From positions 2,790,001 through 2,854,000 of the forward strand of contig NZ_CP064908.1 of the NCBI RefSeq assembly GCF_015841355.1: 64,000 bases of DNA, in the 5' to 3' direction. This DNA is from Synechococcus sp. CBW1107. GTDB taxonomy: Bacteria; Cyanobacteriota; Cyanobacteriia; PCC-6307; Cyanobiaceae. The position numbers and the translations under genes were made by a program. Positions within the stretch are counted from its first letter, which is position 1, and each line of letters opens with the position of its first letter. Below are positions 1 through 64,000 of the stretch, in pieces. The notes below the pieces were generated by a model, which saw nothing but the letters and a program-made list of their open reading frames with translations, was not told where the DNA came from and did not search any database.

Positions 1-256
1 GGCCGCGCTCGCTGGAGTTGGACTTGAAGTTCACCTTGTAACTGGAGAAGGCCCGGTTCACGGTGAAGTCGGTGTTGAAGTTGGTGCGGCCGAAGGGAAA
101 CACCAGGGGACCGTTCAGCTGGATCGACTTGCTGACGCTGGTGCCTCCCCCCACGGCCGGCAAGTAGGTGCAGCTGGCGGCCGCAGCGCCGGGGGCCAGG
201 CCGGCTGACAGCAGGGTGAGGGCCGCGAGCGCGACGAGAGAACGGGTCCTGGGCAT
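1..256 (-). CDS. Secreted protein of unknown function, C-terminus outside window
   Basis: Reading leftward from ATG at 256, 85 codons stay open to the window edge. The N-terminus has a clear signal peptide: a basic start (MPRTRS), a hydrophobic core (about residues 7-20) and an AAA-type cleavage region before SCTYLP (about residue 28). The mature part is polar and rich in Asn, Ser and Thr, which suggests an exported beta-rich protein. The gene diverges from clpB and shares a 150-bp intergenic region with it. The family is not recognised. The start is chosen because it gives a complete signal peptide. Confidence 0.6.
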   Translation of the reverse strand, partial: MPRTRSLVALAALTLLSAGLAPGAAAASCTYLPAVGGGTSVSKSIQLNGPLVFPFGRTNFNTDFTVNRAFSSYKVNFKSNSSERG

Positions 257-406
257 CGGGCGAGGGCGTGGCAAGGGCTCGACGTTACGAACCGGCCCGA
301 GCCGCCGTTCGGTTGATTCGCCAAATGTTTCGGGCACCCCATCCTGTGCTGGTGGTGGGGTCGTTCATAGCCTTCCTTCAACGACCCATCCAAGCGGAGA
401 TCCTCC

Positions 407-3043
<2,637 letters not shown>

Positions 3044-3110
3044 CGGGGGAAGGGAGGCCCGGCCCGGCTGCTGCGCCGACCCGCTGGGATTTCCCTTCCG
3101 GTGCTGGGCC

Positions 3111-3145
3111 AGAAAAAAACCCTGGAGCCGGGTAGCTCCAGGGTT
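3111..3145 (-). terminator. Rho-independent terminator for the 3202-3672 gene
   Basis: A perfect 11-bp stem (3118-3128 with 3135-3145) has a 6-base loop. On the minus strand it is followed directly by seven T residues (the A run at 3113-3119), which is the classic intrinsic terminator layout. It lies 57 bases beyond the stop of the leftward gene at 3202. On the plus strand no T run follows, so termination of clpB from the other side would be weaker. Confidence 0.85.
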
Positions 3146-3201
3146 GGTGCTGGCGTCAAGGGAACGGGGAGACGGAGATCCGTCAGCCTGGGGCCGGGGA
3201 A

Positions 3202-3672
3202 TCAGCCCTGTCCGCCCGGGAAGAGGTCATCCAAGCGGTCCCGGAGATCACTGGCCGACGGCTGGTCGTCAAAGAGGCCAAGCAGGTCTGCAAAGGGATT
3301 CTCGGATTCGTCGCCACCGAAGACCACGGGAAACTGGCCGCGATCCTCGAAGAAGTCAACGATTTTGGAAATCGGCGGAAACTCGGAAGGGTGGGGCTCG
3401 GAAAGAAGAAAATCGACCCCTAGGGCAATGGAGGCATCCCCATTGGGGAAGAATTCGTTGGCCGCCGAGAGAAGCTCCTGGGCCAGGGCATCACCGATGA
3501 CGAGATCATCATTCTCATCGACCCGGGCCTGCAGGAAATCGATGGAGTTAGCGAGTTTGTCGTCGAAAGGACCGAGTTGCTCCTTGAAGGAGGCCGGAGC
3601 ATCCTCCAGGCGATCTTCCAGGCGATCCAGGAACTGGGTATAACCGCCGCTGACAGATAGGGTTGTAGGCAT
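3202..3672 (-). CDS. Small acidic protein of unknown function
   Basis: 156 aa from ATG at 3672. The protein is strongly acidic, with many D and E in the C-terminal third (ESENPFADLLGLFDDQ), and is predicted mostly helical, with no signal peptide or membrane segment. It is a single-gene unit ending at the terminator at 3111-3145. No family is recognised. The composition resembles small soluble cyanobacterial proteins rather than a calcium-binding repeat protein: no GGxGxDxxx repeats are present, so it is not an obvious type I secretion substrate. Confidence 0.6.
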   Translation of the reverse strand: MPTTLSVSGGYTQFLDRLEDRLEDAPASFKEQLGPFDDKLANSIDFLQARVDENDDLVIGDALAQELLSAANEFFPNGDASIALGVDFLLSEPHPSEFPPISKIVDFFEDRGQFPVVFGGDESENPFADLLGLFDDQPSASDLRDRLDDLFPGGQG

Positions 3673-4074
3673 AGCTTCAGAGTGAGCCGGGGTTCAGGCG
3701 AAGTGGAGATCCTTGGGATGGATTTCCGATGTGGTCGAACCTTATCAGCCTTCAGGGCTTGTCTTTTCCTCTCAGCGGAAGTCTCGCGGGATTGGACTTC
3801 AACCGGTATCGGAAACCACAAATTGATGGGGGCCTTTCTGATCTCGCGGCGAATCCGGTGTGTCCGATCCCTCAGAATTCCCCGTGAAATGGCTTGCTGC
3901 TTACCGATTTCTCTCAGATTCGGCAGCGCTCCACACATTCCTTGATGTTAACCAGATTCATACATCAGCACTGCTTATCAGCACTTCTTATCCAAGGGCT
4001 GTCCTGTCTGGCCGGGTGCTTCGGTCGTCTTCCCCTGACACGGGCATGCTGGGTCGCGGCGGGCGCCCCGGGCT
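3673..4074. other. Intergenic stretch without a supported gene
   Basis: About 400 bases that are less GC-rich than both neighbours lie between two divergent genes. Short frames here have no codon bias or recognisable motifs. It presumably holds the promoters of the leftward acidic-protein gene and of the rightward TPR/glycosyltransferase gene. No convincing -35/-10 pair was picked out. Confidence 0.5.
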
Positions 4075-5406
4075 GTGCTGGTGAACGATGAGCCGATGGC
4101 CGAGTCCGAGCCGCTGCTGGCCTGCCTCCGCAGGGCCGCCGCCTTCGAGCGCCGCCACGCCTGGATCGCCGCGGCGGCCGCCTATGGGGAAGCCCTGGCG
4201 CTCGAGCCCGGGGATGGGCGGCTCTGGGGCAACCTGGGCCATGCCCTGTGGCTGGCCGACCTCCCCCAGGCGGCCGAAACCGCCTACCGGCAGGCGCTGG
4301 CCTGCTCAGCCCCCGCTCCCGCGGCGCTCTGCGGCCTGGCCAACGCGTTGCGGGATCTCAACCGGTTCGAGGAGGCCCTGCCCCTCTACGAAGCGGCCGG
4401 TGATGCCGAGGCCCGTTGGGGGCTGAGCCAGGTGCTGATCGGTCTGGAGCGCCACGCCGAGGCCTTCGCTGCCGCGGAGGCCCGTTGCGCGCTGCCGGGC
4501 TGGAGCCCCTTCCGCCCGGCCCCGTTCTGGGGCGCGGGCGGTGAGGGGGAGCTCGATGCCGACCAGCCCCTCTGGATCTGGAGCGAGCAGGGCTTCGGCG
4601 ACACCCTGCAGTATCTGCGCTGGATTCCTGCCCTGGCCAGGCGGCCCGGCCCGCTCCATCTGGTGGTGGAGGCCAACCTGGTGCGACTCCTGCAGGAGGG
4701 CCTGGCCTGGATGGCGGCACCACCCCGGGTGGTGAGCAAGGACACCCTGACCTTCCAGCCCCTGGCCGCCCATGGACCGCTGATGAGCCTGCCCCACCGG
4801 CTCGGCCCCGACCACGCCCCTGCGGAGGGCGGCCTCTGCCTGCGTTCGCCGCTCTGGAGCACCGCGGGGCCCTCCCTGCTCCCGGAGGGCCTCCCGGAGG
4901 GCCCCAGGGTCGGACTGGTCTGGGCGTCGGGGCGCAAGCGGGAGGATCCCTTCACCCACCGGGAGTACGTCAAACGCAGCCTGACCCCCCTGGCCCTCTG
5001 GCAGCTGATCGCTGGGCTGCAGGGGGCCGGCGCGGCGGTGATCCCGCTGCAGTACGGCCACGATGGGGAGCTGGCGGCCGCCCTCGGGTTCCGGCTGCCC
5101 GCGCCGCGGCTGGATCTGGGCGACTTCGCCCATCTGGCGCGGGTGGTGGCCCAGCTGGATCTGGTGATCACTGTGGACACGGCCCTGGCCCATCTGGCGG
5201 GCGCCATGGGAGCCCCCGGCTGGATCCTGCTGCCCTGGAGCGCCGATCCCCGCTGGCTGCGGCAGCGGGAGGACAGCCCGTGGTATGGCTCCCTGCGCCT
5301 GTTCCGTCAGAGCGCAACGGGCGACTGGGCCAGCGCGATCGAGGGGCTGCTCGGGGCGTTCACCGGCTGGAGCGCAGCAGCAGCAGCGCATCGATCCAGT
5401 GACTGA
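4075..5406 (+). CDS. TPR-containing GT9-like glycosyltransferase
   Basis: 443 aa. The N-terminal third holds tetratricopeptide-type helices (about residues 20-125, with WGNLGHALWLADLPQAAETA as a typical unit). The rest resembles the heptosyltransferase-like domain often fused to TPRs: GFGDTLQYLRWIP near residue 172 and the nucleotide-sugar site motif VITVDTALAHLAGAMG near 365. Role by family: transfer of a sugar onto a surface glycan or protein. GTG at 4075 is the first start; GTG 4081 or ATG 4096 are alternatives. Its last 47 bases overlap the end of the convergent glycosyltransferase gene. Confidence 0.75.
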   Translation: MLVNDEPMAESEPLLACLRRAAAFERRHAWIAAAAAYGEALALEPGDGRLWGNLGHALWLADLPQAAETAYRQALACSAPAPAALCGLANALRDLNRFEEALPLYEAAGDAEARWGLSQVLIGLERHAEAFAAAEARCALPGWSPFRPAPFWGAGGEGELDADQPLWIWSEQGFGDTLQYLRWIPALARRPGPLHLVVEANLVRLLQEGLAWMAAPPRVVSKDTLTFQPLAAHGPLMSLPHRLGPDHAPAEGGLCLRSPLWSTAGPSLLPEGLPEGPRVGLVWASGRKREDPFTHREYVKRSLTPLALWQLIAGLQGAGAAVIPLQYGHDGELAAALGFRLPAPRLDLGDFAHLARVVAQLDLVITVDTALAHLAGAMGAPGWILLPWSADPRWLRQREDSPWYGSLRLFRQSATGDWASAIEGLLGAFTGWSAAAAAHRSSD

Positions 5407-6589
5407 AGGCCGCCATGCAGTGGTCGCGCCGGTAGCGCTCCAGCACGGTGGCGCGGGCCCGCTGGCCCAGGGGGCGGTGGGAGGCTGGATCGCGCAGCAC
5501 GGTGTCGATGCGGGCGGCGATGGCCGCCGGGTCCTCCAGGGGAACCAGCAGGCCGTTGTGACCGTGGCGGATCACATCCCGCACCGGAGCCGTGTCGGAG
5601 GCCACCACCACCGCCCCGCAGGCCATCGCCTCCAGCAGGCTCCAGGAGAGCACATAGGGATAGGAGAGATAGGCGTGCACCGTGCTGCGCTGCAGCAGGG
5701 CGGTGAGCTGGTCACGCCGGAGCAGGCCCACGGCATGACACCGCCGCCGGTCGATGCGCTCGCCCAGCTGCTCGAGCAGGGCGCCGAGGTACCCGCCGGG
5801 GTGGGGGCTGGGCGGGCTGTAGCTGTGGCCGTGGCCCCCCACCAGCACCACCTGCAGGTCGGGGTGGTGGCGCAGGAGGGGAGGCAGGGCCCGCATCAAG
5901 CGGCCGAACCCCCGCAGGGGCTCCAGATTCCGGCTCACGAAGGTGAGCACCGGCACATCGGCCGCCAGCACCTGATCGGCGCTGAGGCGCAGGCCCCGCG
6001 GCGCGGCCGGACGCAGGCTGGCGGTGTCGATCCCTTCGTGGATCACCTGGAAGCGGCCGCGCCAGGGGGCCGGAAAGCTGTCGCGCTGGAAGAGGGTGGG
6101 GGTAAGGGCGGCGTCGGCGGCGGCCAGGGCCGAGAGCGCCATCAGGTTGTTGCGCACCAGCAGGCGCCGTCGCCCGTCGCTGATGGGCGGGCTGTCCGGA
6201 TCGGCGCTGCCGAGCAGGGCCTCGGAGCCGAACAGTTCCGGATAAGCGATCAGCAGGGCCTCGGGCCAGAGCTCACGCAGGTAGAGCCCCTCGCCCCAGG
6301 CGCTGTGGAAGAGGATCACTCGGGGCTCGAGACCGTCCTGCTTCAAGTCCCGGGCCAGGTCGGCCACCCGCTCGCCGCGGATCAGGGCGCTCTCCAGCCC
6401 TGGATCGTTGAGGCCGGGGGGCAGCCGCTCCGCCATGGGGGCGTCGTAGGGGTGAAAGCGGCAGCCGCTGGGCAGCGGGGCGGAGCCATCGGCACCGATG
6501 GCATGGACCTCATGGCCCGCGTCGAGCAGGGCCTGGGCGATGGGCAGAAACTGGGCCGGAAACGCCTGATGGATGAGCAGGCCTTGCAT
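5360..6589 (-). CDS. Glycosyltransferase family 4-like protein
   Basis: About 409 aa from ATG at 6589, where MQGLLIHQAFPAQF begins a canonical GT-B N-terminal strand; in-frame starts upstream to 6640 are possible but add low-complexity sequence. Features: LIHQAFPAQFLPIAQALLDAGHEV (GT-B N-domain), a central VPVLTFVSRNLEPLRGF segment that marks the start of the C-domain, and the nucleotide-sugar region SYPYVLSWSLLEAMACGAVVVASD with the family-4 E-x7-E-like pattern. It probably transfers a hexose in polysaccharide assembly. It converges on the TPR/GT9 gene with a 47-base overlap. Confidence 0.85.
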   Translation of the reverse strand: MQGLLIHQAFPAQFLPIAQALLDAGHEVHAIGADGSAPLPSGCRFHPYDAPMAERLPPGLNDPGLESALIRGERVADLARDLKQDGLEPRVILFHSAWGEGLYLRELWPEALLIAYPELFGSEALLGSADPDSPPISDGRRRLLVRNNLMALSALAAADAALTPTLFQRDSFPAPWRGRFQVIHEGIDTASLRPAAPRGLRLSADQVLAADVPVLTFVSRNLEPLRGFGRLMRALPPLLRHHPDLQVVLVGGHGHSYSPPSPHPGGYLGALLEQLGERIDRRRCHAVGLLRRDQLTALLQRSTVHAYLSYPYVLSWSLLEAMACGAVVVASDTAPVRDVIRHGHNGLLVPLEDPAAIAARIDTVLRDPASHRPLGQRARATVLERYRRDHCMAAFSHWIDALLLLRSSR

Positions 6590-6668
6590 CGGCTGGGGCT
6601 GTCTTGAAGACAACATTAATTCTGAAGAACGTCGGTACAATTCACGCAGTTTTTTCCCGCGGACTTCG

Positions 6669-7805
6669 ATGCCTTCCCTGCGCAGTCTGTTCGGTCGCGG
6701 CAGCCACTCCCATGCTCAGCTGGCATCGGAGCCGCCCATCGAGCCAGTTCCTGCCGCCGTGGCTCAGTCCGTCAACCGCCTGGTCAGCACCAGCCCCCAG
6801 GATGAGATCGAGCTGCCGATGGAGATCACCGCCTGGTCGGTGCGGCGGTTGCAGACGATCTTCACCACGCTCGACCAATCGCCCAACCAGCAGGCGGTGC
6901 AGGATGCCCAGGCCGCCCGCAACTGCTTCACCCGCTTCTGGCTGAGCGCCCCGGTGGACTGTCTGGAGATCCTCTACAGCGGACCGATCGGTGAGGCCTA
7001 CCGGCTGATGCTGCGCGGCATTCTGCCCGCGCTGCCGCTGCGGCCGATCGACGAGCGCTGGAAGGCCGGTCTGAGCCAGCGGCTGCTCAAGGCCTTCGGC
7101 CATCACGAGACCCCCAATCTGCTGTTGGCCGTGATGCCCTACTACGACCGCAATGCCATGAAGGTGGCCGATCCGGCGCGGCAGATCCCGGAGTGGCTGC
7201 TGAGCGACTATGCCGAGCGCTGCGATCCGCAGCTGCTTCAGAAGCTGCGCCTGCGCCAGCAGGGCGGCAACGGAGCCACCGCCGGGTCTCCGGCGATGCT
7301 GGCCCCGGCTCCAGCCCAGACCGACACCCGTCCCCTGCCGCTGTTCTCCGAGAAGCGGGGGGAGGACTGCCTGCCCCTGATCCAGGACAATGAATTCCTG
7401 GGCCGGATGAGCGGCCTGATCAACCTCTACGCGATCGATCCCAGTGACGCCGAACTCAAGCGGGAACTGGCCGTGCTGCGGCGGCAGGTGGCCCAGATCT
7501 GGCTGGATGTGGATCCCGGCCAACTGGAGACGCTCTACCGGGCGCCCTTCGGCCAGCTCAGCCAGAACCTGATCGGCTCAGGATTTAGCCGTGAGGCCAT
7601 GCCGCCCGAAGAGGATGCGGCCCGGCGGCGGCTGGGGGAGATCGTGGCCACGATGCGCCATCCCCGCGCCCTGAACGCGCTGATGGCAGCGCTGCTCTAC
7701 TACCCCGCCAGCAAGGTGAACCTGAGCTCGGCCGAGAAGGTTCTGCCCGAATGGCTGCTGCAGGAACTCACCACCCTGAGGAGCCGCGCCAGTCAGCAGG
7801 GTTGA
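6669..7805 (+). CDS. Hypothetical protein made of two homologous halves
   Basis: 378 aa from ATG at 6669. Frame extension upstream to 6573 is antisense to the neighbouring glycosyltransferase start and is rejected. The protein contains an internal duplication: residues about 75-190 (FWLSAPVDCLEILYSGPIG ... IPEWLLSDY) and about 260-370 (IWLDVDPGQLETLYRAPFG ... LPEWLLQEL) align along their length and share the L-E-x-LY, ALxxxxxYY and PEWLL positions. A Pro/Ala-rich linker lies between them. It is soluble and helical, with no signal peptide. The family is not recognised. It lies tail-to-tail with the type I secretion operon. Confidence 0.6.
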   Translation: MPSLRSLFGRGSHSHAQLASEPPIEPVPAAVAQSVNRLVSTSPQDEIELPMEITAWSVRRLQTIFTTLDQSPNQQAVQDAQAARNCFTRFWLSAPVDCLEILYSGPIGEAYRLMLRGILPALPLRPIDERWKAGLSQRLLKAFGHHETPNLLLAVMPYYDRNAMKVADPARQIPEWLLSDYAERCDPQLLQKLRLRQQGGNGATAGSPAMLAPAPAQTDTRPLPLFSEKRGEDCLPLIQDNEFLGRMSGLINLYAIDPSDAELKRELAVLRRQVAQIWLDVDPGQLETLYRAPFGQLSQNLIGSGFSREAMPPEEDAARRRLGEIVATMRHPRALNALMAALLYYPASKVNLSSAEKVLPEWLLQELTTLRSRASQQG

Positions 7806-7826
7806 GGACTAGTTCCAGCTGGGAGT

Positions 7827-8114
7827 TCATTCGTGGAACTCCCTCCAGACCAGCCAGTAGGCCAGATAGCCCACAGGAGGGCCCAGCAGCAGGGGCAGAA
7901 GGGCCAGCACGCCGAGGCTGAGCCCTCCCCAGAGGATGAGGCCGAGGCAGATGGCCAGATAGATCAGCACCATCAGCGTGATCAGCACCCTCTGCGTGGC
8001 CAGGCCAGAGACGAAGCGGTGCCAGGCCCGCTTCAGCAGCAGACCCCGGCGCCGGCTGGGGGGTACGTAGGCCGACCAGTCGACCGCAGGTTCGCGCTTG
8101 CGCTGCCGTCCCAT
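7827..8114 (-). CDS. Small membrane protein, last gene of the secretion operon
   Basis: 95 aa. ATG at 8114 overlaps the HlyD stop by one base (TGATG), so it is translationally coupled. It has a basic N-terminus (RQRKREP, RRRGLLLKR) followed by two hydrophobic segments (about residues 44-64 and 66-86). The family is not recognised. Position and coupling suggest an accessory inner-membrane subunit of the ABC/HlyD exporter, or a factor that stabilises it. This role is inference. Confidence 0.6.
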   Translation of the reverse strand: MGRQRKREPAVDWSAYVPPSRRRGLLLKRAWHRFVSGLATQRVLITLMVLIYLAICLGLILWGGLSLGVLALLPLLLGPPVGYLAYWLVWREFHE

Positions 8115-9628
8115 CACTTGTTGAGGCTGTTGATTCGCTCGAGGTCCTTGCGGCGATCGTCGAGGAAGCTGGTGAACAGGCTGATGAAGGAGCGCTGGCG
8201 CAGCTGGATGTCGGCGGCGAGGGCCATGCCCGGCTTGAGCGGGATCGGGCGGGTGCTGCCCTGGAGGCTCTGGCGGCGCAACTGGAGTACGGCGGGAAAG
8301 AAGAGGCCCGGCTGGTCGGTCTGGAGGGTTTCGGCCATCTCCTGGGTGGTGAGGGCATCGGAGCCGATGCTCTCCACCGTGGCGGGAATGCTGCCGAACT
8401 CGGAGGAGGGGAAGGTGGCGATCGAGATCTCGGCGTTCTGGCCAGGGGAGAGGAAGCCGATCACATCGTTGGGGATGAACACCTTGGCTTCGAGCGCATC
8501 GCCGGGGACCACGCGCAGGAGGGTCTTGGCCGATTCCACCACCGAGCCGGGGGAGACGTCGATGTCGAAGATCGAGCCGGCGCTGGGGGCGGTGAGCACG
8601 CTGTACTGGAGCTGCACGCGGGCCAGGCGGATCTGGCTGTCGAGCTCGGCGATCTGGCGCAGGTTGGCCTCGATGCGGCCGCGCAGGTCGGCATTGGGGG
8701 CGGCGCCGGTGTTGAGCGCTGTGGCGCTGAGGCTGGCGGCGGTGCGCTCCTCGCTGGCGAGGCTGGCCTCCAGCTCATTGACCTTGTTGCGGCTGTCGAG
8801 GGCCTGCACCTCGCTGACGGCGCCGCTGCGCGCAAGCGCCTCGAAGCGTTCGGCGATGTTGCGGGCCGTGGCCAGGCTGGTGCGCAGCCCGGCGATGCGG
8901 GCCTCGCTGGCCCGCAGCTGCTCGTCGGCCGCCAGGCGCCTGGTGCGCAGATCCTCGCTCTGGTTGCTGAGCTGGAGCCGCTGGTTGCTGGAGAGGCCGC
9001 TGGCCTGGGTGTCGCCGAGGGCGGCGGAGAGGATCTGGTTCTCGTTGAGCAGCCGCTCACGGATCGCCTCGGCGGCGGTGAGGCGGCTGCGGGCCTCGCG
9101 CAGATCGAAGCGGATCAGCTCCTGGCCCTGGCGCACGGTTTCGCCATCCTTGACGAGCACCGCTTCGATCACTCCGGGCACGGGCGCCTGGATCGTCTTG
9201 ACCTTGCTGCCGGGCTGGAGCTTGCCCTGCACAACCACGGTTTCCCCGAGGGGGGCCAGCACGGCCCAGACGCCGAAGGCGCCCACACCACCGAGCAGTG
9301 TCCAGACGATCAGGCTGGAGGCACGGCGGCTCTTGCGCAGCAGCACCGGCTGGTTGAACTGCCAGTCTGGAGGAGTGGCGAGCGGGGCGAGGGCGCCCTG
9401 GCTGGGGGCGGCTGGGCCTGTGGGTTCGGCCGGAGTGAGGAAGGGATGGTTCGGCAGGGTCGGAGCCGGGGCCGGCGGCGGTGGGGTGCTGTCGCCGACG
9501 AGGTCGACACGGACCGGCACCACGCGCTCATCCCGGCGGGGCCGGTGGCGGCGGGGGGAGCGCAGCCAGCCGAGGGCGCGCTCGTAGAGGTCGACCAGGG
9601 ATCCGCTGGACTCGCTGCTGTTGGCCAT
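8114..9628 (-). CDS. HlyD-family periplasmic adaptor of a type I secretion system
   Basis: 504 aa. It has a Pro-rich cytoplasmic N-terminus (about 45-90), one membrane segment (about 105-125, SLIVWTLLGGVGAFGVWAV), a lipoyl-like half-motif (VKTIQAPVPGVIEAVLVKDGETVRQGQELIRFD), a long coiled-coil hairpin (about 178-320) and a C-terminal beta-barrel region. By family it bridges the inner-membrane ABC exporter to a TolC-type outer-membrane channel, which is not in this window. It starts one base inside the stop of the ABC gene (TGATG). Confidence 0.92.
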   Translation of the reverse strand: MANSSESSGSLVDLYERALGWLRSPRRHRPRRDERVVPVRVDLVGDSTPPPPAPAPTLPNHPFLTPAEPTGPAAPSQGALAPLATPPDWQFNQPVLLRKSRRASSLIVWTLLGGVGAFGVWAVLAPLGETVVVQGKLQPGSKVKTIQAPVPGVIEAVLVKDGETVRQGQELIRFDLREARSRLTAAEAIRERLLNENQILSAALGDTQASGLSSNQRLQLSNQSEDLRTRRLAADEQLRASEARIAGLRTSLATARNIAERFEALARSGAVSEVQALDSRNKVNELEASLASEERTAASLSATALNTGAAPNADLRGRIEANLRQIAELDSQIRLARVQLQYSVLTAPSAGSIFDIDVSPGSVVESAKTLLRVVPGDALEAKVFIPNDVIGFLSPGQNAEISIATFPSSEFGSIPATVESIGSDALTTQEMAETLQTDQPGLFFPAVLQLRRQSLQGSTRPIPLKPGMALAADIQLRQRSFISLFTSFLDDRRKDLERINSLNK

Positions 9629-12600
9629 CAGAGACCTCCCTCCTGACCTTGGCTGGAGTGGAGGGCGTAGTACCAGCCCTGGCGCTGCATCAGCTCCCGG
9701 TGGCTGCCCGTCTCCATGATCGCGCCCTTGTCCATCATCACGATGCAGTCGGCGGGCTGGACGGTGCTGAGGCGGTGGGTGATGAAGAAGACCGTGCGGC
9801 CGCGGAAGGCCTCGAAGAGGTTGATGCAGACCTGGCGTTCGGTGCGGGCGTCGAGGGCGCTGGTGGCTTCATCGAGGATCAGCATGCGGGGGTTCTGGAG
9901 GACGGCGCGGGCGAGGGCGAGGCGCTGGCGCTGGCCACCGGAGAGACCGGCGCCCCGCTCGCCGACATCGGAGTTGTAGCCCTTGGGGAGCTCCATGATG
10001 AAGTCGTGGGCGCAGGCGATCCGGGCGGCGCGGATCATCTCGTCGGCCGTGGCGTCGGGCTTCACCAGCAGCAGGTTCTCACGCACGGTGCCGTCGAAGA
10101 GGACGCTGTCCTGGGGCACCACGCCGATCTGGCGGCGCAGGGAATAAAGCTCCACCTTGTTGATGTCGAGGCCATCGATCAGCACCTTGCCCTCGAGCGG
10201 CCGGTAGAAGCGGGGCAGCTGCTTGAGCAGGGTGCTCTTGCCGCTGCCTGAGCCGCCCACCATGCCCACGAAGGAGCCGGCCGGCACCTCCAGGTTGATG
10301 CTCTGGAGCACGAGCGGGCCGTCGTCGCTGAAGCGGAAGCTGACGTTCTGGAACTCCACCCGGCCGGTGAGGGGGGGCATCGGGATGTTGAGCGCCTCGG
10401 CGTCGCTCTGCTCGGTGGGGCGGTCGACCACGTCGGCCACCATCTGGATCGAGGCGGTGCACTGCTGGAACTGCTGCCAGGTGCTGGTGAGCTGCACCAG
10501 CGGGCGGGTGATGTAGCCGCTGAGGATGCGGAAGGCGATGAAGGCGCCGAAGGTGAGCTGGTTCTGGATGATGAGATAGACGCCCACACCGATCACGATC
10601 AGGCCATTGAGCTCGTTGATGAAGCCGGCCAGGTTGCTGATCGATTCCTTGCTGATCTTGAGCTTGAAGTCTTCGCCGATGAAGCGGGCGTAGCGATTCT
10701 GGAACTCCCAGCGGGTCTTGAGTTCGGCGTTCTGGGATTTGATCGTCTGGATGCCGGTGATCGATTCGTTGAGATAGGAGTAGGTCTTCACCGAGGCGCC
10801 CATGCTGCGCTTGATCTGGGCGCGCACCAGCGGGTTGCTGAGGAAGCTGAGGGCCAGCATCAGCGGCAGGGTGGAGAGGGTGGCGACGGTGAGCGGCACG
10901 CTGATGGCGAACAGCACGAACAGGTAGAGAAAGCTGAAGGCCAGATCCACCACGGTGGTGAGGCTGTTGCCGAGCAGGAAATCGCGCAGCTTGTCGAGCT
11001 GGCCGAAATAGAACATCACCTGGCCCACGGGCCGGCTGTCGAAGAAACCCTGGGGCAGCCGCACCAGGTGATCGAGGATGGTGCTCTTGGTGGCCTGGTC
11101 GATCCGGTTGGCGGTGTCGGTGAAGATGTAGCCGCGCAGGGTCTTAAGCACGGCCGCCACCAGGGCCGCCAGCAGCAGCACGAAGCAGATGGCGAGCAGG
11201 GCATTGACGTTGCGCTGGCGCACCACCTGATCGATCAGCACCTGCAGACCGAGGGGGGTGGCCAGGGCCAGCAGGTTGATCACGAAGGAGAGGGCCACCA
11301 CCTCCACCAGCTGGCGGCGGTGTTCGCGCAGGAAGGGCAGGAACCAGCCCCAGCTGAAGGTCTGCTCCTTGGCGTCGCTCTTGCGCTGCAGCAGCAGCAG
11401 CTCCACCCCGCCGTCGCCATCGCTGGCGAGCTGACCCGGCGGCAGCAGCAGGGGCCCCAGTTCGGGTTCGAGCAGGCGCAGGCGCCCGTCGTCGGTCACG
11501 CCTTCGAGGATGGCGAAGTGGCCCTGGGCGTGGAACACAGCCGGGGTGGTGGCGCGGCCGAGGCGGTCGGCGGGGAGCTTGGTGAGCACCACCCGCAGGC
11601 CGAGGGCATCGAGGATCTGGCCGAGGTTGATCAGGTTGAGGCCGCCCTGGCGGGCCAGCACCGCCTGCACCTGATCGCGCAGGGCGTCGCGGTTCACCGG
11701 CACGCCGAAGTAGTTGGCCAGGGCGATGCAGACCGCGATCGGAGCGTCGCGGGGCCCGGTGGCACGCTGCAGGCGCAGTTCGGCCTCCTCGCCGTGGCCT
11801 GGCGTGTGGGGAGCCGGCGTGGGCGGGGAGAGGGCATAGGTGCCGGCGCCGCTGCCCGGGGCCGGAGGGGCGGCCAGAGCCCCGGCCTGCGGAGCGGGGT
11901 TAGAGGCCGCCGAGTGCGGGGCTGGAGCTTCGCTGGCCGCTGCTTCGGAAGCGCTGCCGATCTGCAGATCGGGGGCGGACGTTGGCTCCTGGCCCAGGGG
12001 GGGCAGCCCCACCAGGCGCAGCCAGGGCGCGCCGGGGCTGGGCGGCACGGGCTCGCTGCCGAGGGTCCAGGGCTGCCCCAGCGGACCGCCGCTGCTGTGG
12101 AACCAGCTGAGCTCGGCGCTGAGGGCGAGCGGGGCGTCGGCCTTGTCGGAGGGCGTGAGGCTGCGCACCCGCGCCGCCTGGCGGATGGCGGGCCAGCCGC
12201 GCAGGGCGTCGGCCCAGCCGGGGTTCTGGCTGTGGAGGTCGACCAGAAGCCGGTGCAGCTCGGAGGCCGGCAGGGTGGTCTGGAACCAGAGGCGGAAGGC
12301 GTCGTGATCGGCGAGCAGGTCCTGGAAGAGGCCGGCGGGCAGCACCAGCACCTCCGCCTCCGACGACACGCGCATCTGCTCGCAGGGCTCGCCGCCAAGC
12401 AGGGAACACCAGCCCACGCAGGCGCCGGCCTGGAGCCGGTCGATGCTGGCGAGGTCGCCGCTGAGGGGGTCGGTGGCCAGCACGCGCAGGCTGCCGGAGC
12501 GCAGCAGCAGCAGGCCCTCGGGCATGCTGCTGCTGCGCAGCAGGGTCTGGCCGAGGCGGTAGCGGCGGGTGTCGAGCAGGGAGTCGAGACCGGCGAGCAC

Positions 12601-12687
12601 CTCGGCGGGCAGACGGTCGAAGGGGCGGATGCCGGCCAGCAGGCCCTGCTGGCGTTGTTGGGAGCGGCTGGTGGGGAGGGTGCTCAT
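9628..12687 (-). CDS. cNMP-binding/C39-like/ABC type I secretion exporter
   Basis: 1019 aa from ATG at 12687 (overlapping the ppiC-type stop as ATGA). Domains in order: a cyclic-nucleotide-binding-like beta-barrel (about 20-140), a Pro/Ala-rich linker, a C39 peptidase-like domain (about 300-425), six-helix ABC membrane domain (about 455-710) and an ATPase with Walker A GGSGSGKST (about 810) and signature LSGGQRQRLALA (about 914). In the C39-like domain the usual DCG with catalytic Cys reads DAPIAVC, so the Cys position is Ala. It is probably a non-cleaving substrate-docking domain as in HlyB. The layout resembles HetC-type exporters. An upstream extension to 12858 reads through the neighbouring gene and is not used. 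Confidence 0.9.
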   Translation of the reverse strand: MSTLPTSRSQQRQQGLLAGIRPFDRLPAEVLAGLDSLLDTRRYRLGQTLLRSSSMPEGLLLLRSGSLRVLATDPLSGDLASIDRLQAGACVGWCSLLGGEPCEQMRVSSEAEVLVLPAGLFQDLLADHDAFRLWFQTTLPASELHRLLVDLHSQNPGWADALRGWPAIRQAARVRSLTPSDKADAPLALSAELSWFHSSGGPLGQPWTLGSEPVPPSPGAPWLRLVGLPPLGQEPTSAPDLQIGSASEAAASEAPAPHSAASNPAPQAGALAAPPAPGSGAGTYALSPPTPAPHTPGHGEEAELRLQRATGPRDAPIAVCIALANYFGVPVNRDALRDQVQAVLARQGGLNLINLGQILDALGLRVVLTKLPADRLGRATTPAVFHAQGHFAILEGVTDDGRLRLLEPELGPLLLPPGQLASDGDGGVELLLLQRKSDAKEQTFSWGWFLPFLREHRRQLVEVVALSFVINLLALATPLGLQVLIDQVVRQRNVNALLAICFVLLLAALVAAVLKTLRGYIFTDTANRIDQATKSTILDHLVRLPQGFFDSRPVGQVMFYFGQLDKLRDFLLGNSLTTVVDLAFSFLYLFVLFAISVPLTVATLSTLPLMLALSFLSNPLVRAQIKRSMGASVKTYSYLNESITGIQTIKSQNAELKTRWEFQNRYARFIGEDFKLKISKESISNLAGFINELNGLIVIGVGVYLIIQNQLTFGAFIAFRILSGYITRPLVQLTSTWQQFQQCTASIQMVADVVDRPTEQSDAEALNIPMPPLTGRVEFQNVSFRFSDDGPLVLQSINLEVPAGSFVGMVGGSGSGKSTLLKQLPRFYRPLEGKVLIDGLDINKVELYSLRRQIGVVPQDSVLFDGTVRENLLLVKPDATADEMIRAARIACAHDFIMELPKGYNSDVGERGAGLSGGQRQRLALARAVLQNPRMLILDEATSALDARTERQVCINLFEAFRGRTVFFITHRLSTVQPADCIVMMDKGAIMETGSHRELMQRQGWYYALHSSQGQEGGL

Positions 12688-13484
12688 GCGGACGGGGCGT
12701 TGGGATCGCGGGGCAGAGGCATGAGGTCTTCGCCGGCCATAAGCAGGTTCACCTGCTCCTTGAACCAGACCTGAAACAGTTCGTCCACCATGCGGGCCCG
12801 CATGGCATCGTCGAGTTGAGCAGGAAAGCACTGCTCGAGGCGCACCAACAGCCACCATCCGGCCACTTTGAAGGGCGGCCAGAGCTGGCCTGGGCTGCCC
12901 ACCCGCAGCCGCTCGGTGAGGCTGGGGTGGCCGGCGGTGAGGGCGATCGGGCCGATCAGGCCGCGGGTGATGCGCTCGCGGCCCTCGGAGTGGGCGGCCA
13001 CGAGGGTGGCGAAGTCGGCCTCGCCTTCGCGCAGCTGCAGGTAGAGCTCCTCGGCTTCGTCGCGGTCGGAGACGCGCAGGAGCGAATAGGTGACCTGGTC
13101 GAGATCGAGCTTGCGATCGAGAAAGCGGATCTCGGCTTCGCTGCCGTAGCGGGCCTGGCTGAAGCGGCGCAGCCGTTCGGCCTTGGTGGCGAAGTAGCGC
13201 AGATCGGCCGACGACCAGCCCTTGCGGGCCAGCCAGGCGGCCAGGGCCTTGTCGTCCTTGACGCCTTCACCCTCCAGGTAGGCGCGCATCAGGGCGTTCT
13301 CCTCGTCGTCGCTGAGGCTGACGCTCTGCGCCACACGGTCGAGCACCACCCCCTGGGCCAGGGCCAGGCAGACCCCCTGCTGGCGCAGCAGGCGGTTGGT
13401 TTCGTCGACCGAGAGCAGCGGCTTGCGGGGGGAGATGGCGATCAGGGCGGGCGGCCTGACGCCGGAGAGGGGAGTGGTGCTCAT
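12684..13484 (-). CDS. PpiC/SurA-type peptidyl-prolyl isomerase-like protein
   Basis: 266 aa. ATG at 13484 overlaps the upstream glycosyltransferase stop (ATGA), and its own stop overlaps the ABC start the same way. A helical N-terminal region precedes a parvulin-like rotamase region (about 130-240: EAEELYLQLREGEADFATLVAAHSEG ... GLIGPIAL ... VGSPGQLWPPFKVAGWWLLVRLE). No signal peptide is visible, so it probably acts in the cytoplasm. Genes of this type accompany HlyD/ABC exporters in cyanobacteria. A chaperone role for the exported protein is inferred from the coupling. Confidence 0.8.
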   Translation of the reverse strand: MSTTPLSGVRPPALIAISPRKPLLSVDETNRLLRQQGVCLALAQGVVLDRVAQSVSLSDDEENALMRAYLEGEGVKDDKALAAWLARKGWSSADLRYFATKAERLRRFSQARYGSEAEIRFLDRKLDLDQVTYSLLRVSDRDEAEELYLQLREGEADFATLVAAHSEGRERITRGLIGPIALTAGHPSLTERLRVGSPGQLWPPFKVAGWWLLVRLEQCFPAQLDDAMRARMVDELFQVWFKEQVNLLMAGEDLMPLPRDPNAPSA

Positions 13485-16147
13485 CGCCGGCAGGGCAGGG
13501 AGAGACGCTGGAGCGCGGCGGCCATCAGATCGAGGCCATGGCTGCGGGAGAAGTGGGCCCGGGCGTGGTCCCGGGCGGCCTCGCTGGTGCGGCTCCAGAG
13601 GTCGTCGTCGACGATCAGATCGGTGATGGCCGTGCACCAGGCCTCGGGCTCGCGGGCGATGAAGGCCTCGGCGCCGTGGCGCAGCCCGGTGGCTTCGGCG
13701 GCCACGGGGCTGAGCACCTGGGGAATGCCGTGGGCCAGGGCGGCGATCACCTTGCCCTTGATGCCGGCGCCGGAGCGCAGCGGCGCGATGAAGACGCGGT
13801 GGCGCTCGTAGACCGTGCTGGCGTCGGTGACCCAGCCGTGCACGCGCACGCCCTGGATGGCCTGCCACCTCTCCTGCAGCTCCGGGCCGAGCCCGCTGCC
13901 ATAGAGATGGAACTCGAGATCGGGCAGACGCTCGTTCAGCAGGGGCCAGACATCTCCGAGGAAGCTTTCCACGGCGTCCTGGTTGGGTGGGTGCTGGTAG
14001 CTACCAAGGAAGGTGATGCCGCTGCGGCTCTCCAGGGGTGACGGCTGCTCCAGCGGCTCCACCACCCAGGGGCAGAGGGCGGTGGCGGCCTGGCCGAGGG
14101 TCTCGGCGGCGATCACCGCCTGCTCGATTTCGCTGTAGGTGAGGGTGAGGTCAACCCCGGCCATGGCCTCGATCTCCTGGCGGCGGGTTTCGCGCACGGA
14201 GGCCAGGGCGGCTTCGGCCTGTTCGCCGCTGAGTCCGGCGCTCTGGGCCTGGCGCAGCTCGCGCAGGTAGTGGAGGTCGGCGTTGCAGAAGATCAGCCGG
14301 GCCTGGGGGGCATGCTCCTTGAGCAGGGGCAGGCTGTCGCGCACGGTGGTGTAGCGGGTGAGATAGATGAAGTCGAATTCGCGGCCGCGCTCCCTGAGGA
14401 ACTGGTCGAGGGAGAGCACGAAGGGGGCATGGATCACCTCGATGCCGCGGCGCTGCAGCTCCTCGGTGTAGGTGCCGAGCCAGGCCAGGTTGGCCGGCAG
14501 GAAGGTGATCTTGTAGCCGAGGGCCTGGACCAGGTCCATCTCGGCGAGGGCGGCATGGCTGCCGGCGTCGCGGTCGGGGCGGGGGGTGGCGTGATCGATG
14601 AAGAGGGCACGGCCGAGGATGCCCCGGTCCTTGATCCGCTCGGCGGCCTCGAAGGAGGGCTCCGTCTCCCCCTCGAAGGCGTGCTGCCACTTGCGCTGGA
14701 AGGTGGGCCCGTGCAGGGTCTGGAAGCGCTTGAGGCCCTCACTGGTCTCGGGGTCGGGGTCGGTGCCACAGCTGAGGCCCTCGTGGTGGATCACCCGGGA
14801 GAGGGGGGCGTAGCGCACCACCAGGCCGGCCTGACGCACCTTGAAGGCCAGGTCGGTGTCCTCGTAGTAGGCGGGGGAGAACTCGGGGCTGAAGCCGCCC
14901 AGCTGCCCCCAGAGCTCCCGGCGCAGGGCCAGGGCGGAACCACTCACGTAATCCACCTGGCGGGTGTAGCTCACGCCGGGGGCATGGGGATTGCGGCCCC
15001 GCCCGTAGTTCCAGGGTTCGCCGTTCCCCCAGACGATGCCGCCGGCCTCCTGCAGCCGTCCGTCGGGATAGAGCAGCTGGGAGCCGGTCATGCCGGTGTC
15101 CGGCCAGCGCTGGAACGGTTCGAGCAGCTCCTCGAGCCAGAGGGCACAGGGCTCGGTGTCGTTGTTGAGCAGCACGATGAACGTGCCTCGGGCGGCGGCC
15201 ACGCCGCTGTGGCAGGCCTGGTTGAAGCCGCGGGCGTAGTCGTGGCGGACCACCTGCACGCCTGGTGCCTCCCGGCTCAGGGCTTCGGCGGTGCCGTCGG
15301 AGGAGCCGTCGTCGACGACGATCAGCTCGAAGGGCACGCGGGTTGGTGCATAGGCGAGGGCGGCGAGGCAGCGGCGCGTGACGGCGTACTGGTTGTGGGC
15401 CGGCACCACCACCGACACCAGGGGCTCGGGGCTGAGCGGCAGGTGGATCGGCTGGCGGGCCACCGGCACGCCACGGGGCCCGGCCTCCTCGCCGGGGGCG
15501 GCGTTGGCGGGGGGACCGATGGGTGCGCTCAGCAGCCGCTGCAGCAGGGGCAGGTCGGCCGGGAGTGGGGTGCCGTGGGCGTCGGCCCAGTGCAGCCAGG
15601 TGGTGAGGCTGCGCAGATGCTCCCGGGCCAGGGGGTTGAGCTGGTCGGGAAAGGGAGCCCGGCCATGGTCCTGCAGGGCCGACCAGGGGGTGAGCTGAAA
15701 GGGGGTGATCTCGAGGCTCTCAGCCCGCAGCAGCCCCTCGCTGTCGTGGATGGCGAGATGGTGGGGGCGGCCATCGCAGCTGGCGGGGGGCAGGGGCAGA
15801 TGGAACTGCCCGTCGGGCCTGGCGCTGACGCGGCCGGCGGGCACGCCATCAACGCGCAGCTCCAGCTCCTGGCCGTGGGGGGCCCAGCCCACCACGAAGG
15901 GGCCGTTGAGGGCCTCGAGGCGCACGGTTCCACCGGCGGCGCGGCGGCTCAACTGCTCCAGGGCTGGGTAGCGGTCGTCATCGAGGCGCAGGGGGCTGCC
16001 GGGCAGCTCCACGGCGGGATCCCCCTGCACCAGGGCGCGCAGCACGAGGCCGGTGGAGCGGGGGGGGATCTCCATGCCGCTGCGGCCAGGGAAGGCGAAG
16101 CCGCAATTGAGGGGCAGGCCCTGCTGGCCGAGATCCGGGCGCGGCAT
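13481..16147 (-). pseudogene. Bifunctional GT2-GT4 glycosyltransferase, main part, 5' end split off by IS256
   Basis: This 888-codon remainder is open from an internal ATG at 16147. It carries a carbohydrate-binding-like N-terminal region, a GT2 domain (about 240-470: VSVVVPAHN, VVDDGSSDG, LNNDTEP, YYEDTDLAFKVR) and a second GT-B type transferase domain (about 505-885, ending in a nucleotide-sugar site with LRSGAGIKGKVIAALAHGIPQV). The true 5' end lies at 17843-18044 beyond an inserted IS256 element. Removing the element and one 9-bp target copy restores LGEAEAS-MPRPDLG in one frame. The internal ATG could still allow translation of both catalytic domains. It is the first gene of the coupled secretion operon. 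Confidence 0.85.
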
Positions 16148-16450
16148 CGAGGCTTCCGGCCGCGTCCCTTTGCGTGGTGTAAAACCCGAGGCCCGAATGC
16201 CCTAGTCAGAGGGTGAACAGGGTGGAATGACGGGCTGTCATTCCGGAGGTGCAGATGCGCCTCGTTCAATCACGATGAATCAGGACGAATGACTTGTCAA
16301 GTCTTTCGTCAGCTTGCGGATGTGTTGTGAGTTGGAGTGACTTCTGCGGCCTGGAGGTGGCAGCGGCCGGCCCCCGGGCTGCGATCAAGGCCGCTGCGCC
16401 CTCTGGGGGCGCTGCAGCCTCGATCACCTGGGGCCTGCGTCCTGCCTCTC

Positions 16451-17677
16451 TCAGGTGCTGAGGGCCTGGAGAGCAGGGATGGCATCCAGCTCCGGGATGG
16501 TCGCCATGCTCTCGGCTGAGAACATGCGCCGGCCCTCCAGCTGCCAGTGCTCGTGCTGCTCCAGCAGTACCGCGCCCACCAGGCGGGTGATCGACGCGTC
16601 GTTGGGGAAGATGCCGACGACCCTGGTGCGGCGTTTGATTTCCTCGTTGACCCGCTCGAGCAGGTTGGTGCTCCAGATCTTGCGCCAGTGGTCCTTGGGG
16701 AAGTGGCGGAACGCCAGCACGTCCTCCTTGGCCTCATGCATCAGCGCAGCGGCCTTGGGGAAGCGCTCCGCCAGCGAGGCCGCCAGATCATCCCAGCGGG
16801 ACTCGATCTCTTCCGCGCTCTCCTGAGCGAACACGCTGCGCAGGGCGGCGGTGACCATGCCCTGGTGAGCCTTGGGAACGCACTGCAGCAGGTTGCGGGC
16901 AAAGTGGACCCGGCAGCGCTGCCAGACGCTGCCCTGCAGCTGCCGTCGGATGGCCTTGGTGAGTCCGCTGTGGGCGTCAGAGATCACCAGCTTGACGCCA
17001 GCGAGGCCTCGCTCCTTGAGGTGGGCGATGAACTCCGCCCAGAAGGGCTCGCTCTCGCTGTCGCCCACCTTGAGGCCCAGCAACTCCCGGCGCCCGTCCT
17101 CGTTCACCCCCATGGCGACGACGACGGCGCGGGAGCAGACCTGCTGAGCCTTGCCCAGCCGCCCCTTGAGGTAGGTGGCATCGAGGTAGACGTAGGCGTA
17201 GCCGCTGCTCTCCAGCGGCCGGCCCAGGAACGCCTGCACCTGCTGGTCGATCTCCTGACAGATGCGACTCACCTGCGACTTGGAGATGCCGCTCTGGGAG
17301 CCGAGCGCCGCCACCAGGGCATCGACCTTGCGGGTCGAGACCCCACCGATGTAAGCCTCCATGATCACCGCGTACAGGGCCTGATCAACCCGGCGGCGGG
17401 GTTCGAGGATCGAGGGGAGGAAGCTGCCCGCGCGCAGTTTCGGGATCTGCAGTGCCAGATCCCCCACCTGGGTGGTCAGGGTGCGAGGCCGGTAGCCGTT
17501 GCGGTGGCCGAGCCGCTCCTCGGTGCGCTCGTGCCAGTCCGCACCGAGGAAGGCAGCGAGCTCCAGCTCGATCAGCTGCTGCAGGCCGTGGCGTGCCAGT
17601 TCAGGGATCAGCTCCCCGGCACTGCTGCCATCGAGTAGCGAGGCCAGCTCAGGTACGGCAGCATGGGTCTTGGGCAT
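16451..17677 (-). CDS. IS256-family transposase
   Basis: 408 aa from ATG at 17677 (MPKTHAAVPEL). It shows the full set of IS256 (Mutator-type) landmarks: VYLDATYLKGR (first Asp), VISDAHSGLTKAI (second Asp), QRCRVHFARNLL, and WSTNLLERVNEEIKRRTRVVGIFPN (catalytic Glu). It looks intact. It is clearly related to, but distinct from, the transposase at 42571-43827. Confidence 0.95.
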   Translation of the reverse strand: MPKTHAAVPELASLLDGSSAGELIPELARHGLQQLIELELAAFLGADWHERTEERLGHRNGYRPRTLTTQVGDLALQIPKLRAGSFLPSILEPRRRVDQALYAVIMEAYIGGVSTRKVDALVAALGSQSGISKSQVSRICQEIDQQVQAFLGRPLESSGYAYVYLDATYLKGRLGKAQQVCSRAVVVAMGVNEDGRRELLGLKVGDSESEPFWAEFIAHLKERGLAGVKLVISDAHSGLTKAIRRQLQGSVWQRCRVHFARNLLQCVPKAHQGMVTAALRSVFAQESAEEIESRWDDLAASLAERFPKAAALMHEAKEDVLAFRHFPKDHWRKIWSTNLLERVNEEIKRRTRVVGIFPNDASITRLVGAVLLEQHEHWQLEGRRMFSAESMATIPELDAIPALQALST

Positions 17678-17772
17678 GGTCTGTCTGGTTGAGGTGGTTC
17701 TCAAACCAGGGAAACGGGCCTGCCCACCCCTTGCAACGTCAGCCGTGGAGCCGATCGCCTGAGGTGCGGACG

Positions 17773-17797
17773 CTCAGCCCGGCTACGCCGGGCTGAG
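17773..17797. repeat. Hairpin upstream of IS256 copy 1 transposase
   Basis: A perfect 11-bp stem (17773-17783 with 17787-17797) with a TAC loop lies just inside the right inverted repeat, upstream of the transposase start. An equivalent hairpin with a slightly shifted stem and the same TAC loop lies at the matching place in IS256 copy 2 (43918-43942). A role in shielding the transposase from read-through transcription is inferred. Confidence 0.7.
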
Positions 17798-17842
17798 GCC
17801 CTGGGGATTTACACCACTGCCGGGGACGCCAGCAGGCTTCCG

Positions 17843-18044
17843 CCTCTCCCAGGCTCCAGAGGTGGCCGGGGTTGAGCAGGTCCTCCACCTGGAGGAGCAC
17901 GCTGAGGGGGGGCGCCCCGGCGGGCTGATCGGCCAGGGGGCAGGCCCAGCCGCGCAGGCTGCCATCGGGGCCGAACCCCTCGAACCCGCCGATCACCGAC
18001 CCGCGGGCCATGGCCTGCAACGGCGGGGGCAGGTTCAGCGGCAC
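17843..18044 (-). pseudogene. 5' fragment of the split glycosyltransferase gene
   Basis: From GTG at 18044, this frame encodes MPLNLPPPLQ ... GGFEGFGPDG ... RGWACPLADQ ... PPLSVLLQVED ... LWSLGEAEA before the IS256 element. The pattern (a G-rich strand, GWA, then a PLxVxL strand, then the PRPDLGQQGLPLNCGF motif downstream of the IS) matches the non-catalytic beta-sandwich units common in large cyanobacterial glycosyltransferases. It is the true N-terminus of the gene at 13481-16147. The original start faces the divergent gene at 18175, and the 130-bp gap between them should hold the operon promoter. Confidence 0.75.
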
Positions 18045-18174
18045 GGGGCAGGTGTCATGGAGGAGGCTCAGAAACTAGGTCGTCTTTCCCTGGCTGAGGC
18101 CCGAAGCTGCTCGAGCGAAGACATCAGCTTGCGGATCCTCCGCCCACAATGCGGGCCAGAGAGCCGGCGCCGGA

Positions 18175-20145
18175 GTGACCCCACTGGAGACCACACCCCT
18201 GGAGAGCAAGGACACGCTGGATGGGCCGGAGGAGCTGTTCGCTCGCTCGCGCCAGCTGGTGATCGACACGCTCGAGGCCCTGGAGCGAGGAGACGATGCC
18301 CAGGCCCTGGCCCTGATCCCGGATGTGCTGCGCTCCTACGCCTGGCTGTGGGTGGCCCTGGCCGAGGCGCGGCGCGCCCTGGAGGCCGAGGAGGGGGAGA
18401 TGCTGGCCCAGCTGCTGGCGGCGATCTCGGCACGGGTGCGGCGCAACGACGAGGGGGAGGCCACTCCGGAGGACCGGGCCGAGCTCAGCTGGCTGGTGCC
18501 GGTGCTGATGGACCGGCTGCGCAGCCGCGGCCGGGAGCTGCCCCACTGGCTGCCTCCCCTGGAGGAGCAACTCACGCGCATCGGCTCGCAGCTCTGGGTG
18601 GACCGCCATCGCGAGGATCCCGGCTGCGCCGAGGCGCGGCCCCGGGCCCTCAAGCTGCTGCTGCGGCTCTGCGGACTGCATGCGCCGCCAAAACCCTGGA
18701 TGGTGGGCTTCGCCCGGGACCTGCTGGCTGAGGAGCTGGACGCCGCCGAGCGTCTGGCGGCGGCCGGCCCGCTCGATGAGGACACCAGCGAGCGGCTGCG
18801 CTTCTGGCAGGGGCAGCTGGCCCAGGTGGACTTATCCGATCCCGGCCTGGAGGAGAAACTCGCCGCCCTGCTGCCGCCGCCATCCCCCCAGCCCGCGGCG
18901 GCCGACGCCGGTGACCTGCAGGAGAAGATCCGCGAGAGCGTGCTGCACTGGCTAGAGGACAATCCCGCCGGCACGGTGCCGGCGGAGCTGCGGCTGGTGT
19001 GCGTGCCGGGAGCGCGGGTGGTGCCCCACGACGGCCAGCGGCTCGATCTCAACCTGGCGCCCCTGCTCTCAGTGGCCGAACCGGATGCGCTCGAGAGGCT
19101 CGTGCAGGCCTTCTTCGCGCCGATCCGCGAGCAGCAGCGGGGGCCGGGGTTCACCCTGCGGGAGCCGACCAGCAGCCTCTACGACTCCCTCGGCCTGCTC
19201 TGGCGTCAGGGAGACACCCTGAGCGAGGCCGCCTTCCGGCGCCTGGCGGAGGCCACGGCCAGCTGGAACCGCTGCGGCGGCCCAGGGGCTCTCGGCTCGC
19301 GGCCGCTGGCCTCCAGCTTCGCGGCAGCGGAGCTGCGGGAGGGACTGAGCGTGCTGGCGCCGGACGCCCTGGAGCTGGTGGCCCTGCATGCGGTGCTGTT
19401 CAAAGCCGGGGCCCTGGAGGAGGTGATGGCCGAGATCCGCCGCCGGCACCTCGACACCGGCTGGATGGCGCGCCCCGGCGGTGCTGACGTGGAGGAGATT
19501 CTGCGACGGCTGCACCTGGAGGCGGGTTTCTATGCCAGCGGCCACGCACCGCTGGAGAGCCTGCAGCAGTGGAGCCAGAGGGTGCTGCAGGCGCTGCTGG
19601 GGGGGCAGGTGGCCGGATCGGCCACCTGCACGGGCTTCTATCCGCTGGCCCAGAAGCTTTTCGAGAGCAGCGGCCGGGTGCCCGAGCTGTTTCAATGGCC
19701 ATCTGACGCGGCGATCTACCGGTTCCTGGCCGGAAAGGAGGTGGTGGCGGCCACCACCCTGGCGACGGAGGTGGAGGAGCACCACCACACCGGCCACGCC
19801 TTCAAGCTGTTCACCGACCTGCCGATCGCGCCCTACGGCCTGCGCTGCGTTCAGGCGCCGCTGTCGCGGTATCCGCAGCGGCCGGCCGCCGACTTCATGG
19901 CGAGCCTGGACGAGTGCCTCCAGCAGATCGAGGCGCTGCACCGTCAACGCCCCTTCCGGGTGTTCGTGGCGGCCTGCGGTGCCTACGGACTTCCGCTGTG
20001 TGAGGCCGTGAACCGGATCTACGGGGTGAGCTGCCTCTGCAGCGGTGATCACATGAACGCCTACTTCGGTGTGGAGTCAGAGGGCGCTGTTGACTGGCGC
20101 ATCGGCAGCCGGATCGCTGAGCATTGGCGCACCGTGGCCGGATGA
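18175..20145 (+). CDS. Large glycan-cluster protein of an uncharacterised family, paralogue 1
   Basis: 656 aa from GTG at 18175. It is a soluble, mostly helical protein. The last 100 residues hold the most recognisable part, VFVAACGAYGLPLCEAV followed by CSGDHMNAYFGV, which recalls a nucleotide-binding-like terminal domain (xxGAYGLPL ... G ... xxFG) seen in polysaccharide-cluster proteins of unknown function. Paralogue 2 (22013-23764) aligns with it over the C-terminal half, including a shared APYGLRC/APHGLRC segment followed by a conserved RYPQRP/RHPRRP motif. A sugar-transfer role is possible but not shown. It overlaps the next gene by ATGA. Confidence 0.6.
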   Translation: MTPLETTPLESKDTLDGPEELFARSRQLVIDTLEALERGDDAQALALIPDVLRSYAWLWVALAEARRALEAEEGEMLAQLLAAISARVRRNDEGEATPEDRAELSWLVPVLMDRLRSRGRELPHWLPPLEEQLTRIGSQLWVDRHREDPGCAEARPRALKLLLRLCGLHAPPKPWMVGFARDLLAEELDAAERLAAAGPLDEDTSERLRFWQGQLAQVDLSDPGLEEKLAALLPPPSPQPAAADAGDLQEKIRESVLHWLEDNPAGTVPAELRLVCVPGARVVPHDGQRLDLNLAPLLSVAEPDALERLVQAFFAPIREQQRGPGFTLREPTSSLYDSLGLLWRQGDTLSEAAFRRLAEATASWNRCGGPGALGSRPLASSFAAAELREGLSVLAPDALELVALHAVLFKAGALEEVMAEIRRRHLDTGWMARPGGADVEEILRRLHLEAGFYASGHAPLESLQQWSQRVLQALLGGQVAGSATCTGFYPLAQKLFESSGRVPELFQWPSDAAIYRFLAGKEVVAATTLATEVEEHHHTGHAFKLFTDLPIAPYGLRCVQAPLSRYPQRPAADFMASLDECLQQIEALHRQRPFRVFVAACGAYGLPLCEAVNRIYGVSCLCSGDHMNAYFGVESEGAVDWRIGSRIAEHWRTVAG

Positions 20146-21161
20146 TCCACTACGCCATCCAGGACCACGGCGCGGGTGCGGCCCTGCCCCTGATGGTGAG
20201 GCTTCTGGACGGGCCAGGCGTCTCGATCGACATCAGCTTCGATGCCGCGGATGGGGCGCTGGAGACGGTGAGCGCGGCGCTGGGAACCCGGGGACCAGCC
20301 CTGAGCCTGCGGCGCTCGCCCTCCATCTCCTGGTCGGGGATTGGGTTTCACACCCAGATGATCGACGCCATGCAGCGGGCCTTGCATCTGCCCGGCTGGA
20401 CCTACTTCATCAATGCCTCCGGCAGTTGCCTGCCCCTCCGAAGCCCTGCCTGGACGCAACAGCTACTCGAGGAGCAGGCGGCCCAGGGATGGCTGGGCTT
20501 CTGCGACTGCTACCGGCTGGGCAAGCCGCTGGCCTGGATCTCCAGCCAGACGGAACCGGCGACCCTGAAGCGGTGCTTCGGCCACGAGATCTACGGGCGG
20601 GCGCGGCTGCTGGTGGATCCCTGCCTGCAGGAGATGGTGGAGGAGAAGCGGCTGGATCCGGCCCGGAACATCGGCCAGCGGGTAGGGCTGATGTACACCG
20701 AAGTGGAGAAGAACACCTACTGGGTGCGGCCGCTCAGCCCCGCTGAACTGGAGGAGCGGGCGCGGTTCCTGGCGGAGCAGCCGTTGCGCTACGGCCGCAG
20801 CTGGCTGGTGCTGCACCGCTCGATCGTGGAGTGGCTGCTGGAGTCGACCATCCTGGAGCGGACGCTGGAGTTCATGGCGGGCTGCTTCTGCGCCGACGAA
20901 CTGATCTTCGCGATGACCCTGTACAGCCCTGAGAATCCCTTTCTGGCCGCGATGTGTCCGGACAATCTGCGCCACCGGCAGGGGGGGCCGCAACGGATCC
21001 CGCTCGAGGAGATCCCGGCGATCCTTGCCACGGGCGACCGTCTGATGGCGCGCAAGATCTCTGCGGCCGACTATTCCGCCGCCGCCGAGCTGGTGCGGCG
21101 GTTCAACGCTGATCCCGTGCCGCCCCGACGTGAAGACCATTCCTTATTGTCTGACGATTAA
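20142..21161 (+). CDS. Core-2/I-branching (GT14-like) glycosyltransferase
   Basis: 339 aa. ATG at 20142 overlaps the preceding stop (ATGA). MIHYAIQDHGAG starts the fold. SISWSGIGFHTQMIDAMQRAL followed by YFINASGSCLPLRSP matches the beta-1,6-N-acetylglucosaminyltransferase (Branch) pattern vSWgg ... lSGxDxPL, and the C-terminus has MARKISAAD, like the conserved FARKF. The family is usually Golgi/animal or bacterial; bacterial members add branch sugars in surface polysaccharides. The donor is not predictable. Confidence 0.7.
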   Translation: MIHYAIQDHGAGAALPLMVRLLDGPGVSIDISFDAADGALETVSAALGTRGPALSLRRSPSISWSGIGFHTQMIDAMQRALHLPGWTYFINASGSCLPLRSPAWTQQLLEEQAAQGWLGFCDCYRLGKPLAWISSQTEPATLKRCFGHEIYGRARLLVDPCLQEMVEEKRLDPARNIGQRVGLMYTEVEKNTYWVRPLSPAELEERARFLAEQPLRYGRSWLVLHRSIVEWLLESTILERTLEFMAGCFCADELIFAMTLYSPENPFLAAMCPDNLRHRQGGPQRIPLEEIPAILATGDRLMARKISAADYSAAAELVRRFNADPVPPRREDHSLLSDD

Positions 21162-21173
21162 GAACCGGCGCGG

Positions 21174-22016
21174 GTGCTCGCCAACCTCCTCCACCTCCAC
21201 GGCTTCAAGTGCGCGGGCAGCACCTTCATCTGGTCGCTGGAGCGTGCCACGAAGGGAGATGTGCTCTACCTGGAATCCCCGGGGGCCGGTGACCGGCTCG
21301 ACTGGCGGCTGGCGCGCGACTACCTGGCCACGTTGGAGCGCCAGCCTCAGGCGATCACCTCCCATCTGATCTGCCTGCCGCCCCCCGGGGCGGTCGCCGC
21401 ACTGAAGGTGGCCTTCCTGCGGGAGCCGATCGAGCGCATCGCCTCGGCCTACCGTTTCCAGACCCAGGTGCAGAAGACGGCGGAACCGGTGTCCTTCTGC
21501 CAGTATCTGGAGGGCCTGCAGCGGGGAACCCTGGCCAATTTCCAGACCCGACACCTCTCCCCCCAGGAGCCTGGCGACTGGGTGCTGCGCCGGGGCTGGG
21601 CCGCCCGGCCGGAGCTGATCGATCTGAGCCGTGAGGATCTGTTCGTGGGGCTGGTGGAGCGCTACGACGACTCGATCCTGGCGCTGGAAGACCAGCTGGA
21701 GCGGATGGGTATGGCGATGGACCTGGCCTATGCGAGGCCGGTCAACACCACCCGGGAGGCTGGCGCAGCCAATCAACCGATGGCGCCGGAGGCGCGGTTG
21801 GCGCACACGCCGTTGGGACTGGCTCTGACAGAGCTGGATCTGAGCCTTCAACGCCGCGTTGAACAGCGGCTGGAGGAGCGGCTGGCGGCGGTGAGCGACC
21901 TGGAGCGCAAACGGGCGGCTCTGCAGCGGCGGCGTGCCGCCCTCGATGACGCACCGCCGCGTGTGCAGCTCAAACCCCAGGCCGAGTGGGTGAATCTGCC
22001 GTTGCCGTCGGCATGA
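21174..22016 (+). CDS. Sulfotransferase family 2-like protein
   Basis: 280 aa from GTG at 21174. LHLHGFKCAGSTFIWSLE matches the 5'-phosphosulfate-binding loop and AFLREPIERIASAYRF the 3'-phosphate-binding motif of PAPS-dependent carbohydrate sulfotransferases. A coiled-coil tail (about 225-262) follows. It probably sulfates a surface glycan. It overlaps the next gene by ATGA, so it belongs to the same operon as both large paralogues. Confidence 0.75.
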   Translation: MLANLLHLHGFKCAGSTFIWSLERATKGDVLYLESPGAGDRLDWRLARDYLATLERQPQAITSHLICLPPPGAVAALKVAFLREPIERIASAYRFQTQVQKTAEPVSFCQYLEGLQRGTLANFQTRHLSPQEPGDWVLRRGWAARPELIDLSREDLFVGLVERYDDSILALEDQLERMGMAMDLAYARPVNTTREAGAANQPMAPEARLAHTPLGLALTELDLSLQRRVEQRLEERLAAVSDLERKRAALQRRRAALDDAPPRVQLKPQAEWVNLPLPSA

Positions 22017-23764
22017 GCCGGCCGCTCGCCGCCGAGCACCAGCGCTGTGATCGCCAGGCTCGGGCGGTGCTTCAGGCGGGCGAGTGGCAGCAGGCTCTGG
22101 AGCAGGTGGAGCGGGCCCAGACGTTGGTGCGGGACGCCCTCAGCGCGGGCCAGGGGAGCGGCGAGATCCCCCTGGAAGCTCACGCCAAGCTGGTGCAAGC
22201 GTTGATCGGCGCGGTTCATCCACGCATCGTTGCTGCTGAGGAAGGCGGCCTTGCGGCCGAAGACCGGGCGGAGCTGTGCTGGCGGCTGGCGACGCTGCTG
22301 GAGCGCCATGGAAGCCTGCCGCTGGAGCGCCCCGGCTGGTTGCCGGTGGCGGAGGAGCAGCTGGTACGGCACGGGGCCTTGCTCTGGCGGGAGGCCATCG
22401 GCGTGCGGGAGCAGGCGGAGCCGCGGGCGCTGGCGATGTTTCAGCGGCTGGCGCAACTGCTGGAACCCTGCCCGGCCTGGGTGAGCACAAGCCTTCAGGA
22501 GCTGGAGCGGAACACGCCGGTTTCGGCAACGGCCCAGCCTTTGTGGCTTGAGCTGGTGCTGAGGCCCGGCCAGGCGGAGGTGATCGCCAGCGGGGATCGG
22601 CGGCAGTTCAACCTGGCGCCGGCCCTGGAGACGAACGAGCAGGAGCCACCGCCGGAGCGGCTGGCCGCCTTCCTGCGGGAGCAGGCGACGGATGCGCCGA
22701 GTGCGCCAGCGTCCGTGACGATCGTCCACCCGTTGACCAGCCTGGGTACGGATCTGGCCGTGCTGGCCCTCCTGGGCGAAGAACTGCCGGCGGAGCGGCT
22801 GCCGGCGCTGCAGCGGGCGGCGGCGGCCTGGATGGAGCAGGCGGCAGGCCTGGGTCTGGCGGTGCAGAGCTTGATGCGCTCGCCGCAGCGCCTTGAGGGG
22901 CAGGAGATGGTGCTGGAGCTGGATGCCATCGAGCTGGCGGTGCTGCAGCTGGGGGCGATGCGCGACGACGACGAGCTGGCGGCTGCATTGCACACTCTGG
23001 AGCAGAGCGAGCGCGATCCTGGCTTCTGGCGCCAGGGGGAGCGCCAGCGGCATTGGTGGCAGGGCGAGCTGGTGGTGGTTGACGTGCTGCGCCGTTTTGC
23101 GCGCGAACTGGGCTTCTACCCCGCCCGGGAGGATCCGCTGGCCAGCCTGCGGGCCTGGTGCCACGACGGCCTGGCCCTGCTGGCGGAGGCGGCGCTGCTG
23201 GAGCAGGTGACGCTGTGGAGCTCGGCGGAGGCGCCCGAGTGGTTGCTGTTGCCCCTGCATCAGCAGCTCAGCCGCGGCTCGGGCCGTTTCGCCCAGGTGG
23301 GGGGGCGGCCCGAGTTGGCGGAGCTGCAGGCGCTGCTGGCGGGCCAGGAGGTGCTCTACATCGGGCCGCTGGCGGAGGTGGTGGAGGCGCAGTGGAGGGA
23401 AGGACGCTGCTGGCGGCTGTGGCAGGGCCGGGAGGTGGCCCCCCACGGCCTGCGCTGCCTGGCACCGCCCGAATCGCGCCATCCGCGCCGGCCCCATGGC
23501 GGCTTCGAGGCGAGCCTGGCGCACTGCCTGGAGGCGGTGGAGCGGCTGCTGGACCAGCAGCCGGCCACGCTGGCGCTGATCGGAGTGGGGACCTACCGGC
23601 TGCCGCTCTGCCGTGCCCTGCGCGATCGCCATGGGTTGCGCTGCCTGGGCTTCGGGGTCGAGTTGCCTCAGCTGTATGGGGTGGAGCGGCCGGGTGAGGA
23701 GCCGGTGTGGGGCGCCCAGGACCGGAATTCGAGCCAGTGGCGGCGCCTGGCCGACGAGGGTTAG
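22013..23764 (+). CDS. Large glycan-cluster protein of an uncharacterised family, paralogue 2
   Basis: 583 aa from ATG at 22013 (ATGA overlap; in-frame codons upstream to 21986 lie inside the sulfotransferase gene). It has the same overall plan as 18175-20145: a helical N-terminus, a central region with HPLTSLGTDLAVLALLGEELP against EPTSSLYDSLGLLWRQGDTL in paralogue 1, and a terminal LIGVGTYRLPLCRALRDRHGLRCL ... PQLYGVE domain. Its position after the sulfotransferase suggests it acts in the same glycan pathway. The function is unknown. Confidence 0.6.
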   Translation: MSRPLAAEHQRCDRQARAVLQAGEWQQALEQVERAQTLVRDALSAGQGSGEIPLEAHAKLVQALIGAVHPRIVAAEEGGLAAEDRAELCWRLATLLERHGSLPLERPGWLPVAEEQLVRHGALLWREAIGVREQAEPRALAMFQRLAQLLEPCPAWVSTSLQELERNTPVSATAQPLWLELVLRPGQAEVIASGDRRQFNLAPALETNEQEPPPERLAAFLREQATDAPSAPASVTIVHPLTSLGTDLAVLALLGEELPAERLPALQRAAAAWMEQAAGLGLAVQSLMRSPQRLEGQEMVLELDAIELAVLQLGAMRDDDELAAALHTLEQSERDPGFWRQGERQRHWWQGELVVVDVLRRFARELGFYPAREDPLASLRAWCHDGLALLAEAALLEQVTLWSSAEAPEWLLLPLHQQLSRGSGRFAQVGGRPELAELQALLAGQEVLYIGPLAEVVEAQWREGRCWRLWQGREVAPHGLRCLAPPESRHPRRPHGGFEASLAHCLEAVERLLDQQPATLALIGVGTYRLPLCRALRDRHGLRCLGFGVELPQLYGVERPGEEPVWGAQDRNSSQWRRLADEG

Positions 23765-23882
23765 CAAGTCCGCGCATCAGAACGACGCTGTAGCCAAAAG
23801 CACCATGGGGTCTGGGATGCGGCGCGTACCATCCGCACCACCGCAGCGCCTGAACACCTTGATTGCTGCATCCCAGCCGCTG

Positions 23883-24734
23883 ATGAAGCCAAAGGCCGGC
23901 TGCCTGGCACTTCACAAGATGGAGTTGCAATTCCAATCCTTTGGTGCCTTTCAGGATTCTCTTGGTCCGCTGGTGAACAGCACCCGTCAGATTCCGGATT
24001 GCATTGCTGTGATCCGCCAACTGGGGATCATCGAACCCTTCACCAATCGGCATGTCCGCCCTGAGGAGTTGCTGATCGGATCTGAGAACTATCGCGAATC
24101 GATCACGGCTGAAGGCTGCCTGAGCCGGCATCGTGCCGTGTTGATGCTGCTGGAGAGGCTCTACGGCAGCCCCCAGGGCCTGGCTGGCGAGAGGGTCTAC
24201 CTTGCCGAGGCGCTCTCCGGATTCGCGCGGCGGCTGCAGCAGTGGGTGCCCGATGTGGTGCTGAGTGAATATCTCGAGGGTGCAACCGAAAGCTTCAGCG
24301 ATGGTGTGCGCCACGAAGATCTCTGCGCCCTCAGCTTTGCGGACGCCGCCTTCGACCTCGTGATCACCAACGAACTCTTCGAGCACGTGCATTCTCTGGA
24401 TGCCGCATTGGGGGAGATCGCACGGGTGCTGAAGCCTGGCGGCAGGATGATCTGCACCTTCCCATTCGCCTACGGCCAGCACGAGCAGATCCGCAAGGCG
24501 GTGCGTCATCCGGACGACGGCCGGGTGGAGCTGCTCGCTGAACTGGAGCTGCATGGCGACCCGATCCGGCCCCAGCAGGGATCGATGGTGTATCAGGTGT
24601 CGGGCTGGTCGATCCTCGACCAGGCCCGGACGCTGGGCTTCACGTGGGCCTGCATGCATGCCATCGCCAGCTGGAAGCACGGCGTGCTGGGCGGCGAGAT
24701 CCCGGTGATTTTCGTGATGGAAGCGGAGCGCTGA
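23883..24734 (+). CDS. SAM-dependent methyltransferase, paralogue 1
   Basis: 283 aa from ATG at 23883, the start that aligns with paralogue 2 (25601-26488); ATG 23805 is an alternative. The class I methyltransferase landmarks VLSEYLEG, LCALSFADAAFDLVITNELFEHV (acidic loop and motif IV) and RVLKPGGRMICTFPF are present. An additional GDPIRPQQGSMVYQVSGW motif is shared with paralogue 2. It probably methylates a glycan or nucleotide sugar. A truncated IS fragment begins 23 bases after the stop. Confidence 0.85.
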   Translation: MKPKAGCLALHKMELQFQSFGAFQDSLGPLVNSTRQIPDCIAVIRQLGIIEPFTNRHVRPEELLIGSENYRESITAEGCLSRHRAVLMLLERLYGSPQGLAGERVYLAEALSGFARRLQQWVPDVVLSEYLEGATESFSDGVRHEDLCALSFADAAFDLVITNELFEHVHSLDAALGEIARVLKPGGRMICTFPFAYGQHEQIRKAVRHPDDGRVELLAELELHGDPIRPQQGSMVYQVSGWSILDQARTLGFTWACMHAIASWKHGVLGGEIPVIFVMEAER

Positions 24735-24757
24735 GCCATGGCAACGGATCTCTCCAG

Positions 24758-25318
24758 GCTGCAGCGCCGCAGTGACCCGGTGGCCCTGCTCACCACGATC
24801 CGACGCTGCCAGGGACAGCTGGCGGTGCTGGCCAGCGGTGAGCAGGGCTCTGCCTTGCAAGCCAGTCGAACGGACAGGGATCTGGCTGCGGAGAACCGAT
24901 CGCTGGAGGTGTTCCTGGGCGGGCTGCAGACCCTCTGGCAGACCAACCAGCCCAGGCGGCGCAAGCCCAAGCCACGCACCGGCAAACGCACCAGGCCGGA
25001 TCCCTTTGCAGCGGATGTGGAGCGGATTGAGCAATGGCTGCAGGCCGAGCCCCAGCTCCAGGCCAAGACGCTGCTGGAGCGGCTGATCCGCCACAACCCG
25101 GACCACTACGGAGCACGCCACCTGCGCACCCTGCAGCGGCGCCTGCGCGGTTACCGGCTGCAATGGATCGAAAAGGAGATGGCCACTCTGGTGGCGGACA
25201 GGCCCTCAGGATTGGAGGATGCCCAAAGCGGTGAGAAGCCAGTGTTACCAGGCGTCAATTGGAATGGGTAACAAGTTGTTGATGCAAAGCGCCCGCCTAA
25301 GTAGTTGACATCGGGCAC
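24758..25318 (+). mobile_element. 3' fragment of a DDE insertion sequence (second copy at 50265-50825)
   Basis: This 561-bp stretch matches 50265-50825 almost base for base, with only a handful of substitutions, in the same orientation. It carries the last 170 or so codons of the integrase-type transposase (LQRRSDPVALLTTIRRC ...) and the right end of the element (motif GCGCCCGCCTA ... TTGACATCGGGCA). The 5' two thirds are absent. A one-base change near the stop extends the frame to 25271 (ends VNWNG instead of VN). The open frame from ATG at 24738 is therefore not an independent gene. Confidence 0.9.
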
Positions 25319-25347
25319 TCAGCCCATCAGCCAACGGCGACTCTGAC

Positions 25348-25551
25348 TTGACTAGCGAATCCTGCGCCTTGCCTGCAGGGTTGCGCCTGCTCTCCTGGGG
25401 CGAACTGCAGGGATGGCTCTCCCTGGGAATCCCCCTGCCCCGCCCGCAGGACGCTCCCGATGAGCCGAAATGGAGCGAGGTGATCGACGGCCGCCGCCGC
25501 CTGCGGGCACTACGGGAACTGCGGGCACTGAAGCAAAAGCAAGCTGCCTGA
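25348..25551 (+). CDS. Small conserved protein, possibly 5'-truncated
   Basis: 67 aa from TTG at 25348. LLSWGELQGWLSLGIPLPRPQDAPDEPKWSEVIDG matches a second locus in this window at about 58664-58790 (LLPLGELMGWLPLEIPLPRP ... EPAWTEVID), which supports it as a real protein family. The gene begins 30 bases beyond the IS fragment, so an original upstream start may have been lost. The function is unknown. Confidence 0.5.
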   Translation: MTSESCALPAGLRLLSWGELQGWLSLGIPLPRPQDAPDEPKWSEVIDGRRRLRALRELRALKQKQAA

Positions 25552-25600
25552 GGACTCCATGGGACCCCACCGATCCCCATTAAGATGAGGCCCTGAGGCG

Positions 25601-26488
25601 ATGCCCCCTTTGCCCACCACCCAGCGGCCTGAGCTGATGCCCAACGAGGCGGTGCTGGCCCTGCACGATCTGCAGCACACCTACGGCAGCTTCTCCGAAT
25701 TCCAGGAACATCTGGCCGAGCTGCTCCAGCAAGGCAAGCAGCTGAAGGAATGCCTTGAGATGGTGCGCCTGCTGGGCATCCTTGAGCCCTTGAGCGGAGA
25801 GCACATCCTGCCGGAATCGATCCGCCTGCAGGGGCCGAACTACCGCGAATCCCTGATCGCCAATGGGCTGCTGAGCCGCAATCGGGCCGCCCTGCAGGTG
25901 CTGGAGCAGCTCTACGGCAGCCTCGAGACTCTCGCCCAGCAGGATATCTACCTTGTTGAGGCCCTCACGGGCTTTGCCCTGTGGCTGCGGCGGCAGCTGG
26001 GGGAGGAGCGGCTGGTGTGCAGCGAATTTCTCGAGGATGCAGAGGTGGCGCGCGGCGACATCCCCCATCAGGACCTCTGCGCCCTCAGCTTCGCGGATGC
26101 CAGCTTCGATCTGGTGCTGTGCAATGAGCTGTTCGAGCATGTACGCGATCTCGACCAGGCCTTCCTCGAGATCGCCCGGGTGCTACGGCCCGGCGGCCGA
26201 CTGGTTGCCACCTGCCCGATGGCCTTCGGGCAATGGGAATCGATCCTCAAGGCCCGGCTCAATACCCGCAGTGGCCGCACCGAACTGCTGGAGAAGGCTG
26301 AATTCCATGGGGATCCGATCCGGCCGAAGGAGGGTTCGCTGGTGTACAGGATCCCGGGCTGGGAACTCACCGAACAACTGCAGCAAGCGGGTTTCCACAA
26401 CGCAGTGATTCACCACCTGGCCAGCTGGAAACACGGCATCCTCGGCTCGGATCTGCCGGGCGTTCTGGTGATCGACGCCCAGCGCTAG
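25601..26488 (+). CDS. SAM-dependent methyltransferase, paralogue 2
   Basis: 295 aa from ATG at 25601. It is a close paralogue of 23883-24734 along its full length: EHILPESIRLQGPNYRESLIANGLLSRNRAAL against RPEELLIGSENYRESITAEGCLSRHRAVL, LCALSFADASFDLVLCNELFEHV, RVLRPGGRLVATCPMAFGQ and GDPIRPKEGSLVYRIPGW. The pair is separated by the IS fragment and the small protein, which suggests a tandem duplication later split. The next gene starts 3 bases after the stop. Confidence 0.88.
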   Translation: MPPLPTTQRPELMPNEAVLALHDLQHTYGSFSEFQEHLAELLQQGKQLKECLEMVRLLGILEPLSGEHILPESIRLQGPNYRESLIANGLLSRNRAALQVLEQLYGSLETLAQQDIYLVEALTGFALWLRRQLGEERLVCSEFLEDAEVARGDIPHQDLCALSFADASFDLVLCNELFEHVRDLDQAFLEIARVLRPGGRLVATCPMAFGQWESILKARLNTRSGRTELLEKAEFHGDPIRPKEGSLVYRIPGWELTEQLQQAGFHNAVIHHLASWKHGILGSDLPGVLVIDAQR

Positions 26489-26490
26489 CG

Positions 26491-28322
26491 ATGGGTCGAG
26501 ACCCGCTGGCCTGGCAACCGCTGCTGCGCCACTGGACACGCTGCCTGGGCGAAGGCGATGCCGCCGTGGCCGAACTTGGCGACCTGGCAGCGATCGAGGG
26601 GCTGGATCTGGCGGGGCTGCTGCCGGGAGGGCCTGGCTGGGCTGATGTGCAGCGTTGCCTGCGCCATGACCCGGAGGGCGCCTTCCGCTGCCTCTACTAC
26701 GGCCTGGCGCTGCGGGGGCTGGAAGCCATGCCAGCGCCGGAGCAACTGGTGCCGGCCGACAGCAGCGAAACACCGCAAATCAGCGTGTTGATCCCGGTGC
26801 ACAACCAGTGGCCGCTGACGCTCAACTGTCTGCGCAGCCTGGTGGTGGCGGCCAACACCGTGCGCTTCGAAGTGATCCTGGCCGATGATGCCTCCAGCGA
26901 TGCCACCACCCAGCTGGGGCGGCAGCTGCCCTGGCTGCGGATCTGGCGCAGCGAACGGAACCAGGGTTTTCTGGAGACGTGCAATGGCGCGGCGGCGCTG
27001 GCGCGGGGGGAGCTGCTGCTGCTGCTCAACAACGACGTGCTGGTGGGCGACCTCGCACTTGACCGCTTGTCGGAGACGTTTGCACGCCACCCCGAGGCGG
27101 GTGTGGTGGGGGCGGCGGCCTGGAGCGCCGATGGCCGGCCCCAGGAGGTGGGCGGCATCGTGTGGGCCGATGGCCAGGTGTGGAACCACGGCCGCAACGC
27201 ACCGCCCGAGCACGGCTTTGCCCTGACCTATGAGCGGGATGCGATTACGTGAGCGGGTGCGCTCTGGCGATCCGGCGGGAGCTGTGGCAGCAGCTGGAAG
27301 GCTTCGATCCGCGTTACCGGCCGGCCTACGCGGAAGACACCGACCTCTGCCTGCGGGTGCGCCAGGCGGGACGAGCGGTGTGGGTACAGCCTGAGGCGCG
27401 GGTGTTGCACCTGGAGGGACTGAGCCACTCGCGCAGCACCGAGCAGGGCCTCAAGACCCACCAGCTGCGCAACCTGGAGCAGCTGCAGCAGCAGTGGCAG
27501 CACACCCTGGATACGGAGCAACCACCGGCAGGCCACCCCTGGCTGCTGGCGGCGGATCGGAGGCTTCTGGGCCGGCCGCTGGCGCTGCTGCTACAACCCA
27601 GTGCCGAGGTGATTCACACCTGCCGGCAGCAGGGCTATGGGGTGCTGGCGCTGGGGGAAAGCCCGCAGGCGGATGTGCTCGGCCTGCCACTGGGCTGGCG
27701 GAATCTGGAGCGCTGGCTGCTGGAGCAGCTGCCCGAGACGGGTGGGCCGGAGGTGGTGCTGGTGGGAGCGCCGGAGGGCGCGGCCGGAGAGGTGGCGATG
27801 CGTCTGCAGCAGGCCCGGCCCCAGTGGTTGCTGGTGGCTAGGGCGGTCGAGCTATCACTGCAACCAGACGCGATGCGGCTGCCAGCCCTACCGGGTTGGG
27901 ACCGGGAAGATTTACGGATTCTGGCCAGCTCCAGCGGCCTGCACGCCGATGGCTGGCTGGAGACGCCGAGCCGGCTGGTGATTCAACTGCTGGGGGAAGG
28001 GGAGCGGACCAAATCCCTGCGGCTTGGGGTCTATCTGCCTGAGCAGGAGCTGCAGGAGGGAGATTCCACTCTTTTGATTGAGCTGGAATCCGCTGGAGTC
28101 GCCCTCAGCTGCGTTCTACAGGCTGGCCTGAACTCTGTTGTGGTGAAGCGTCCCGTGCCATCGGCTCAAGGCAGGGTGGTCATCAGCTTGACCAGCCAGA
28201 CCCTGGTGCGGCCGGGCAATCCGAGCGACCAACGTCGGTTGATGGCCGTGCTGACGGATCTGGAGCCTTGCCAGGCCAATGCCGATACGGTGGCACCTGC
28301 GGTGGGGCATCCGGTTGCATGA
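26491..28322 (+). pseudogene. GT2 glycosyltransferase with a single-base frameshift
   Basis: The N-terminal part (26491-27252) reads ISVLIPVHNQWPLTLN, ILADDASSDATT and LLLNNDVLVGDLALD, then stops at YERDAIT. The continuation (from about 27244) reads YVSGCALAIRRELWQQLEGFDPRYRPAYAEDTDLCLRVR. Restoring one G after 27243 gives GCG-GAT-TAC-GTG, that is YERDADYVSGCAL, and one 610-residue protein with a C-terminal domain of unknown fold. The loss may be a recent mutation or a sequencing error. The gene lies between the methyltransferase and the sulfotransferase-like gene, overlapping the latter by ATGA. Confidence 0.85.
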
Positions 28323-29929
28323 GTCAGGCGGCTTTTGAGCGGGGCGACTGGCAGGCGGTGATCGACGCGCACCGGCTGGAGAGCCACAACGCTGCCGAGT
28401 GGTTGAGGTATGGCAGTGCCCTGCTGCATACCCTTCAGCCGGGCTCAGAGGCCGGAAAACAGCAGCAACAGGCTGCCCTTGCTTTCGTGCAGGCCCAGCA
28501 CGAGGGGGCAAGCGCAGGAGCGGTGGCAGCTGTCCAGCGGCAGGTGCTGATGGCCAACCTGCGCCAGGCACTGGAGCTGATGGGGGTACCTGGAACAGCT
28601 GAGTCCGAATCGCCAGTACCCCTGCGGCGTGTGCTGCTGGTGCTGGAGATGCACCGCTCCGGCACCTCAGCCCCGGCGGGCTTGCTGTGCCAGCAGGGCT
28701 TTCAAGCACCCCAAAACCCCGATGGCGGCGACGCCCATAACCCAGCGGGCTATTGGGAACCCCGGCAGATCCGGGCCTTCCACAACAGCCTTTTGGAGGG
28801 GACCCAGAGCAGCTGGGAAGATCCGCTGTTGCCGGTGCTGCCCTGGCAACCCCAGCACCTCAAGGCGGCCCTGGCGGAACTAGAGCAGGCCTTGAACGCC
28901 GACTTCCCCAGGGCCGATCCGCAGGCGGTGGCATTGACAAAGGATCCACTCCAATGCCGGCTGCTGCCGCTCTGGACGGCTCTGTTTGAGCAACGCTCTC
29001 AGCTGGCCGTGGTGCTCGCGGTGCGGCAACCGGAGGCGGTGGCGGCCTCGCTGGTGAGCCGCGACCAGTTTCCGCTGGATCGGGCCACGAGCCAACTGAC
29101 CCGGCTGGTGCTGAGCTATGAGCAGCTGCTGCAGGATCCAGCGGCGGCGGTGCATCGCTGCCAGCAGCTGGTTGCCCTGCTCAACACAACGACATCAGCT
29201 GAATATCTCGCTGACTGGATCTGGCCCGAGCTCGAGCGACATCAGGTCAGGCCAGAGCGGGTCGAGGCCATGGTGGTAGAGCAAAACAATTTTGCACTGG
29301 GCCAACACTGTGCGTGCCACCCTGTTGCCGGGTGGCCCCGGCTGGAGCGGAGTGCAGCGGGGCCTGCGGCACGACCAGGAGGGAACATTTCGGCTGCTCA
29401 ATTACGGCCTAGTTCTGCGGGGCCTGGAGTCGCTGCCGGCGCTGGACCAGATGGTGGGTCCAGAAAGCGCCGATACCCCGCTGATCACTGTGCTAATTCC
29501 GGTGCACAACCACTGAGCGATCACGCTGAATGCACTGCGCAACCTTGTGCCGATGACCAATGGCACACGCTTATAAGTGATCGTGCCCGACGACGACGCC
29601 AGCGATGCGACACAGCTGATGCGGCGGCAGCTCACGTGGCTGCGGATCTGGCGGAGCGAGGCGAAGCAAGGCTTGCTGGGCACCTGCAATGGCACTGTGG
29701 CACTGGCGCGATGCCAGCTCCTGCGGCTCAACAACGACATCCTGGAGCGATCACGCGCTCGACAGGCTCGCAGGCACCTTCGCAGTTGACCCGCAGGTCT
29801 GGTTGGAACAGCCCTGTTGTGTCTCGATGGCCGCCCCCAGAGGATTGGTGGCATCGTGTGGGCCGATATGGGCAGGTGTGTAATTATGGTCGGAACTTGC
29901 CGGGAATGCAACGATTAGATCATTTTTAA
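28319..29929 (+). CDS. Sulfotransferase-like P-loop protein with aberrant C-terminal extension
   Basis: From ATG at 28319 the first 320 or so residues form a coherent protein: a helical N-terminus, LVLEMHRSGTSAPAGLL (PAPS/P-loop motif), NPAGYWEPRQIRAFHNSLL, ALTKDPLQCRLLPLW and LAVVLAVRQPEAVAASL (3'-phosphate motif). After about residue 323 the frame runs through a GT2 pseudogene in the wrong frame and yields Ala/Pro/Gly-rich junk to 29929. The natural C-terminus has therefore probably been lost in a deletion that fused it to the GT2 relic. P-loop sulfotransferases of this type often occur beside GT2 genes. Confidence 0.65.
   Translation: MSQAAFERGDWQAVIDAHRLESHNAAEWLRYGSALLHTLQPGSEAGKQQQQAALAFVQAQHEGASAGAVAAVQRQVLMANLRQALELMGVPGTAESESPVPLRRVLLVLEMHRSGTSAPAGLLCQQGFQAPQNPDGGDAHNPAGYWEPRQIRAFHNSLLEGTQSSWEDPLLPVLPWQPQHLKAALAELEQALNADFPRADPQAVALTKDPLQCRLLPLWTALFEQRSQLAVVLAVRQPEAVAASLVSRDQFPLDRATSQLTRLVLSYEQLLQDPAAAVHRCQQLVALLNTTTSAEYLADWIWPELERHQVRPERVEAMVVEQNNFALGQHCACHPVAGWPRLERSAAGPAARPGGNISAAQLRPSSAGPGVAAGAGPDGGSRKRRYPADHCANSGAQPLSDHAECTAQPCADDQWHTLISDRARRRRQRCDTADAAAAHVAADLAERGEARLAGHLQWHCGTGAMPAPAAQQRHPGAITRSTGSQAPSQLTRRSGWNSPVVSRWPPPEDWWHRVGRYGQVCNYGRNLPGMQRLDHF
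29292..29912 (+). pseudogene. GT2 glycosyltransferase relic
   Basis: It is a degraded paralogue of 26491-28322. LLPGGPGWSGVQRGLRHDQEGTFR and PLITVLIPVHN align with the intact gene, then a Trp codon has become TGA (29514-29516) and a second stop occurs at about 29574. The frame resumes with VIVPDDDASDATQLMRRQLTWLRIWRSEA and LNNDIL, followed by further shifts. Several independent lesions show this is a true pseudogene, not a sequencing error. Confidence 0.8.
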
Positions 29930-30042
29930 CCAGTTTGCTGAAGCCGTTTACCTGGTGAAAGTGCAAACAAAAGCCCGAATAACCCGATTACTCAGCCACT
30001 TTCTCGATCGGCCTTCCCTACTCCCTCAACTGCCTGCTAACT

Positions 30043-31209
30043 ATGTTGACAGACGATCCACTTGTCATCTGCTTGCTGCCTTCGGTCTTCAACCCGAAGT
30101 CCAACGGCCACTTCATCTACCTCGAGTTCTGCGCCAGCCTAATCGGCGAAGTCAAGAACATCGTCTTCATCAGCAACGACTCCCGGTACGCGCATGGAGA
30201 GATCGGCCGACAGTCCTACGACCGCTACCGGGAGCGATTCGCCGGCCTTTACATCACCGAGCAGGATTTTGCCACGCTGCTCACCCCGGACCTAACCCAG
30301 AAGATGTGGCTGGTGCTGCCGGACCACATCGAAGGCCTTAATTCAATCTTAGCCCACTTCCTGCGCAACGACCCACATGTGATCGGCTGCATCAACATAA
30401 TGCTAGCTCCTGCGTACGCCTTGGCGGGAAACAGCAAGAGCAGCATGGCGAAGGAGGATTACAGCTATAAACAAGGACGAGACTACTTCGCCTTCTATTC
30501 GCGAATTTACAGCTACAATATCTGCCGAGAGGAGCTCTACATCGAGCCGTTGCCTGGAGACGTCACGCCGATCAAACAACGAAATACCAATACTTCCAAC
30601 CCGCCAAGGAGGCGCAACCTGATCACCTTCTACATTGGCAAGGGTGTTGTCAGTTATTCGGAACAGGTGTTGCACGTGTTGCAGGACCTAAGAAGCCTGG
30701 ATGTAGGTGTGAAACCTGAGCTGATCACCCGCTCTTGGCCGGCAAGCAAGAGAGAGTATAACGAAGTCCTCAAGCGCTCGCTCTGCTTGATTACCTATGA
30801 CCCGATCACCAATGTGGAGAGAGATGCGGCCTCCCAGGGAACTCCAGTCCTTGACGTGAACCCGATCATGACAAAGCCATGGCTGCCGAGTGCCGACGCT
30901 ACCGGCCTTCTTGAGTGTATCCATGCAAAGCGGTTTGACCAGATCATCCAAGACTATGAAGACTATAGCCGAGCCTGCATCAAGACCAACAAGATCAACT
31001 ACCTCATCTTTGCATCCGTGGTCGCCAGCCTCATCAACCACGGTGAGGTCAACGAAGATTACCTGTTGCCCTACACACCCGAACTTGAGACCGGCTTCCT
31101 GTCTCTTCGCAACAAGCTTCAGCGGTACTTTGCCGATGCTCAACAGGCCGAGTCACAAGCATTGCTCAACGTCGACGAAGTGATCTCCATCGCGACAACG
31201 CCATGCTGA
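30043..31209 (+). CDS. Probable GT-B-like glycosyltransferase of unknown specificity
   Basis: 388 aa from ATG at 30043. The sequence is less GC-rich and less repetitive than the neighbours. VICLLPSVFNPKSNGHFIYLEF starts the protein. The middle segment NLITFYIGKGVVSYSEQVLHVLQDLRSL and the late SLCLITYDPITNVERDAASQGTPVLD resemble the C-domain of GT-B enzymes, where an acidic pair contacts the nucleotide sugar. No family could be named. It overlaps the next gene by seven bases. Confidence 0.55.
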   Translation: MLTDDPLVICLLPSVFNPKSNGHFIYLEFCASLIGEVKNIVFISNDSRYAHGEIGRQSYDRYRERFAGLYITEQDFATLLTPDLTQKMWLVLPDHIEGLNSILAHFLRNDPHVIGCINIMLAPAYALAGNSKSSMAKEDYSYKQGRDYFAFYSRIYSYNICREELYIEPLPGDVTPIKQRNTNTSNPPRRRNLITFYIGKGVVSYSEQVLHVLQDLRSLDVGVKPELITRSWPASKREYNEVLKRSLCLITYDPITNVERDAASQGTPVLDVNPIMTKPWLPSADATGLLECIHAKRFDQIIQDYEDYSRACIKTNKINYLIFASVVASLINHGEVNEDYLLPYTPELETGFLSLRNKLQRYFADAQQAESQALLNVDEVISIATTPC

Positions 31210-32447
31210 ACCTCATCGAGCGGCACAACACAGCGATCAGCCGCTGCGGCATTCCCCTGACAGACGAACTGCTGCACGCCTGCCAGAGCAATGCCGAGCC
31301 CCAACAACTGGAAGAGGCTCTGATCTGGCTCGCCCTGCTCCACGGCCTCGACGAACTTATGCCGGCTCTCGCGACGGCGCCGAAACCGCTAAAGCTGACT
31401 GCGAATCAGGCGGTGGGGCTCTATGCAGCCCTGCATCTCGCGGGCAATCCGGCACAGGCGGAGAGTCCACTACTCCGACTGCTCACCAGCAGCGTGGGTG
31501 AGGACGTGGAGGCCGCATCATCGACACCCTGGCAGGTGATGAACCGGGCGCATGAATTAACAGAGGGTTCCCCCTGGGAGGAGCTGATTCGTCAGGCCAG
31601 CCTGCTGCATCTCAGCGATCCGGCGGCCCTTTTGACAGACTGGCTCAAACAGCTCGAGCGATTTATCGCAGAGCGGATGCCGTTCGCGGCCCTGCTTCGC
31701 CTCTCGATTCTCTGCCGCAGCCCAGACAAGCTGCCGGAAGACTGGCAGACGCGTCTGGCCAAGGCGATCACCACACTCGGCGATCTTCCCGATGCCATTC
31801 CCCTTTATCGCTTCTGGATGGTGGCATGCCAGGTGGTTCCTGGCTGGGACTTTGCCTGCATCCGCGCGGCGGACCTGGCGCTGCGTTTCGAGGATTTCCC
31901 CATCGCTGATCGTCTGCTGGAACGGTTCGAGCGCATCAAGATCCAGAACGCCTGGTTCTATGACGTCAAGGCTCGCTGCCGCTACGGCTATGGTGATCTG
32001 AGCGCGGCCGTGCGGCTGTGGTCACTGGCCCTGGCAAAAGTGGATCCTGCCGCACATGTGCATCAGGTCTTTCGCGATCGCATGATGCTTGCTCTACGCG
32101 GAAAGTTCGGCCTTGCCGAGGCCTGCCGACTGGCCCGATCCGGTCAACTTGAGAAGGCTCTGCAGCTGTTGCGGATTCTGATCCTGAATGATCCAGGCTT
32201 TCCTAATCACTACAACCTGCTTCTTTCACTCCAGAATAAGCTGGCAGGGATTGAGCAGCAGTCGGTCCAACAAGGCGACCAGCTGGCTCGGATTGAGCAG
32301 GTGCTTGATGACTTTCGCCCTCTCTGGATGGGGAAGGAAGAGCTATCGCTCCCCGGCGATGATCCTTCCGAGGCAAATGCGGCTATAGTACAGGCAGCCC
32401 GCTTCCTGGACAATCTCGAACAGTCCCTTTCTGTTAATTTTTTGTAG
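31203..32447 (+). CDS. Helical-repeat protein of unknown function
   Basis: 414 aa. ATG at 31203 lies inside the previous gene, so translation is coupled. It is almost entirely alpha-helical with degenerate TPR-like units (LWSLALAKVDPAAHVHQ ... ACRLARSGQLEKALQLLRILILNDPGFPNHYNLLLSL) and a short coiled coil (about 350-375). It has no catalytic motif. It is likely a partner or scaffold for the adjacent glycosyltransferase. This is inference from coupling only. Confidence 0.5.
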   Translation: MLNLIERHNTAISRCGIPLTDELLHACQSNAEPQQLEEALIWLALLHGLDELMPALATAPKPLKLTANQAVGLYAALHLAGNPAQAESPLLRLLTSSVGEDVEAASSTPWQVMNRAHELTEGSPWEELIRQASLLHLSDPAALLTDWLKQLERFIAERMPFAALLRLSILCRSPDKLPEDWQTRLAKAITTLGDLPDAIPLYRFWMVACQVVPGWDFACIRAADLALRFEDFPIADRLLERFERIKIQNAWFYDVKARCRYGYGDLSAAVRLWSLALAKVDPAAHVHQVFRDRMMLALRGKFGLAEACRLARSGQLEKALQLLRILILNDPGFPNHYNLLLSLQNKLAGIEQQSVQQGDQLARIEQVLDDFRPLWMGKEELSLPGDDPSEANAAIVQAARFLDNLEQSLSVNFL

Positions 32448-32516
32448 GCCGCGTGCACGCAGTCATCTTGCTATTGTATCCCTGGATACCACCAAGAAGC
32501 AAGTTTGCCTCGATGG

Positions 32517-32545
32517 TTGAATCTTGCAATCATTTTATGCTATCT
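32517..32545 (+). promoter_or_regulatory. Candidate sigma-70 type promoter for the rfbFGH operon
   Basis: In the 181-bp AT-rich gap before rfbF, TTGAAT (32517-32522) and CTATCT (32540-32545) are separated by 17 bases, and a TATG precedes the -10. The -10 is a poor match, and the distance to the rfbF start is about 80 bases. It is the only reasonable pair seen here. Confidence 0.3.
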
Positions 32546-32628
32546 TCACAGCTCTGTCGCGCAGCGCTCGCGAATTCCAGCCCCAATCGATCACGCCTTA
32601 GCAACATGCGTACACCCATGTCACCATT

Positions 32629-33402
32629 GTGAAAGCAGTAATCCTTGCGGGCGGCCTCGGCACGCGGATCTCGGAGGAAACCCACCTCAAACCAAAGCCG
32701 ATGATAGAAGTGGGCGGCAAGCCTATTTTATGGCACATCCTGAAGATCTACAGCCATTACGGCATCCACGATTTCATCATCTGCTGTGGCTACAAAGGAT
32801 ACGTTATTAAGGAGTATTTCGCAAACTATTTTCTGCACACGAGCGATGTCACTTTTGACATGAGTGATAATTCAATGTTGGTGCATTCGCGCAAGGCAGA
32901 GCCTTGGAAGGTGACGCTGGTCGACACCGGCGATTCCACCCTCACAGGCGGCCGCCTGGCTCGGGTACGCGACTACCTCACTGACGACGAGCCCTTCTGC
33001 TTCACCTACGGCGACGGCGTTTCTGACGTTAATATTGGTAGGTTGCTAGCTCACCACCGGCGCGAAGGCCGCAAGGCGACACTCACCGCCGTGCAGCCGC
33101 CCGGGCGCTTTGGCACGCTGGCGTTCGAGCGGGGTCGAGTGATTCGCTTCGAGGAGAAGCCCCAGGGAGACGGCTACTGGATCAACGGCGGGTTCTTCGT
33201 GCTTGATCCCTCCGTGATCGATCTGGTGGACGGCGATCAGTGCACCTGGGAACAGCAGCCACTAAAGACGCTGGCAGAAACTGGGCAGCTGACGGCTTAC
33301 CACCACGAGGGCTTCTGGCAGCCGATGGACACCCTGCGGGACAAGACGCTGCTCGAGGATCTCTGGCAGGCCGGCAAGGCGCCATGGAAGGTCTGGAACT
33401 GA
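32629..33402 (+). CDS. rfbF: Glucose-1-phosphate cytidylyltransferase
   Basis: 257 aa, the usual length, from GTG at 32629; ATG 32618 is out of frame. It makes CDP-glucose from CTP and glucose-1-phosphate, the first step to CDP-3,6-dideoxyhexoses. [17 protein letters not shown] and [17 protein letters not shown] are the nucleotide-binding and substrate signatures, and [16 protein letters not shown] and [10 protein letters not shown] (metal-binding Asp) are typical of RfbF. rfbG follows after four bases, so this gene heads the operon. Confidence 0.95.
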
Positions 33403-33406
33403 CGCA

Positions 33407-34513
33407 ATGGAAGAGAAAGGTTTTCGCAGACCAGATGCGGCCTTCTGGCGAGGGCGCAGAGTTCTGCTTACCGGGCACACCGGATTCAAGGGAAGCTGGT
33501 TGGCATTTTGGCTTGTCGAGCTGGGGGCAGAGGTCACTGGCGTGGCCCTCCCGCCTGAGCCCGGCCCCAGCCTGTTTAAGGCCTTAGGTCTGGCCAGCCG
33601 GCTAAACCACCGGATCGGGGACATCCGCGACCCGGCGGTGCTGCACCAGGCAGTGGAGGCGTGCAGGCCCGAGGTCGTGCTTCACCTCGCCGCCCAGCCG
33701 TTGGTGAGGCGCAGCTACAGCGAGCCTGTCTCAACCTGGGAGACCAACGTGATGGGCACGATCCACCTGCTCCAGGCGCTGCGGCCGCTTCCCGCCCCCT
33801 GCACGGCGGTCCTGATCACCACCGACAAGGTGTACCGCAACAACGAGTGGCTCTACGGCTATCGGGAGAACGATCCCCTCGGAGGCCACGATCCCTACAG
33901 CAGCAGCAAGGCAGCGGCGGAGCTGGCGATCGCCTCCTGGCGCAACAGCTTCTGCGGGGACCAGCCCCACCAAACACCGCACCTCCGCGTTGCGAGTGCC
34001 CGGGCCGGCAACGTGATCGGAGGCGGCGACTGGGCGGCCGACCGGATCGTGCCGGACGCGATGCGGGCCCTGGCGGAGGATCGACCGATCGGCGTGCGGA
34101 ATCCCTCGGCGACCCGCCCCTGGCAGCACGTGCTCGAACCTCTCGGCGGCTACCTACGCCTCGCCGAGCAGCTGGCCTCCGCCGCTGATCCCGCACCGCT
34201 GGCCACTGCCTTCAACTTTGGCCCCCAGCTAGAGGCCAACCGCAGCGTGCGGGAGCTGGTGGAGGAATCGCTGCGCCACTGGCCGGGCAGCTGGGAGGAC
34301 CAGAGCGATCCCAGCAGCCCACATGAGGCGAACCTGCTCAACCTCGTGATCGACAGAGCCCACCATCAGCTCGGCTGGGCGCCACGCTGGAGCTTCGCCA
34401 CTACAATCGAGCGCACCGTGCGCTGGTACCGGCAGGTGTATGAAGCCGGGTCTGATGCCCTCGCCTGCTGCCAGGACGACCTGACCCACTACCTGAACTC
34501 CTTCCCCTCGTGA
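33407..34513 (+). CDS. rfbG: CDP-glucose 4,6-dehydratase
   Basis: 368 aa short-chain dehydrogenase/reductase that converts CDP-glucose to CDP-4-dehydro-6-deoxyglucose. Visible features: NAD-binding GHTGFKGSWLA (about 22), HLAAQPLVRRSY, a catalytic Thr/Asp/Lys region TTDKVY, and the active-site Tyr-Lys in PYSSSKAAAEL (YxxxK). WQHVLEPLGGYL is a conserved RfbG signature. Its stop overlaps the GTG of rfbH (GTGA). Confidence 0.96.
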   Translation: MEEKGFRRPDAAFWRGRRVLLTGHTGFKGSWLAFWLVELGAEVTGVALPPEPGPSLFKALGLASRLNHRIGDIRDPAVLHQAVEACRPEVVLHLAAQPLVRRSYSEPVSTWETNVMGTIHLLQALRPLPAPCTAVLITTDKVYRNNEWLYGYRENDPLGGHDPYSSSKAAAELAIASWRNSFCGDQPHQTPHLRVASARAGNVIGGGDWAADRIVPDAMRALAEDRPIGVRNPSATRPWQHVLEPLGGYLRLAEQLASAADPAPLATAFNFGPQLEANRSVRELVEESLRHWPGSWEDQSDPSSPHEANLLNLVIDRAHHQLGWAPRWSFATTIERTVRWYRQVYEAGSDALACCQDDLTHYLNSFPS

Positions 34514-35997
34514 CTTCCCTCTCCGAACTCAAGGCCCAGATCCTCAGCCTCACCCGCGAGTACTCGCGCCAAGCCCACGGTTCCTTCCGGCCGGCCGACG
34601 ATCCGCTGCGCAGGCCATGGGCCGAGGGCACGCCGATCCCCTATGCCGGCCGCGTATTTACAGACGACGAGGTCGAGGCGGCGGTGTCGACCACCCTCGA
34701 CTTCTGGCTGACCCTGGGCGTGGAGGGCACGGCCATGGAGAAGGAGCTGGCGGCGTTCCTCGGCGTTCGCCATAGCTTGCTGGTGAACTCGGGCTCCTCC
34801 GCAAACCTGATTGCTATCTCCGCGCTCACCTCGCCCAAGTTGACGAAGGAGCGTCGGATCAGGCCTGGCGATGAGGTGATTACGGTAGCGGCCGGCTTCC
34901 CCACCACTGTGGCGCCGATCGTGCAGGTGGGCGCAGTGCCGGTGTTCATCGACGCCGATCCGATCACCGGCAACGCCCGCTGCGAACAGCTGGAGGCTGC
35001 TTACCAACAGGGAAAGACGAAGGCCGTGATGATGGCCCACGCCTTGGGCAATCCCTTCGATCTGGCCACAACGCTGGCCTTCTGCCGCAAGTACGACCTC
35101 TGGCTGGTGGAGGATAACTGTGATGCGCTGGGTTGCAGTTACTCCATGCCGAGGGAGCTGGCCGAGAGCCTGGGCTTCACTGAGAACAGCCCGGGGCTGG
35201 ACGACGGGCCCGACCGGGTGATCCGCTGGACGGGCACCTGGGGCGACATCAGCACCCAGAGCTTCTACCCGCCCCATCACCTCACGATGGGCGAGGGCGG
35301 CGCAGTGAACATCGTGCGTGACCAGAAGCTGCGGGTGGTGGCTGAGAGCTTCCGCGACTGGGGACGCGACTGCTGGTGCCCGAGCGGCATTGACAACACC
35401 TGCAACAAGCGCTTCGGATGGCAGCTGGGCGAGCTGCCGGAGGGCTACGACCACAAATACACTTACAGTCATCTCGGCTACAACCTCAAGCCGCTCGACA
35501 TCCAGGCGGCGATCGGGCGGGTGCAGCTGAAGCGGCTGCCGGAATTCATCGAAGCCCGCAAACGCAACTGGGAGATCCTGCGCCGCGGCCTGGCCCCTCA
35601 CGACGCGTTCCTGGAATTCTCCCTTCCCACCCATGCCACCGGCTGGGATGCGCAGAGCGGCTTCCGCTGGGACGACAGCGGTTGCCGCACCGACTGCTCC
35701 TGGTTCGGCTTCAAGATCGCCACCCGCCCCGGCGCGCCTGTGACCCGCACGGAACTGGCCTGCGAACTGGATCGCAACCAGATCGGCAACCGCATGCTGT
35801 TCGGCGGCAACCTACTGCGCCAGCCGGCCTTCGTGCAGCTGCGTGAGGACAATCCTGAGGCGCTGCGGGTGATCGGCACGATGGAGGGTGCCGATGAAAT
35901 CATGAACAGCACGTTGTTCCTGGGCACCTATCCGGGCATGACCGAGGGGATGCTCCATGCACAGGTGCAGGTGATCAGCAGCTTCCTGCAGCAATGA
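34510..35997 (+). CDS. rfbH: CDP-4-dehydro-6-deoxyglucose 3-dehydratase (E1)
   Basis: 495 aa from GTG at 34510 in the GTGA overlap. This PMP-dependent iron-sulfur enzyme removes the C-3 hydroxyl. It belongs to the aminotransferase fold (NSGSSANL, VEDNCDALG) but the PLP lysine is replaced: SFYPPHHLTMGEGGAV carries His256/His257, the hallmark of E1. Cys288, Cys290 and Cys298 in DCWCPSGIDNTC lie where the [2Fe-2S] ligands are expected. HKYTYSHLGYNLKPLDIQAA is typical of RfbH. The partner reductase E3 is not in the window. Confidence 0.96.
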   Translation: MTSLSELKAQILSLTREYSRQAHGSFRPADDPLRRPWAEGTPIPYAGRVFTDDEVEAAVSTTLDFWLTLGVEGTAMEKELAAFLGVRHSLLVNSGSSANLIAISALTSPKLTKERRIRPGDEVITVAAGFPTTVAPIVQVGAVPVFIDADPITGNARCEQLEAAYQQGKTKAVMMAHALGNPFDLATTLAFCRKYDLWLVEDNCDALGCSYSMPRELAESLGFTENSPGLDDGPDRVIRWTGTWGDISTQSFYPPHHLTMGEGGAVNIVRDQKLRVVAESFRDWGRDCWCPSGIDNTCNKRFGWQLGELPEGYDHKYTYSHLGYNLKPLDIQAAIGRVQLKRLPEFIEARKRNWEILRRGLAPHDAFLEFSLPTHATGWDAQSGFRWDDSGCRTDCSWFGFKIATRPGAPVTRTELACELDRNQIGNRMLFGGNLLRQPAFVQLREDNPEALRVIGTMEGADEIMNSTLFLGTYPGMTEGMLHAQVQVISSFLQQ

Positions 35998-36635
35998 AAT
36001 ACGCGCACATCATCTTCGACCTCGACGGAACGCTCGTGGACTCCGCCTCGGAGATCCACGAGGCGGCGGTTGCCGTCTGTCGCGAACACGGGCTGTCGAT
36101 CCCGAGCCCGGAGTACATCCGCACGATGACCGGATCGCCGCCGCGGCTGTTCTTCCTGGATCACGGCTGCAGCGATGCCGATGTGGAGGCGCGGGTCGCC
36201 GAGTTCCGCGCCCACCTGGCAACCCATGCCGGCGATCCCGGCTGCGTGTTTCCCGCCGTGATCCCGGTGCTCGAACATCTGCAGAAGCATTCGATCCGCA
36301 TCTCCCTGGCCACCACGAAGCCGAGCGAACTGGCGGCCAGCCTGCTGGAGCGCTACGGCCTGGCGCCCTTCTTCGCGCACATCCAGGGCACGGATCCACC
36401 GCTGCAGCACAAGCCCCACCCCGACATCCTTCATGCCTGCATGGAGAAGGCCTCGCCGGGGGCGGTGGCGATGGTGGGCGACACGATCTTCGACGTGGAG
36501 GCGGCCCACAACGCCGGCATCGATTCGATCGCCGTCTGTTCCGGCGCCCACAGCCCGGAACGGCTGACCGAGGCCCGCCCCACCTTCCTGTTCGCCTCGC
36601 TGCAGGAGATCCCTGGCATTCTGGAGCTGCCGTGA
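35994..36635 (+). CDS. HAD-superfamily phosphatase
   Basis: 213 aa. ATG at 35994 overlaps the rfbH stop (ATGA). It has HAD motif I DLDGTLVDS (nucleophile Asp), motif II region SLATTKPSELAA, motif III Lys in HKPHPDIL and motif IV GDTIFDVEAA, with a cap domain between motifs I and II as in phosphoglycolate-phosphatase-like enzymes. It lies inside a CDP-sugar operon, so it probably hydrolyses a sugar or keto-acid phosphate of that pathway. The substrate is unknown. Confidence 0.88.
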   Translation: MKYAHIIFDLDGTLVDSASEIHEAAVAVCREHGLSIPSPEYIRTMTGSPPRLFFLDHGCSDADVEARVAEFRAHLATHAGDPGCVFPAVIPVLEHLQKHSIRISLATTKPSELAASLLERYGLAPFFAHIQGTDPPLQHKPHPDILHACMEKASPGAVAMVGDTIFDVEAAHNAGIDSIAVCSGAHSPERLTEARPTFLFASLQEIPGILELP

Positions 36636-38446
36636 TGACGTCCACCAAGTTCTCCGATCTGCTCACCGACAAGCTGCTGGAGCTCGGCTACAGCCACTGC
36701 TACTTCGTGGCCGGCGGCAACATCATGCACCTGCTCAACAGCGTGCGCAGCCGCTTCACCTGCATCCCCTTCGCCCACGAGGTGGGCGCAGCGATCGCCA
36801 CCGAATACCACAACGCATCGATCTCCAGATTTCAGGGGCGGGCGTTCTGCCTTGTTACCGCCGGTCCGGGTCTTACCAACACGGTCACGGGCGTGGCGGG
36901 GGCCTGGCAGGAGAGCCGGGAGCTACTAATCCTCGGCGGCCAGGTGAAAACAGAGGATCTGGCCTGCCCCGGCCTGAGGCAGCGGGGCATCCAGGAGGTG
37001 GATGGCGTGGAGCTGCTGCGCTCGATCACCAAAGCCGCCCTGCGGATCGACTCGCCGACTCAGTTGGGCGAGGCCCTCGAGGCTGTGCGGCTTGGCAGCA
37101 CGCCGCGCAAGGGCCCGGTCTTCTTGGAGCTGCCGCTCGACACCCAGGCGGCGGCGGTGGACACGGCGGCCATGCCGGACACAGGGGAGCAAATGGCCTG
37201 CCTGCCGATCGCTTCGCTAGATGTGGAGCGGGTTGCCCTAATCGCAGCTCGCATCTGCCAGGCCAGCCGGCCCGTACTGCTGATAGGCGGCGGAGTGGAG
37301 CGCATCACCGCGCTGGAGTTGGCGGAGGCTCTAGGCAACTGCGGGCTGCCGCTGATGACGACCTACAACGGTGCTGACAGGGTCGACAACCAGCTCGTCA
37401 ACTACTTCGGCCGGCCTAACACTTGGGGCATGCGTTATAGCAACATTCTTTTGCAGCAGGCGGATCTGATCGTCGCGCTGGGCACGCGCCTGGGCATGCA
37501 ACAGACTGGCTTCAACTGGGAAGAGTTCGCGCCACTTGCACACCTGATCCAGGTCGAGATTGATCCCAGCGAACTGCTCAAGGGCCATCCGCAAGTGGAC
37601 GAGCCATGCTGTGGCGATGCCAACGAGGTGCTGCGACAGCTGCTGCTCGAACACCGCATCGCCCTGCAGCCGCAGCAGCAGGACTGGCTCGAGCACTGCC
37701 GGCTGGTGAAGACCTCCTTACCGCTCAGCGAGGACTGCAACAGTCGCGATCCGCACTACATCAATCCCTACGACTTCTGGGAGCAGCTATCCGGGCAGCT
37801 GGTCGGCGATTCAGCCCTGGTGCCCTGCAGCAGTGGCTCCTCTTTCACCTCCTCTTACCAGGCCGTCACCCTCCCCGCCGGCACGCAGATGCTTAGCAAC
37901 AAGAGCCAGGCGGCGATGGGCTACGGCCTCTCCGGCGCGATCGGGGTGGCGCTGGCAAACCCGGAGCGGCGCGTCTTCTTGGTGGAGGGCGATGGCGGCT
38001 TTCTCCAGAACATCCAGGAGCTAGCGGTAGCGCGCAAGAATCTGAAGAACCTCGGTATCTACATCTGGGTCAACAACGGCTACGCGTCGATCCGCATGAC
38101 CCAGAAGACTTATTTCCAGGGCGCCTGGCTCGGCTGCGATACCGAATCTGGGCTCGGCTTCCCGGATTGGCCCACCCTGTTCGCCAGCTTCGACATCCCA
38201 GTACTGGCGATGGGGCCCGATGGCTTCGCCAACGATACGGCTCAGCGCTTCATACGTGAGCACGGTCTCTACGCAGTACTGGTGCCAATCGATCCCGCCC
38301 AAACCTTTTTCCCGAAGATCTCCTCCTTCATCACACCCTCGGGGGGGATGAAATCGAACCCTCTCCACAACATCGGGCCAGAGTTGCCGCATGAGCTATA
38401 CCAGCGCATGGCGCTCCACCTCCTCACCACCAACGCAGGCTCATGA
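36635..38446 (+). CDS. Thiamine-diphosphate-dependent acetolactate-synthase-like enzyme
   Basis: 603 aa from ATG at 36635 (TGATG with the HAD stop; GTG 36632 also possible). It has the three-domain decarboxylase/synthase layout: N-terminal catalytic Glu in FAHEVGAA (Glu49), AGPGLTNTVTGVAGAW, central domain SRPVLLIGGGV, and the TPP-binding motif EGDGGFLQNIQELAVARKNLKNLGIYIWVNN (GDG near 452). Context next to rfbFGH suggests a role like YerE of yersiniose synthesis, which adds a two-carbon unit from pyruvate to CDP-3,6-dideoxy-4-hexulose. This role is inference; other keto-acid donors are possible. Confidence 0.85.
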   Translation: MTSTKFSDLLTDKLLELGYSHCYFVAGGNIMHLLNSVRSRFTCIPFAHEVGAAIATEYHNASISRFQGRAFCLVTAGPGLTNTVTGVAGAWQESRELLILGGQVKTEDLACPGLRQRGIQEVDGVELLRSITKAALRIDSPTQLGEALEAVRLGSTPRKGPVFLELPLDTQAAAVDTAAMPDTGEQMACLPIASLDVERVALIAARICQASRPVLLIGGGVERITALELAEALGNCGLPLMTTYNGADRVDNQLVNYFGRPNTWGMRYSNILLQQADLIVALGTRLGMQQTGFNWEEFAPLAHLIQVEIDPSELLKGHPQVDEPCCGDANEVLRQLLLEHRIALQPQQQDWLEHCRLVKTSLPLSEDCNSRDPHYINPYDFWEQLSGQLVGDSALVPCSSGSSFTSSYQAVTLPAGTQMLSNKSQAAMGYGLSGAIGVALANPERRVFLVEGDGGFLQNIQELAVARKNLKNLGIYIWVNNGYASIRMTQKTYFQGAWLGCDTESGLGFPDWPTLFASFDIPVLAMGPDGFANDTAQRFIREHGLYAVLVPIDPAQTFFPKISSFITPSGGMKSNPLHNIGPELPHELYQRMALHLLTTNAGS

Positions 38447-39249
38447 ATCTCACTGAAAAGAAACTCTCCAAGCTCGTGCGCCGCATTAGCGAGCGGGGCC
38501 ACCTCAAGAGCATCAAGGCAGAATTCGAGGCAGAGGGCACTCGCAGCGATGAACTGCTGCGCCTACTCGATGTAACACGCAACTGCAATGTGCCGCTGAC
38601 TCTCAAGATCGGCGGATGCGAGGCGGTCAAGGATCTCTACGAAGCCCGTCAGTTCGGGGCGCGTTACATCGTGGCGCCAATGATCGAGTCGGAGTACGCC
38701 CTCAAGAAGTTCTGCGACACGATCCAGAAGGTCTACCCGCCTGAGGAGGCGGCTGAGGTCGACTTCCTGTTTAACGTCGAGACGATTCGGGCCTTCAGGT
38801 TCTTCGAAGAGATCGTCAAGGTAGCGATCGAGAGCCCGGTTATCGCCGGCGTGGTTTTCGGCCGCACCGATTTCTCGGGCTCGCTGGGTATGAAGGGCGA
38901 CGTTCAGAACGAGAAGGTGACCGAATGCATCGAGGCAGTCGCCCGCAGATTGCTGGAGACCGATCTTGATCTAGTGGTGGGCGGTGCCATCTCAATCGCC
39001 TCACTGCCGGAACTACATCGCATCGCTCAGCACCGGCTCACGCGCTTCGAGACGAGGAAGGTGGTGTTCGACGGTGCCCGGCTGCCCGATGAGAACCTCG
39101 CTGAATCACTGCTCGATGCCGTGCACTTCGAGATCCTCTGGCTGATCAACAAGAGTGATTACTACGGCGTGCTGCACCAGGAGGACAAAGCCCGAATCGC
39201 CCAACTGGAACAGCGTTGGAACGTTCTGCAGCGCGAGATCGTTCTCTGA
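38443..39249 (+). CDS. HpcH/HpaI-type aldolase-like protein
   Basis: 268 aa. ATG at 38443 overlaps the TPP enzyme stop (ATGA). TIM-barrel features of the HpcH/HpaI aldolase/citrate-lyase family: LTLKIGGCEAVKDL, YIVAPMIESEYALKKF (metal-site Glu), FNVETIRAF and VVFGRTDFSGSLG. Members catalyse retro-aldol release of pyruvate or C-C bond formation. In this operon it could supply or use the keto acid that the TPP enzyme handles. The order HAD-TPP-aldolase, all coupled, argues for consecutive steps. Confidence 0.78.
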   Translation: MNLTEKKLSKLVRRISERGHLKSIKAEFEAEGTRSDELLRLLDVTRNCNVPLTLKIGGCEAVKDLYEARQFGARYIVAPMIESEYALKKFCDTIQKVYPPEEAAEVDFLFNVETIRAFRFFEEIVKVAIESPVIAGVVFGRTDFSGSLGMKGDVQNEKVTECIEAVARRLLETDLDLVVGGAISIASLPELHRIAQHRLTRFETRKVVFDGARLPDENLAESLLDAVHFEILWLINKSDYYGVLHQEDKARIAQLEQRWNVLQREIVL

Positions 39250-39251
39250 GG

Positions 39252-40160
39252 ATGGCGCCACAACGACGTTGGGTACTGACGGGCGCCAGCGGCTGGTTCG
39301 GCCGCACGGCGCTGTGGGAGTACGAGCAGGTACACGGGCCGGAGGCGCTCCGGCGCGATGTGATCGCCTGTGCCTCATCCTCTAAGGACATCGACATCGG
39401 GAGCCCTCATGGTCCTGTGTCAGCGGTGAGCTTGGAGACTCTCGATGGGATCGACGGTGCCGAGGGGATGATTCATCTTGCCTTTCTCACCCGTGATCGC
39501 ATCGCTGAGGTGGGCGTGGAGAGCTACATCGCGCAGAACCGCGCCATTACAGCCCTGGTGGCCGACTGCATAAGTCGTCATCCCGGTATCCCAATCATTA
39601 CGACCTCCTCGGGTGCCGCCGCCGTGTTTGACGCCGCCGTCGCGGATCTCACCAGCAATCCCTATGCGGCGCTGAAGCATGAGGAGGAGGAGCTCTGGCG
39701 CTGTAGTGGCGCTCAGCGGATGGCAGCGGTGTTCCGGGTGTACGGGGCCGCGGGGCGCTTCATCAAGGATCCAAAAGTGTTCGCACTGAGCGACTTCCTG
39801 AGCCGAGCCCTGGCCGGCGAGCGAATCGAGATCCACAGCAGGCGGCCTGTAATCCGCAGCTACGTGCATGTCGGCACGATGATGCGGCTGCTCTGGGCGA
39901 TGCTGGAGTCACCGACGGAGCCAGGTCTCTGTCATGTGGATGCGGTACTGCAGACCATGTCACTGGTAGATCTGGCGAAGGAAATCAGCAAACTCTGGGG
40001 CCTGCCGGAGCCGCTATTCCACATTGATCCCTCGCTTCCTGCCGACGACTACCGAGCCGACAGCGGCCCGTTTCGAGAGCTTCTAAGACAGTACAGGATC
40101 GCTGCGCCGGCCCTCCGGGAGCAACTGCAGGAAACCGCGCACCACATGGCGGCACCCTGA
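39252..40160 (+). CDS. NAD(P)-dependent SDR sugar epimerase/reductase
   Basis: 302 aa from ATG at 39252, two bases after the preceding stop; the frame upstream to 39216 is inside the aldolase gene. It is an extended SDR: GASGWFGRT nucleotide-binding loop, MIHLAFLTRD, SSGAAAVFD and the active-site Tyr-Lys in PYAALKHEEEEL (YxxxK), with a substrate domain from about 190. It may reduce the keto group left after C-C extension, as YerF does in yersiniose synthesis. This is inference from context. Confidence 0.8.
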   Translation: MAPQRRWVLTGASGWFGRTALWEYEQVHGPEALRRDVIACASSSKDIDIGSPHGPVSAVSLETLDGIDGAEGMIHLAFLTRDRIAEVGVESYIAQNRAITALVADCISRHPGIPIITTSSGAAAVFDAAVADLTSNPYAALKHEEEELWRCSGAQRMAAVFRVYGAAGRFIKDPKVFALSDFLSRALAGERIEIHSRRPVIRSYVHVGTMMRLLWAMLESPTEPGLCHVDAVLQTMSLVDLAKEISKLWGLPEPLFHIDPSLPADDYRADSGPFRELLRQYRIAAPALREQLQETAHHMAAP

Positions 40161-41212
40161 TGCAAATCACAACTTTTCAACTCACTGACCTCGCTCGCCA
40201 TGGCGAGCCTCACATACCTACTGCTGAACTGATCCCCGCAATGCTGACAATCAAGCCAACAGATGACGACTTCGACATAGTCTTCCTGAGCGGCTGGAAG
40301 TCGCCAGAGCACGACTTCATTTGGTCGCTAGGGCCAGTTAATATCATGAACATACCGCTCGGGCATGGGAGTAAGTACCGGGGCATAAATCTCAAGATCA
40401 AGATCGAGATCAATGTGCCGCTCACGGCCAGCAATCCCAACGGCAGCCGACTCACATTCATGCTTGGCGGGACAGTGCTTTTGGAGCAGACCGTGAGGGG
40501 TCGCACGCGCATCATCCTTCATGCGCCGGCGGCCGTCACGGAGCCAAGGCTGAACATCCTGCATATCAATAACCACGATTCAGCCAGCATCGATGGCATG
40601 GCGCTCGGCTTCCAGCTCTATGCGATTGAGATTGAGGAAGTCCCGATGCTGTCGCAGGGCGAGGTTCTTGCGTTCGGCCGGGGTTCCCCTTACACCAGCC
40701 TTCTAGGCCCCGGCTGGAAGGATCCGGAAGAGGGATTCTGCTGGTCTACCGGCAAGGAGTCGAAACTGACTCTGTTCTTCGAACCGGAGGCCTGTTTTCA
40801 TGACGAAGCCGAAGGGGTGCGTGTTGCGGAGATCGCGTTGTCGTTGAGCTTCCATGACAGGAATGATCCGGAGCTGCGACACTGGCATATCATCGATGTG
40901 ATGATCGAACAACTATTGCTATATCGGCAGATCCATCCGGGCATAGGGGCGCTGGTACAGATCAGGGTCTACGTGCCGTTGCGGTCTGAGGCGACGCAGC
41001 ACCTGCGGCTGATCGATCACGGCGCCACCAGCCCGGCACGGCTGGGAAATGATGTTAACGACCACACGGTTCTCGGCTTCCAGCTCGTGACACTTGAATT
41101 GGTGCGCCTCTTTACGCTTCCATGCGCGGAAATGGGTGAAATGGCGGCCTTGTTTTTGCCGGAGTCGCCGTTGAGCCTATCGATCGACGGGGGAAGGACG
41201 AATGCCGCCTGA
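40160..41212 (+). CDS. Tandem beta-sandwich protein with GW-PE-x-W repeats
   Basis: 350 aa. Its ATG shares one base with the SDR stop (TGATG). Two similar halves are visible: FLSGWKSPEHDFIWSLGP (about residue 41) and LLGPGWKDPEEGFCWSTGK (about 188), each followed by beta-rich stretches and a GFQLYAIEIEE/GFQLVTLELVR strand. The G-W-x-x-PE-x-x-F-x-W pattern occurs in non-catalytic modules of cyanobacterial polysaccharide enzymes. It probably recognises or tailors the glycan. No catalytic motif is seen. Confidence 0.55.
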   Translation: MQITTFQLTDLARHGEPHIPTAELIPAMLTIKPTDDDFDIVFLSGWKSPEHDFIWSLGPVNIMNIPLGHGSKYRGINLKIKIEINVPLTASNPNGSRLTFMLGGTVLLEQTVRGRTRIILHAPAAVTEPRLNILHINNHDSASIDGMALGFQLYAIEIEEVPMLSQGEVLAFGRGSPYTSLLGPGWKDPEEGFCWSTGKESKLTLFFEPEACFHDEAEGVRVAEIALSLSFHDRNDPELRHWHIIDVMIEQLLLYRQIHPGIGALVQIRVYVPLRSEATQHLRLIDHGATSPARLGNDVNDHTVLGFQLVTLELVRLFTLPCAEMGEMAALFLPESPLSLSIDGGRTNAA

Positions 41213-41366
41213 TCCGATGCTGCAGCTGGTTCGCCAGCTGAATCAGCAGGTGTCACTGTTGGAGAGGGACAATCAGAGAATGAAGCAGCAGGTCGTTCTG
41301 CTACAGGTGCAGCTGAATCGGTGCCTGAAGATCATCGAAGCGCTGTTTAGTCGCTCGCCAAAGTAG
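41202..41366 (+). CDS. Short coiled-coil protein
   Basis: 54 aa from ATG at 41202, overlapping the previous gene by 11 bases. The sequence is a heptad-patterned helix (LQLVRQLNQQVSLLERDNQ, then MKQQVVLLQVQLNRCLKIIEALF) with Leu/Val at a and d positions. Its last 20 bases overlap the convergent GT2 gene. Such short coiled coils often follow polysaccharide genes. It could mediate oligomerisation of the neighbouring enzyme. The function is unknown. Confidence 0.5.
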   Translation: MPPDPMLQLVRQLNQQVSLLERDNQRMKQQVVLLQVQLNRCLKIIEALFSRSPK

Positions 41367-42306
41367 CCGTATCGGCCGTTTCAAGTGCCGCAATCACGCG
41401 GTTGGCGAAGGGTCGGAGTTCGTGCGCATTGTAATAGCGGATCAGGCCCTCGCGGAGGGACGTCCAAGGGACATCGGGCAAATGCTGGCTGACAATGGTG
41501 CCGTGGCAGAACTCAAGATCGAGGAAGAGAGAAAGAGAAGGATCATCGAGAAAGGCCACAAGCCCGATGCGATCGACGATGCACTTGCGGATCTGCCGGC
41601 ATTCGTGTTGGAGTTCGGCAGCGTGAGTGGGTCCGTCACTGCGACTGTCGTGGCGCGTGATTGTTGTGATTCGGGCACTACTTGCGCACGGCCCGGACTG
41701 GCTCAGCCTCTGATGGAAGTCATAATCAGCGGCATAGGTATAACTCTGCCAGTCGTAGCGGATCCCGGAAGTGGAGATTGCGCACAGGTCGTAGCAAACT
41801 GTGTTCAGTGAAATGGACCACCAAAAAGGTATCTCCGCTCGGAAGGAGAGGGGATCGGTGGGATATTTGCTGTGATGGCCGGTATAGGGGTGACGCTTCT
41901 GCTGGAGCAGGGTATCGAGAGGGTTCTGGAAGAAGCCGTGCATCGAGCCACGCACCCAGTGACCCAACCCCACCATTTCCCCTAGTACTTCGATACGGGC
42001 GTCGGCGTCATAGATGTCGTCGGCGTGACAGATCATTGCGTAGCCGTAGGAGGCGGTGTCGAAGAAGTGATTGAGGCGTTCGCCGGGATGGGTGCCAGGC
42101 AGTGAGTGGAAGTACAGGTTGGGGCGCTGGTGGCTGTAGTGGCGGCAGAGGGAGTGGGTGAGATCGGTGGAGCCGCCGTCGAGGATCACAAGATCCACGG
42201 CGCGGCTGGCCTCCGTGCGGGAGGTGGCGAGGAGGCTGGCCAGGGTTTCGGACAACGTCTCAGCCGAATTGAAAGTAGGCATCAGGAAGCAGCTCTTGCC
42301 CGTCAT
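41347..42306 (-). CDS. GT2-type glycosyltransferase
   Basis: 319 aa from ATG at 42306. GT-A landmarks: FLMPTFNSAETLSETLASLL, VILDGGSTDLTHSL and the DxD-like CHADDIYDADA (about 94-104). YTYAADYDFHQRLSQ resembles the general-base/ED region. It converges on the CDP-sugar operon with a 20-base overlap and is followed upstream by IS256 copy 2. It is a candidate enzyme for adding the dideoxy or branched sugar to the glycan. Confidence 0.85.
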   Translation of the reverse strand: MTGKSCFLMPTFNSAETLSETLASLLATSRTEASRAVDLVILDGGSTDLTHSLCRHYSHQRPNLYFHSLPGTHPGERLNHFFDTASYGYAMICHADDIYDADARIEVLGEMVGLGHWVRGSMHGFFQNPLDTLLQQKRHPYTGHHSKYPTDPLSFRAEIPFWWSISLNTVCYDLCAISTSGIRYDWQSYTYAADYDFHQRLSQSGPCASSARITTITRHDSRSDGPTHAAELQHECRQIRKCIVDRIGLVAFLDDPSLSLFLDLEFCHGTIVSQHLPDVPWTSLREGLIRYYNAHELRPFANRVIAALETADTATLASD

Positions 42307-42570
42307 CAGCCCTCAACGATTATCCGAGGATTGAACTGACTTTAGCCTTGTCTTGGCAGGTCACTCGGATGAAAGCGGGTAGCGCCCCTCCGAGTGGTGT
42401 AACTCAGGAGGTCCTGTGACCCTCTCCGGAGGGTGAACAGGAGCAGTCAGGGGATGACTGCTTGGAAGCTGATTGCGCAGCTCCATTGATCCATTATGAA
42501 CCCTGATCGCTGAATTGGCAACTCAGCGATCGATGTGTTCTGTGTAGATCGAGGTAGAAGCTGGTGCGCT

Positions 42571-43827
42571 TCAGCTGATGGTTGCAGCCGGCTGGGCGTT
42601 CGGATCTGCATCGGTGAGCTCCAAGGGCTCTTCTGGCTCTGGGATCTTGGCCATGGTGGCCTCAGAGAAGAAGCGGCGACGCTCCAGCTGCCATTCCTCC
42701 TGCTGCTCCAGCAGCTGGCTGCCCACCAGGCGCACGATCGCTGGATCATTGGGGAAGATGCCGACCACGTTGGTGCGGCGTTTGATCTCCTTGTTGAGGC
42801 GCTCGAGCGGGTTGGTGCTCCAGACCTTGCGCCAGTGCTCCTGGGGGAAGTGCAGGAAGGCCAGCACGTCGTCCCGGGCGGCTTCCATCACGGGCACGGC
42901 GCCGGGGAACTGCTTGCGCAGCATCTCGGTGACCCGCTGCCAGTGGGCGCGCACCTGATCTGGAGCCTGGATCACGAACACCGCTTTCATGGCAGCGGCC
43001 ACCATGTCCTGGCCGGCCTTGGGCACATGGCTCAGCAGGTTGCGCAGGAAGTGCACCCGGCACCTCTGCCAGCTACTGCCCTGGAACATCCGCTTGATCG
43101 CTGCCGTCAGGCCCAGGTGGGCATCCGAGATCACCAGGCGGGTGCCGTCGAGGCCACGCTCCTTGAGTGAGCCCAGGAACTGACGCCAGAAGCCCTCCGC
43201 CTCGCTGTCGCCCACGGCAATGCCGAGAACTTCGCGGTAGCCGAGGGCATTGATGCCGATCGCCACCACCACCGCCCGCGACACCACCTGCATATTTCGG
43301 CCCAGGCGGCCGTGGAGGTAGGTGGCGTCGAGGTAGACGTAGGGAAAGCGGGCATGGTCAAGCGGCCGGCCCAGAAAGGCTTTCACCTGCTCATCGAGCC
43401 CCTGGCAGATGCGGCTCACCTCCGATTTGGAGATGCCGCTGGCCCCGCCCAGCGCCTCCACCAGGGCGTCGACCTTGCGGGTGGAGATCCCGCCGGTGTA
43501 GGCCTCCATCACCACGGCGTAGAGCGCCTTGTCCACCCGGCGGCGTGGCTCCAGCCAGCTGGGAAAGAAGCTGCCCTGCCGCAACCTGGGAATGGCCAGG
43601 CTGAGGTCGCCCACCTGGGTGGTGAGCAGCCGCTCCCGGTAGCCGTTGCGATGGGTGGAGCGCTGATCGGGGCAGCGCTCATGGAGTTGAGCGCCCGTGA
43701 GGGCAGAAACCTCGGCTTCCAGCAGGTCCTGGAAACCCCGGCGCACGATCTCTGGGATCAGGGCGCCAGCGGTGGTGCCCTCCATGAGCTGGCTCAGCTC
43801 GGAGGCGCCACTATGGGTGAGGGTCAT
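42571..43827 (-). CDS. IS256-family transposase
   Basis: 418 aa from ATG at 43827 (MTLTHSGASEL). The DDE landmarks are intact: VYLDATYLHGR, VISDAHLGLTAAI, QRCRVHFLRNLLSHVPKAG and WSTNPLERLNKEIKRRTNVVGIFPN. It is related to the transposase at 16451-17677, but many substitutions show they are separate IS lineages. Confidence 0.95.
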   Translation of the reverse strand: MTLTHSGASELSQLMEGTTAGALIPEIVRRGFQDLLEAEVSALTGAQLHERCPDQRSTHRNGYRERLLTTQVGDLSLAIPRLRQGSFFPSWLEPRRRVDKALYAVVMEAYTGGISTRKVDALVEALGGASGISKSEVSRICQGLDEQVKAFLGRPLDHARFPYVYLDATYLHGRLGRNMQVVSRAVVVAIGINALGYREVLGIAVGDSEAEGFWRQFLGSLKERGLDGTRLVISDAHLGLTAAIKRMFQGSSWQRCRVHFLRNLLSHVPKAGQDMVAAAMKAVFVIQAPDQVRAHWQRVTEMLRKQFPGAVPVMEAARDDVLAFLHFPQEHWRKVWSTNPLERLNKEIKRRTNVVGIFPNDPAIVRLVGSQLLEQQEEWQLERRRFFSEATMAKIPEPEEPLELTDADPNAQPAATIS

Positions 43828-43917
43828 GGTCTGTGTTCGGTTTGGTGGTAGTTCTCCGAACAGGGTCACAGACCGGCCCACCCATTGCCACAGCTGAAAT
43901 CTGAGGGAGGTGAGCCG

Positions 43918-43942
43918 TCAGCCCCGGCTACGCCGGGGCTGA
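43918..43942. repeat. Hairpin upstream of IS256 copy 2 transposase
   Basis: A perfect 11-bp stem (43918-43928 with 43932-43942) with a TAC loop lies next to the right inverted repeat. It corresponds to the hairpin at 17773-17797 of copy 1, and both arms differ in a compensated way. Confidence 0.7.
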
Positions 43943-43973
43943 TCCTCCTGAGTTACACCACTTGCTGGGACGC

Positions 43974-44245
43974 CGCTTGAAAGCGTCCCACCCGCTGTGG
44001 AAGCTCTGGAACTCAGGCTCCCATGGAGAGATCTTAGGTGCTTTTGTTGGCAAGAGTTGTTTTAAGACTGATCATGTATTGGCCAGCTTCAGTTATGCTT
44101 TGTTGAGGTTAAATACCCCCAGTCACAAAGGATCACAGGGAGCCGCTGCGCCATCTTTGAACTTGCATCTGGGGTGGCAGGCTGGCCCATTCTCGCAGTG
44201 GCAGCTCGGTCTTGCCAATTTTTAGAGAGACTACCCTCTGGCTAA
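43974..44245. other. Intergenic stretch, no supported gene
   Basis: About 270 bases of lower GC than the surroundings follow the IS256 element. An 87-codon frame runs through it (43962-44225) but begins inside the IS end and has no recognisable motif, so it is not called as a gene. Confidence 0.4.
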
Positions 44246-44782
44246 ATGCCCAGCAATATGATAAAGTTCAAATTGACGCGCAAAAGCTACTTTATTACAA
44301 TGGCCCAAGAACCGCTCAACGGGATTTCTGCTGTTCACAGCCATTATGAACTGATTACGCGACAATTAACTCGTCTTCTTAAGGAAAAAATAGAGAACGA
44401 TCGAGGCAAGGGGATAATCACTGTTATTTACACTTTTCTTGGTAACAGCCGCTTCGGAGATTTGTCTTACAGTATCTCACTTATTAAAGCCATAAAGGGA
44501 GCGCATCCCCAGGCAAATATAATGTTACATATTCCATTTGGAGAGCTTGATAATCTGCAACCCTTTTCTGAAATCTTAGAGTTTGTGCTAATATTTCCTG
44601 ATGTCTTTGAGTTCTGTTCGTCAACACTTTCCTGTCTTGAGACAATCGGCCCGGACCTTGTCATTAGCCAAGACTGGAACCTCTCAAATATTAGCAAAAC
44701 CAAACCTTTCCCCTTTGTTTTCATCAATACCCATCCATATGCCAGTTCCTTCAGCTTACAAATATCCATACCAGGTATATGA
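44246..44782 (+). pseudogene. Truncated GT9-like (heptosyltransferase-type) gene of low GC
   Basis: 178 codons with AT-rich codon use unlike the rest of the window. VIYTFLGNSRFGDLSYSISLIKAIKGAHPQANIMLHIPFGEL resembles the N-domain of GT9/ADP-heptose-type transferases. Near 44750 the frame changes: a second frame continues PSAYKYPYQVYDLPVSEC to a stop at 44837, just where an IS5-type inverted repeat begins. The gene therefore looks frameshifted and cut by the IS. It was probably acquired horizontally. Confidence 0.5.
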
Positions 44783-45006
44783 CTTGCCTGTCTCAGAATG
44801 CAAGCCACATAAAGGAGCTACCTGTAGACTTCTCTAGGGAACCTCTGGACAACGAGCCCTAAAAGAGAGTCTGGAGCCGCGGTTTGTTCGAGATGAACTA
44901 TTTGAGGGTGGTTCGGGTGTTGATCAGCCTGAATTCACCTTTGTGGACGCTGAATCTTGCCCATTTGGGATGGTGCCTGCCCCAAATGGGCACACCACTC
45001 CCCCAG

Positions 45007-45629
45007 TCATGTCTTGCATAGCAACTCATGGCGCGCCATGAATAGGTTTGAGAGGCCGGCCAGCACATTCACCTTGCAACGGTTCTTGAGCATTCCCCGC
45101 AGCCGGGTCTTTTGAAAGCCGAACTGCCGTTTGATCACGCGGAACGGATGCTCCACCTTTGCTCGAAAGTGAGCCTTTGCCGTCTCAATCAGATCATCCA
45201 CACGTCCCTCGGGTGTATCTGGTAAGGCGCGACGCTTTCCTGGGCGCATGGCAACGCGGAAGCCGATGCCTCTGCCCTGCATATCGGGCCGCTTCTCAAT
45301 CCCCTGGTATCCCGCATCTGCGTAGAGCACTGTCTCTTCACCGTTCAGGAGATCAGCGGCGGGGGTGAGGTCATGAACATTGGCGGCGGTCGTTTCCACC
45401 GAGTGGATGAGGCCGCTCTCGCTGTCCACCCCGATGTGGACCTTCATCCCAAAGTGCCATTGCTTGCCCTTGCAGGTCTGGTGCATCTCAGGATCCCTCT
45501 CCCGCTTCTCATTCTTGGTGGAGCTTGGTGCCGCGATGATGGTCGCATCGATGATTGTGCCCTGCTTCATGGCCATGCCATTGGCCTTGAGGTGGGCCTT
45601 CACGGCTTCAAAGATCTGAGCGCTGCACG
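45007..45629 (-). pseudogene. IS5-family transposase, N-terminus missing
   Basis: The frame is open from the junction at about 45629 to the stop at 45007. FEAVKAHLKANGMAMKQGTIIDATI, HFGMKVHIGVDSESGLIHSVETTAANVHD, LYADAGYQGIEKR and FRVIKRQFGFQKTRLRGMLKN are IS5-group landmarks including the DDE positions. About 120 N-terminal residues are missing relative to usual family length. It is inactive on its own. Confidence 0.85.
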
Positions 45630-45697
45630 GCGACGATTAGGAGTTTGCTGAAAAACCCCGCTTCCTCTGCGAGAATGAGTCAACTGCCCCAGGTTTG

Positions 45698-46834
45698 ATG
45701 CGAGGTCAGCAGGAGCGCAGCGGCTCCTTGTTCTCCTACGTCTCGATCGAGGAGCGGATCCCGGCCAGCCATCCGCTGAGGCGGATCAGGAAGCTGGCGG
45801 ATCAGGCCCTCGATCGACTCAACCCCACCTTCTGCAGGTTGTATGCCTCAGAAGGTCGTCCATCGGTGCCGCCGGAGCAACTGCTGCTGGCCTCGTTGTT
45901 GCAGGCGTTCTACGGGATTCGCTCCGAGAGGCTGCTGCTGGAGCAGCTCCACTACAACCTGCTGTTCCGCTGGTTTGTGGGCTTGAGCCCTGACGATGCG
46001 ATCTGGCATCCGACCACATTCACCAAGAATCGTGATCGGCTCCTCACTGACGACGTCATGGGGCTGTTCCTGGAGAAGCTGATGGGAGCTCCCGAGGTCC
46101 AACCGCTGCTCAGTGACGAGCACTTCTCCGTGGACGGCACGTTGCTCCAGGCCTGGGCGTCACACGCTTCCTTGGAGCGGATTGATGGCCAGGAGGATCC
46201 TCCGCCTCCGCCCACAGGGCCTGGCGAAGGATTCGGTGCTCCCAAAGAGGGCAAGAAGCGCGCCAAAGGAGACTTTCGCGGCATCAAGCTCAGCAACGAG
46301 ACCCACCGCTCCAGCACCGATCCTGAGGCACGGCTGGCCCGGAAATCGAATGCCCATCCAGCGCAGCTGAGCTATCGAGGCCATGTGCTCATGGACAACC
46401 GCCACGACCTGATCGTCGATTGCCGCGTCACACAGGCCACGGGAACCGGTGAGCGGGATGCCGCCAAGGAGATGGCAGCAGACCTCGCCGGTGCCCACCA
46501 GAAGACCGTCGGCGCCGACAAGAACTACGACACCAAAGGGTTTGTCGCTGAGATGCGGCGGATCGGTGTCACGCCCCACGTGGCCCAGAACACTGCCCGC
46601 AGCGGTGGCTCAGCCATTGATGGCCGCACCACCCGTCACGTGGGCTACGCCAAATCGATCAATGCCCGCCGTGGGATCGAAAAGGTGTTTGGTTGGATCA
46701 AGGCATTTGGCGGGCTGCGCCAGTTCAAACTGCGCGGTACCGAGAAGGTCGGCGCCGTGTTTGGCCTGCACGTGATCGCCTACAACCTGATCCGCCTGGG
46801 CAACCTGCTCAAGCCCGCGATGGAGATGGCATGA
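45698..46834 (+). CDS. IS5-superfamily transposase (DUF772-type N-terminus)
   Basis: 378 aa from ATG at 45698. LFSYVSIEERIPASHPLRRIRKLADQAL, the long helical N-domain, HFSVDGTLLQAWASH (first Asp region), GHVLMDNRHDLIVDCRVTQATG, VGADKNYDTKGFV and RRGIEKVFGWIKAFGGLRQFKLRG (Glu region) are all present. The coding sequence appears intact. Its right-hand inverted repeat follows four bases after the stop, but no left partner is directly upstream. Confidence 0.9.
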   Translation: MRGQQERSGSLFSYVSIEERIPASHPLRRIRKLADQALDRLNPTFCRLYASEGRPSVPPEQLLLASLLQAFYGIRSERLLLEQLHYNLLFRWFVGLSPDDAIWHPTTFTKNRDRLLTDDVMGLFLEKLMGAPEVQPLLSDEHFSVDGTLLQAWASHASLERIDGQEDPPPPPTGPGEGFGAPKEGKKRAKGDFRGIKLSNETHRSSTDPEARLARKSNAHPAQLSYRGHVLMDNRHDLIVDCRVTQATGTGERDAAKEMAADLAGAHQKTVGADKNYDTKGFVAEMRRIGVTPHVAQNTARSGGSAIDGRTTRHVGYAKSINARRGIEKVFGWIKAFGGLRQFKLRGTEKVGAVFGLHVIAYNLIRLGNLLKPAMEMA

Positions 46835-46939
46835 ACAGCCCGTTGTCCAGAGGTGTGCCCAATCGGCCTCAACCAATGTCTTGCAGAGAGGCCAACGATG
46901 CCGAAATCGGGCAGTTTGCGGCTCTGATAGCCGCCGATC

Positions 46940-47170
46940 CGGGACCTATCAGGGAAGTTGTCCGCTCGGGGTGCTGAGCTGAGCACCGAGATGGACTGTA
47001 CTGCGAGTTGAGGTTCAGGGGCCGCACGGCCGGGGTGTTGTTGTCATCGATGGCTGTCTTCGGTCGGGGTTGGGGCGTCCGGCCCCTGATCGCGGCTGTT
47101 GCCGATCGCGCCCTTGGAGGGGCGCCATCGGACAGCCACGGGGGCCTGGATTGTTGAGGGTCAAGCAGCC
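46940..47170 (-). mobile_element. Left-end fragment of an IS3-like element
   Basis: These 231 bases repeat 47822-48052 (the left end of the complete IS3-like element) in the same orientation, with no difference noticed by eye. It includes the terminal repeat TCAGGGAAGTTGTCCGCTCGG and the non-coding segment, but stops at the junction with the DDE element at 47171. It is what remains of a second copy of the IS3-like element. Confidence 0.9.
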
Positions 47171-48042
47171 TGTTCGGCGACGATTAGGTAGGCGGGCGCA
47201 TTGCATCGTTACTTGGGTTACTTGCGTAAGGTTGTTGCATCAGTATCTGGCGCAAGGTGGCGGTCATGCCGAGCGGTGCTGCGGTTGGGAGGCGTGAGGT
47301 TGGAGCGGCCGGCCCTGATCCGCAGCGCAGACGGGCCGTGATGGAGGCGGCCCGCCAGCGCTACGGGGGCCTGAGTGCTGCCGGTAAGCGCAGGTTGCTG
47401 GACGAGCTGGAGGCGATCACGGGGTATCACCGCAAATCGCTGCTGCGGCTGCTCAATCGCAAGGCTGCTGCCCCCGTCGAATCAGAAGGGCCGGTTGATC
47501 TGGCGGCGCTCAAGCCCCATCCCCGGCGCCGTTATGGCCCCGAGGTGGCAGCGGCGCTGGTGCCGTTGTGGGAAGCAAGTGATCGGTTGTGCGGCAAGCG
47601 CCTGGCGGCCCTGCTACCGCTGCTGGTGGAGTCTCTGGAGCAACACGGCCACCTGAACCTGGAGCCTGCGGTGCGTGAGCAGGTGCTGGCGATGAGCAGC
47701 GCCACGATCGATCGGCTGCTGGCACCGATCCGCAAGGCCAGCGCTGCCAACAACTGGCGGCGGCCGCCGCGGGCCTACAGCGCCGTGAGACGGCGGGTGC
47801 CGGTGCGCACGTTCAAGGGCTCGGGACCTATCAGGGAAGTTGTCCGCTCGGGGTGCTGAGCTGAGCACCGAGATGGACTGTACTGCGAGTTGAGGTTCAG
47901 GGGCCGCACGGCCGGGGTGTTGTTGTCATCGATGGCTGTCTTCGGTCGGGGTTGGGGCGTCCGGCCCCTGATCGCGGCTGTTGCCGATCGCGCCCTTGGA
48001 GGGGCGCCATCGGACAGCCACGGGGGCCTGGATTGTTGAGGG

Positions 48043-49101
48043 TCAAGCAGCCACAGGTTTCTGCGGTCGGGGATGGTTGATGCTCACAACCTGTGGCTGT
48101 AACCAGTTGCGGGGTGGCCGGCTCCAGCGCTGAGGATGCCTCTGCCGAGCTTCCTCATAGGTCTGTTGGCGGATGGCGCAGATCGCGTCAGCCTGGCCGT
48201 AATGGCGCTGATTGGGCGTCACGTACTTGATGCCGCTGTGCCGGTGCTCAGCGTTGTACCACTCGACAAAGCCATCCACCCAGGCTTTCACCGAAAGCAG
48301 ATCCCGGAATCGCCTGAGCGGATAACTCTGGTGGTATTTCATCGTGCGGAACCACGACTCGGCATAGGCGTTGTCATTGCTGACGCGTGGCCTTGAGAAC
48401 GAAAGCGACACCCCCAGCTCCGCCATCTTGGCCGCCAGAGTGAATGAGCGCATGGGGGCGCCATTGTCCGAGTGCAGGACCGCAGCAGTCTCCTTGCTGA
48501 TCCCTTCATCGCGGCAGACACGATCAAAGAATGCGCTGGCCAACTCGCTACATTCATGCTCATGCACCTCTGCGCCGAGGATGCGCCGGCTCCATACATC
48601 CATCACCATGTAGAGGTAATAGAACTGCCCCTTCACGGGGCCGGGGAGGAGGGTGATATCCCAGGCCAGTACTTGATGGATGCCCGTTGCTTCCAACACC
48701 GGAACCTCCCTGGGCTCACGCGGCAGGCGGGTTCTGCCACGGTGGTTCAGCAGACCCTCTTGCCGCATGATGCGGTAAATCGTGGACTCTGAACCCACAT
48801 AGATTCGCTCCTCGGCAAGGATGGCCACGATCTGGGCGGGAGTGAGGTCCGCGAATCGCGGATCATTGACGATGTGAATTAAGCGCTGCCGCTCTTCTGG
48901 TGTGAATCGGTGCGCCACATTCCGTGGAGAGCCTTTGCGGCGATCCTGGCTGAATCCATGTGTCTGGAACGCAATGCCCCAGCGCCGTAGCGTGCGTGAG
49001 CAGATACCGATCAGATCTGCAATCGCCGTGGCAGAAGCCCCTTCTTTGAGACCTTCTCGGAACAATTCCATCAGCTGGCTTCTATCCTCTGGCGGGATCA
49101 T
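48043..49101 (-). CDS. IS3-family transposase OrfB (DDE catalytic protein)
   Basis: 352 aa from ATG at 49101, which overlaps the orfA stop as ATGA; the frame is also open upstream to 49122, so ribosomal frameshifting from orfA is an alternative. It contains an HTH-like start (ASATAIADLIGICSRTLRRWG), the integrase core VLAWDITLLPGPVKGQFYYLYMVMDVWSR (Asp), LHSDNGAPMRS (Asp) and SFSRPRVSNDNAYAESWFRTMKYH (Glu), then WYNAEHRHSGIKYVTPNQRH. It looks intact. Confidence 0.93.
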   Translation of the reverse strand: MIPPEDRSQLMELFREGLKEGASATAIADLIGICSRTLRRWGIAFQTHGFSQDRRKGSPRNVAHRFTPEERQRLIHIVNDPRFADLTPAQIVAILAEERIYVGSESTIYRIMRQEGLLNHRGRTRLPREPREVPVLEATGIHQVLAWDITLLPGPVKGQFYYLYMVMDVWSRRILGAEVHEHECSELASAFFDRVCRDEGISKETAAVLHSDNGAPMRSFTLAAKMAELGVSLSFSRPRVSNDNAYAESWFRTMKYHQSYPLRRFRDLLSVKAWVDGFVEWYNAEHRHSGIKYVTPNQRHYGQADAICAIRQQTYEEARQRHPQRWSRPPRNWLQPQVVSINHPRPQKPVAA

Positions 49102-49607
49102 TGTTCCTCGTCCCGTGGCCACAGCTGATCGAGCTTTTTTGAGAGCATCAGCAGTGTTGCCGCCTCCGAGAGAGCCTTCTCCTTCTTCTCCAATTCGCGT
49201 TGTAAGCGGCGATTCTGGCGAATCAGCTCCTGATTCTTACGCTGAAGTTCTCGCTGATCAGCCATGCTCGGAGCGCTGGGGCCATTGGCATCCTCGGCGG
49301 CCTGCCGCCAGCGGGCAAGCTGTTTGGGGTAGAGGCCCCGCTCACGGCAGAAGGCCCCGAGATCAGGGCCACTCAGGCCGGCCGCCTGGATCACAGCGGC
49401 CAGCTTGTCGAGAGCGCTCCACTGCTCCGGCGGCTTGGTGGTGGCTGGCACGAGCTGACCCTGCTTCTGCCACTGGCTGCGCCAGTTGTAGAGGGTCTGG
49501 GTCGTGATCCCGGTGGAGCGGGCGATCTCGGCCACGCTCTCCCGGTTTGGCGGGCTCATGCGCTGGCGGACTTGGTCCCGCACAGCGGTGTCATAGGTCG
49601 GTTTCAT
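49098..49607 (-). CDS. IS3-family transposase OrfA (HTH protein)
   Basis: 169 aa from ATG at 49607. An N-terminal helix-turn-helix (MSPPNRESVAEIARSTGITTQTLYNWRSQWQ), a middle second HTH-like segment and a C-terminal leucine-zipper-like coiled coil (QRELQRKNQELIRQNRRLQRELEKKEKAL) are typical of longer OrfA proteins. A diverged truncated copy of its N-terminus is at about 54350-54440. Confidence 0.9.
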   Translation of the reverse strand: MKPTYDTAVRDQVRQRMSPPNRESVAEIARSTGITTQTLYNWRSQWQKQGQLVPATTKPPEQWSALDKLAAVIQAAGLSGPDLGAFCRERGLYPKQLARWRQAAEDANGPSAPSMADQRELQRKNQELIRQNRRLQRELEKKEKALSEAATLLMLSKKLDQLWPRDEEQ

Positions 49608-51438
49608 GGTCGTCGGTTTGGCCCCCTGGTGGATGGGTCAGACCGAGCGGACAACTTTCCTGACGCAGGGGGGCTGGAGCGATCACAGAGAGCCTGGCTG
49701 GCTGGAAATCGATCTGGTGGCCCACTGCGGCGGCCGCATGCAGGGCCCGTTTCTGTGGACCCTGGTGGCCACGGATATCGCCACTGGCTGGAGTGAAAGC
49801 CTGCCGATCCTGGTGCGCGATGGCGCGGTGGTGCTGACGGCCCTGCAGCTGATCCGCCGGCAGCTGCCGTTTCCACTGCGGGGGATCGATGCCGACAACG
49901 ACCCGGTGTTCATGAACAGCCTGATGGAGGCCTGGTGTGACCGGCCGGGCCACCAGATCGTGCTCACCCGATCCAGGGCGTACCAGAGCAACGACCAGGC
50001 CTGGGTGGAGCAGAAGAACGGGATGCTGGTGCGCCGGGTGGTGGGCTACCAGCGGCTGGAGGGCCTGGAGGCGGCCCAGGTGCTGGGGGAGCTCTACGGC
50101 GCTCTGCGGCTGTTCACCAACCTGTTCCAACCGTCGTTCAAGCTCAAAAGCAGTGAGCGCGACGGTGGCCGGATCAAGCGCCAGCACCACCCACCGCGAA
50201 CGCCCTTGCAGCGGTTGCTGGCCATTGGCGTGCTGAGCGAGGCGACGGCCGAACACTGGCGGGAGCTGCAGCGCCGCAGTGACCCGGTGGCCCTGCTCAC
50301 CACGATCCGACGCTGCCAGGGACAGCTGGCGGTGCTGGCCAGCGGTGAGCAGGGCTCTGCCTTGCAAGCCAGTCGAACGGACAGGGATCTGGCTGCGGAG
50401 AACCGATCGCTGGAGGTGTTCCTGGGCGGGCTGCAGACCCTCTGGCAGACCAACCAGCCCAGGCGGCGCAAGCCCAAGCCACGCACCGGCAAACGCACCA
50501 GGCCGGATCCCTTTGCAGCGGATGTGGAGCGGATTGAGCAATGGCTGCAGGCCGAGCCCCAGCTCCAGGCCAAAGCGCTGCTGGAGCGGCTGATCCGCCA
50601 CAACCCGGACCACTACGGAGCACGCCACCTGCGCACCCTGCAGCGGCGCCTGCGCGGTTACCGGCTGCAATGGATCGAAAACGAGATGGCCACTCTGGTG
50701 GCGGACAGGCCCTCAGGCTTGGAGGATGCCCAAAGCGGTGAGAAGCCAGTGTTACCAGGCGTCAATTGAAATGGGTAACAAGTTGTTGATGCAAAGCGCC
50801 CGCCTAGGTAGTTGACATCGGGCACCTCGGCACCCACATCGCCAAGTCGCCGTCGGACTCGACCTTCCGCTGGCTGCTGAGCCAGCTCGATGTGGAAGGC
50901 TTTGAATCCCTGTTGCAGCAATGGATCACAGCGCAGCCGGGCGTGCCTGAGATGGTCGACACCCTGGTCTGTGACGGCAAGACGCTGCGGGGCTCGATCG
51001 CGGAGAACGCCTCCGGCGCAGCGCGCTATGGCCTCCGGCCGACTGCGTCTACATCGCCCAGGTGAGTCTGTACTCCAACAGCCTGGGCGTGGCCATCGCT
51101 CAGAACACCTACGCCACAGATGCCGGCAGCGAGATCCAGGCCCTGCGAGAGCTCCTCGATCGCGTGGAGCTCAGCGGCCTGCTGGTGCAGGCCGACGCGC
51201 TGCATGCGAACCGCCCTTTTTCCTCGTCCTCGAGCAGCGTGGAGCCGACTTCCTGTAGACGCCAGTCTTCCGCGTGTCAAGCGACATCCGCTTTTGGTCC
51301 TCCGGCGACACGAAAACTGGTCCACCTGATGGCTTGCTGATGGGGGCCTTACGGCTGCCCTTGGATCGGTGTTTCATCGGTGGGTGTCGTGTCGTTGTTG
51401 TTGGCTGCGGCATCTGTGCCGCTTGATCCGGGTTCCCC

Positions 51439-52305
51439 TTAGGCCTTCTCACCGGGCGGTGGTGGCCGTAGGCCAGCGCTGTCCGGTGAGGAGGAACCGC
51501 CCGCCTGCGGGCGGATCAGGCCGCTGCGCCGCTTCTCCCTGAGCCGGTAGCTGTCGCCCCGGATCGTCAGCACGTGGCTGTGGTGCAGCAGCCGGTCGAG
51601 GATCGCTGTGGCGACCACCTGATCGCCAAACACCTCGCCCCATTCCATGACGGGGCGGTTGGAGGTGATCAGCACGCTGCCGCGCTGGTAGCAGCGGGAG
51701 ATCAGCTGGAAGAACAGGTACGCAGCGTTCGGCTCCAGCGGCAGGTAGCCCAGCTCATCGATGATCAGCAGCCGGGTTTTGGCGTACTGCGTCAGCCGGC
51801 CCTCCAGGGCGTGCTGCGCCTGGGCCTTGGCCAGGGCGCTGATCAGCTCCATGGCACCGACGTACTGGACGCTGTGACCGAGACGCACCGCCTCCCGGCC
51901 CAGCGCCACCGCCAGGTGGGTCTTGCCCACACCCGGCGGCCCGAGCAGCAGCAGGGTGTCGCCGTTGGCCACCCAGCGGCAGGTGGCCAACTCACGGATC
52001 TGGGCCGGGTCGATCGACGGCTGGGCCTCGAAATCGAACGCTTCCAGCGTGCGCACATAGGGGAAGCGCGCCAGCCGCAGCGCCATCTCCATCCGCAGCT
52101 GGTCTTTGCGTGCCACCTCGGCCGCGCACAGCCAGGCCAGGGCCTCGCGCAGGTTCATCTCCCGCCTTGCCGCTTCCTCCAGCAGCGCATCGAGGCGGTC
52201 GCGGATTGCTGGGAGCCGTAGGCGGGTGAGCATTGCCTCCAGCTCCTCGGTCGGTACCGGTGGTATCGCCGCTGTGGATCGGTTGCGTGGGTTGGTGGGA
52301 CTCAT
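51439..52305 (-). CDS. istB: IS21 helper ATPase IstB
   Basis: 288 aa from ATG at 52305 in the ATGA overlap with istA. Walker A LLLGPPGVGKTHLAVALG (about 118), Walker B TRLLIIDELGYLPL, sensor-like VLITSNRPVMEWGEVFGD and AILDRLLHHSHVLTIRGDSYRLRE are diagnostic of IstB AAA+ proteins, which license IstA for transposition. The Pro-rich tail after about 265 is unusual but open. Confidence 0.96.
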   Translation of the reverse strand: MSPTNPRNRSTAAIPPVPTEELEAMLTRLRLPAIRDRLDALLEEAARREMNLREALAWLCAAEVARKDQLRMEMALRLARFPYVRTLEAFDFEAQPSIDPAQIRELATCRWVANGDTLLLLGPPGVGKTHLAVALGREAVRLGHSVQYVGAMELISALAKAQAQHALEGRLTQYAKTRLLIIDELGYLPLEPNAAYLFFQLISRCYQRGSVLITSNRPVMEWGEVFGDQVVATAILDRLLHHSHVLTIRGDSYRLREKRRSGLIRPQAGGSSSPDSAGLRPPPPGEKA

Positions 52306-53654
52306 GCCGCCACCTCCCCGATCAGCTCGGCATAAACCGCCAGAGGCCGGGCCAGTTCAGAGCTGCGGACCGGGCGCTGCTCCTGATCACGTCTTGCGTT
52401 GCCATCCCGCAGCGATCGCTCCGCCTCGCGCTGCTGCCGTTGCGGCAGCAGGCCCTCCCAATGGCCGTCGATCACCTGGCGGCTGCGGCTACCGGGCCGC
52501 TGGCGCCTGTGCTCAGCGACGATCCGGCCGCCGTGGCGGATCAGTACCTGTTGATCGCGCACCAGCACGCTCACCCGCTGACGGATCAGCGCCTGCGGCG
52601 CCGAGTACCAGTTCGCCTCCACCTCCACGCAGCAGTCGCTGTGCACGATCCGCACCAGCTCCCGCTCCGCCAGGAACGACGGCTTGGCCTCCAGCGGCTG
52701 CAACGCCTGGGCTTCTGCCCGCACAAACCGGTCCAGCGGCGCCTCGCCGGTGGTGCCGTGCACCCGCAGGTCGGCCACCTCGCGGGTCCAGCGCACCAGA
52801 TGGGCCTCAAACTCCGCCCAGCTGCTGAACTCCCGCCCAGCGATGGCGTTCCTCTTGACGTACGCCACCCCACGCTCGTCCTTGCCTTTGGTTCTGGCCC
52901 GGTACGGCCGACAGGCACGGGGCTTGAACCCCCAGTAACGGGCGAACTCCTCCAGCCGCTCGGCAAAAACCAGGATGTTGCGCTCGGGATCGTGCTGGCT
53001 CACCAGCGCACGGGCGTTATCCACCAGCACCTCCTGCGGTACCCCGCCCCAGTGGCGGAAACCCTCCTCCAGGGCCTGGAGCCAGTGGTCCTGCTTCTCG
53101 CTGCGGAATGCCCGCACCAGCAGCCGGCGCGAGTACCCCAGGGTGAGCACCGCCAGGTGCACCCGCACCCGCTCGCCGCCAATGCTCACCAGGCACTGGC
53201 CAAAGTCTGCCTGCAGTTGCCGGCCCGGCGGGGTCTCAAACCGCACCGTCGCCAGGGCCGCGTTGCGCAGCTCCCGCCGCCACGGCTCCACGGCACGCTC
53301 CACTGTCCGCAGGCTCACCTCGATTCCCTTCTCACTGGCCAGCTCCTGCCGCACCACATCGGCATTGCCGCGGTGGGCCATAAACCGCTGCCGCAGCCAC
53401 TCCCGTTGGCCATCGAGAACCGTGTTGCGGCAGGGCTTCCCGTAGGGCTGCCAGCCACCCTGCCGCAGGTACTTGCGCACCGTCTCCGGTGAACAGCCCA
53501 GTTCTTTAGCAATCCGCCTCCGGCCCCAACCTGCTGCCGATAGCCGTCGCATCGCCTCCACGTCCTGAGGGGTCTGCACAGCTGTCTCCAGAACCATCGG
53601 CTCCAGAGATGGCGCCCCTGCGCTGCCCTTGTCGTCCTGCCTGGCTCGCTCCAC
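52302..53654 (-). CDS. istA: IS21 transposase IstA
   Basis: 450 aa from GTG at 53654; ATG 53597 is a shorter alternative. N-terminal HTH (EAMRRLSAAGWGRRRIAKELGCSPETVRKYL), integrase core with QADFGQ (Asp), VLVDNARALV (Asp) and KGKDERGVAYVKRN (Glu), then the C-terminal DNA-binding domain with VEANWYSAPQALIRQRVSVL. It looks intact. Confidence 0.95.
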   Translation of the reverse strand: MERARQDDKGSAGAPSLEPMVLETAVQTPQDVEAMRRLSAAGWGRRRIAKELGCSPETVRKYLRQGGWQPYGKPCRNTVLDGQREWLRQRFMAHRGNADVVRQELASEKGIEVSLRTVERAVEPWRRELRNAALATVRFETPPGRQLQADFGQCLVSIGGERVRVHLAVLTLGYSRRLLVRAFRSEKQDHWLQALEEGFRHWGGVPQEVLVDNARALVSQHDPERNILVFAERLEEFARYWGFKPRACRPYRARTKGKDERGVAYVKRNAIAGREFSSWAEFEAHLVRWTREVADLRVHGTTGEAPLDRFVRAEAQALQPLEAKPSFLAERELVRIVHSDCCVEVEANWYSAPQALIRQRVSVLVRDQQVLIRHGGRIVAEHRRQRPGSRSRQVIDGHWEGLLPQRQQREAERSLRDGNARRDQEQRPVRSSELARPLAVYAELIGEVAA

Positions 53655-54349
53655 GGGGTGGACCAGTTTTCGTGTCGCCTCCGGACCAGTTTTCGCTGTC
53701 GCCTGACACCGCGTAGCGGTACGCCGTTAAACACAGCCGCCGCAAGGGATCTCAGCTGATTCGCGATCGCCTGACCTATGGCCGTAAGGCCGTGTTTGAG
53801 ACCAGCCACCGCGAGCGCAAGCGTGGCCGTGACCTCGTCTGGACGCTGCGGGGAATGCCGGCGCCGGAGTGGGTCACCGAGAACTGGCCCGGCAGCGCCA
53901 CGATCCTGGCGGTGCGCTGCAAAGGCAGGCGCGATGGCAAGCAGATCGATGAGACCCGTTACTACGTCTTGGTCGAGCGCACCTATCGGTGCGACACGAG
54001 TCTCAGGACCACAGCCACAGCCTTGCTGCAGCACGTGAGAGAGCGCTGGAGCATCGAGAACTCCTGGCACTGGCCCCGGGACACCCAGCTCAAGGAAGAC
54101 GTCCACCGCTACCGCGAGGTCAACGGCGTGCAGATCCTGGCCACGCTGCGCAGCCTGGCGATGAATGCCCTGCGGCTTGCGGGCTTCTGGTCGATCACCG
54201 AGGGGCTGGCTGCCTTGGCCCATGACATCCCTGGAATGCTGGCGCTGCTGGGCTGGCGACAACCAGCTCAGGCACTGAGCTCTGCTTAACTTTTAATGAG
54301 CCCTGGCCTTGGAGGGTGAAATCACAACTTTGAGGCAACCCTGCCGTGT

Positions 54350-54500
54350 CCCGGGCGATCTCAGCCACGCTCTCGCGGTTCGGAGGGCTCATCCGGATCC
54401 GGACGGCATCCCGCAGAGCGGCGTCATAGGGCGGTTGCATGGTCGTCGGTTGGGCCCCCTGGTGGACAGGTCAGACCGAGCGGACAACTTTCCTGACAGT
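54350..54500 (-). mobile_element. Right-end fragment of a diverged IS3-like element
   Basis: It holds the first 30 or so codons of an orfA relative (leftward from 54440: YDAALRDAVRIRMSPPNRESVAEIAR) and the terminal repeat CCGAGCGGACAACTTTCCTGA. It aligns with 49500-49663 but with many substitutions, so it derives from a different IS3-like copy. It is truncated on the left, next to the ISAs1 end. Confidence 0.8.
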
Positions 54501-54996
54501 GGGGGACCTGAGGGCCATTGCGGAACGGCCCGGTGCCAGCGCCGAGTTCGGAGCCCAGCTGCTGGAGTTGCAGCGGCAGCTGTTTGGCCACTGGCACCGC
54601 TACAAGGATGGAACGATCGACTGGCCCGGTCTGCAAGACAGCAGCCGGCCGATCCGCCAGGACTTTGAGGCGACGTTGCAGCGAGTGGTGGAGCTGGGTG
54701 TCCAACGGGACGAGAGAACGCCGTGGGCCAAAACGGTGCGCACCTGCCGCCAGATCCTCCAGCTGGCGGATGGCCTGTGGACCTTCCTGGAGACGCAAGG
54801 AATCGAGCCAACCAACAACGCTGCCGAGCGTGCCCTGCGTCAGTCGGTGATTCAGCGCAGGATCACTGGTCTGCCAAGCAACAGCCGGGGCGTCCAATCT
54901 CGCCAGGGAGCGATCTGCCGCAGCCGGCTGCTCACCGTCACCACCAGCCTCAGGCAACAGGGCCGTGATGTCTGGGAATTCCTGGAGCAGGCCTGA
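54501..54996 (+). pseudogene. IS66-family transposase, C-terminal fragment
   Basis: 165 codons open from the IS3 fragment junction to the stop at 54996. DFEATLQRVVELGVQRDERTPWAKTVRTCRQILQ and GIEPTNNAAERALRQSVIQRRITGLPSNSRGVQSRQGA match the IS66 TnpC C-terminus (NNxAERALR and the conserved Arg-rich tail). Most of the protein is missing. A potential stem (ACCCCTGAA/TTCAGGGGT, about 55078-55106) downstream may be the element end. Confidence 0.82.
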
Positions 54997-55219
54997 ATCG
55001 CCCATCACCACGGCGGGCTGATGCCGTCGCTGCTGCCGGATTGCTGAGGTCAGCAACAGCCAGGACTGCGTCCCGACCCCTGAACGCATACCGGGTTTTT
55101 CAGGGGTTCCTTAAATCACGCGCAGTGGTCTAATTGATGAGCTCGAGACCAAGCAGTAGCGCGCGCCCTGTGTTGTTCAGGGTCTCCACAACAAAATGTG
55201 GACGCCATAAATGATGCTT

Positions 55220-56203
55220 TCAGAATTTGAACGGATCTTCAAAAGTAGACTTTATTGGATCAATTAATCTAGATTCAAACGCCAGGCCCTCCTGAAGCAC
55301 GGAATAACTTTTAGTCCCTTCATAAGCGTCTATTTTACCGATATTGCCGATGTCATAAAAAATAGAGGACGATCCTAGGATGGGAATGACCGAGAAAACT
55401 CCACTGTCGAGAATGCATGCAGACGCTCGCATCGAAATCCCGCTCAAAGCTGAAAAACATCTGTCAATGACTTCGGCTGATGCGCTCCATAGGACATGAC
55501 TTTCCTCATCAAAAGAACAAGAAACAAACGAGCTTATCAAAAAACGTTTTTGGTAAAAAAGCAATTGAGGGAACTCTTCAAGAAAACTCGTCAAGTCGTA
55601 GCTCGCGGACAAAACGGCATGACGGTCAGCAAAGCTAGGCTGGATAGAGGGCTCAAAATGAACGGCCTCGATAGGACTAACGAAACTTCTTTTGACATGA
55701 GCCAGATGACTCCTTGCTCGCTCGAATGGATCTCGAAGAGTAAAAACAAAGGAGGCGCCGAACCGATCGGGATCCCAGGCATCAAGATTATTGGATATTT
55801 CAATATCATGAGAGAACGACAACATTGAGCGAAGCTCGCGGATTAATTCGAGCTGCTCCGAGTTAAGCAAGGGCTGAAGGCATCTCGCGTCATGATGATG
55901 GACGACAAGGTCATGATTTGTCGGAAACTTGCGGGAAACGTTGAACAAGCAATCTTCAACGATTTTTGGTAAGTTAATAGTTCTTTCAATGGGATATGAC
56001 CTCTCCTGGTTATAAAGAATTTTTTGACCCAACTGAGGCGATTCTTTAATGGCGTTTTGGCAGCTTAGGCTGTAGGTGTCGGTTGCGATGTAGTTGAAAT
56101 CGTTATCAATCAACCGCCTTCTTTTGAGCAGCTCTCTCCAGACTGAATTGCCGCCTGTTTTGGGTACATGCACTAAAAACGTAACTTTAGAGTTCAATGC
56201 CAA
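55220..56203 (-). CDS. Sulfotransferase-like protein of low GC content
   Basis: 327 aa from ATG at 56203. VTFLVHVPKTGGNSVWREL matches the sulfotransferase 5'-phosphosulfate-binding loop, and FVFTLRDPFERARSHLAHV the 3'-phosphate-binding motif. FHHDAR-like HHHDARCLQP lies between them. The AT-rich codon use is unlike the neighbouring IS genes and the chromosomal genes, which points to horizontal transfer. It lies alone between an IS66 remnant and an ISAs1 element. It is probably a glycan sulfotransferase. Confidence 0.75.
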   Translation of the reverse strand: MALNSKVTFLVHVPKTGGNSVWRELLKRRRLIDNDFNYIATDTYSLSCQNAIKESPQLGQKILYNQERSYPIERTINLPKIVEDCLFNVSRKFPTNHDLVVHHHDARCLQPLLNSEQLELIRELRSMLSFSHDIEISNNLDAWDPDRFGASFVFTLRDPFERARSHLAHVKRSFVSPIEAVHFEPSIQPSFADRHAVLSASYDLTSFLEEFPQLLFYQKRFLISSFVSCSFDEESHVLWSASAEVIDRCFSALSGISMRASACILDSGVFSVIPILGSSSIFYDIGNIGKIDAYEGTKSYSVLQEGLAFESRLIDPIKSTFEDPFKF

Positions 56204-56252
56204 TAAGTTGTAATTATGGTTATCCTATCACCCCGCACGTCCCGCGTCCCGG

Positions 56253-57493
56253 CAGGGCTGATTCAAAGTTTCAGAAAGAGTTAGCTGCCGGTTGCCGCTG
56301 CGCCATGGCCAGCAGCGCCGTGATGTCGTGGCAGACAGCCTGCATCCCTGAACGGATGGACTGAAAGCCGCCCAGTCGCAGCAGGTTGAGAGCGGCTGTC
56401 CGCAGCGTCGCCAGCGCTCCGGCGCCGTTGCCCCGATAGCGGTGGGCGTCCTCATGCAGCTGGGTGTCACGGATCCAGTGCCAGCTCTCAATGCTCCAGC
56501 GGTCGCGCACCAGTTGCAGCAGGGCTTCTGGAGTGGTGCGCAAGCTGGTGAGGAAGCAATGGGTCTGCCGGAAGGTCTTGCCGTCGCGGGTCCCGACGGC
56601 GGCCATCTCCACAATCCAACTGGTGCCGCTCCAGGCCTCACGGATGTGCTCCGGTGCCGCTTTGGCGCGAGCGTCCAGGTGATGTCGCGGCCGTGGCTGA
56701 TCTCATGATCCGTTGCCACCAAAGGGATGTGGCGTTTCCCCTGAAACTGGCATCGGATCTGGCGATGCAGTGTCTTCTGGTTGGCTTTCACCGTCAGGAG
56801 GAAGTCGGCCCCCTGCTCGGTGAGCTGTTGAAAAAAGGTTTCTGGGTGTGGAGCGCATCCGCCTGGATCAGTACCCCCTCCAGGTCGAGCTCGCCCAGCA
56901 GCTGTTTCAGCACTGCCCGCTCGTGGTTCGCGCCAGTGGCGTAGCAGGCCTGAGAGATCGCCACACCCAAGGCAGCTGAGTACAGCGTCACCTGGGCAAT
57001 GAACGCCGAACCACCGGCGGGTGTGGTCTCGATCGAGCCCCTCAGGGTCTTGCCGTCACACACCAGCTGATCGAGATCCGCTGCACCACCTGGGATCTGG
57101 GCGATCGTCCAATCACGGATGGCCGCGCACAGGGCCGCCACATCCACCTGCAGGAAGAAGTAGCGGAACGCTGAATCCGATGGGGGCCGCCGCAGCTCCA
57201 GGCCCAGCGCCTCGGTGAGTACGCCGTGGTGCCGACGGGCAAAGCGTTCCAGATCCCGCAGGCTTTCGCAGCCGCTCAGGATGCCCAGCACCGCCACCAG
57301 CAGCAGGTACCAGGCCGGAATGCGCACCCCACGCCGCATGCGCGCATCCGGTATCGCCTTGAGGAAGCTGATCAGATCAAGATCAGTTGCGGCAGAGGCG
57401 GTTTCGGGCACAAGGAAGGGGCGATACCACCCAACAAACCCCATGCCGGCGGCTCAGGCCAGAGCGACTGTGACACACTTTGAATCAGCCCTG
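56253..57493 (-). mobile_element. ISAs1-family insertion sequence, copy 1 (full length, defective)
   Basis: Perfect 17-bp terminal inverted repeats CAGGGCTGATTCAAAGT lie at 56253-56269 and 57477-57493. No matching target duplication was found in the flanks. It contains one leftward transposase gene with two frameshifts. The right end cuts an exostosin-like gene. Confidence 0.9.
56271..57444 (-). pseudogene. ISAs1-family transposase with two frameshifts
   Basis: The N-terminal piece from ATG 57444 reads LDLISFLKAIPDARMRRGVRIPAWYLLLVAVLGI ... DLDQLVCDGKTLRGSIETT ... ALHTQKPFF. The frame shifts near 56800 to VKANQKTLHRQI ... ATDHEISHGRDITWTL, and again near 56660 to VEMAAVGTRDGKTFRQTHCFLTSL ... 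DRWSIESWHWIRDTQLHEDAHRYRG. All domains are present, so two small indels explain the inactivity. Confidence 0.88.
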
Positions 57494-57960
57494 GGGCCGG
57501 GGGGGCGGAATGTATCCGAGAGGATGATCGGAATGGCGCCGGAGCCGATCGCTTCCCAGAGGCGGATGGTGTTGGGGCCGGTGACCATGGCACGGGGATC
57601 CTCCGCGTGGAACCAGCCGTCGTTGCCATGGATCAGAGCGCCGAGCTGGCCCGCGAGGCTGCTGAGAATCAGATCACGGAAGTTGCTGAGGTAGAGGCGG
57701 GGAACTGCCATTCGCCGTTGAAAGCCACCAGCCCTGGCTCCAGCACCGTCTCACCGGAGAGCTGAGCGGCCATGTCCACGAGGTCGGCATCGAGATGCAG
57801 CAGGGCCGTCAGGATCGGGCGCGCGATGGCCTCACGGTCGAGCGGACGTTGCACGAGCACCACCACTTCCGCCTGAGACCAGCGGCGCGCCAGCCAGAGG
57901 GCGGAGCTGCCCAGACAGGGAGTACCAGTCGAAGCTCAGGCGGTGACGGGAGCGTGCGTG
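57494..57960 (-). pseudogene. Exostosin-type (GT47-like) glycosyltransferase remnant
   Basis: Leftward, LYLSNFRDLILSSLAGQLG followed by NDGWFHAEDPRAMVTGPNTIRLWEAIGSGAIPIILSDTFRPP matches the exostosin C-domain, where a GPNS/T-RLWE-GSIPVIL pattern is typical. It is cut by the ISAs1 right end at 57493. Upstream, another frame reads ALWLARRWSQAEVVVLVQRPLDREAIARPILTALL, so at least one frameshift (near 57715) and an ill-defined 5' end are present. Confidence 0.6.
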
Positions 57961-58065
57961 GCTGGGCTTGAGGCTGGTGGAGGCCCCCCCGGCAGGGGAT
58001 GAAGGCGTTGGAGCAGCGAGAGGGCCGTGTGCAGGCCAGGGTGTTGGGGTGCCAGGGCGAGGGTG

Positions 58066-58372
58066 TCACCGGTGTGATGACGCTGAGCAGGCGGGCTGGA
58101 GATCGGTGTGGCAGAAGCCGTCACCTTTGAACAGCAACGGTTCAGCGAGCCACTTGGCCAGGGCGTAGGACAAACAATCGCCGAAGTTCAGCCCAGCCCG
58201 ATGACGTCCTTGGCCATAACGACGGAAGGCCTCGCGATCGAGTTCAGCCTGTTCACGATCCAAGGGAAGCCGAGGAGAGAGAGCACTGTTCTGCTGCGGC
58301 GATGGCCTCGTTGAAGGCGTGGCGCTCCGGTTCGTTCTGCAGGATGGCTAGAACTGCGGATGAGTGGATCAC
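58066..58372 (-). pseudogene. vapC: VapC-type PIN toxin, internally deleted (copy 1)
   Basis: The start VIHSSAVLAILQNEPERHAFNEAI runs to SLSSASLGS and stops. A second frame gives the C-terminus LDREQAELDREAFRRYGQGRHRAGLNFGDCLSYALA ... LLFKGDGF. About 35 residues between SAS and LDREQ, expected in the family, are missing, with a frameshift at the junction. The first catalytic Asp of the PIN site (VxDSS) is His. Confidence 0.8.
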
Positions 58373-58627
58373 CAGCAGGTGGGCAGGCCCATGGGGCCGT
58401 AGCCGAGGATCGCTTCTGCGCTGCGACGATCGCCGATCGGCCGCCCAGCACAACGTAGGGCGATCTGGTCGAGTCGGTTGACGAGGCTGGCTTGCCGATT
58501 CGCTGTGGTCTGGCTCTGGCGCTGCAGGCGCCGCAGCCGCTCTTTCAGGGCCAGGATCACGGCGGCGGTTTTGGTTTCGCCCGCGAGGGATGCCACCTCA
58601 GCGGCGAGGCGGCTGGCCTCGGCGTTG
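58067..58627 (-). repeat. 561-bp inverted repeat, copy 1, carrying a broken vapBC module
   Basis: It is nearly identical to 60814-61374 in the opposite orientation. The break at 58627 falls inside the antitoxin gene just after its third to fifth codon (NAEAS), so this copy has lost the antitoxin start. The other break lies beyond the toxin stop. Confidence 0.85.
58369..58627 (-). pseudogene. vapB: VapB-type antitoxin, 5' end replaced (copy 1)
   Basis: From NAEASRLAAEVASLAGETKTAAVILALKERLRRL to GLPTCW this equals the intact antitoxin at 60797-61072, including the RSAEAILGY tail. The first codons (VALNIR in copy 2) are replaced by unrelated sequence at the repeat border. An open frame continues upstream to 58767, but that part is antisense to a small-protein relic. 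Confidence 0.75.
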
Positions 58628-58629
58628 GA

Positions 58630-58864
58630 GCAGGGCGCTGCGGGGCTGCCCGCCGCTGTGAGGCTGCTGCCATTGGGTGAATTGATGGGTTGGCTGCCGT
58701 TGGAGATTCCTCTGCCCCGCCCAGCCGGCCCGTCAGAGGAACCGGCCTGGACTGAGGTGATCGACAACCAACAATGCCGCCGATCGATCGAGGCACTTCG
58801 CCGGTCCTTGCCATGGAAGATCTGGATGCAGATTGGGCAGGAAGGGTCCGCGGCGAACTCCTGA
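58630..58864 (+). pseudogene. Relic of the small protein family found at 25348
   Basis: In the frame open to 58864, LLPLGELMGWLPLEIPLPRPAGPSEEPAWTEVID matches the protein at 25348-25551 closely over about 35 residues. No plausible start remains because the upstream sequence is the vapB inverted repeat. The tail (RRSIEALRRSLPWKIWMQIG) differs. Confidence 0.45.
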
Positions 58865-58975
58865 TCGGCGCCGCCGTGCGGGAGACACGATCAGTTCAAA
58901 GTCCAGTTCCTCCACCAGCTCCAGCAGGAAGAACACCAGGTGATCACTCGGCAGCCAGTCAATCGGCGACGGCGG
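58862..58975 (-). pseudogene. IS1182-type transposase N-terminal fragment
   Basis: Leftward from the ISAs1 border, LPPSPIDWLPSDHLVFFLLELVEELDFELIVS matches the conserved N-terminus of IS1182-family transposases (LLPPSxxDWLPxDHLxxFxxDLVxxLD). It is cut by ISAs1 copy 2 at 58976. A second, shorter N-terminal piece is at 62856-62978. Confidence 0.6.
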
Positions 58976-60093
58976 CAGGTCTGATTCAAAGTTTCACACG
59001 GTAATGGTTTTTGGTTGTCGCCGGAGCATCGCCAGTAGTGCCGTGATGTCGTGCATCACCGCCTGCAGGCCCTCGCGGATCGAGTCGAATCCGGCCAAGC
59101 GCAATAGGTTCAGCGCACCGGTGCGCAGCGCCGCCATCACCCAGGCACCGTTACCGCGGTAGCGGTGCTTGTCCTCGTGGAGCTGGGTGTCACGGATCCA
59201 GTGCCAGCTCTCGACGCTCCAGCGCTCTCTGACCAGCTGCAGCATTGCTTCTGGGGACATGCGCAAGTTGGTCATGAATCGGTGCGTGGCCTTGAACGGC
59301 TTTCCCTCACGGGTGCCCCTGGCGACCACCTCAATGATCAGAGCGCTGCCAGGCCACTCCACTTTGATGTGACCTGGAGCCTCCTTGGCCCGCAGGTTCC
59401 AGGTGATGTCACGGCCATGGCCGATCTCGTGATCCGTTGCCATGAAAGGGATCTTGCGCTTGCCAAGCAGCTGGCTGGCGATCTGCCTGTTGAGGGTCTT
59501 CTGGTTGGCCTTGACCGTCAAGAGGCCTGAGCGATCGCCAAACCCAGGGCTGCGGAGTACAGCGTCACCTGAGCGATGAACGCAGAGCCGCCACCCCTGG
59601 TTGGCTCGATGGAGCCACTCAGGGTCTTGCCGTCACACACCAGCTGATCGAGATCAGTGATGCCACCTGGGATCTGAGCGATCGTCCAGTCACGGATGGC
59701 GGCACAGACGGCGGCGACGTCCACCTGCAGAAAGAAGTAGCGGAAGGCTGAATCGGAAGGTGGGCGCCTGAGCTCGATCCCCAGGGCCTCAGTGAGAACA
59801 CCGTGATGCCGGTTGGCACAGGCCGCAGCCTTCTCCGAAGGAGTAGCGCTCCAGATCCCGGAGGCTCTCGCATTTGCTCAGGATCCCAGGCACCGCCACC
59901 AGCAGCAGGTACCAAGCCGGAATGCGTACGCCCCGGCATGCGGGCATCCGGGATCGCCTTGAGGAAACTGATCAGATCGAGATCGCTGGCGGCAGAAACG
60001 CTTTGGGGCACGGAGAGGAGGCAATCCCACCGACCTCATCCCCTGCTCGCGGCCATGGCAACAACGCCCATAACACACTTTGAATCAGCCCTG
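58976..60093 (-). mobile_element. ISAs1-family insertion sequence, copy 2 (internally deleted)
   Basis: Terminal repeats CAGG(T/G)CTGATTCAAAGT lie at 58976-58992 and 60077-60093. At 1118 bp it is about 120 bases shorter than copy 1, because the middle of the transposase is missing. It lies inside the 2-kb space between the two inverted vapBC copies. Confidence 0.88.
58994..60011 (-). pseudogene. ISAs1-family transposase with internal deletion and frameshifts
   Basis: The C-terminal piece (58994-59521) is open: LLTVKANQKTLNRQIASQLLGKRKIPFMATDHEIGHGRD to HRYRGNGAWVMAALRTGALNLLRLAGF. The N-terminal part has frameshifts near 59850-59930 and ends GLAIAQA, joined directly to LLTVK. About 50 residues (the QADALHTQKPFF region of copy 1) have been deleted. 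It is inactive. Confidence 0.85.
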
Positions 60094-60394
60094 CCCCCGG
60101 CCCCCGCCTGCTCTGGGACGACGCCCTGTTCTTCCTGCCCGACAACGCCCAGGCTGTGTTGGCCATCCCCCAGCTCACCAAGCAGTGCGCCGCCGACCCC
60201 GAGCTGCTCGCCGCCTCTGGCAGCGCTAGTCCCCCGACACCTTCATCACCGCTGCACGAACCCCTCTGCAACCTGATGAGCGGGTCTGCCCGCTGCTGGC
60301 AGTCACGTGGCCAATCCGTGAAACCACGGATGCATGCGCTCATGATACAGACGTACTATCAGTGGATCGATTTTGGCTTGGCGTCGCTACGGTC
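60094..60394. other. Stretch with an unidentified coding remnant
   Basis: From about 60107 one frame reads LLWDDALFFLPDNAQAVLAIPQLTKQCAADPELLAASGSAS, which looks like genuine protein sequence but is cut by the ISAs1 end and has no start. Nothing recognisable follows up to the small membrane-protein gene. Confidence 0.4.
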
Positions 60395-60634
60395 ATGGCA
60401 GAGAACGATGCGCCGGTTTCCTCGGCTCAGCCCGATCCGTTTCCCTTCCTCGATCGCGCTGGTTCTGCCTCCCTTGTCGGCGGCTGCCTGGTCGTTCTGA
60501 TCACGTTCTTGACCTCCTACAGCCATGTCGATCTCCTCGGGATCCACTTCAGCGTCAATCAGCAAATCGGAATTCCTGTCCTCGTTGCCGCCGTGGCGGC
60601 GCTGGTTGGCGAAGACGAAGTCTTCTCCGAATGA
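60395..60634 (+). CDS. Small two-helix membrane protein
   Basis: 79 aa from ATG at 60395 (GTG 60362 also in frame). A polar N-terminus (about 1-28) is followed by two hydrophobic segments: VGGCLVVLITFLTSY and IGIPVLVAAVAALVG. The stretch LITFLTSYSHVDLLGIHFSVNQQIGIPVLVAAV aligns with the frame at about 63800-63960 (LIALFSSYDHINLPERALPLQQQWGVWLIALSLPLVFAD), so it belongs to a small repeated family. The function is unknown. Confidence 0.5.
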   Translation: MAENDAPVSSAQPDPFPFLDRAGSASLVGGCLVVLITFLTSYSHVDLLGIHFSVNQQIGIPVLVAAVAALVGEDEVFSE

Positions 60635-60796
60635 GTTGCCTTGTTGCTCAGTGCCGATTCCTCCTCTCAGGCACCACCCGAACCCGCACAAAACCATCAC
60701 TGCCCAGCCAAGCCGCCCCGCCAGCTGCAGGTGTTCCTCAGCCAGGTCGAGTTGATCGGTCTACACGAATTGAGCGCTGTCTACACGCCTCCAGCC

Positions 60797-61072
60797 GTGG
60801 CCCTCAACATCCGCAACGCCGAAGCCAGCCGCCTCGCCGCTGAGGTGGCATCCCTCGCGGGCGAAACCAAAACCGCCGCCGTGATCCTGGCCCTGAAAGA
60901 GCGGTTGCGGCGCCTGCAGCGCCAGAGCCACACCACAGCGAATCGGCAAGCCAGCCTCGTCAACCGGCTCGACCAGATTGCCCTACGTTGTGCTGGGCGG
61001 CCGATCAGCGATCGTCGCAGCGCAGAAGAGATCCTCGGCTACGACCCCATGGGCCTGCCCACCTGCTGGTGA
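60797..61072 (+). CDS. vapB: VapB-type antitoxin (Rv0623/PSK-like)
   Basis: 91 aa from GTG at 60797: VALNIRNAEASRLAAEVASLAGETKTAAVILALKERLRRLQRQ is the ribbon-helix-helix DNA-binding region of this VapB family, which normally starts MALNI. The C-terminal half (RSAEEILGYDPMGLP) is the toxin-wrapping segment. It overlaps the toxin start (GTGA). This is the only complete antitoxin of the inverted pair, yet its toxin is destroyed. Confidence 0.82.
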   Translation: MALNIRNAEASRLAAEVASLAGETKTAAVILALKERLRRLQRQSHTTANRQASLVNRLDQIALRCAGRPISDRRSAEEILGYDPMGLPTCW

Positions 61073-61374
61073 CCCACTCATCCGCAGTTCTGGCCATCCT
61101 GCAGAACGAACCGGAGCGCCACGCCTTCAACGAGGCCATCGCCGCAGCAGAACAGTGCTCTCTCTCCTCGGCTTCCCTTGGATCGTGAACAGGCTGAACT
61201 CGATCGCGAGGCCTTCAGTCGTTATGGCCAAGGACGTCATCGGGCTGGCCTGAATTTCGGCGATTGTTTGTCCTACGCCCTGGCCAAGTGGCTCGCTGAA
61301 CCGTTGCTGCTCAAAGGTGACGACTTCTGCCACACCGATCTTCAGCCCGCCTGCTCAGCGTCATGACACCGGTG
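60814..61374 (+). repeat. 561-bp inverted repeat, copy 2, carrying vapB and a broken vapC
   Basis: It is the partner of 58067-58627 in opposite orientation. The shared toxin lesions show that the toxin was already broken when the duplication took place. Confidence 0.85.
61069..61366 (+). pseudogene. vapC: VapC-type PIN toxin, internally deleted (copy 2)
   Basis: VTHSSAVLAILQNEPERHAFNEAIAAAEQCSLSSASLGS ends at a stop. The second frame supplies LDREQAELDREAFSRYGQGRHRAGLNFGDCLSYALA ... LLLKGDDFCHTDL. It has the same missing middle and the same His in place of the first PIN Asp as copy 1. GTG at 61069 overlaps the vapB stop. Confidence 0.8.
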
Positions 61375-61404
61375 GCGGCGACCGGCACCGGCTGTGGCGG
61401 AAGC

Positions 61405-61649
61405 TGCTTCATGCCCCTGATTCCTGCTCTGGCTTTGGCTCCTGCTGCGCCAGCCCTTGCTCCTGGGCTAGTTCGGCCAGGCGCCGGTCCACGGACCACC
61501 AGTTCATGGCGGTTGCGCAGATGGCCGCAGGCCAGTTCGCCGATCACCCAGGGATGGATCAGCACCTCGCCCTCCTGCAGGAGCGTGGCGAGGCGGGCAA
61601 GTCCATGGCGCAGATGCTCCACCCAGACGGAGGTGTCGACGAGGATCAA
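61405..61649 (-). pseudogene. vapC: Second VapC-type PIN toxin, internally deleted
   Basis: From TTG at 61649, [46 protein letters not shown] is a good PIN N-terminus with the catalytic Asp intact. At about 61505 the frame jumps to WSVDRRLAELAQEQGLAQQE, the expected C-terminal end. About 60 residues with the remaining catalytic acids are gone. The start overlaps the vapB stop (TTGA). Confidence 0.75.
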
Positions 61650-61852
61650 GCGGCGCTCCGGCGACGGGGGATCGGCTCGAGCGCCGGTTCACTGCCGCCA
61701 AGTGCGGCAAGACGCTTCGCACTTTCGCGCTGCACCAGCGCCCGTAGGGCCTCCTTGAGCAAGCCACTGCGTTCCAGGTGGCCGCACAGCTGCTCGGCTC
61801 TGGCCAGCAATTCATCGTCGAGCGTCACTGTGGTGCGCTGAATTCCATCCAA
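61646..61852 (-). CDS. vapB: Second VapB-type antitoxin
   Basis: About 68 aa. [60 protein letters not shown] is a typical short ribbon-helix-helix VapB (usually starting MRTTVTLDD). The family start codon has been lost and a TTG at about 61852 (LDGIQRTTV) is the nearest candidate; the frame is open upstream to 61909. The protein part is intact. Confidence 0.7.
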
Positions 61853-62290
61853 GAGGCTCCGGTCATTTCCAAAAAGGACATCCTCAACCTCGTCTACCTC
61901 TGCCGCCACTACGGCCTCAGTGAGGTGGCCGCCTACTGGCAGCAGGTGGTGGCCAACCTCTTTGGCACCGTCAGCGGCAAGGGTCTCGCCATCCTCGGCT
62001 TTACCGATGGCCTCCGGCCGGCTGCGTCTACTAGGCCGATACCAACGACACCCCGCGTAGCCGCGGGCTTCTCCGCAGGAGTGGCACCCTCCATCACCAT
62101 CTGCCGTGATCTGCTCGATGAGGGCATCGCAGGTGGTGCCCGCGCCCGTGTTCCATCAAATCTGCGAGGCGCTCGACCTCCCCTGCGATCCTTCTGCTCT
62201 GGAGGGCTGCGGCGGCTGTGCAGGCGGATGGGGTACGGGGAGGGGAGGGGGCGGCAGGCTGGGGTCTGGGCGAATGGCCGTTCAGCCCAG
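61853..62290. other. Stretch without an assignable gene
   Basis: A plus-strand frame reads [33 protein letters not shown] ... [11 protein letters not shown], which has protein-like composition but no start, no known motif and a stop at about 62034. A 25-base string at about 62006-62030 also occurs at 51029-51053 with one or two differences. The remainder is very GC-rich with no signal. Confidence 0.4.
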
Positions 62291-62299
62291 GCCGGTCAA

Positions 62300-62600
62300 C
62301 CCGTGTCCGATCCCGTCCCCCCCGACGGCGTGCCAAGCCAGCTCTGAAAATCCAAAGGCGAAAGGATCAAGAGCGACGGGAGAGCCGATTTCACGGCCAG
62401 CAGGTCGGCATCGCCGCTCACCAGGAGCGCCACCCCTGCGGTGAGCGCCAGATCCAGGAACACCTGATCATGAGAGTCACGAATCGAAGAGCCACTGGGG
62501 AGGATGTCGCCCGGCCAGCTCTCACACCACGGCCAACACGCGAATCAGCTCACGGGCTGTGGGCCCCGCCAGTACGGGCCTGATGGCATCGCCTGTCACG
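62300..62600 (-). pseudogene. PIN-family toxin with two internal deletions
   Basis: Starting at the GTG overlapping the antitoxin stop, VTGDAIRPVLAGPTARELIRVLAV keeps the IRPVLAGPTARELIRVL block of the PIN_3-type toxins but lacks the N-terminal strand with the first catalytic Asp. A later frame continues SIRDSHDQVFLDLALTAGVALLVSGDADLLAV ... [12 protein letters not shown], the usual C-terminus. Two segments are therefore missing. It is inactive. Confidence 0.75.
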
Positions 62601-62820
62601 CCTGGCGTGCCCAGCCCACAGCGTCGGCCACATCCGCTTCCGTGATCCCCATCTCCGCAAGGCGCGTGCGCACGGCGATGGCGCCTCCCGGATGAACCGG
62701 GGTGAGCACAATTCGGCCGTTCTCACAAGCCGCCTCGTAGTAGTCGGCGACGCCGGCTTGCTCCACCACAGCCTTGGGAAGGGTGAGCTGGTTCTTGCTG
62801 GTGCGCTTCGCCAACACCAT
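62596..62820 (-). CDS. AbrB/MazE-type antitoxin
   Basis: 74 aa from ATG at 62820 (MVLAKRTSKNQLTLPKAVVEQAG). The swapped-hairpin AbrB signature (K-R-T-S-K-N-Q-L-T-L-P-K) is clear, followed by a YYEA strand, GRIVLTPV and a C-terminal helix that normally contacts the PIN toxin. The downstream toxin is wrecked, so the antitoxin is an orphan that may still bind its own operator. Confidence 0.82.
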   Translation of the reverse strand: MVLAKRTSKNQLTLPKAVVEQAGVADYYEAACENGRIVLTPVHPGGAIAVRTRLAEMGITEADVADAVGWARQA

Positions 62821-62855
62821 CACCACCCGCCTCACTTGGTAAGGAATTCTTACTT

Positions 62856-62978
62856 TTAGTCATGGATCGCTACGATCGGGAGGCGCTGGTGGTCATGCGA
62901 GAGCCAGTCACAGGGTGATGGCGGCAGCAGTGTGGTCTGCTCAGGCTGCCAGGGGCGGAAGGACTTGCGCTTGTGCAT
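62856..62978 (-). pseudogene. IS1182-type transposase N-terminal fragment
   Basis: 40 codons from ATG at 62978: MHKRKSFRPWQPEQ followed by TTLLPPSPCDWLSHDH is the conserved first segment of IS1182-family transposases. It then joins unrelated sequence (QRLPIVAIHD) and stops. Together with 58862-58975 it shows that such an element once existed here. Confidence 0.65.
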
Positions 62979-63087
62979 GCCCCATTCTCTCGCCCAGATC
63001 CATTGCAGTCACAAGGATCTGAGCAGCTTCATGGCGGTCTGTGGAGAGGCTGCGGGTGACCTATGCGCGACAGGCTCCTTGTAGCGG

Positions 63088-63447
63088 TTGGGTTTCGACG
63101 CCAAGGCGCTCGTTGAATTCGTGTTTGGAAACGTCGTTGGCCTGATCGCTCTTTTTCCTCCGATGTCCACGTCACCCTCCCCCGCCGCCAGCTCCCTCTC
63201 CAGCAGCAATAGGGCGTCTGGCTCATCGCTCCCTCCCTTCCGCTTGTTGTTGCGGATGCTCAACTGGCGGCGCGATCCCGCCGCTGAACAGCGTTCGATA
63301 CAGGTCGAGAGAGTGCTCGCATTGCTCAACCGGATACACTCCCAGCTCGACATGATCGAGGCCGACTTGCCTTCCAGCTCGACCCCTCCGCCAACAATCG
63401 CCGCAAACTCCAGCGACTGTTGGACCTGCTCAATTGCTCTGAGCTGA
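63088..63447 (+). pseudogene. Relic of the small membrane-protein family with a one-base frame change
   Basis: GFDAKALVEFVFGNVVGLIALF matches GFDGNALLEAVVGTVVGLIALF at about 63783. Compared with that copy one base is missing after IALF, so the frame turns into a Ser-rich sequence (MSTSPSPAASSLSSSN ... RMLNWRRDPAAEQRSIQVERV). The same alternate frame is also open in the second copy from ATG 63854. Which frame was the real gene is unclear; the TM-rich frame is favoured because it resembles 60395-60634. Confidence 0.4.
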
Positions 63448-63469
63448 CTGAGCTCTATCGCGGCTGAGG

Positions 63470-63662
63470 TCATATCACCATCTCCAACAACTGCCGCAGG
63501 GCCTGTCGCCAGGGGGTTGGGGACAGGCCGAGGGCCCGGCGGCGGCTGGAGGAGCAATTCAGCAGGGAATAGCTGGGGCGCTGGGCGGGCAGCCCACCTG
63601 ATCTTCCACCACCCCGAGGGACTGGCCGCTGGCGCCGGGCTCGCGGTGCAGCCGCAGCTGGG
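63470..63662 (-). pseudogene. rfbD: dTDP-4-dehydrorhamnose reductase remnant, internally deleted
   Basis: Leftward, SLGVVEDQVGCP (the conserved VVxDQxGxPT region of RfbD) is joined out of frame to RPSYSLLNCSSSRRRALGLSPTPWRQALRQLLEMV, the conserved RfbD C-terminus (RPxxSxLxxS ... W ... L). The 35 or so residues normally between them are absent and the N-terminal two thirds are missing. It suggests that a dTDP-rhamnose locus was once here. Confidence 0.6.
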
Positions 63663-63729
63663 TGATGGGCCTGGGGCTGGCTGGAGGCACGGGCGAGGCG
63701 ATCAAGGCGTGGTGGAGTACTGGTGTAAT

Positions 63730-63965
63730 TAGCTGGTGGTTGTCGGGATCTGGATGCGCCGCCGCCCTGGTGGCGGCTGGGGTTCGATGGCAATGCCCTG
63801 CTGGAAGCCGTCGTTGGAACAGTTGTTGGCCTGATTGCTCTGTTTTCTTCCTATGACCACATCAACCTCCCAGAACGAGCTCTCCCGCTCCAGCAGCAAT
63901 GGGGCGTCTGGCTTATCGCTCTCTCCCTTCCGCTCGTTTTTGCGGATGCTCAACTGGCGGCGTGA
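63730..63965 (+). pseudogene. Second relic of the small membrane-protein family
   Basis: One frame is open from a stop at about 63727 to TGA at 63963-63965: GFDGNALLEAVVGTVVGLIALFSSYDHINLPERALPLQQQWGVWLIALSLPLVFADAQLAA, with two hydrophobic stretches. No usable start codon is left. An overlapping frame from ATG 63854 (MTTSTSQNELSRSSSN ...) is open to the window end and matches the downstream frame of the copy at 63088-63447. Confidence 0.4.
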
Positions 63966-64000
63966 TCCCGCCGCCGAACAGCGCAGGATGCAGCTCGAGA

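Follow-up and report, generated by a model that had tools for sequence, protein, structure and literature searches.

What role might two large paralogous proteins, set among genes for glycan enzymes in Synechococcus sp. CBW1107, play in surface glycan assembly? The stretch of DNA analyzed here is 64,000 nucleotides long (the window, within which all positions are given) and encodes the pair, P1 and P2, on either side of a GT14-like transferase and a sulfotransferase-like protein (Table 1). A preliminary description had assigned both to an uncharacterized family without proposing a function for either, and it is partly confirmed here. The two open reading frames, the GAYGLPL/GTYRLPL motifs and the chain ends (GDHMNAYFG and GVELPQLYG) are all present. 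Neither protein matches any Pfam family, and searches of NCBIfam and PHROGs return chance-level rows only. P1 has no match in phages and P2 has none in plasmids.

Table 1. Features of the locus, with positions in the window
Feature	Positions	Strand	Remarks
HlyD-type adaptor	8114..9628	-	
Type I exporter ABC protein	9628..12858	-	cNMP-binding, C39-like (no D-C-G motif) and ABC domains
PpiC-type peptidyl-prolyl isomerase-like protein	12684..13487	-	
GT2 + GT4 protein	13481..16147	-	888 aa; in relatives, lies head-to-head with the P1-type gene
Insertion between P1 and the GT2/GT4 gene	16159..17834	-	transposase ORF 16451-17704
P1	18175..20145	+	656 aa; helical N-module and predicted GT-D-like C-terminal domain
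P1 N-terminal helical module	18196..18702	+	
P1 predicted GT-D-like domain	19237..20142	+	own-family profile match, residues 355-636
P1 Glu400	19372..19374	+	aligned with Glu of R-x-G-x-x-E; E in 22/26 rows, Q in 4/26
GAYGLPL motif of P1	19978..19998	+	
GT14-like transferase	20142..21161	+	PF02485; ATGA overlap with P1
Sulfotransferase-like protein	21174..22016	+	PF03567, below cut-off
P2	22013..23764	+	583 aa; P1 paralogue; ATGA overlap with sulfotransferase
P2 helical N-module	22019..22483	+	
P2 predicted GT-D-like domain	22805..23692	+	model overlaps 4phr, 5v4a and 4pfx, Z 10.7-11.1
GTYRLPL motif of P2	23588..23608	+	

P1 and P2 are products of a duplication, each with two modules. BLASTP aligns them over nearly their full lengths (31% over 414 aa, E 8e-35), far beyond chance. 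The similarity previously placed in a shared C-terminal domain is real, but it is not confined to the last ~150 residues: the common region comprises P1 residues 265-655 and an N-terminal stretch, residues 75-183 (39%, 110 columns). The two modules are separable. Homologous N-modules elsewhere precede or accompany GT2, WcbI plus GT61, WcbI or FkbM domains, and the C-module stands alone in nine short proteins. Among 201 genomes, a draw from a larger family, 29 contain the N-module, and a cross-count finds a GT2/GT4-like gene (E ≤ 1e-60) in 28 of these. The family itself is matched in 35 of the 201 at E ≤ 1e-3; the strong-family threshold used below, E ≤ 1e-40, was chosen after the list had been seen and drops G083, G155, G084 and G142 along with short GT-D-like hits. 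Our tree retains 39 rows, with nine members or fragments left out, and two rows (L046 and L051_7482) hold the N-module only; it places P2 among sulfotransferase-linked members, a weakly supported grouping (84/88, 82/80). The structure alignments have 11 rows; in one of them, L071:11085-12485 from Synechococcus sp. WH 5701, the similarity is again limited to the N-module, and by length and place it is the same WcbI protein as L051_7482. This work defines an unnamed and undescribed helical module common to several kinds of glycan enzyme.

The C-terminal module, judged by profile comparison, is a divergent GT-D-like domain. A profile of the family's C-terminal region aligns with the nine short GT-D-like proteins at 98% probability (E 6.5e-14, 201 columns). 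Six short homologues were scanned against PF22882, and one (L035) scores above the cut-off (32.3 vs 27 bits), with the other five below; four large relatives yield a single weak match below the cut-off (14.9 bits). PF22882 has no match in P1 or P2 at E ≤ 1 and none in their own genome at E ≤ 10; for PF08759, the true GT-D family, there is none in either protein at E ≤ 1 and none in the genome at E ≤ 1e-5. Comparison of PF08759 proteins with the short GT-D-like proteins by hhalign is not significant (0.2%), nor was an earlier comparison with the short and large families, for which the alignment was polluted with wrong frames. A sequence search of the PDB finds nothing for P1, nothing for the short proteins at E ≤ 10, and no more than chance-level rows when the large-family profile is used. 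The predicted structure of P2 gives a fold match, aligning with the DUF1792/GT-D structures 4phr, solved with manganese (Z 11.1), 5v4a (Z 11.0) and 4pfx (Z 10.7) over 197-212 residues. Foldseek ranks the same structures weakly for P2 (4pfx, E 0.13; 4phr, E 0.17; TM-scores by target 0.36 and 0.38). No GT-D structure is among the Foldseek and VIA matches listed for P1. The best 50 VIA matches of the P1 model cover residues 1-243 only, being 14-3-3 and designed helical proteins (Z 10.0-11.3, ~5-6 Å), and its Foldseek rows are of the same helical kind or long alignments at ~20 Å or more; both are uninformative on the C-terminal half. The label "uncharacterized" holds for the full-length proteins, with zero Pfam matches, but no longer for the C-terminal half at the domain level.

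The predicted catalytic center departs from that of known GT-D enzymes. In all 26 family rows the column aligned with the Asp of the GT-D Asp-X-Glu metal motif is non-acidic. The short homologues have an R-x-G-x-x-E motif, of which the family retains chiefly the Glu; the R is altered in most of the 26 rows, and P1 and P2 have substitutions at both the R and the G. The N-terminal motif of the short proteins also aligns with the large family once the alignment is relaxed. Among PF08759 loci fetched for comparison, 18 of 20 have an open reading frame with R-x-GDGE, the same pattern having guided their picking. The domain may be inactive, given the missing Asp and the replacement of Glu by Gln in 4 of the 26 rows. 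P1 and P2 could then be pseudo-transferase scaffolds, in which the helical module holds other glycan enzymes together and a dead fold only binds glycan or nucleotide, and the sharing of the N-module with other enzymes would suit such a role. We regard this as unlikely. The nine short homologues also have no acidic residue at the Asp position (0/9), so the change extends beyond the P1/P2 family and may point to a different catalytic arrangement. Furthermore, residues G602, L606 and P607 (P1 numbering) are invariant, and R557 (25 of 26), S564 (24) and Y604 (24) are nearly so. The family represents a GT-D-like fold in a form without the known metal motif, and sequence searches find no solved relative of this fold.

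The preliminary description envisaged P1 and P2 in strict alternation with branching and sulfating enzymes, carrying out two consecutive, related steps on one glycan. The GT14-like assignment stands, with PF02485 above its cut-off (33.9 vs 23.4 bits, best stretch 56 residues). The sulfotransferase does match PF03567, but below the cut-off (17.3 vs 22 bits); by eye, it contains what we take to be PAPS-type motifs. The actual order is P1-GT14-sulfotransferase-P2, and there is therefore no strict alternation. P1 overlaps GT14 through ATGA at 20142, and the sulfotransferase overlaps P2 in the same way at 22013; at the third junction a 12-nt gap separates the GT14 stop (21159-21161) from the GTG start of the sulfotransferase. 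This operon-like run and the paralogy of P1 and P2 would fit consecutive steps, as would genome G157, which has two sulfotransferase copies near its P1-type gene. The order is not conserved, however. It occurs in its own genome only among the 201, because none of the 200 others has a GT14 homologue at E ≤ 1e-10. The sulfotransferase is found in 11 genomes and adjoins a P2-type gene in four; in one of these four the pair lies far from the P1-type gene, and in G072 the P2-type and P1-type genes are ~0.6 Mb apart. Nor is the sulfotransferase tied to P2 alone: it also adjoins a WcbI/GT61 protein bearing the N-module (G192), and it occurs without a strong family member in five genomes (G030, G032, G054, G074 and G186). 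The copy in G059 has two stops inside the match. Consecutive steps on a single glycan are accordingly very unlikely, though a glycan-building role, the broader part of that proposal, is supported by the GT-D-like domain and the many glycan-enzyme neighbors.

P1-type genes have a constant partner in the GT2/GT4-PpiC-ABC-HlyD operon, on the opposite side from GT14. A strong family match is present in 23 of the 201 genomes and a GT2/GT4 orthologue in 24, with 23 in common (p 2.4e-29 by a Fisher test that ignores phylogeny); the remaining genome is G119, whose contig stops 413 bp past the match. The P1-type and GT2/GT4 genes are head-to-head in 22 of 22 relatives, each followed by the PpiC and ABC genes. 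HlyD is present in 19, and the other three stretches end first. In the window, P1 is parted from its usual GT2/GT4 neighbor by an insertion, presumably of IS256 type, with imperfect inverted repeats (16162-16194/17797-17829, 76%) and flanking 8-bp direct repeats (16151-16158 and 17835-17842).

Two type I secretion components, the ABC exporter with its C39-like domain and the HlyD adaptor, are encoded in the window. Alternatively, the locus might make a sulfated or branched exopolysaccharide, capsule or O-antigen, with the exporter an unrelated neighbor. A precedent comes from cyanobacterial gene clusters for sulfated exopolysaccharide that contain glyco- and sulfotransferases (PMC13125312). 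Lying downstream on the same strand are the sulfotransferase, GT14 and GT2 proteins and genes of nucleotide-sugar type (an NTP transferase, a GDP_Man_Dehyd-type dehydratase and a member of the DegT aminotransferase family). This reading is possible but somewhat improbable: the GT2/GT4, PpiC and ABC genes keep their place beside the P1-type gene in all 22 relatives, the ABC protein has the exporter-type PF00664 domain, and the 28 window proteins scanned include no polymerase, flippase or ABC-2 polysaccharide exporter, which could lie elsewhere.

A candidate export substrate appears beside the nearest relative of P1: immediately downstream lies a gene for a 2396-aa protein that combines malectin, Calx-beta and RTX/M10_C domains. 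We reject this giant as the general substrate of the exporter. The host genome contains no relative of it at E ≤ 1e-10, and the only other long relative, in G192, matches query residues 1-1564 in pieces within a 1634-aa frame. Of twelve genomes checked further out, some on one side only, three (G090, G197 and G175) have open reading frames within ~50 kb that match the Calx-beta repeats of the giant. The RTX family PF00353 has no match in the host genome at E ≤ 0.01; the substrate may be a non-RTX protein.

For P1 and P2 we favor, at about even probability, glycosyltransferases that lack the classical GT-D Asp-X-Glu site, P1 working in a fixed export-linked glycosylation machine and P2 being a spin-off beside the sulfotransferase. 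Here we infer the activity, the sugar donor, the acceptor and the identity of the exporter substrate with that acceptor. The first ~170 residues of each protein would form a helical adaptor, of the type that accompanies various glycan enzymes in these bacteria, and the remainder a transferase that is perhaps metal-independent. P1, the GT2/GT4 protein, the PpiC foldase, the C39-like ABC exporter and HlyD would together build a glycan on a surface protein exported by the type I route. A bolder and quite unlikely extension makes the N-module the docking tag of an undescribed machine in picocyanobacteria. Tagged GT-D-like, GT2, GT61, WcbI and FkbM enzymes would assemble on the GT2/GT4-PpiC-type I exporter and glycosylate the surface protein during export or immediately ahead of it, sulfation being supplied through the partner of P2 and the GT-D-like domains working without the classical metal site. 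A marker gene that sits regularly beside genes for glycan building and type I export provides a concrete locus for genetic work.

Four known systems bear comparison. We found no literature on PF22882 or GT-D-like proteins, and the P1/P2 family is not recognized in that on GT-D, DUF1792, SwmA or type I secretion with a glycosyltransferase. PF22882 proteins share with P1 and P2 the C-terminal G-x-Y-x-L-P-L motif and the order of landmarks, but P1 and P2 fall below the Pfam profile, have lost R-x-G and carry the extra helical N-module that is missing from the nine short proteins. DUF1792/GT-D enzymes such as dGT1 (PF08759; 4pfx, 4phr, 5v4a) are described as acting on secreted serine-rich surface adhesins (PMC6291802, PMC5063993). 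The C-terminal half of P2 is predicted to have a like fold (Z ~11), whereas PF08759 matches neither P1 nor P2; both lack the Asp of Asp-X-Glu and have a different secretion partner. In OGT and SPY, TPR repeats precede a transferase, much as a helical N-terminus precedes a transferase-type domain in P1 and P2, and both head the Foldseek matches of P2 (first three rows, weak at E 0.003-0.008 and rmsd >20 Å). Their catalytic domain is GT-B, however, in contrast to the GT-D-like domain predicted here, and Pfam detects no TPR in P1 or P2. Finally, SwmA is an RTX surface protein of Synechococcus that appears to be glycosylated (PMC3034196); the parts of the SwmA literature available to us name no enzymes for this modification. 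Although SwmA belongs to the RTX proteins, for which the genome encoding P1 and P2 has no family match, SwmA and type I export in Synechococcus provide a precedent, within the same bacterial group, for a seemingly glycosylated RTX surface protein.

P1 and P2 represent a new two-module form of GT-D-like proteins, in which a helical N-terminal module (N-module) precedes a GT-D-like C-terminal half (C-module), and the family is linked to a locus that combines a type I exporter with glycan building. The preliminary description was partly right in what it observed, and its interpretation, two consecutive steps on one glycan, needs to be changed to this one. We regard the homology to GT-D-like proteins and the linkage to the exporter locus as firm; for the P1/P2 system, catalytic activity, the acceptor and a role for export are inferred.

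The proposed paralogy of P1 and P2 is borne out by 31% identity across 414 columns (E = 8e-35) and a further 39% across 110 columns close to the N-terminus. Their genome (3.2 Mb, single contig) contains no other family member at E ≤ 1, and no Pfam family is found in either protein at E ≤ 1. Two genes lie between them: the GT14-like gene passes the cut-off for PF02485, with no homologue in the 200 other genomes (E ≤ 1e-10), and a PF03567-like sulfotransferase gene is present but scores below cut-off. The reported ATGA overlaps exist at two of three junctions, the middle one being a 12-nt gap instead.

Features of the window and of related loci
Feature	Location	Details
P1	18175-20145	656 aa
P2	22013-23764	583 aa
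GT2/GT4-PpiC-ABC-HlyD operon	8114-16147	
Insertion	16159-17834	transposon-like, 8-bp direct repeats
TPR-like/sulfotransferase-type protein	28268-29929	no Pfam match
Putative sugar gene run	32629-40160	
Transposase-like ORF	24738-25271, 49606-50769	near-identical stretches
N-module with GT2	L043, L044	Pfam
N-module with WcbI and GT61	L045 5002-7518, L056 3538-6282	Pfam; WcbI-family polysaccharide proteins
N-module with WcbI	L051 7482-8885	Pfam; WcbI-family polysaccharide protein
N-module with FkbM methyltransferase	L046	Pfam
N-module, G037	contig 5, 90759-91202	within a 276-aa frame
Malectin/Calx-beta/RTX protein, G035	L049 1899-9089	2396 aa

The C-module was related to GT-D-like proteins through nine short proteins (307-402 aa), weak matches from genomes of the same bacterial family. 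One of six scanned reaches 32.3 bits for PF22882 (GT-D-like), above the cut-off of 27, the remaining five falling below; of four large relatives, one gives a below-cut-off match and three none. Profile-profile comparison aligns the large-family profile (A2, 26 proteins) with the nine short proteins at 98% (E = 6.5e-14, 201 columns), and in a relaxed alignment the L-D-A-x-E-L-type stretch of the large family pairs with R-x-G-x-x-E, an N-terminal landmark of the short proteins.

AlphaFold2 models from 11-row alignments have mean pLDDT 84.0 and pTM 0.62 for P1, and 82.0 and 0.67 for P2. With the P2 model, weak Foldseek rows include the DUF1792/GT-D structures 4pfx (E = 0.13, probability 0.93) and 4phr (E = 0.17, probability 0.90). 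VIA-align superimposes the C-terminal half of P2 onto 4phr (Z = 11.1, 212 residues, 4.7 Å), 5v4a (Z = 11.0, 197 residues, 4.3 Å) and 4pfx (Z = 10.7, 208 residues, 4.6 Å). The other 47 VIA-align matches listed for P2 fall on the N-terminal half, and those listed for P1 on its helical half. The best viral matches to the P2 model (Foldseek, BFVD) are uncharacterised giant-virus proteins of Moumouvirus (A0A2P1ELU1, E = 1.4e-6) and Hyperionvirus (A0A3G5A8V2, E = 4.8e-6).

The two modules also occur apart. Half-protein profiles, run on the window's ORFs and on those of 35 loci (L034-L068), find the N-module without the C-module in nine ORFs, six of which carry other glycan enzymes; the remaining three (261-521 aa, two incomplete) have no Pfam family. 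The C-module stands without the N-module in the nine short proteins and a 91-aa fragment. The N-module is present in 29/201 genomes, 28 of them, all except G083, among the 37 with a GT2/GT4-like gene at E ≤ 1e-60. The G037 frame, directly beside a distant GT2/GT4-like gene, is possibly a stand-alone adaptor.

Strong family matches (E ≤ 1e-40) occur in 23 of 201 genomes, all 23 of which also encode a close orthologue of the 888-aa GT2/GT4 protein (Fisher p = 2.4e-29, phylogeny ignored). Such orthologues (E printed as 0) are found in 24 of the 201 genomes; in the 24th, G119, no family member is found elsewhere, and the neighbour is invisible because the contig stops 413 bp past the match. At the same thresholds, genera g1, g6, g10, g31, g45 and g47 each include sampled genomes with both genes and others with neither. 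In 22/22 relatives the P1-type gene lies head-to-head with the GT2/GT4 gene, followed by PpiC and ABC genes; HlyD is seen in 19, the stretches of the other three stopping earlier. Where relatives come from named records (7 loci), these are assigned to Cyanobium, Synechococcus or unclassified Synechococcaceae. The tree places P1 within a clade of 18 GT2/GT4-linked members (support 95/97). In the window, the insertion with its direct repeat parts the operon from the divergent P1 gene, and may have changed P1 expression. D-C-G, the motif of active C39 peptidases, is absent from the ABC proteins of the window and 21 relatives.

A plausible type I substrate in G035, the genome with the nearest P1 relative, is encoded directly downstream of that gene: a protein that combines four malectin stretches with Calx-beta domains and, at its C-terminus, RTX/M10_C domains. 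As a general substrate it was rejected, the window's own genome having no relative at E ≤ 1e-10; the RTX family likewise has no match there. Among twelve genomes examined further out, only G090, G197 and G175 have ORFs similar to its Calx-beta repeats within about 50 kb. As a precedent, SwmA of Synechococcus WH8102 is described as a surface protein of the RTX type, apparently glycosylated (PMC3034196).

Sulfotransferase homologues are found in 11/201 genomes and adjoin a P2-type gene in four: the window's, G192, G072 (the pair ~0.6 Mb from the P1-type gene) and G059, whose sulfotransferase copy contains stop codons inside the match. P2 groups with sulfotransferase-linked members in the tree, with weak support. 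Against an exclusive link, G157 has two sulfotransferase copies near its P1-type gene, the G192 copy also adjoins a WcbI/GT61 protein, and 5 of the 11 genomes lack a strong family member. Elsewhere in the window, a protein with a TPR-like start continues, by eye, as a frameshifted sulfotransferase type; its ~100 initial residues match ORFs adjoining P1-type genes in several relatives.

In a phylum-wide sample listing 13 genomes of the window's bacterial family, the large family occurs in 2/194 genomes (E ≤ 1e-6), of which one is the window's own and the other belongs to the same bacterial family. Searches of phage records with P1 and of plasmid records with P2 gave no match. The window also holds a run of NTP-transferase, dehydratase, DegT aminotransferase-type, HAD, TPP-dependent enzyme, HpcH/HpaI aldolase and epimerase genes, perhaps for an unusual CDP-linked branched sugar, yersiniose-like. 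One transposase-like ORF recurs at two places, and transposase remains look dense by eye at 42.5-57 kb.

Seven columns of A2 are invariant, including G602, L606 and P607, and R557 (25/26), S564 (24/26) and Y604 (24/26) are nearly so. In DUF1792, manganese is bound by an Asp-X-Glu motif (PMC6493773). In the large family, the column aligned with the Asp is non-acidic in 26/26 rows, and in the Glu column the residue is kept in 22 and replaced by Gln in 4. The activity of the GT-D-like domain is therefore uncertain; it may be a transferase that works independently of metal, or it may be inactive.
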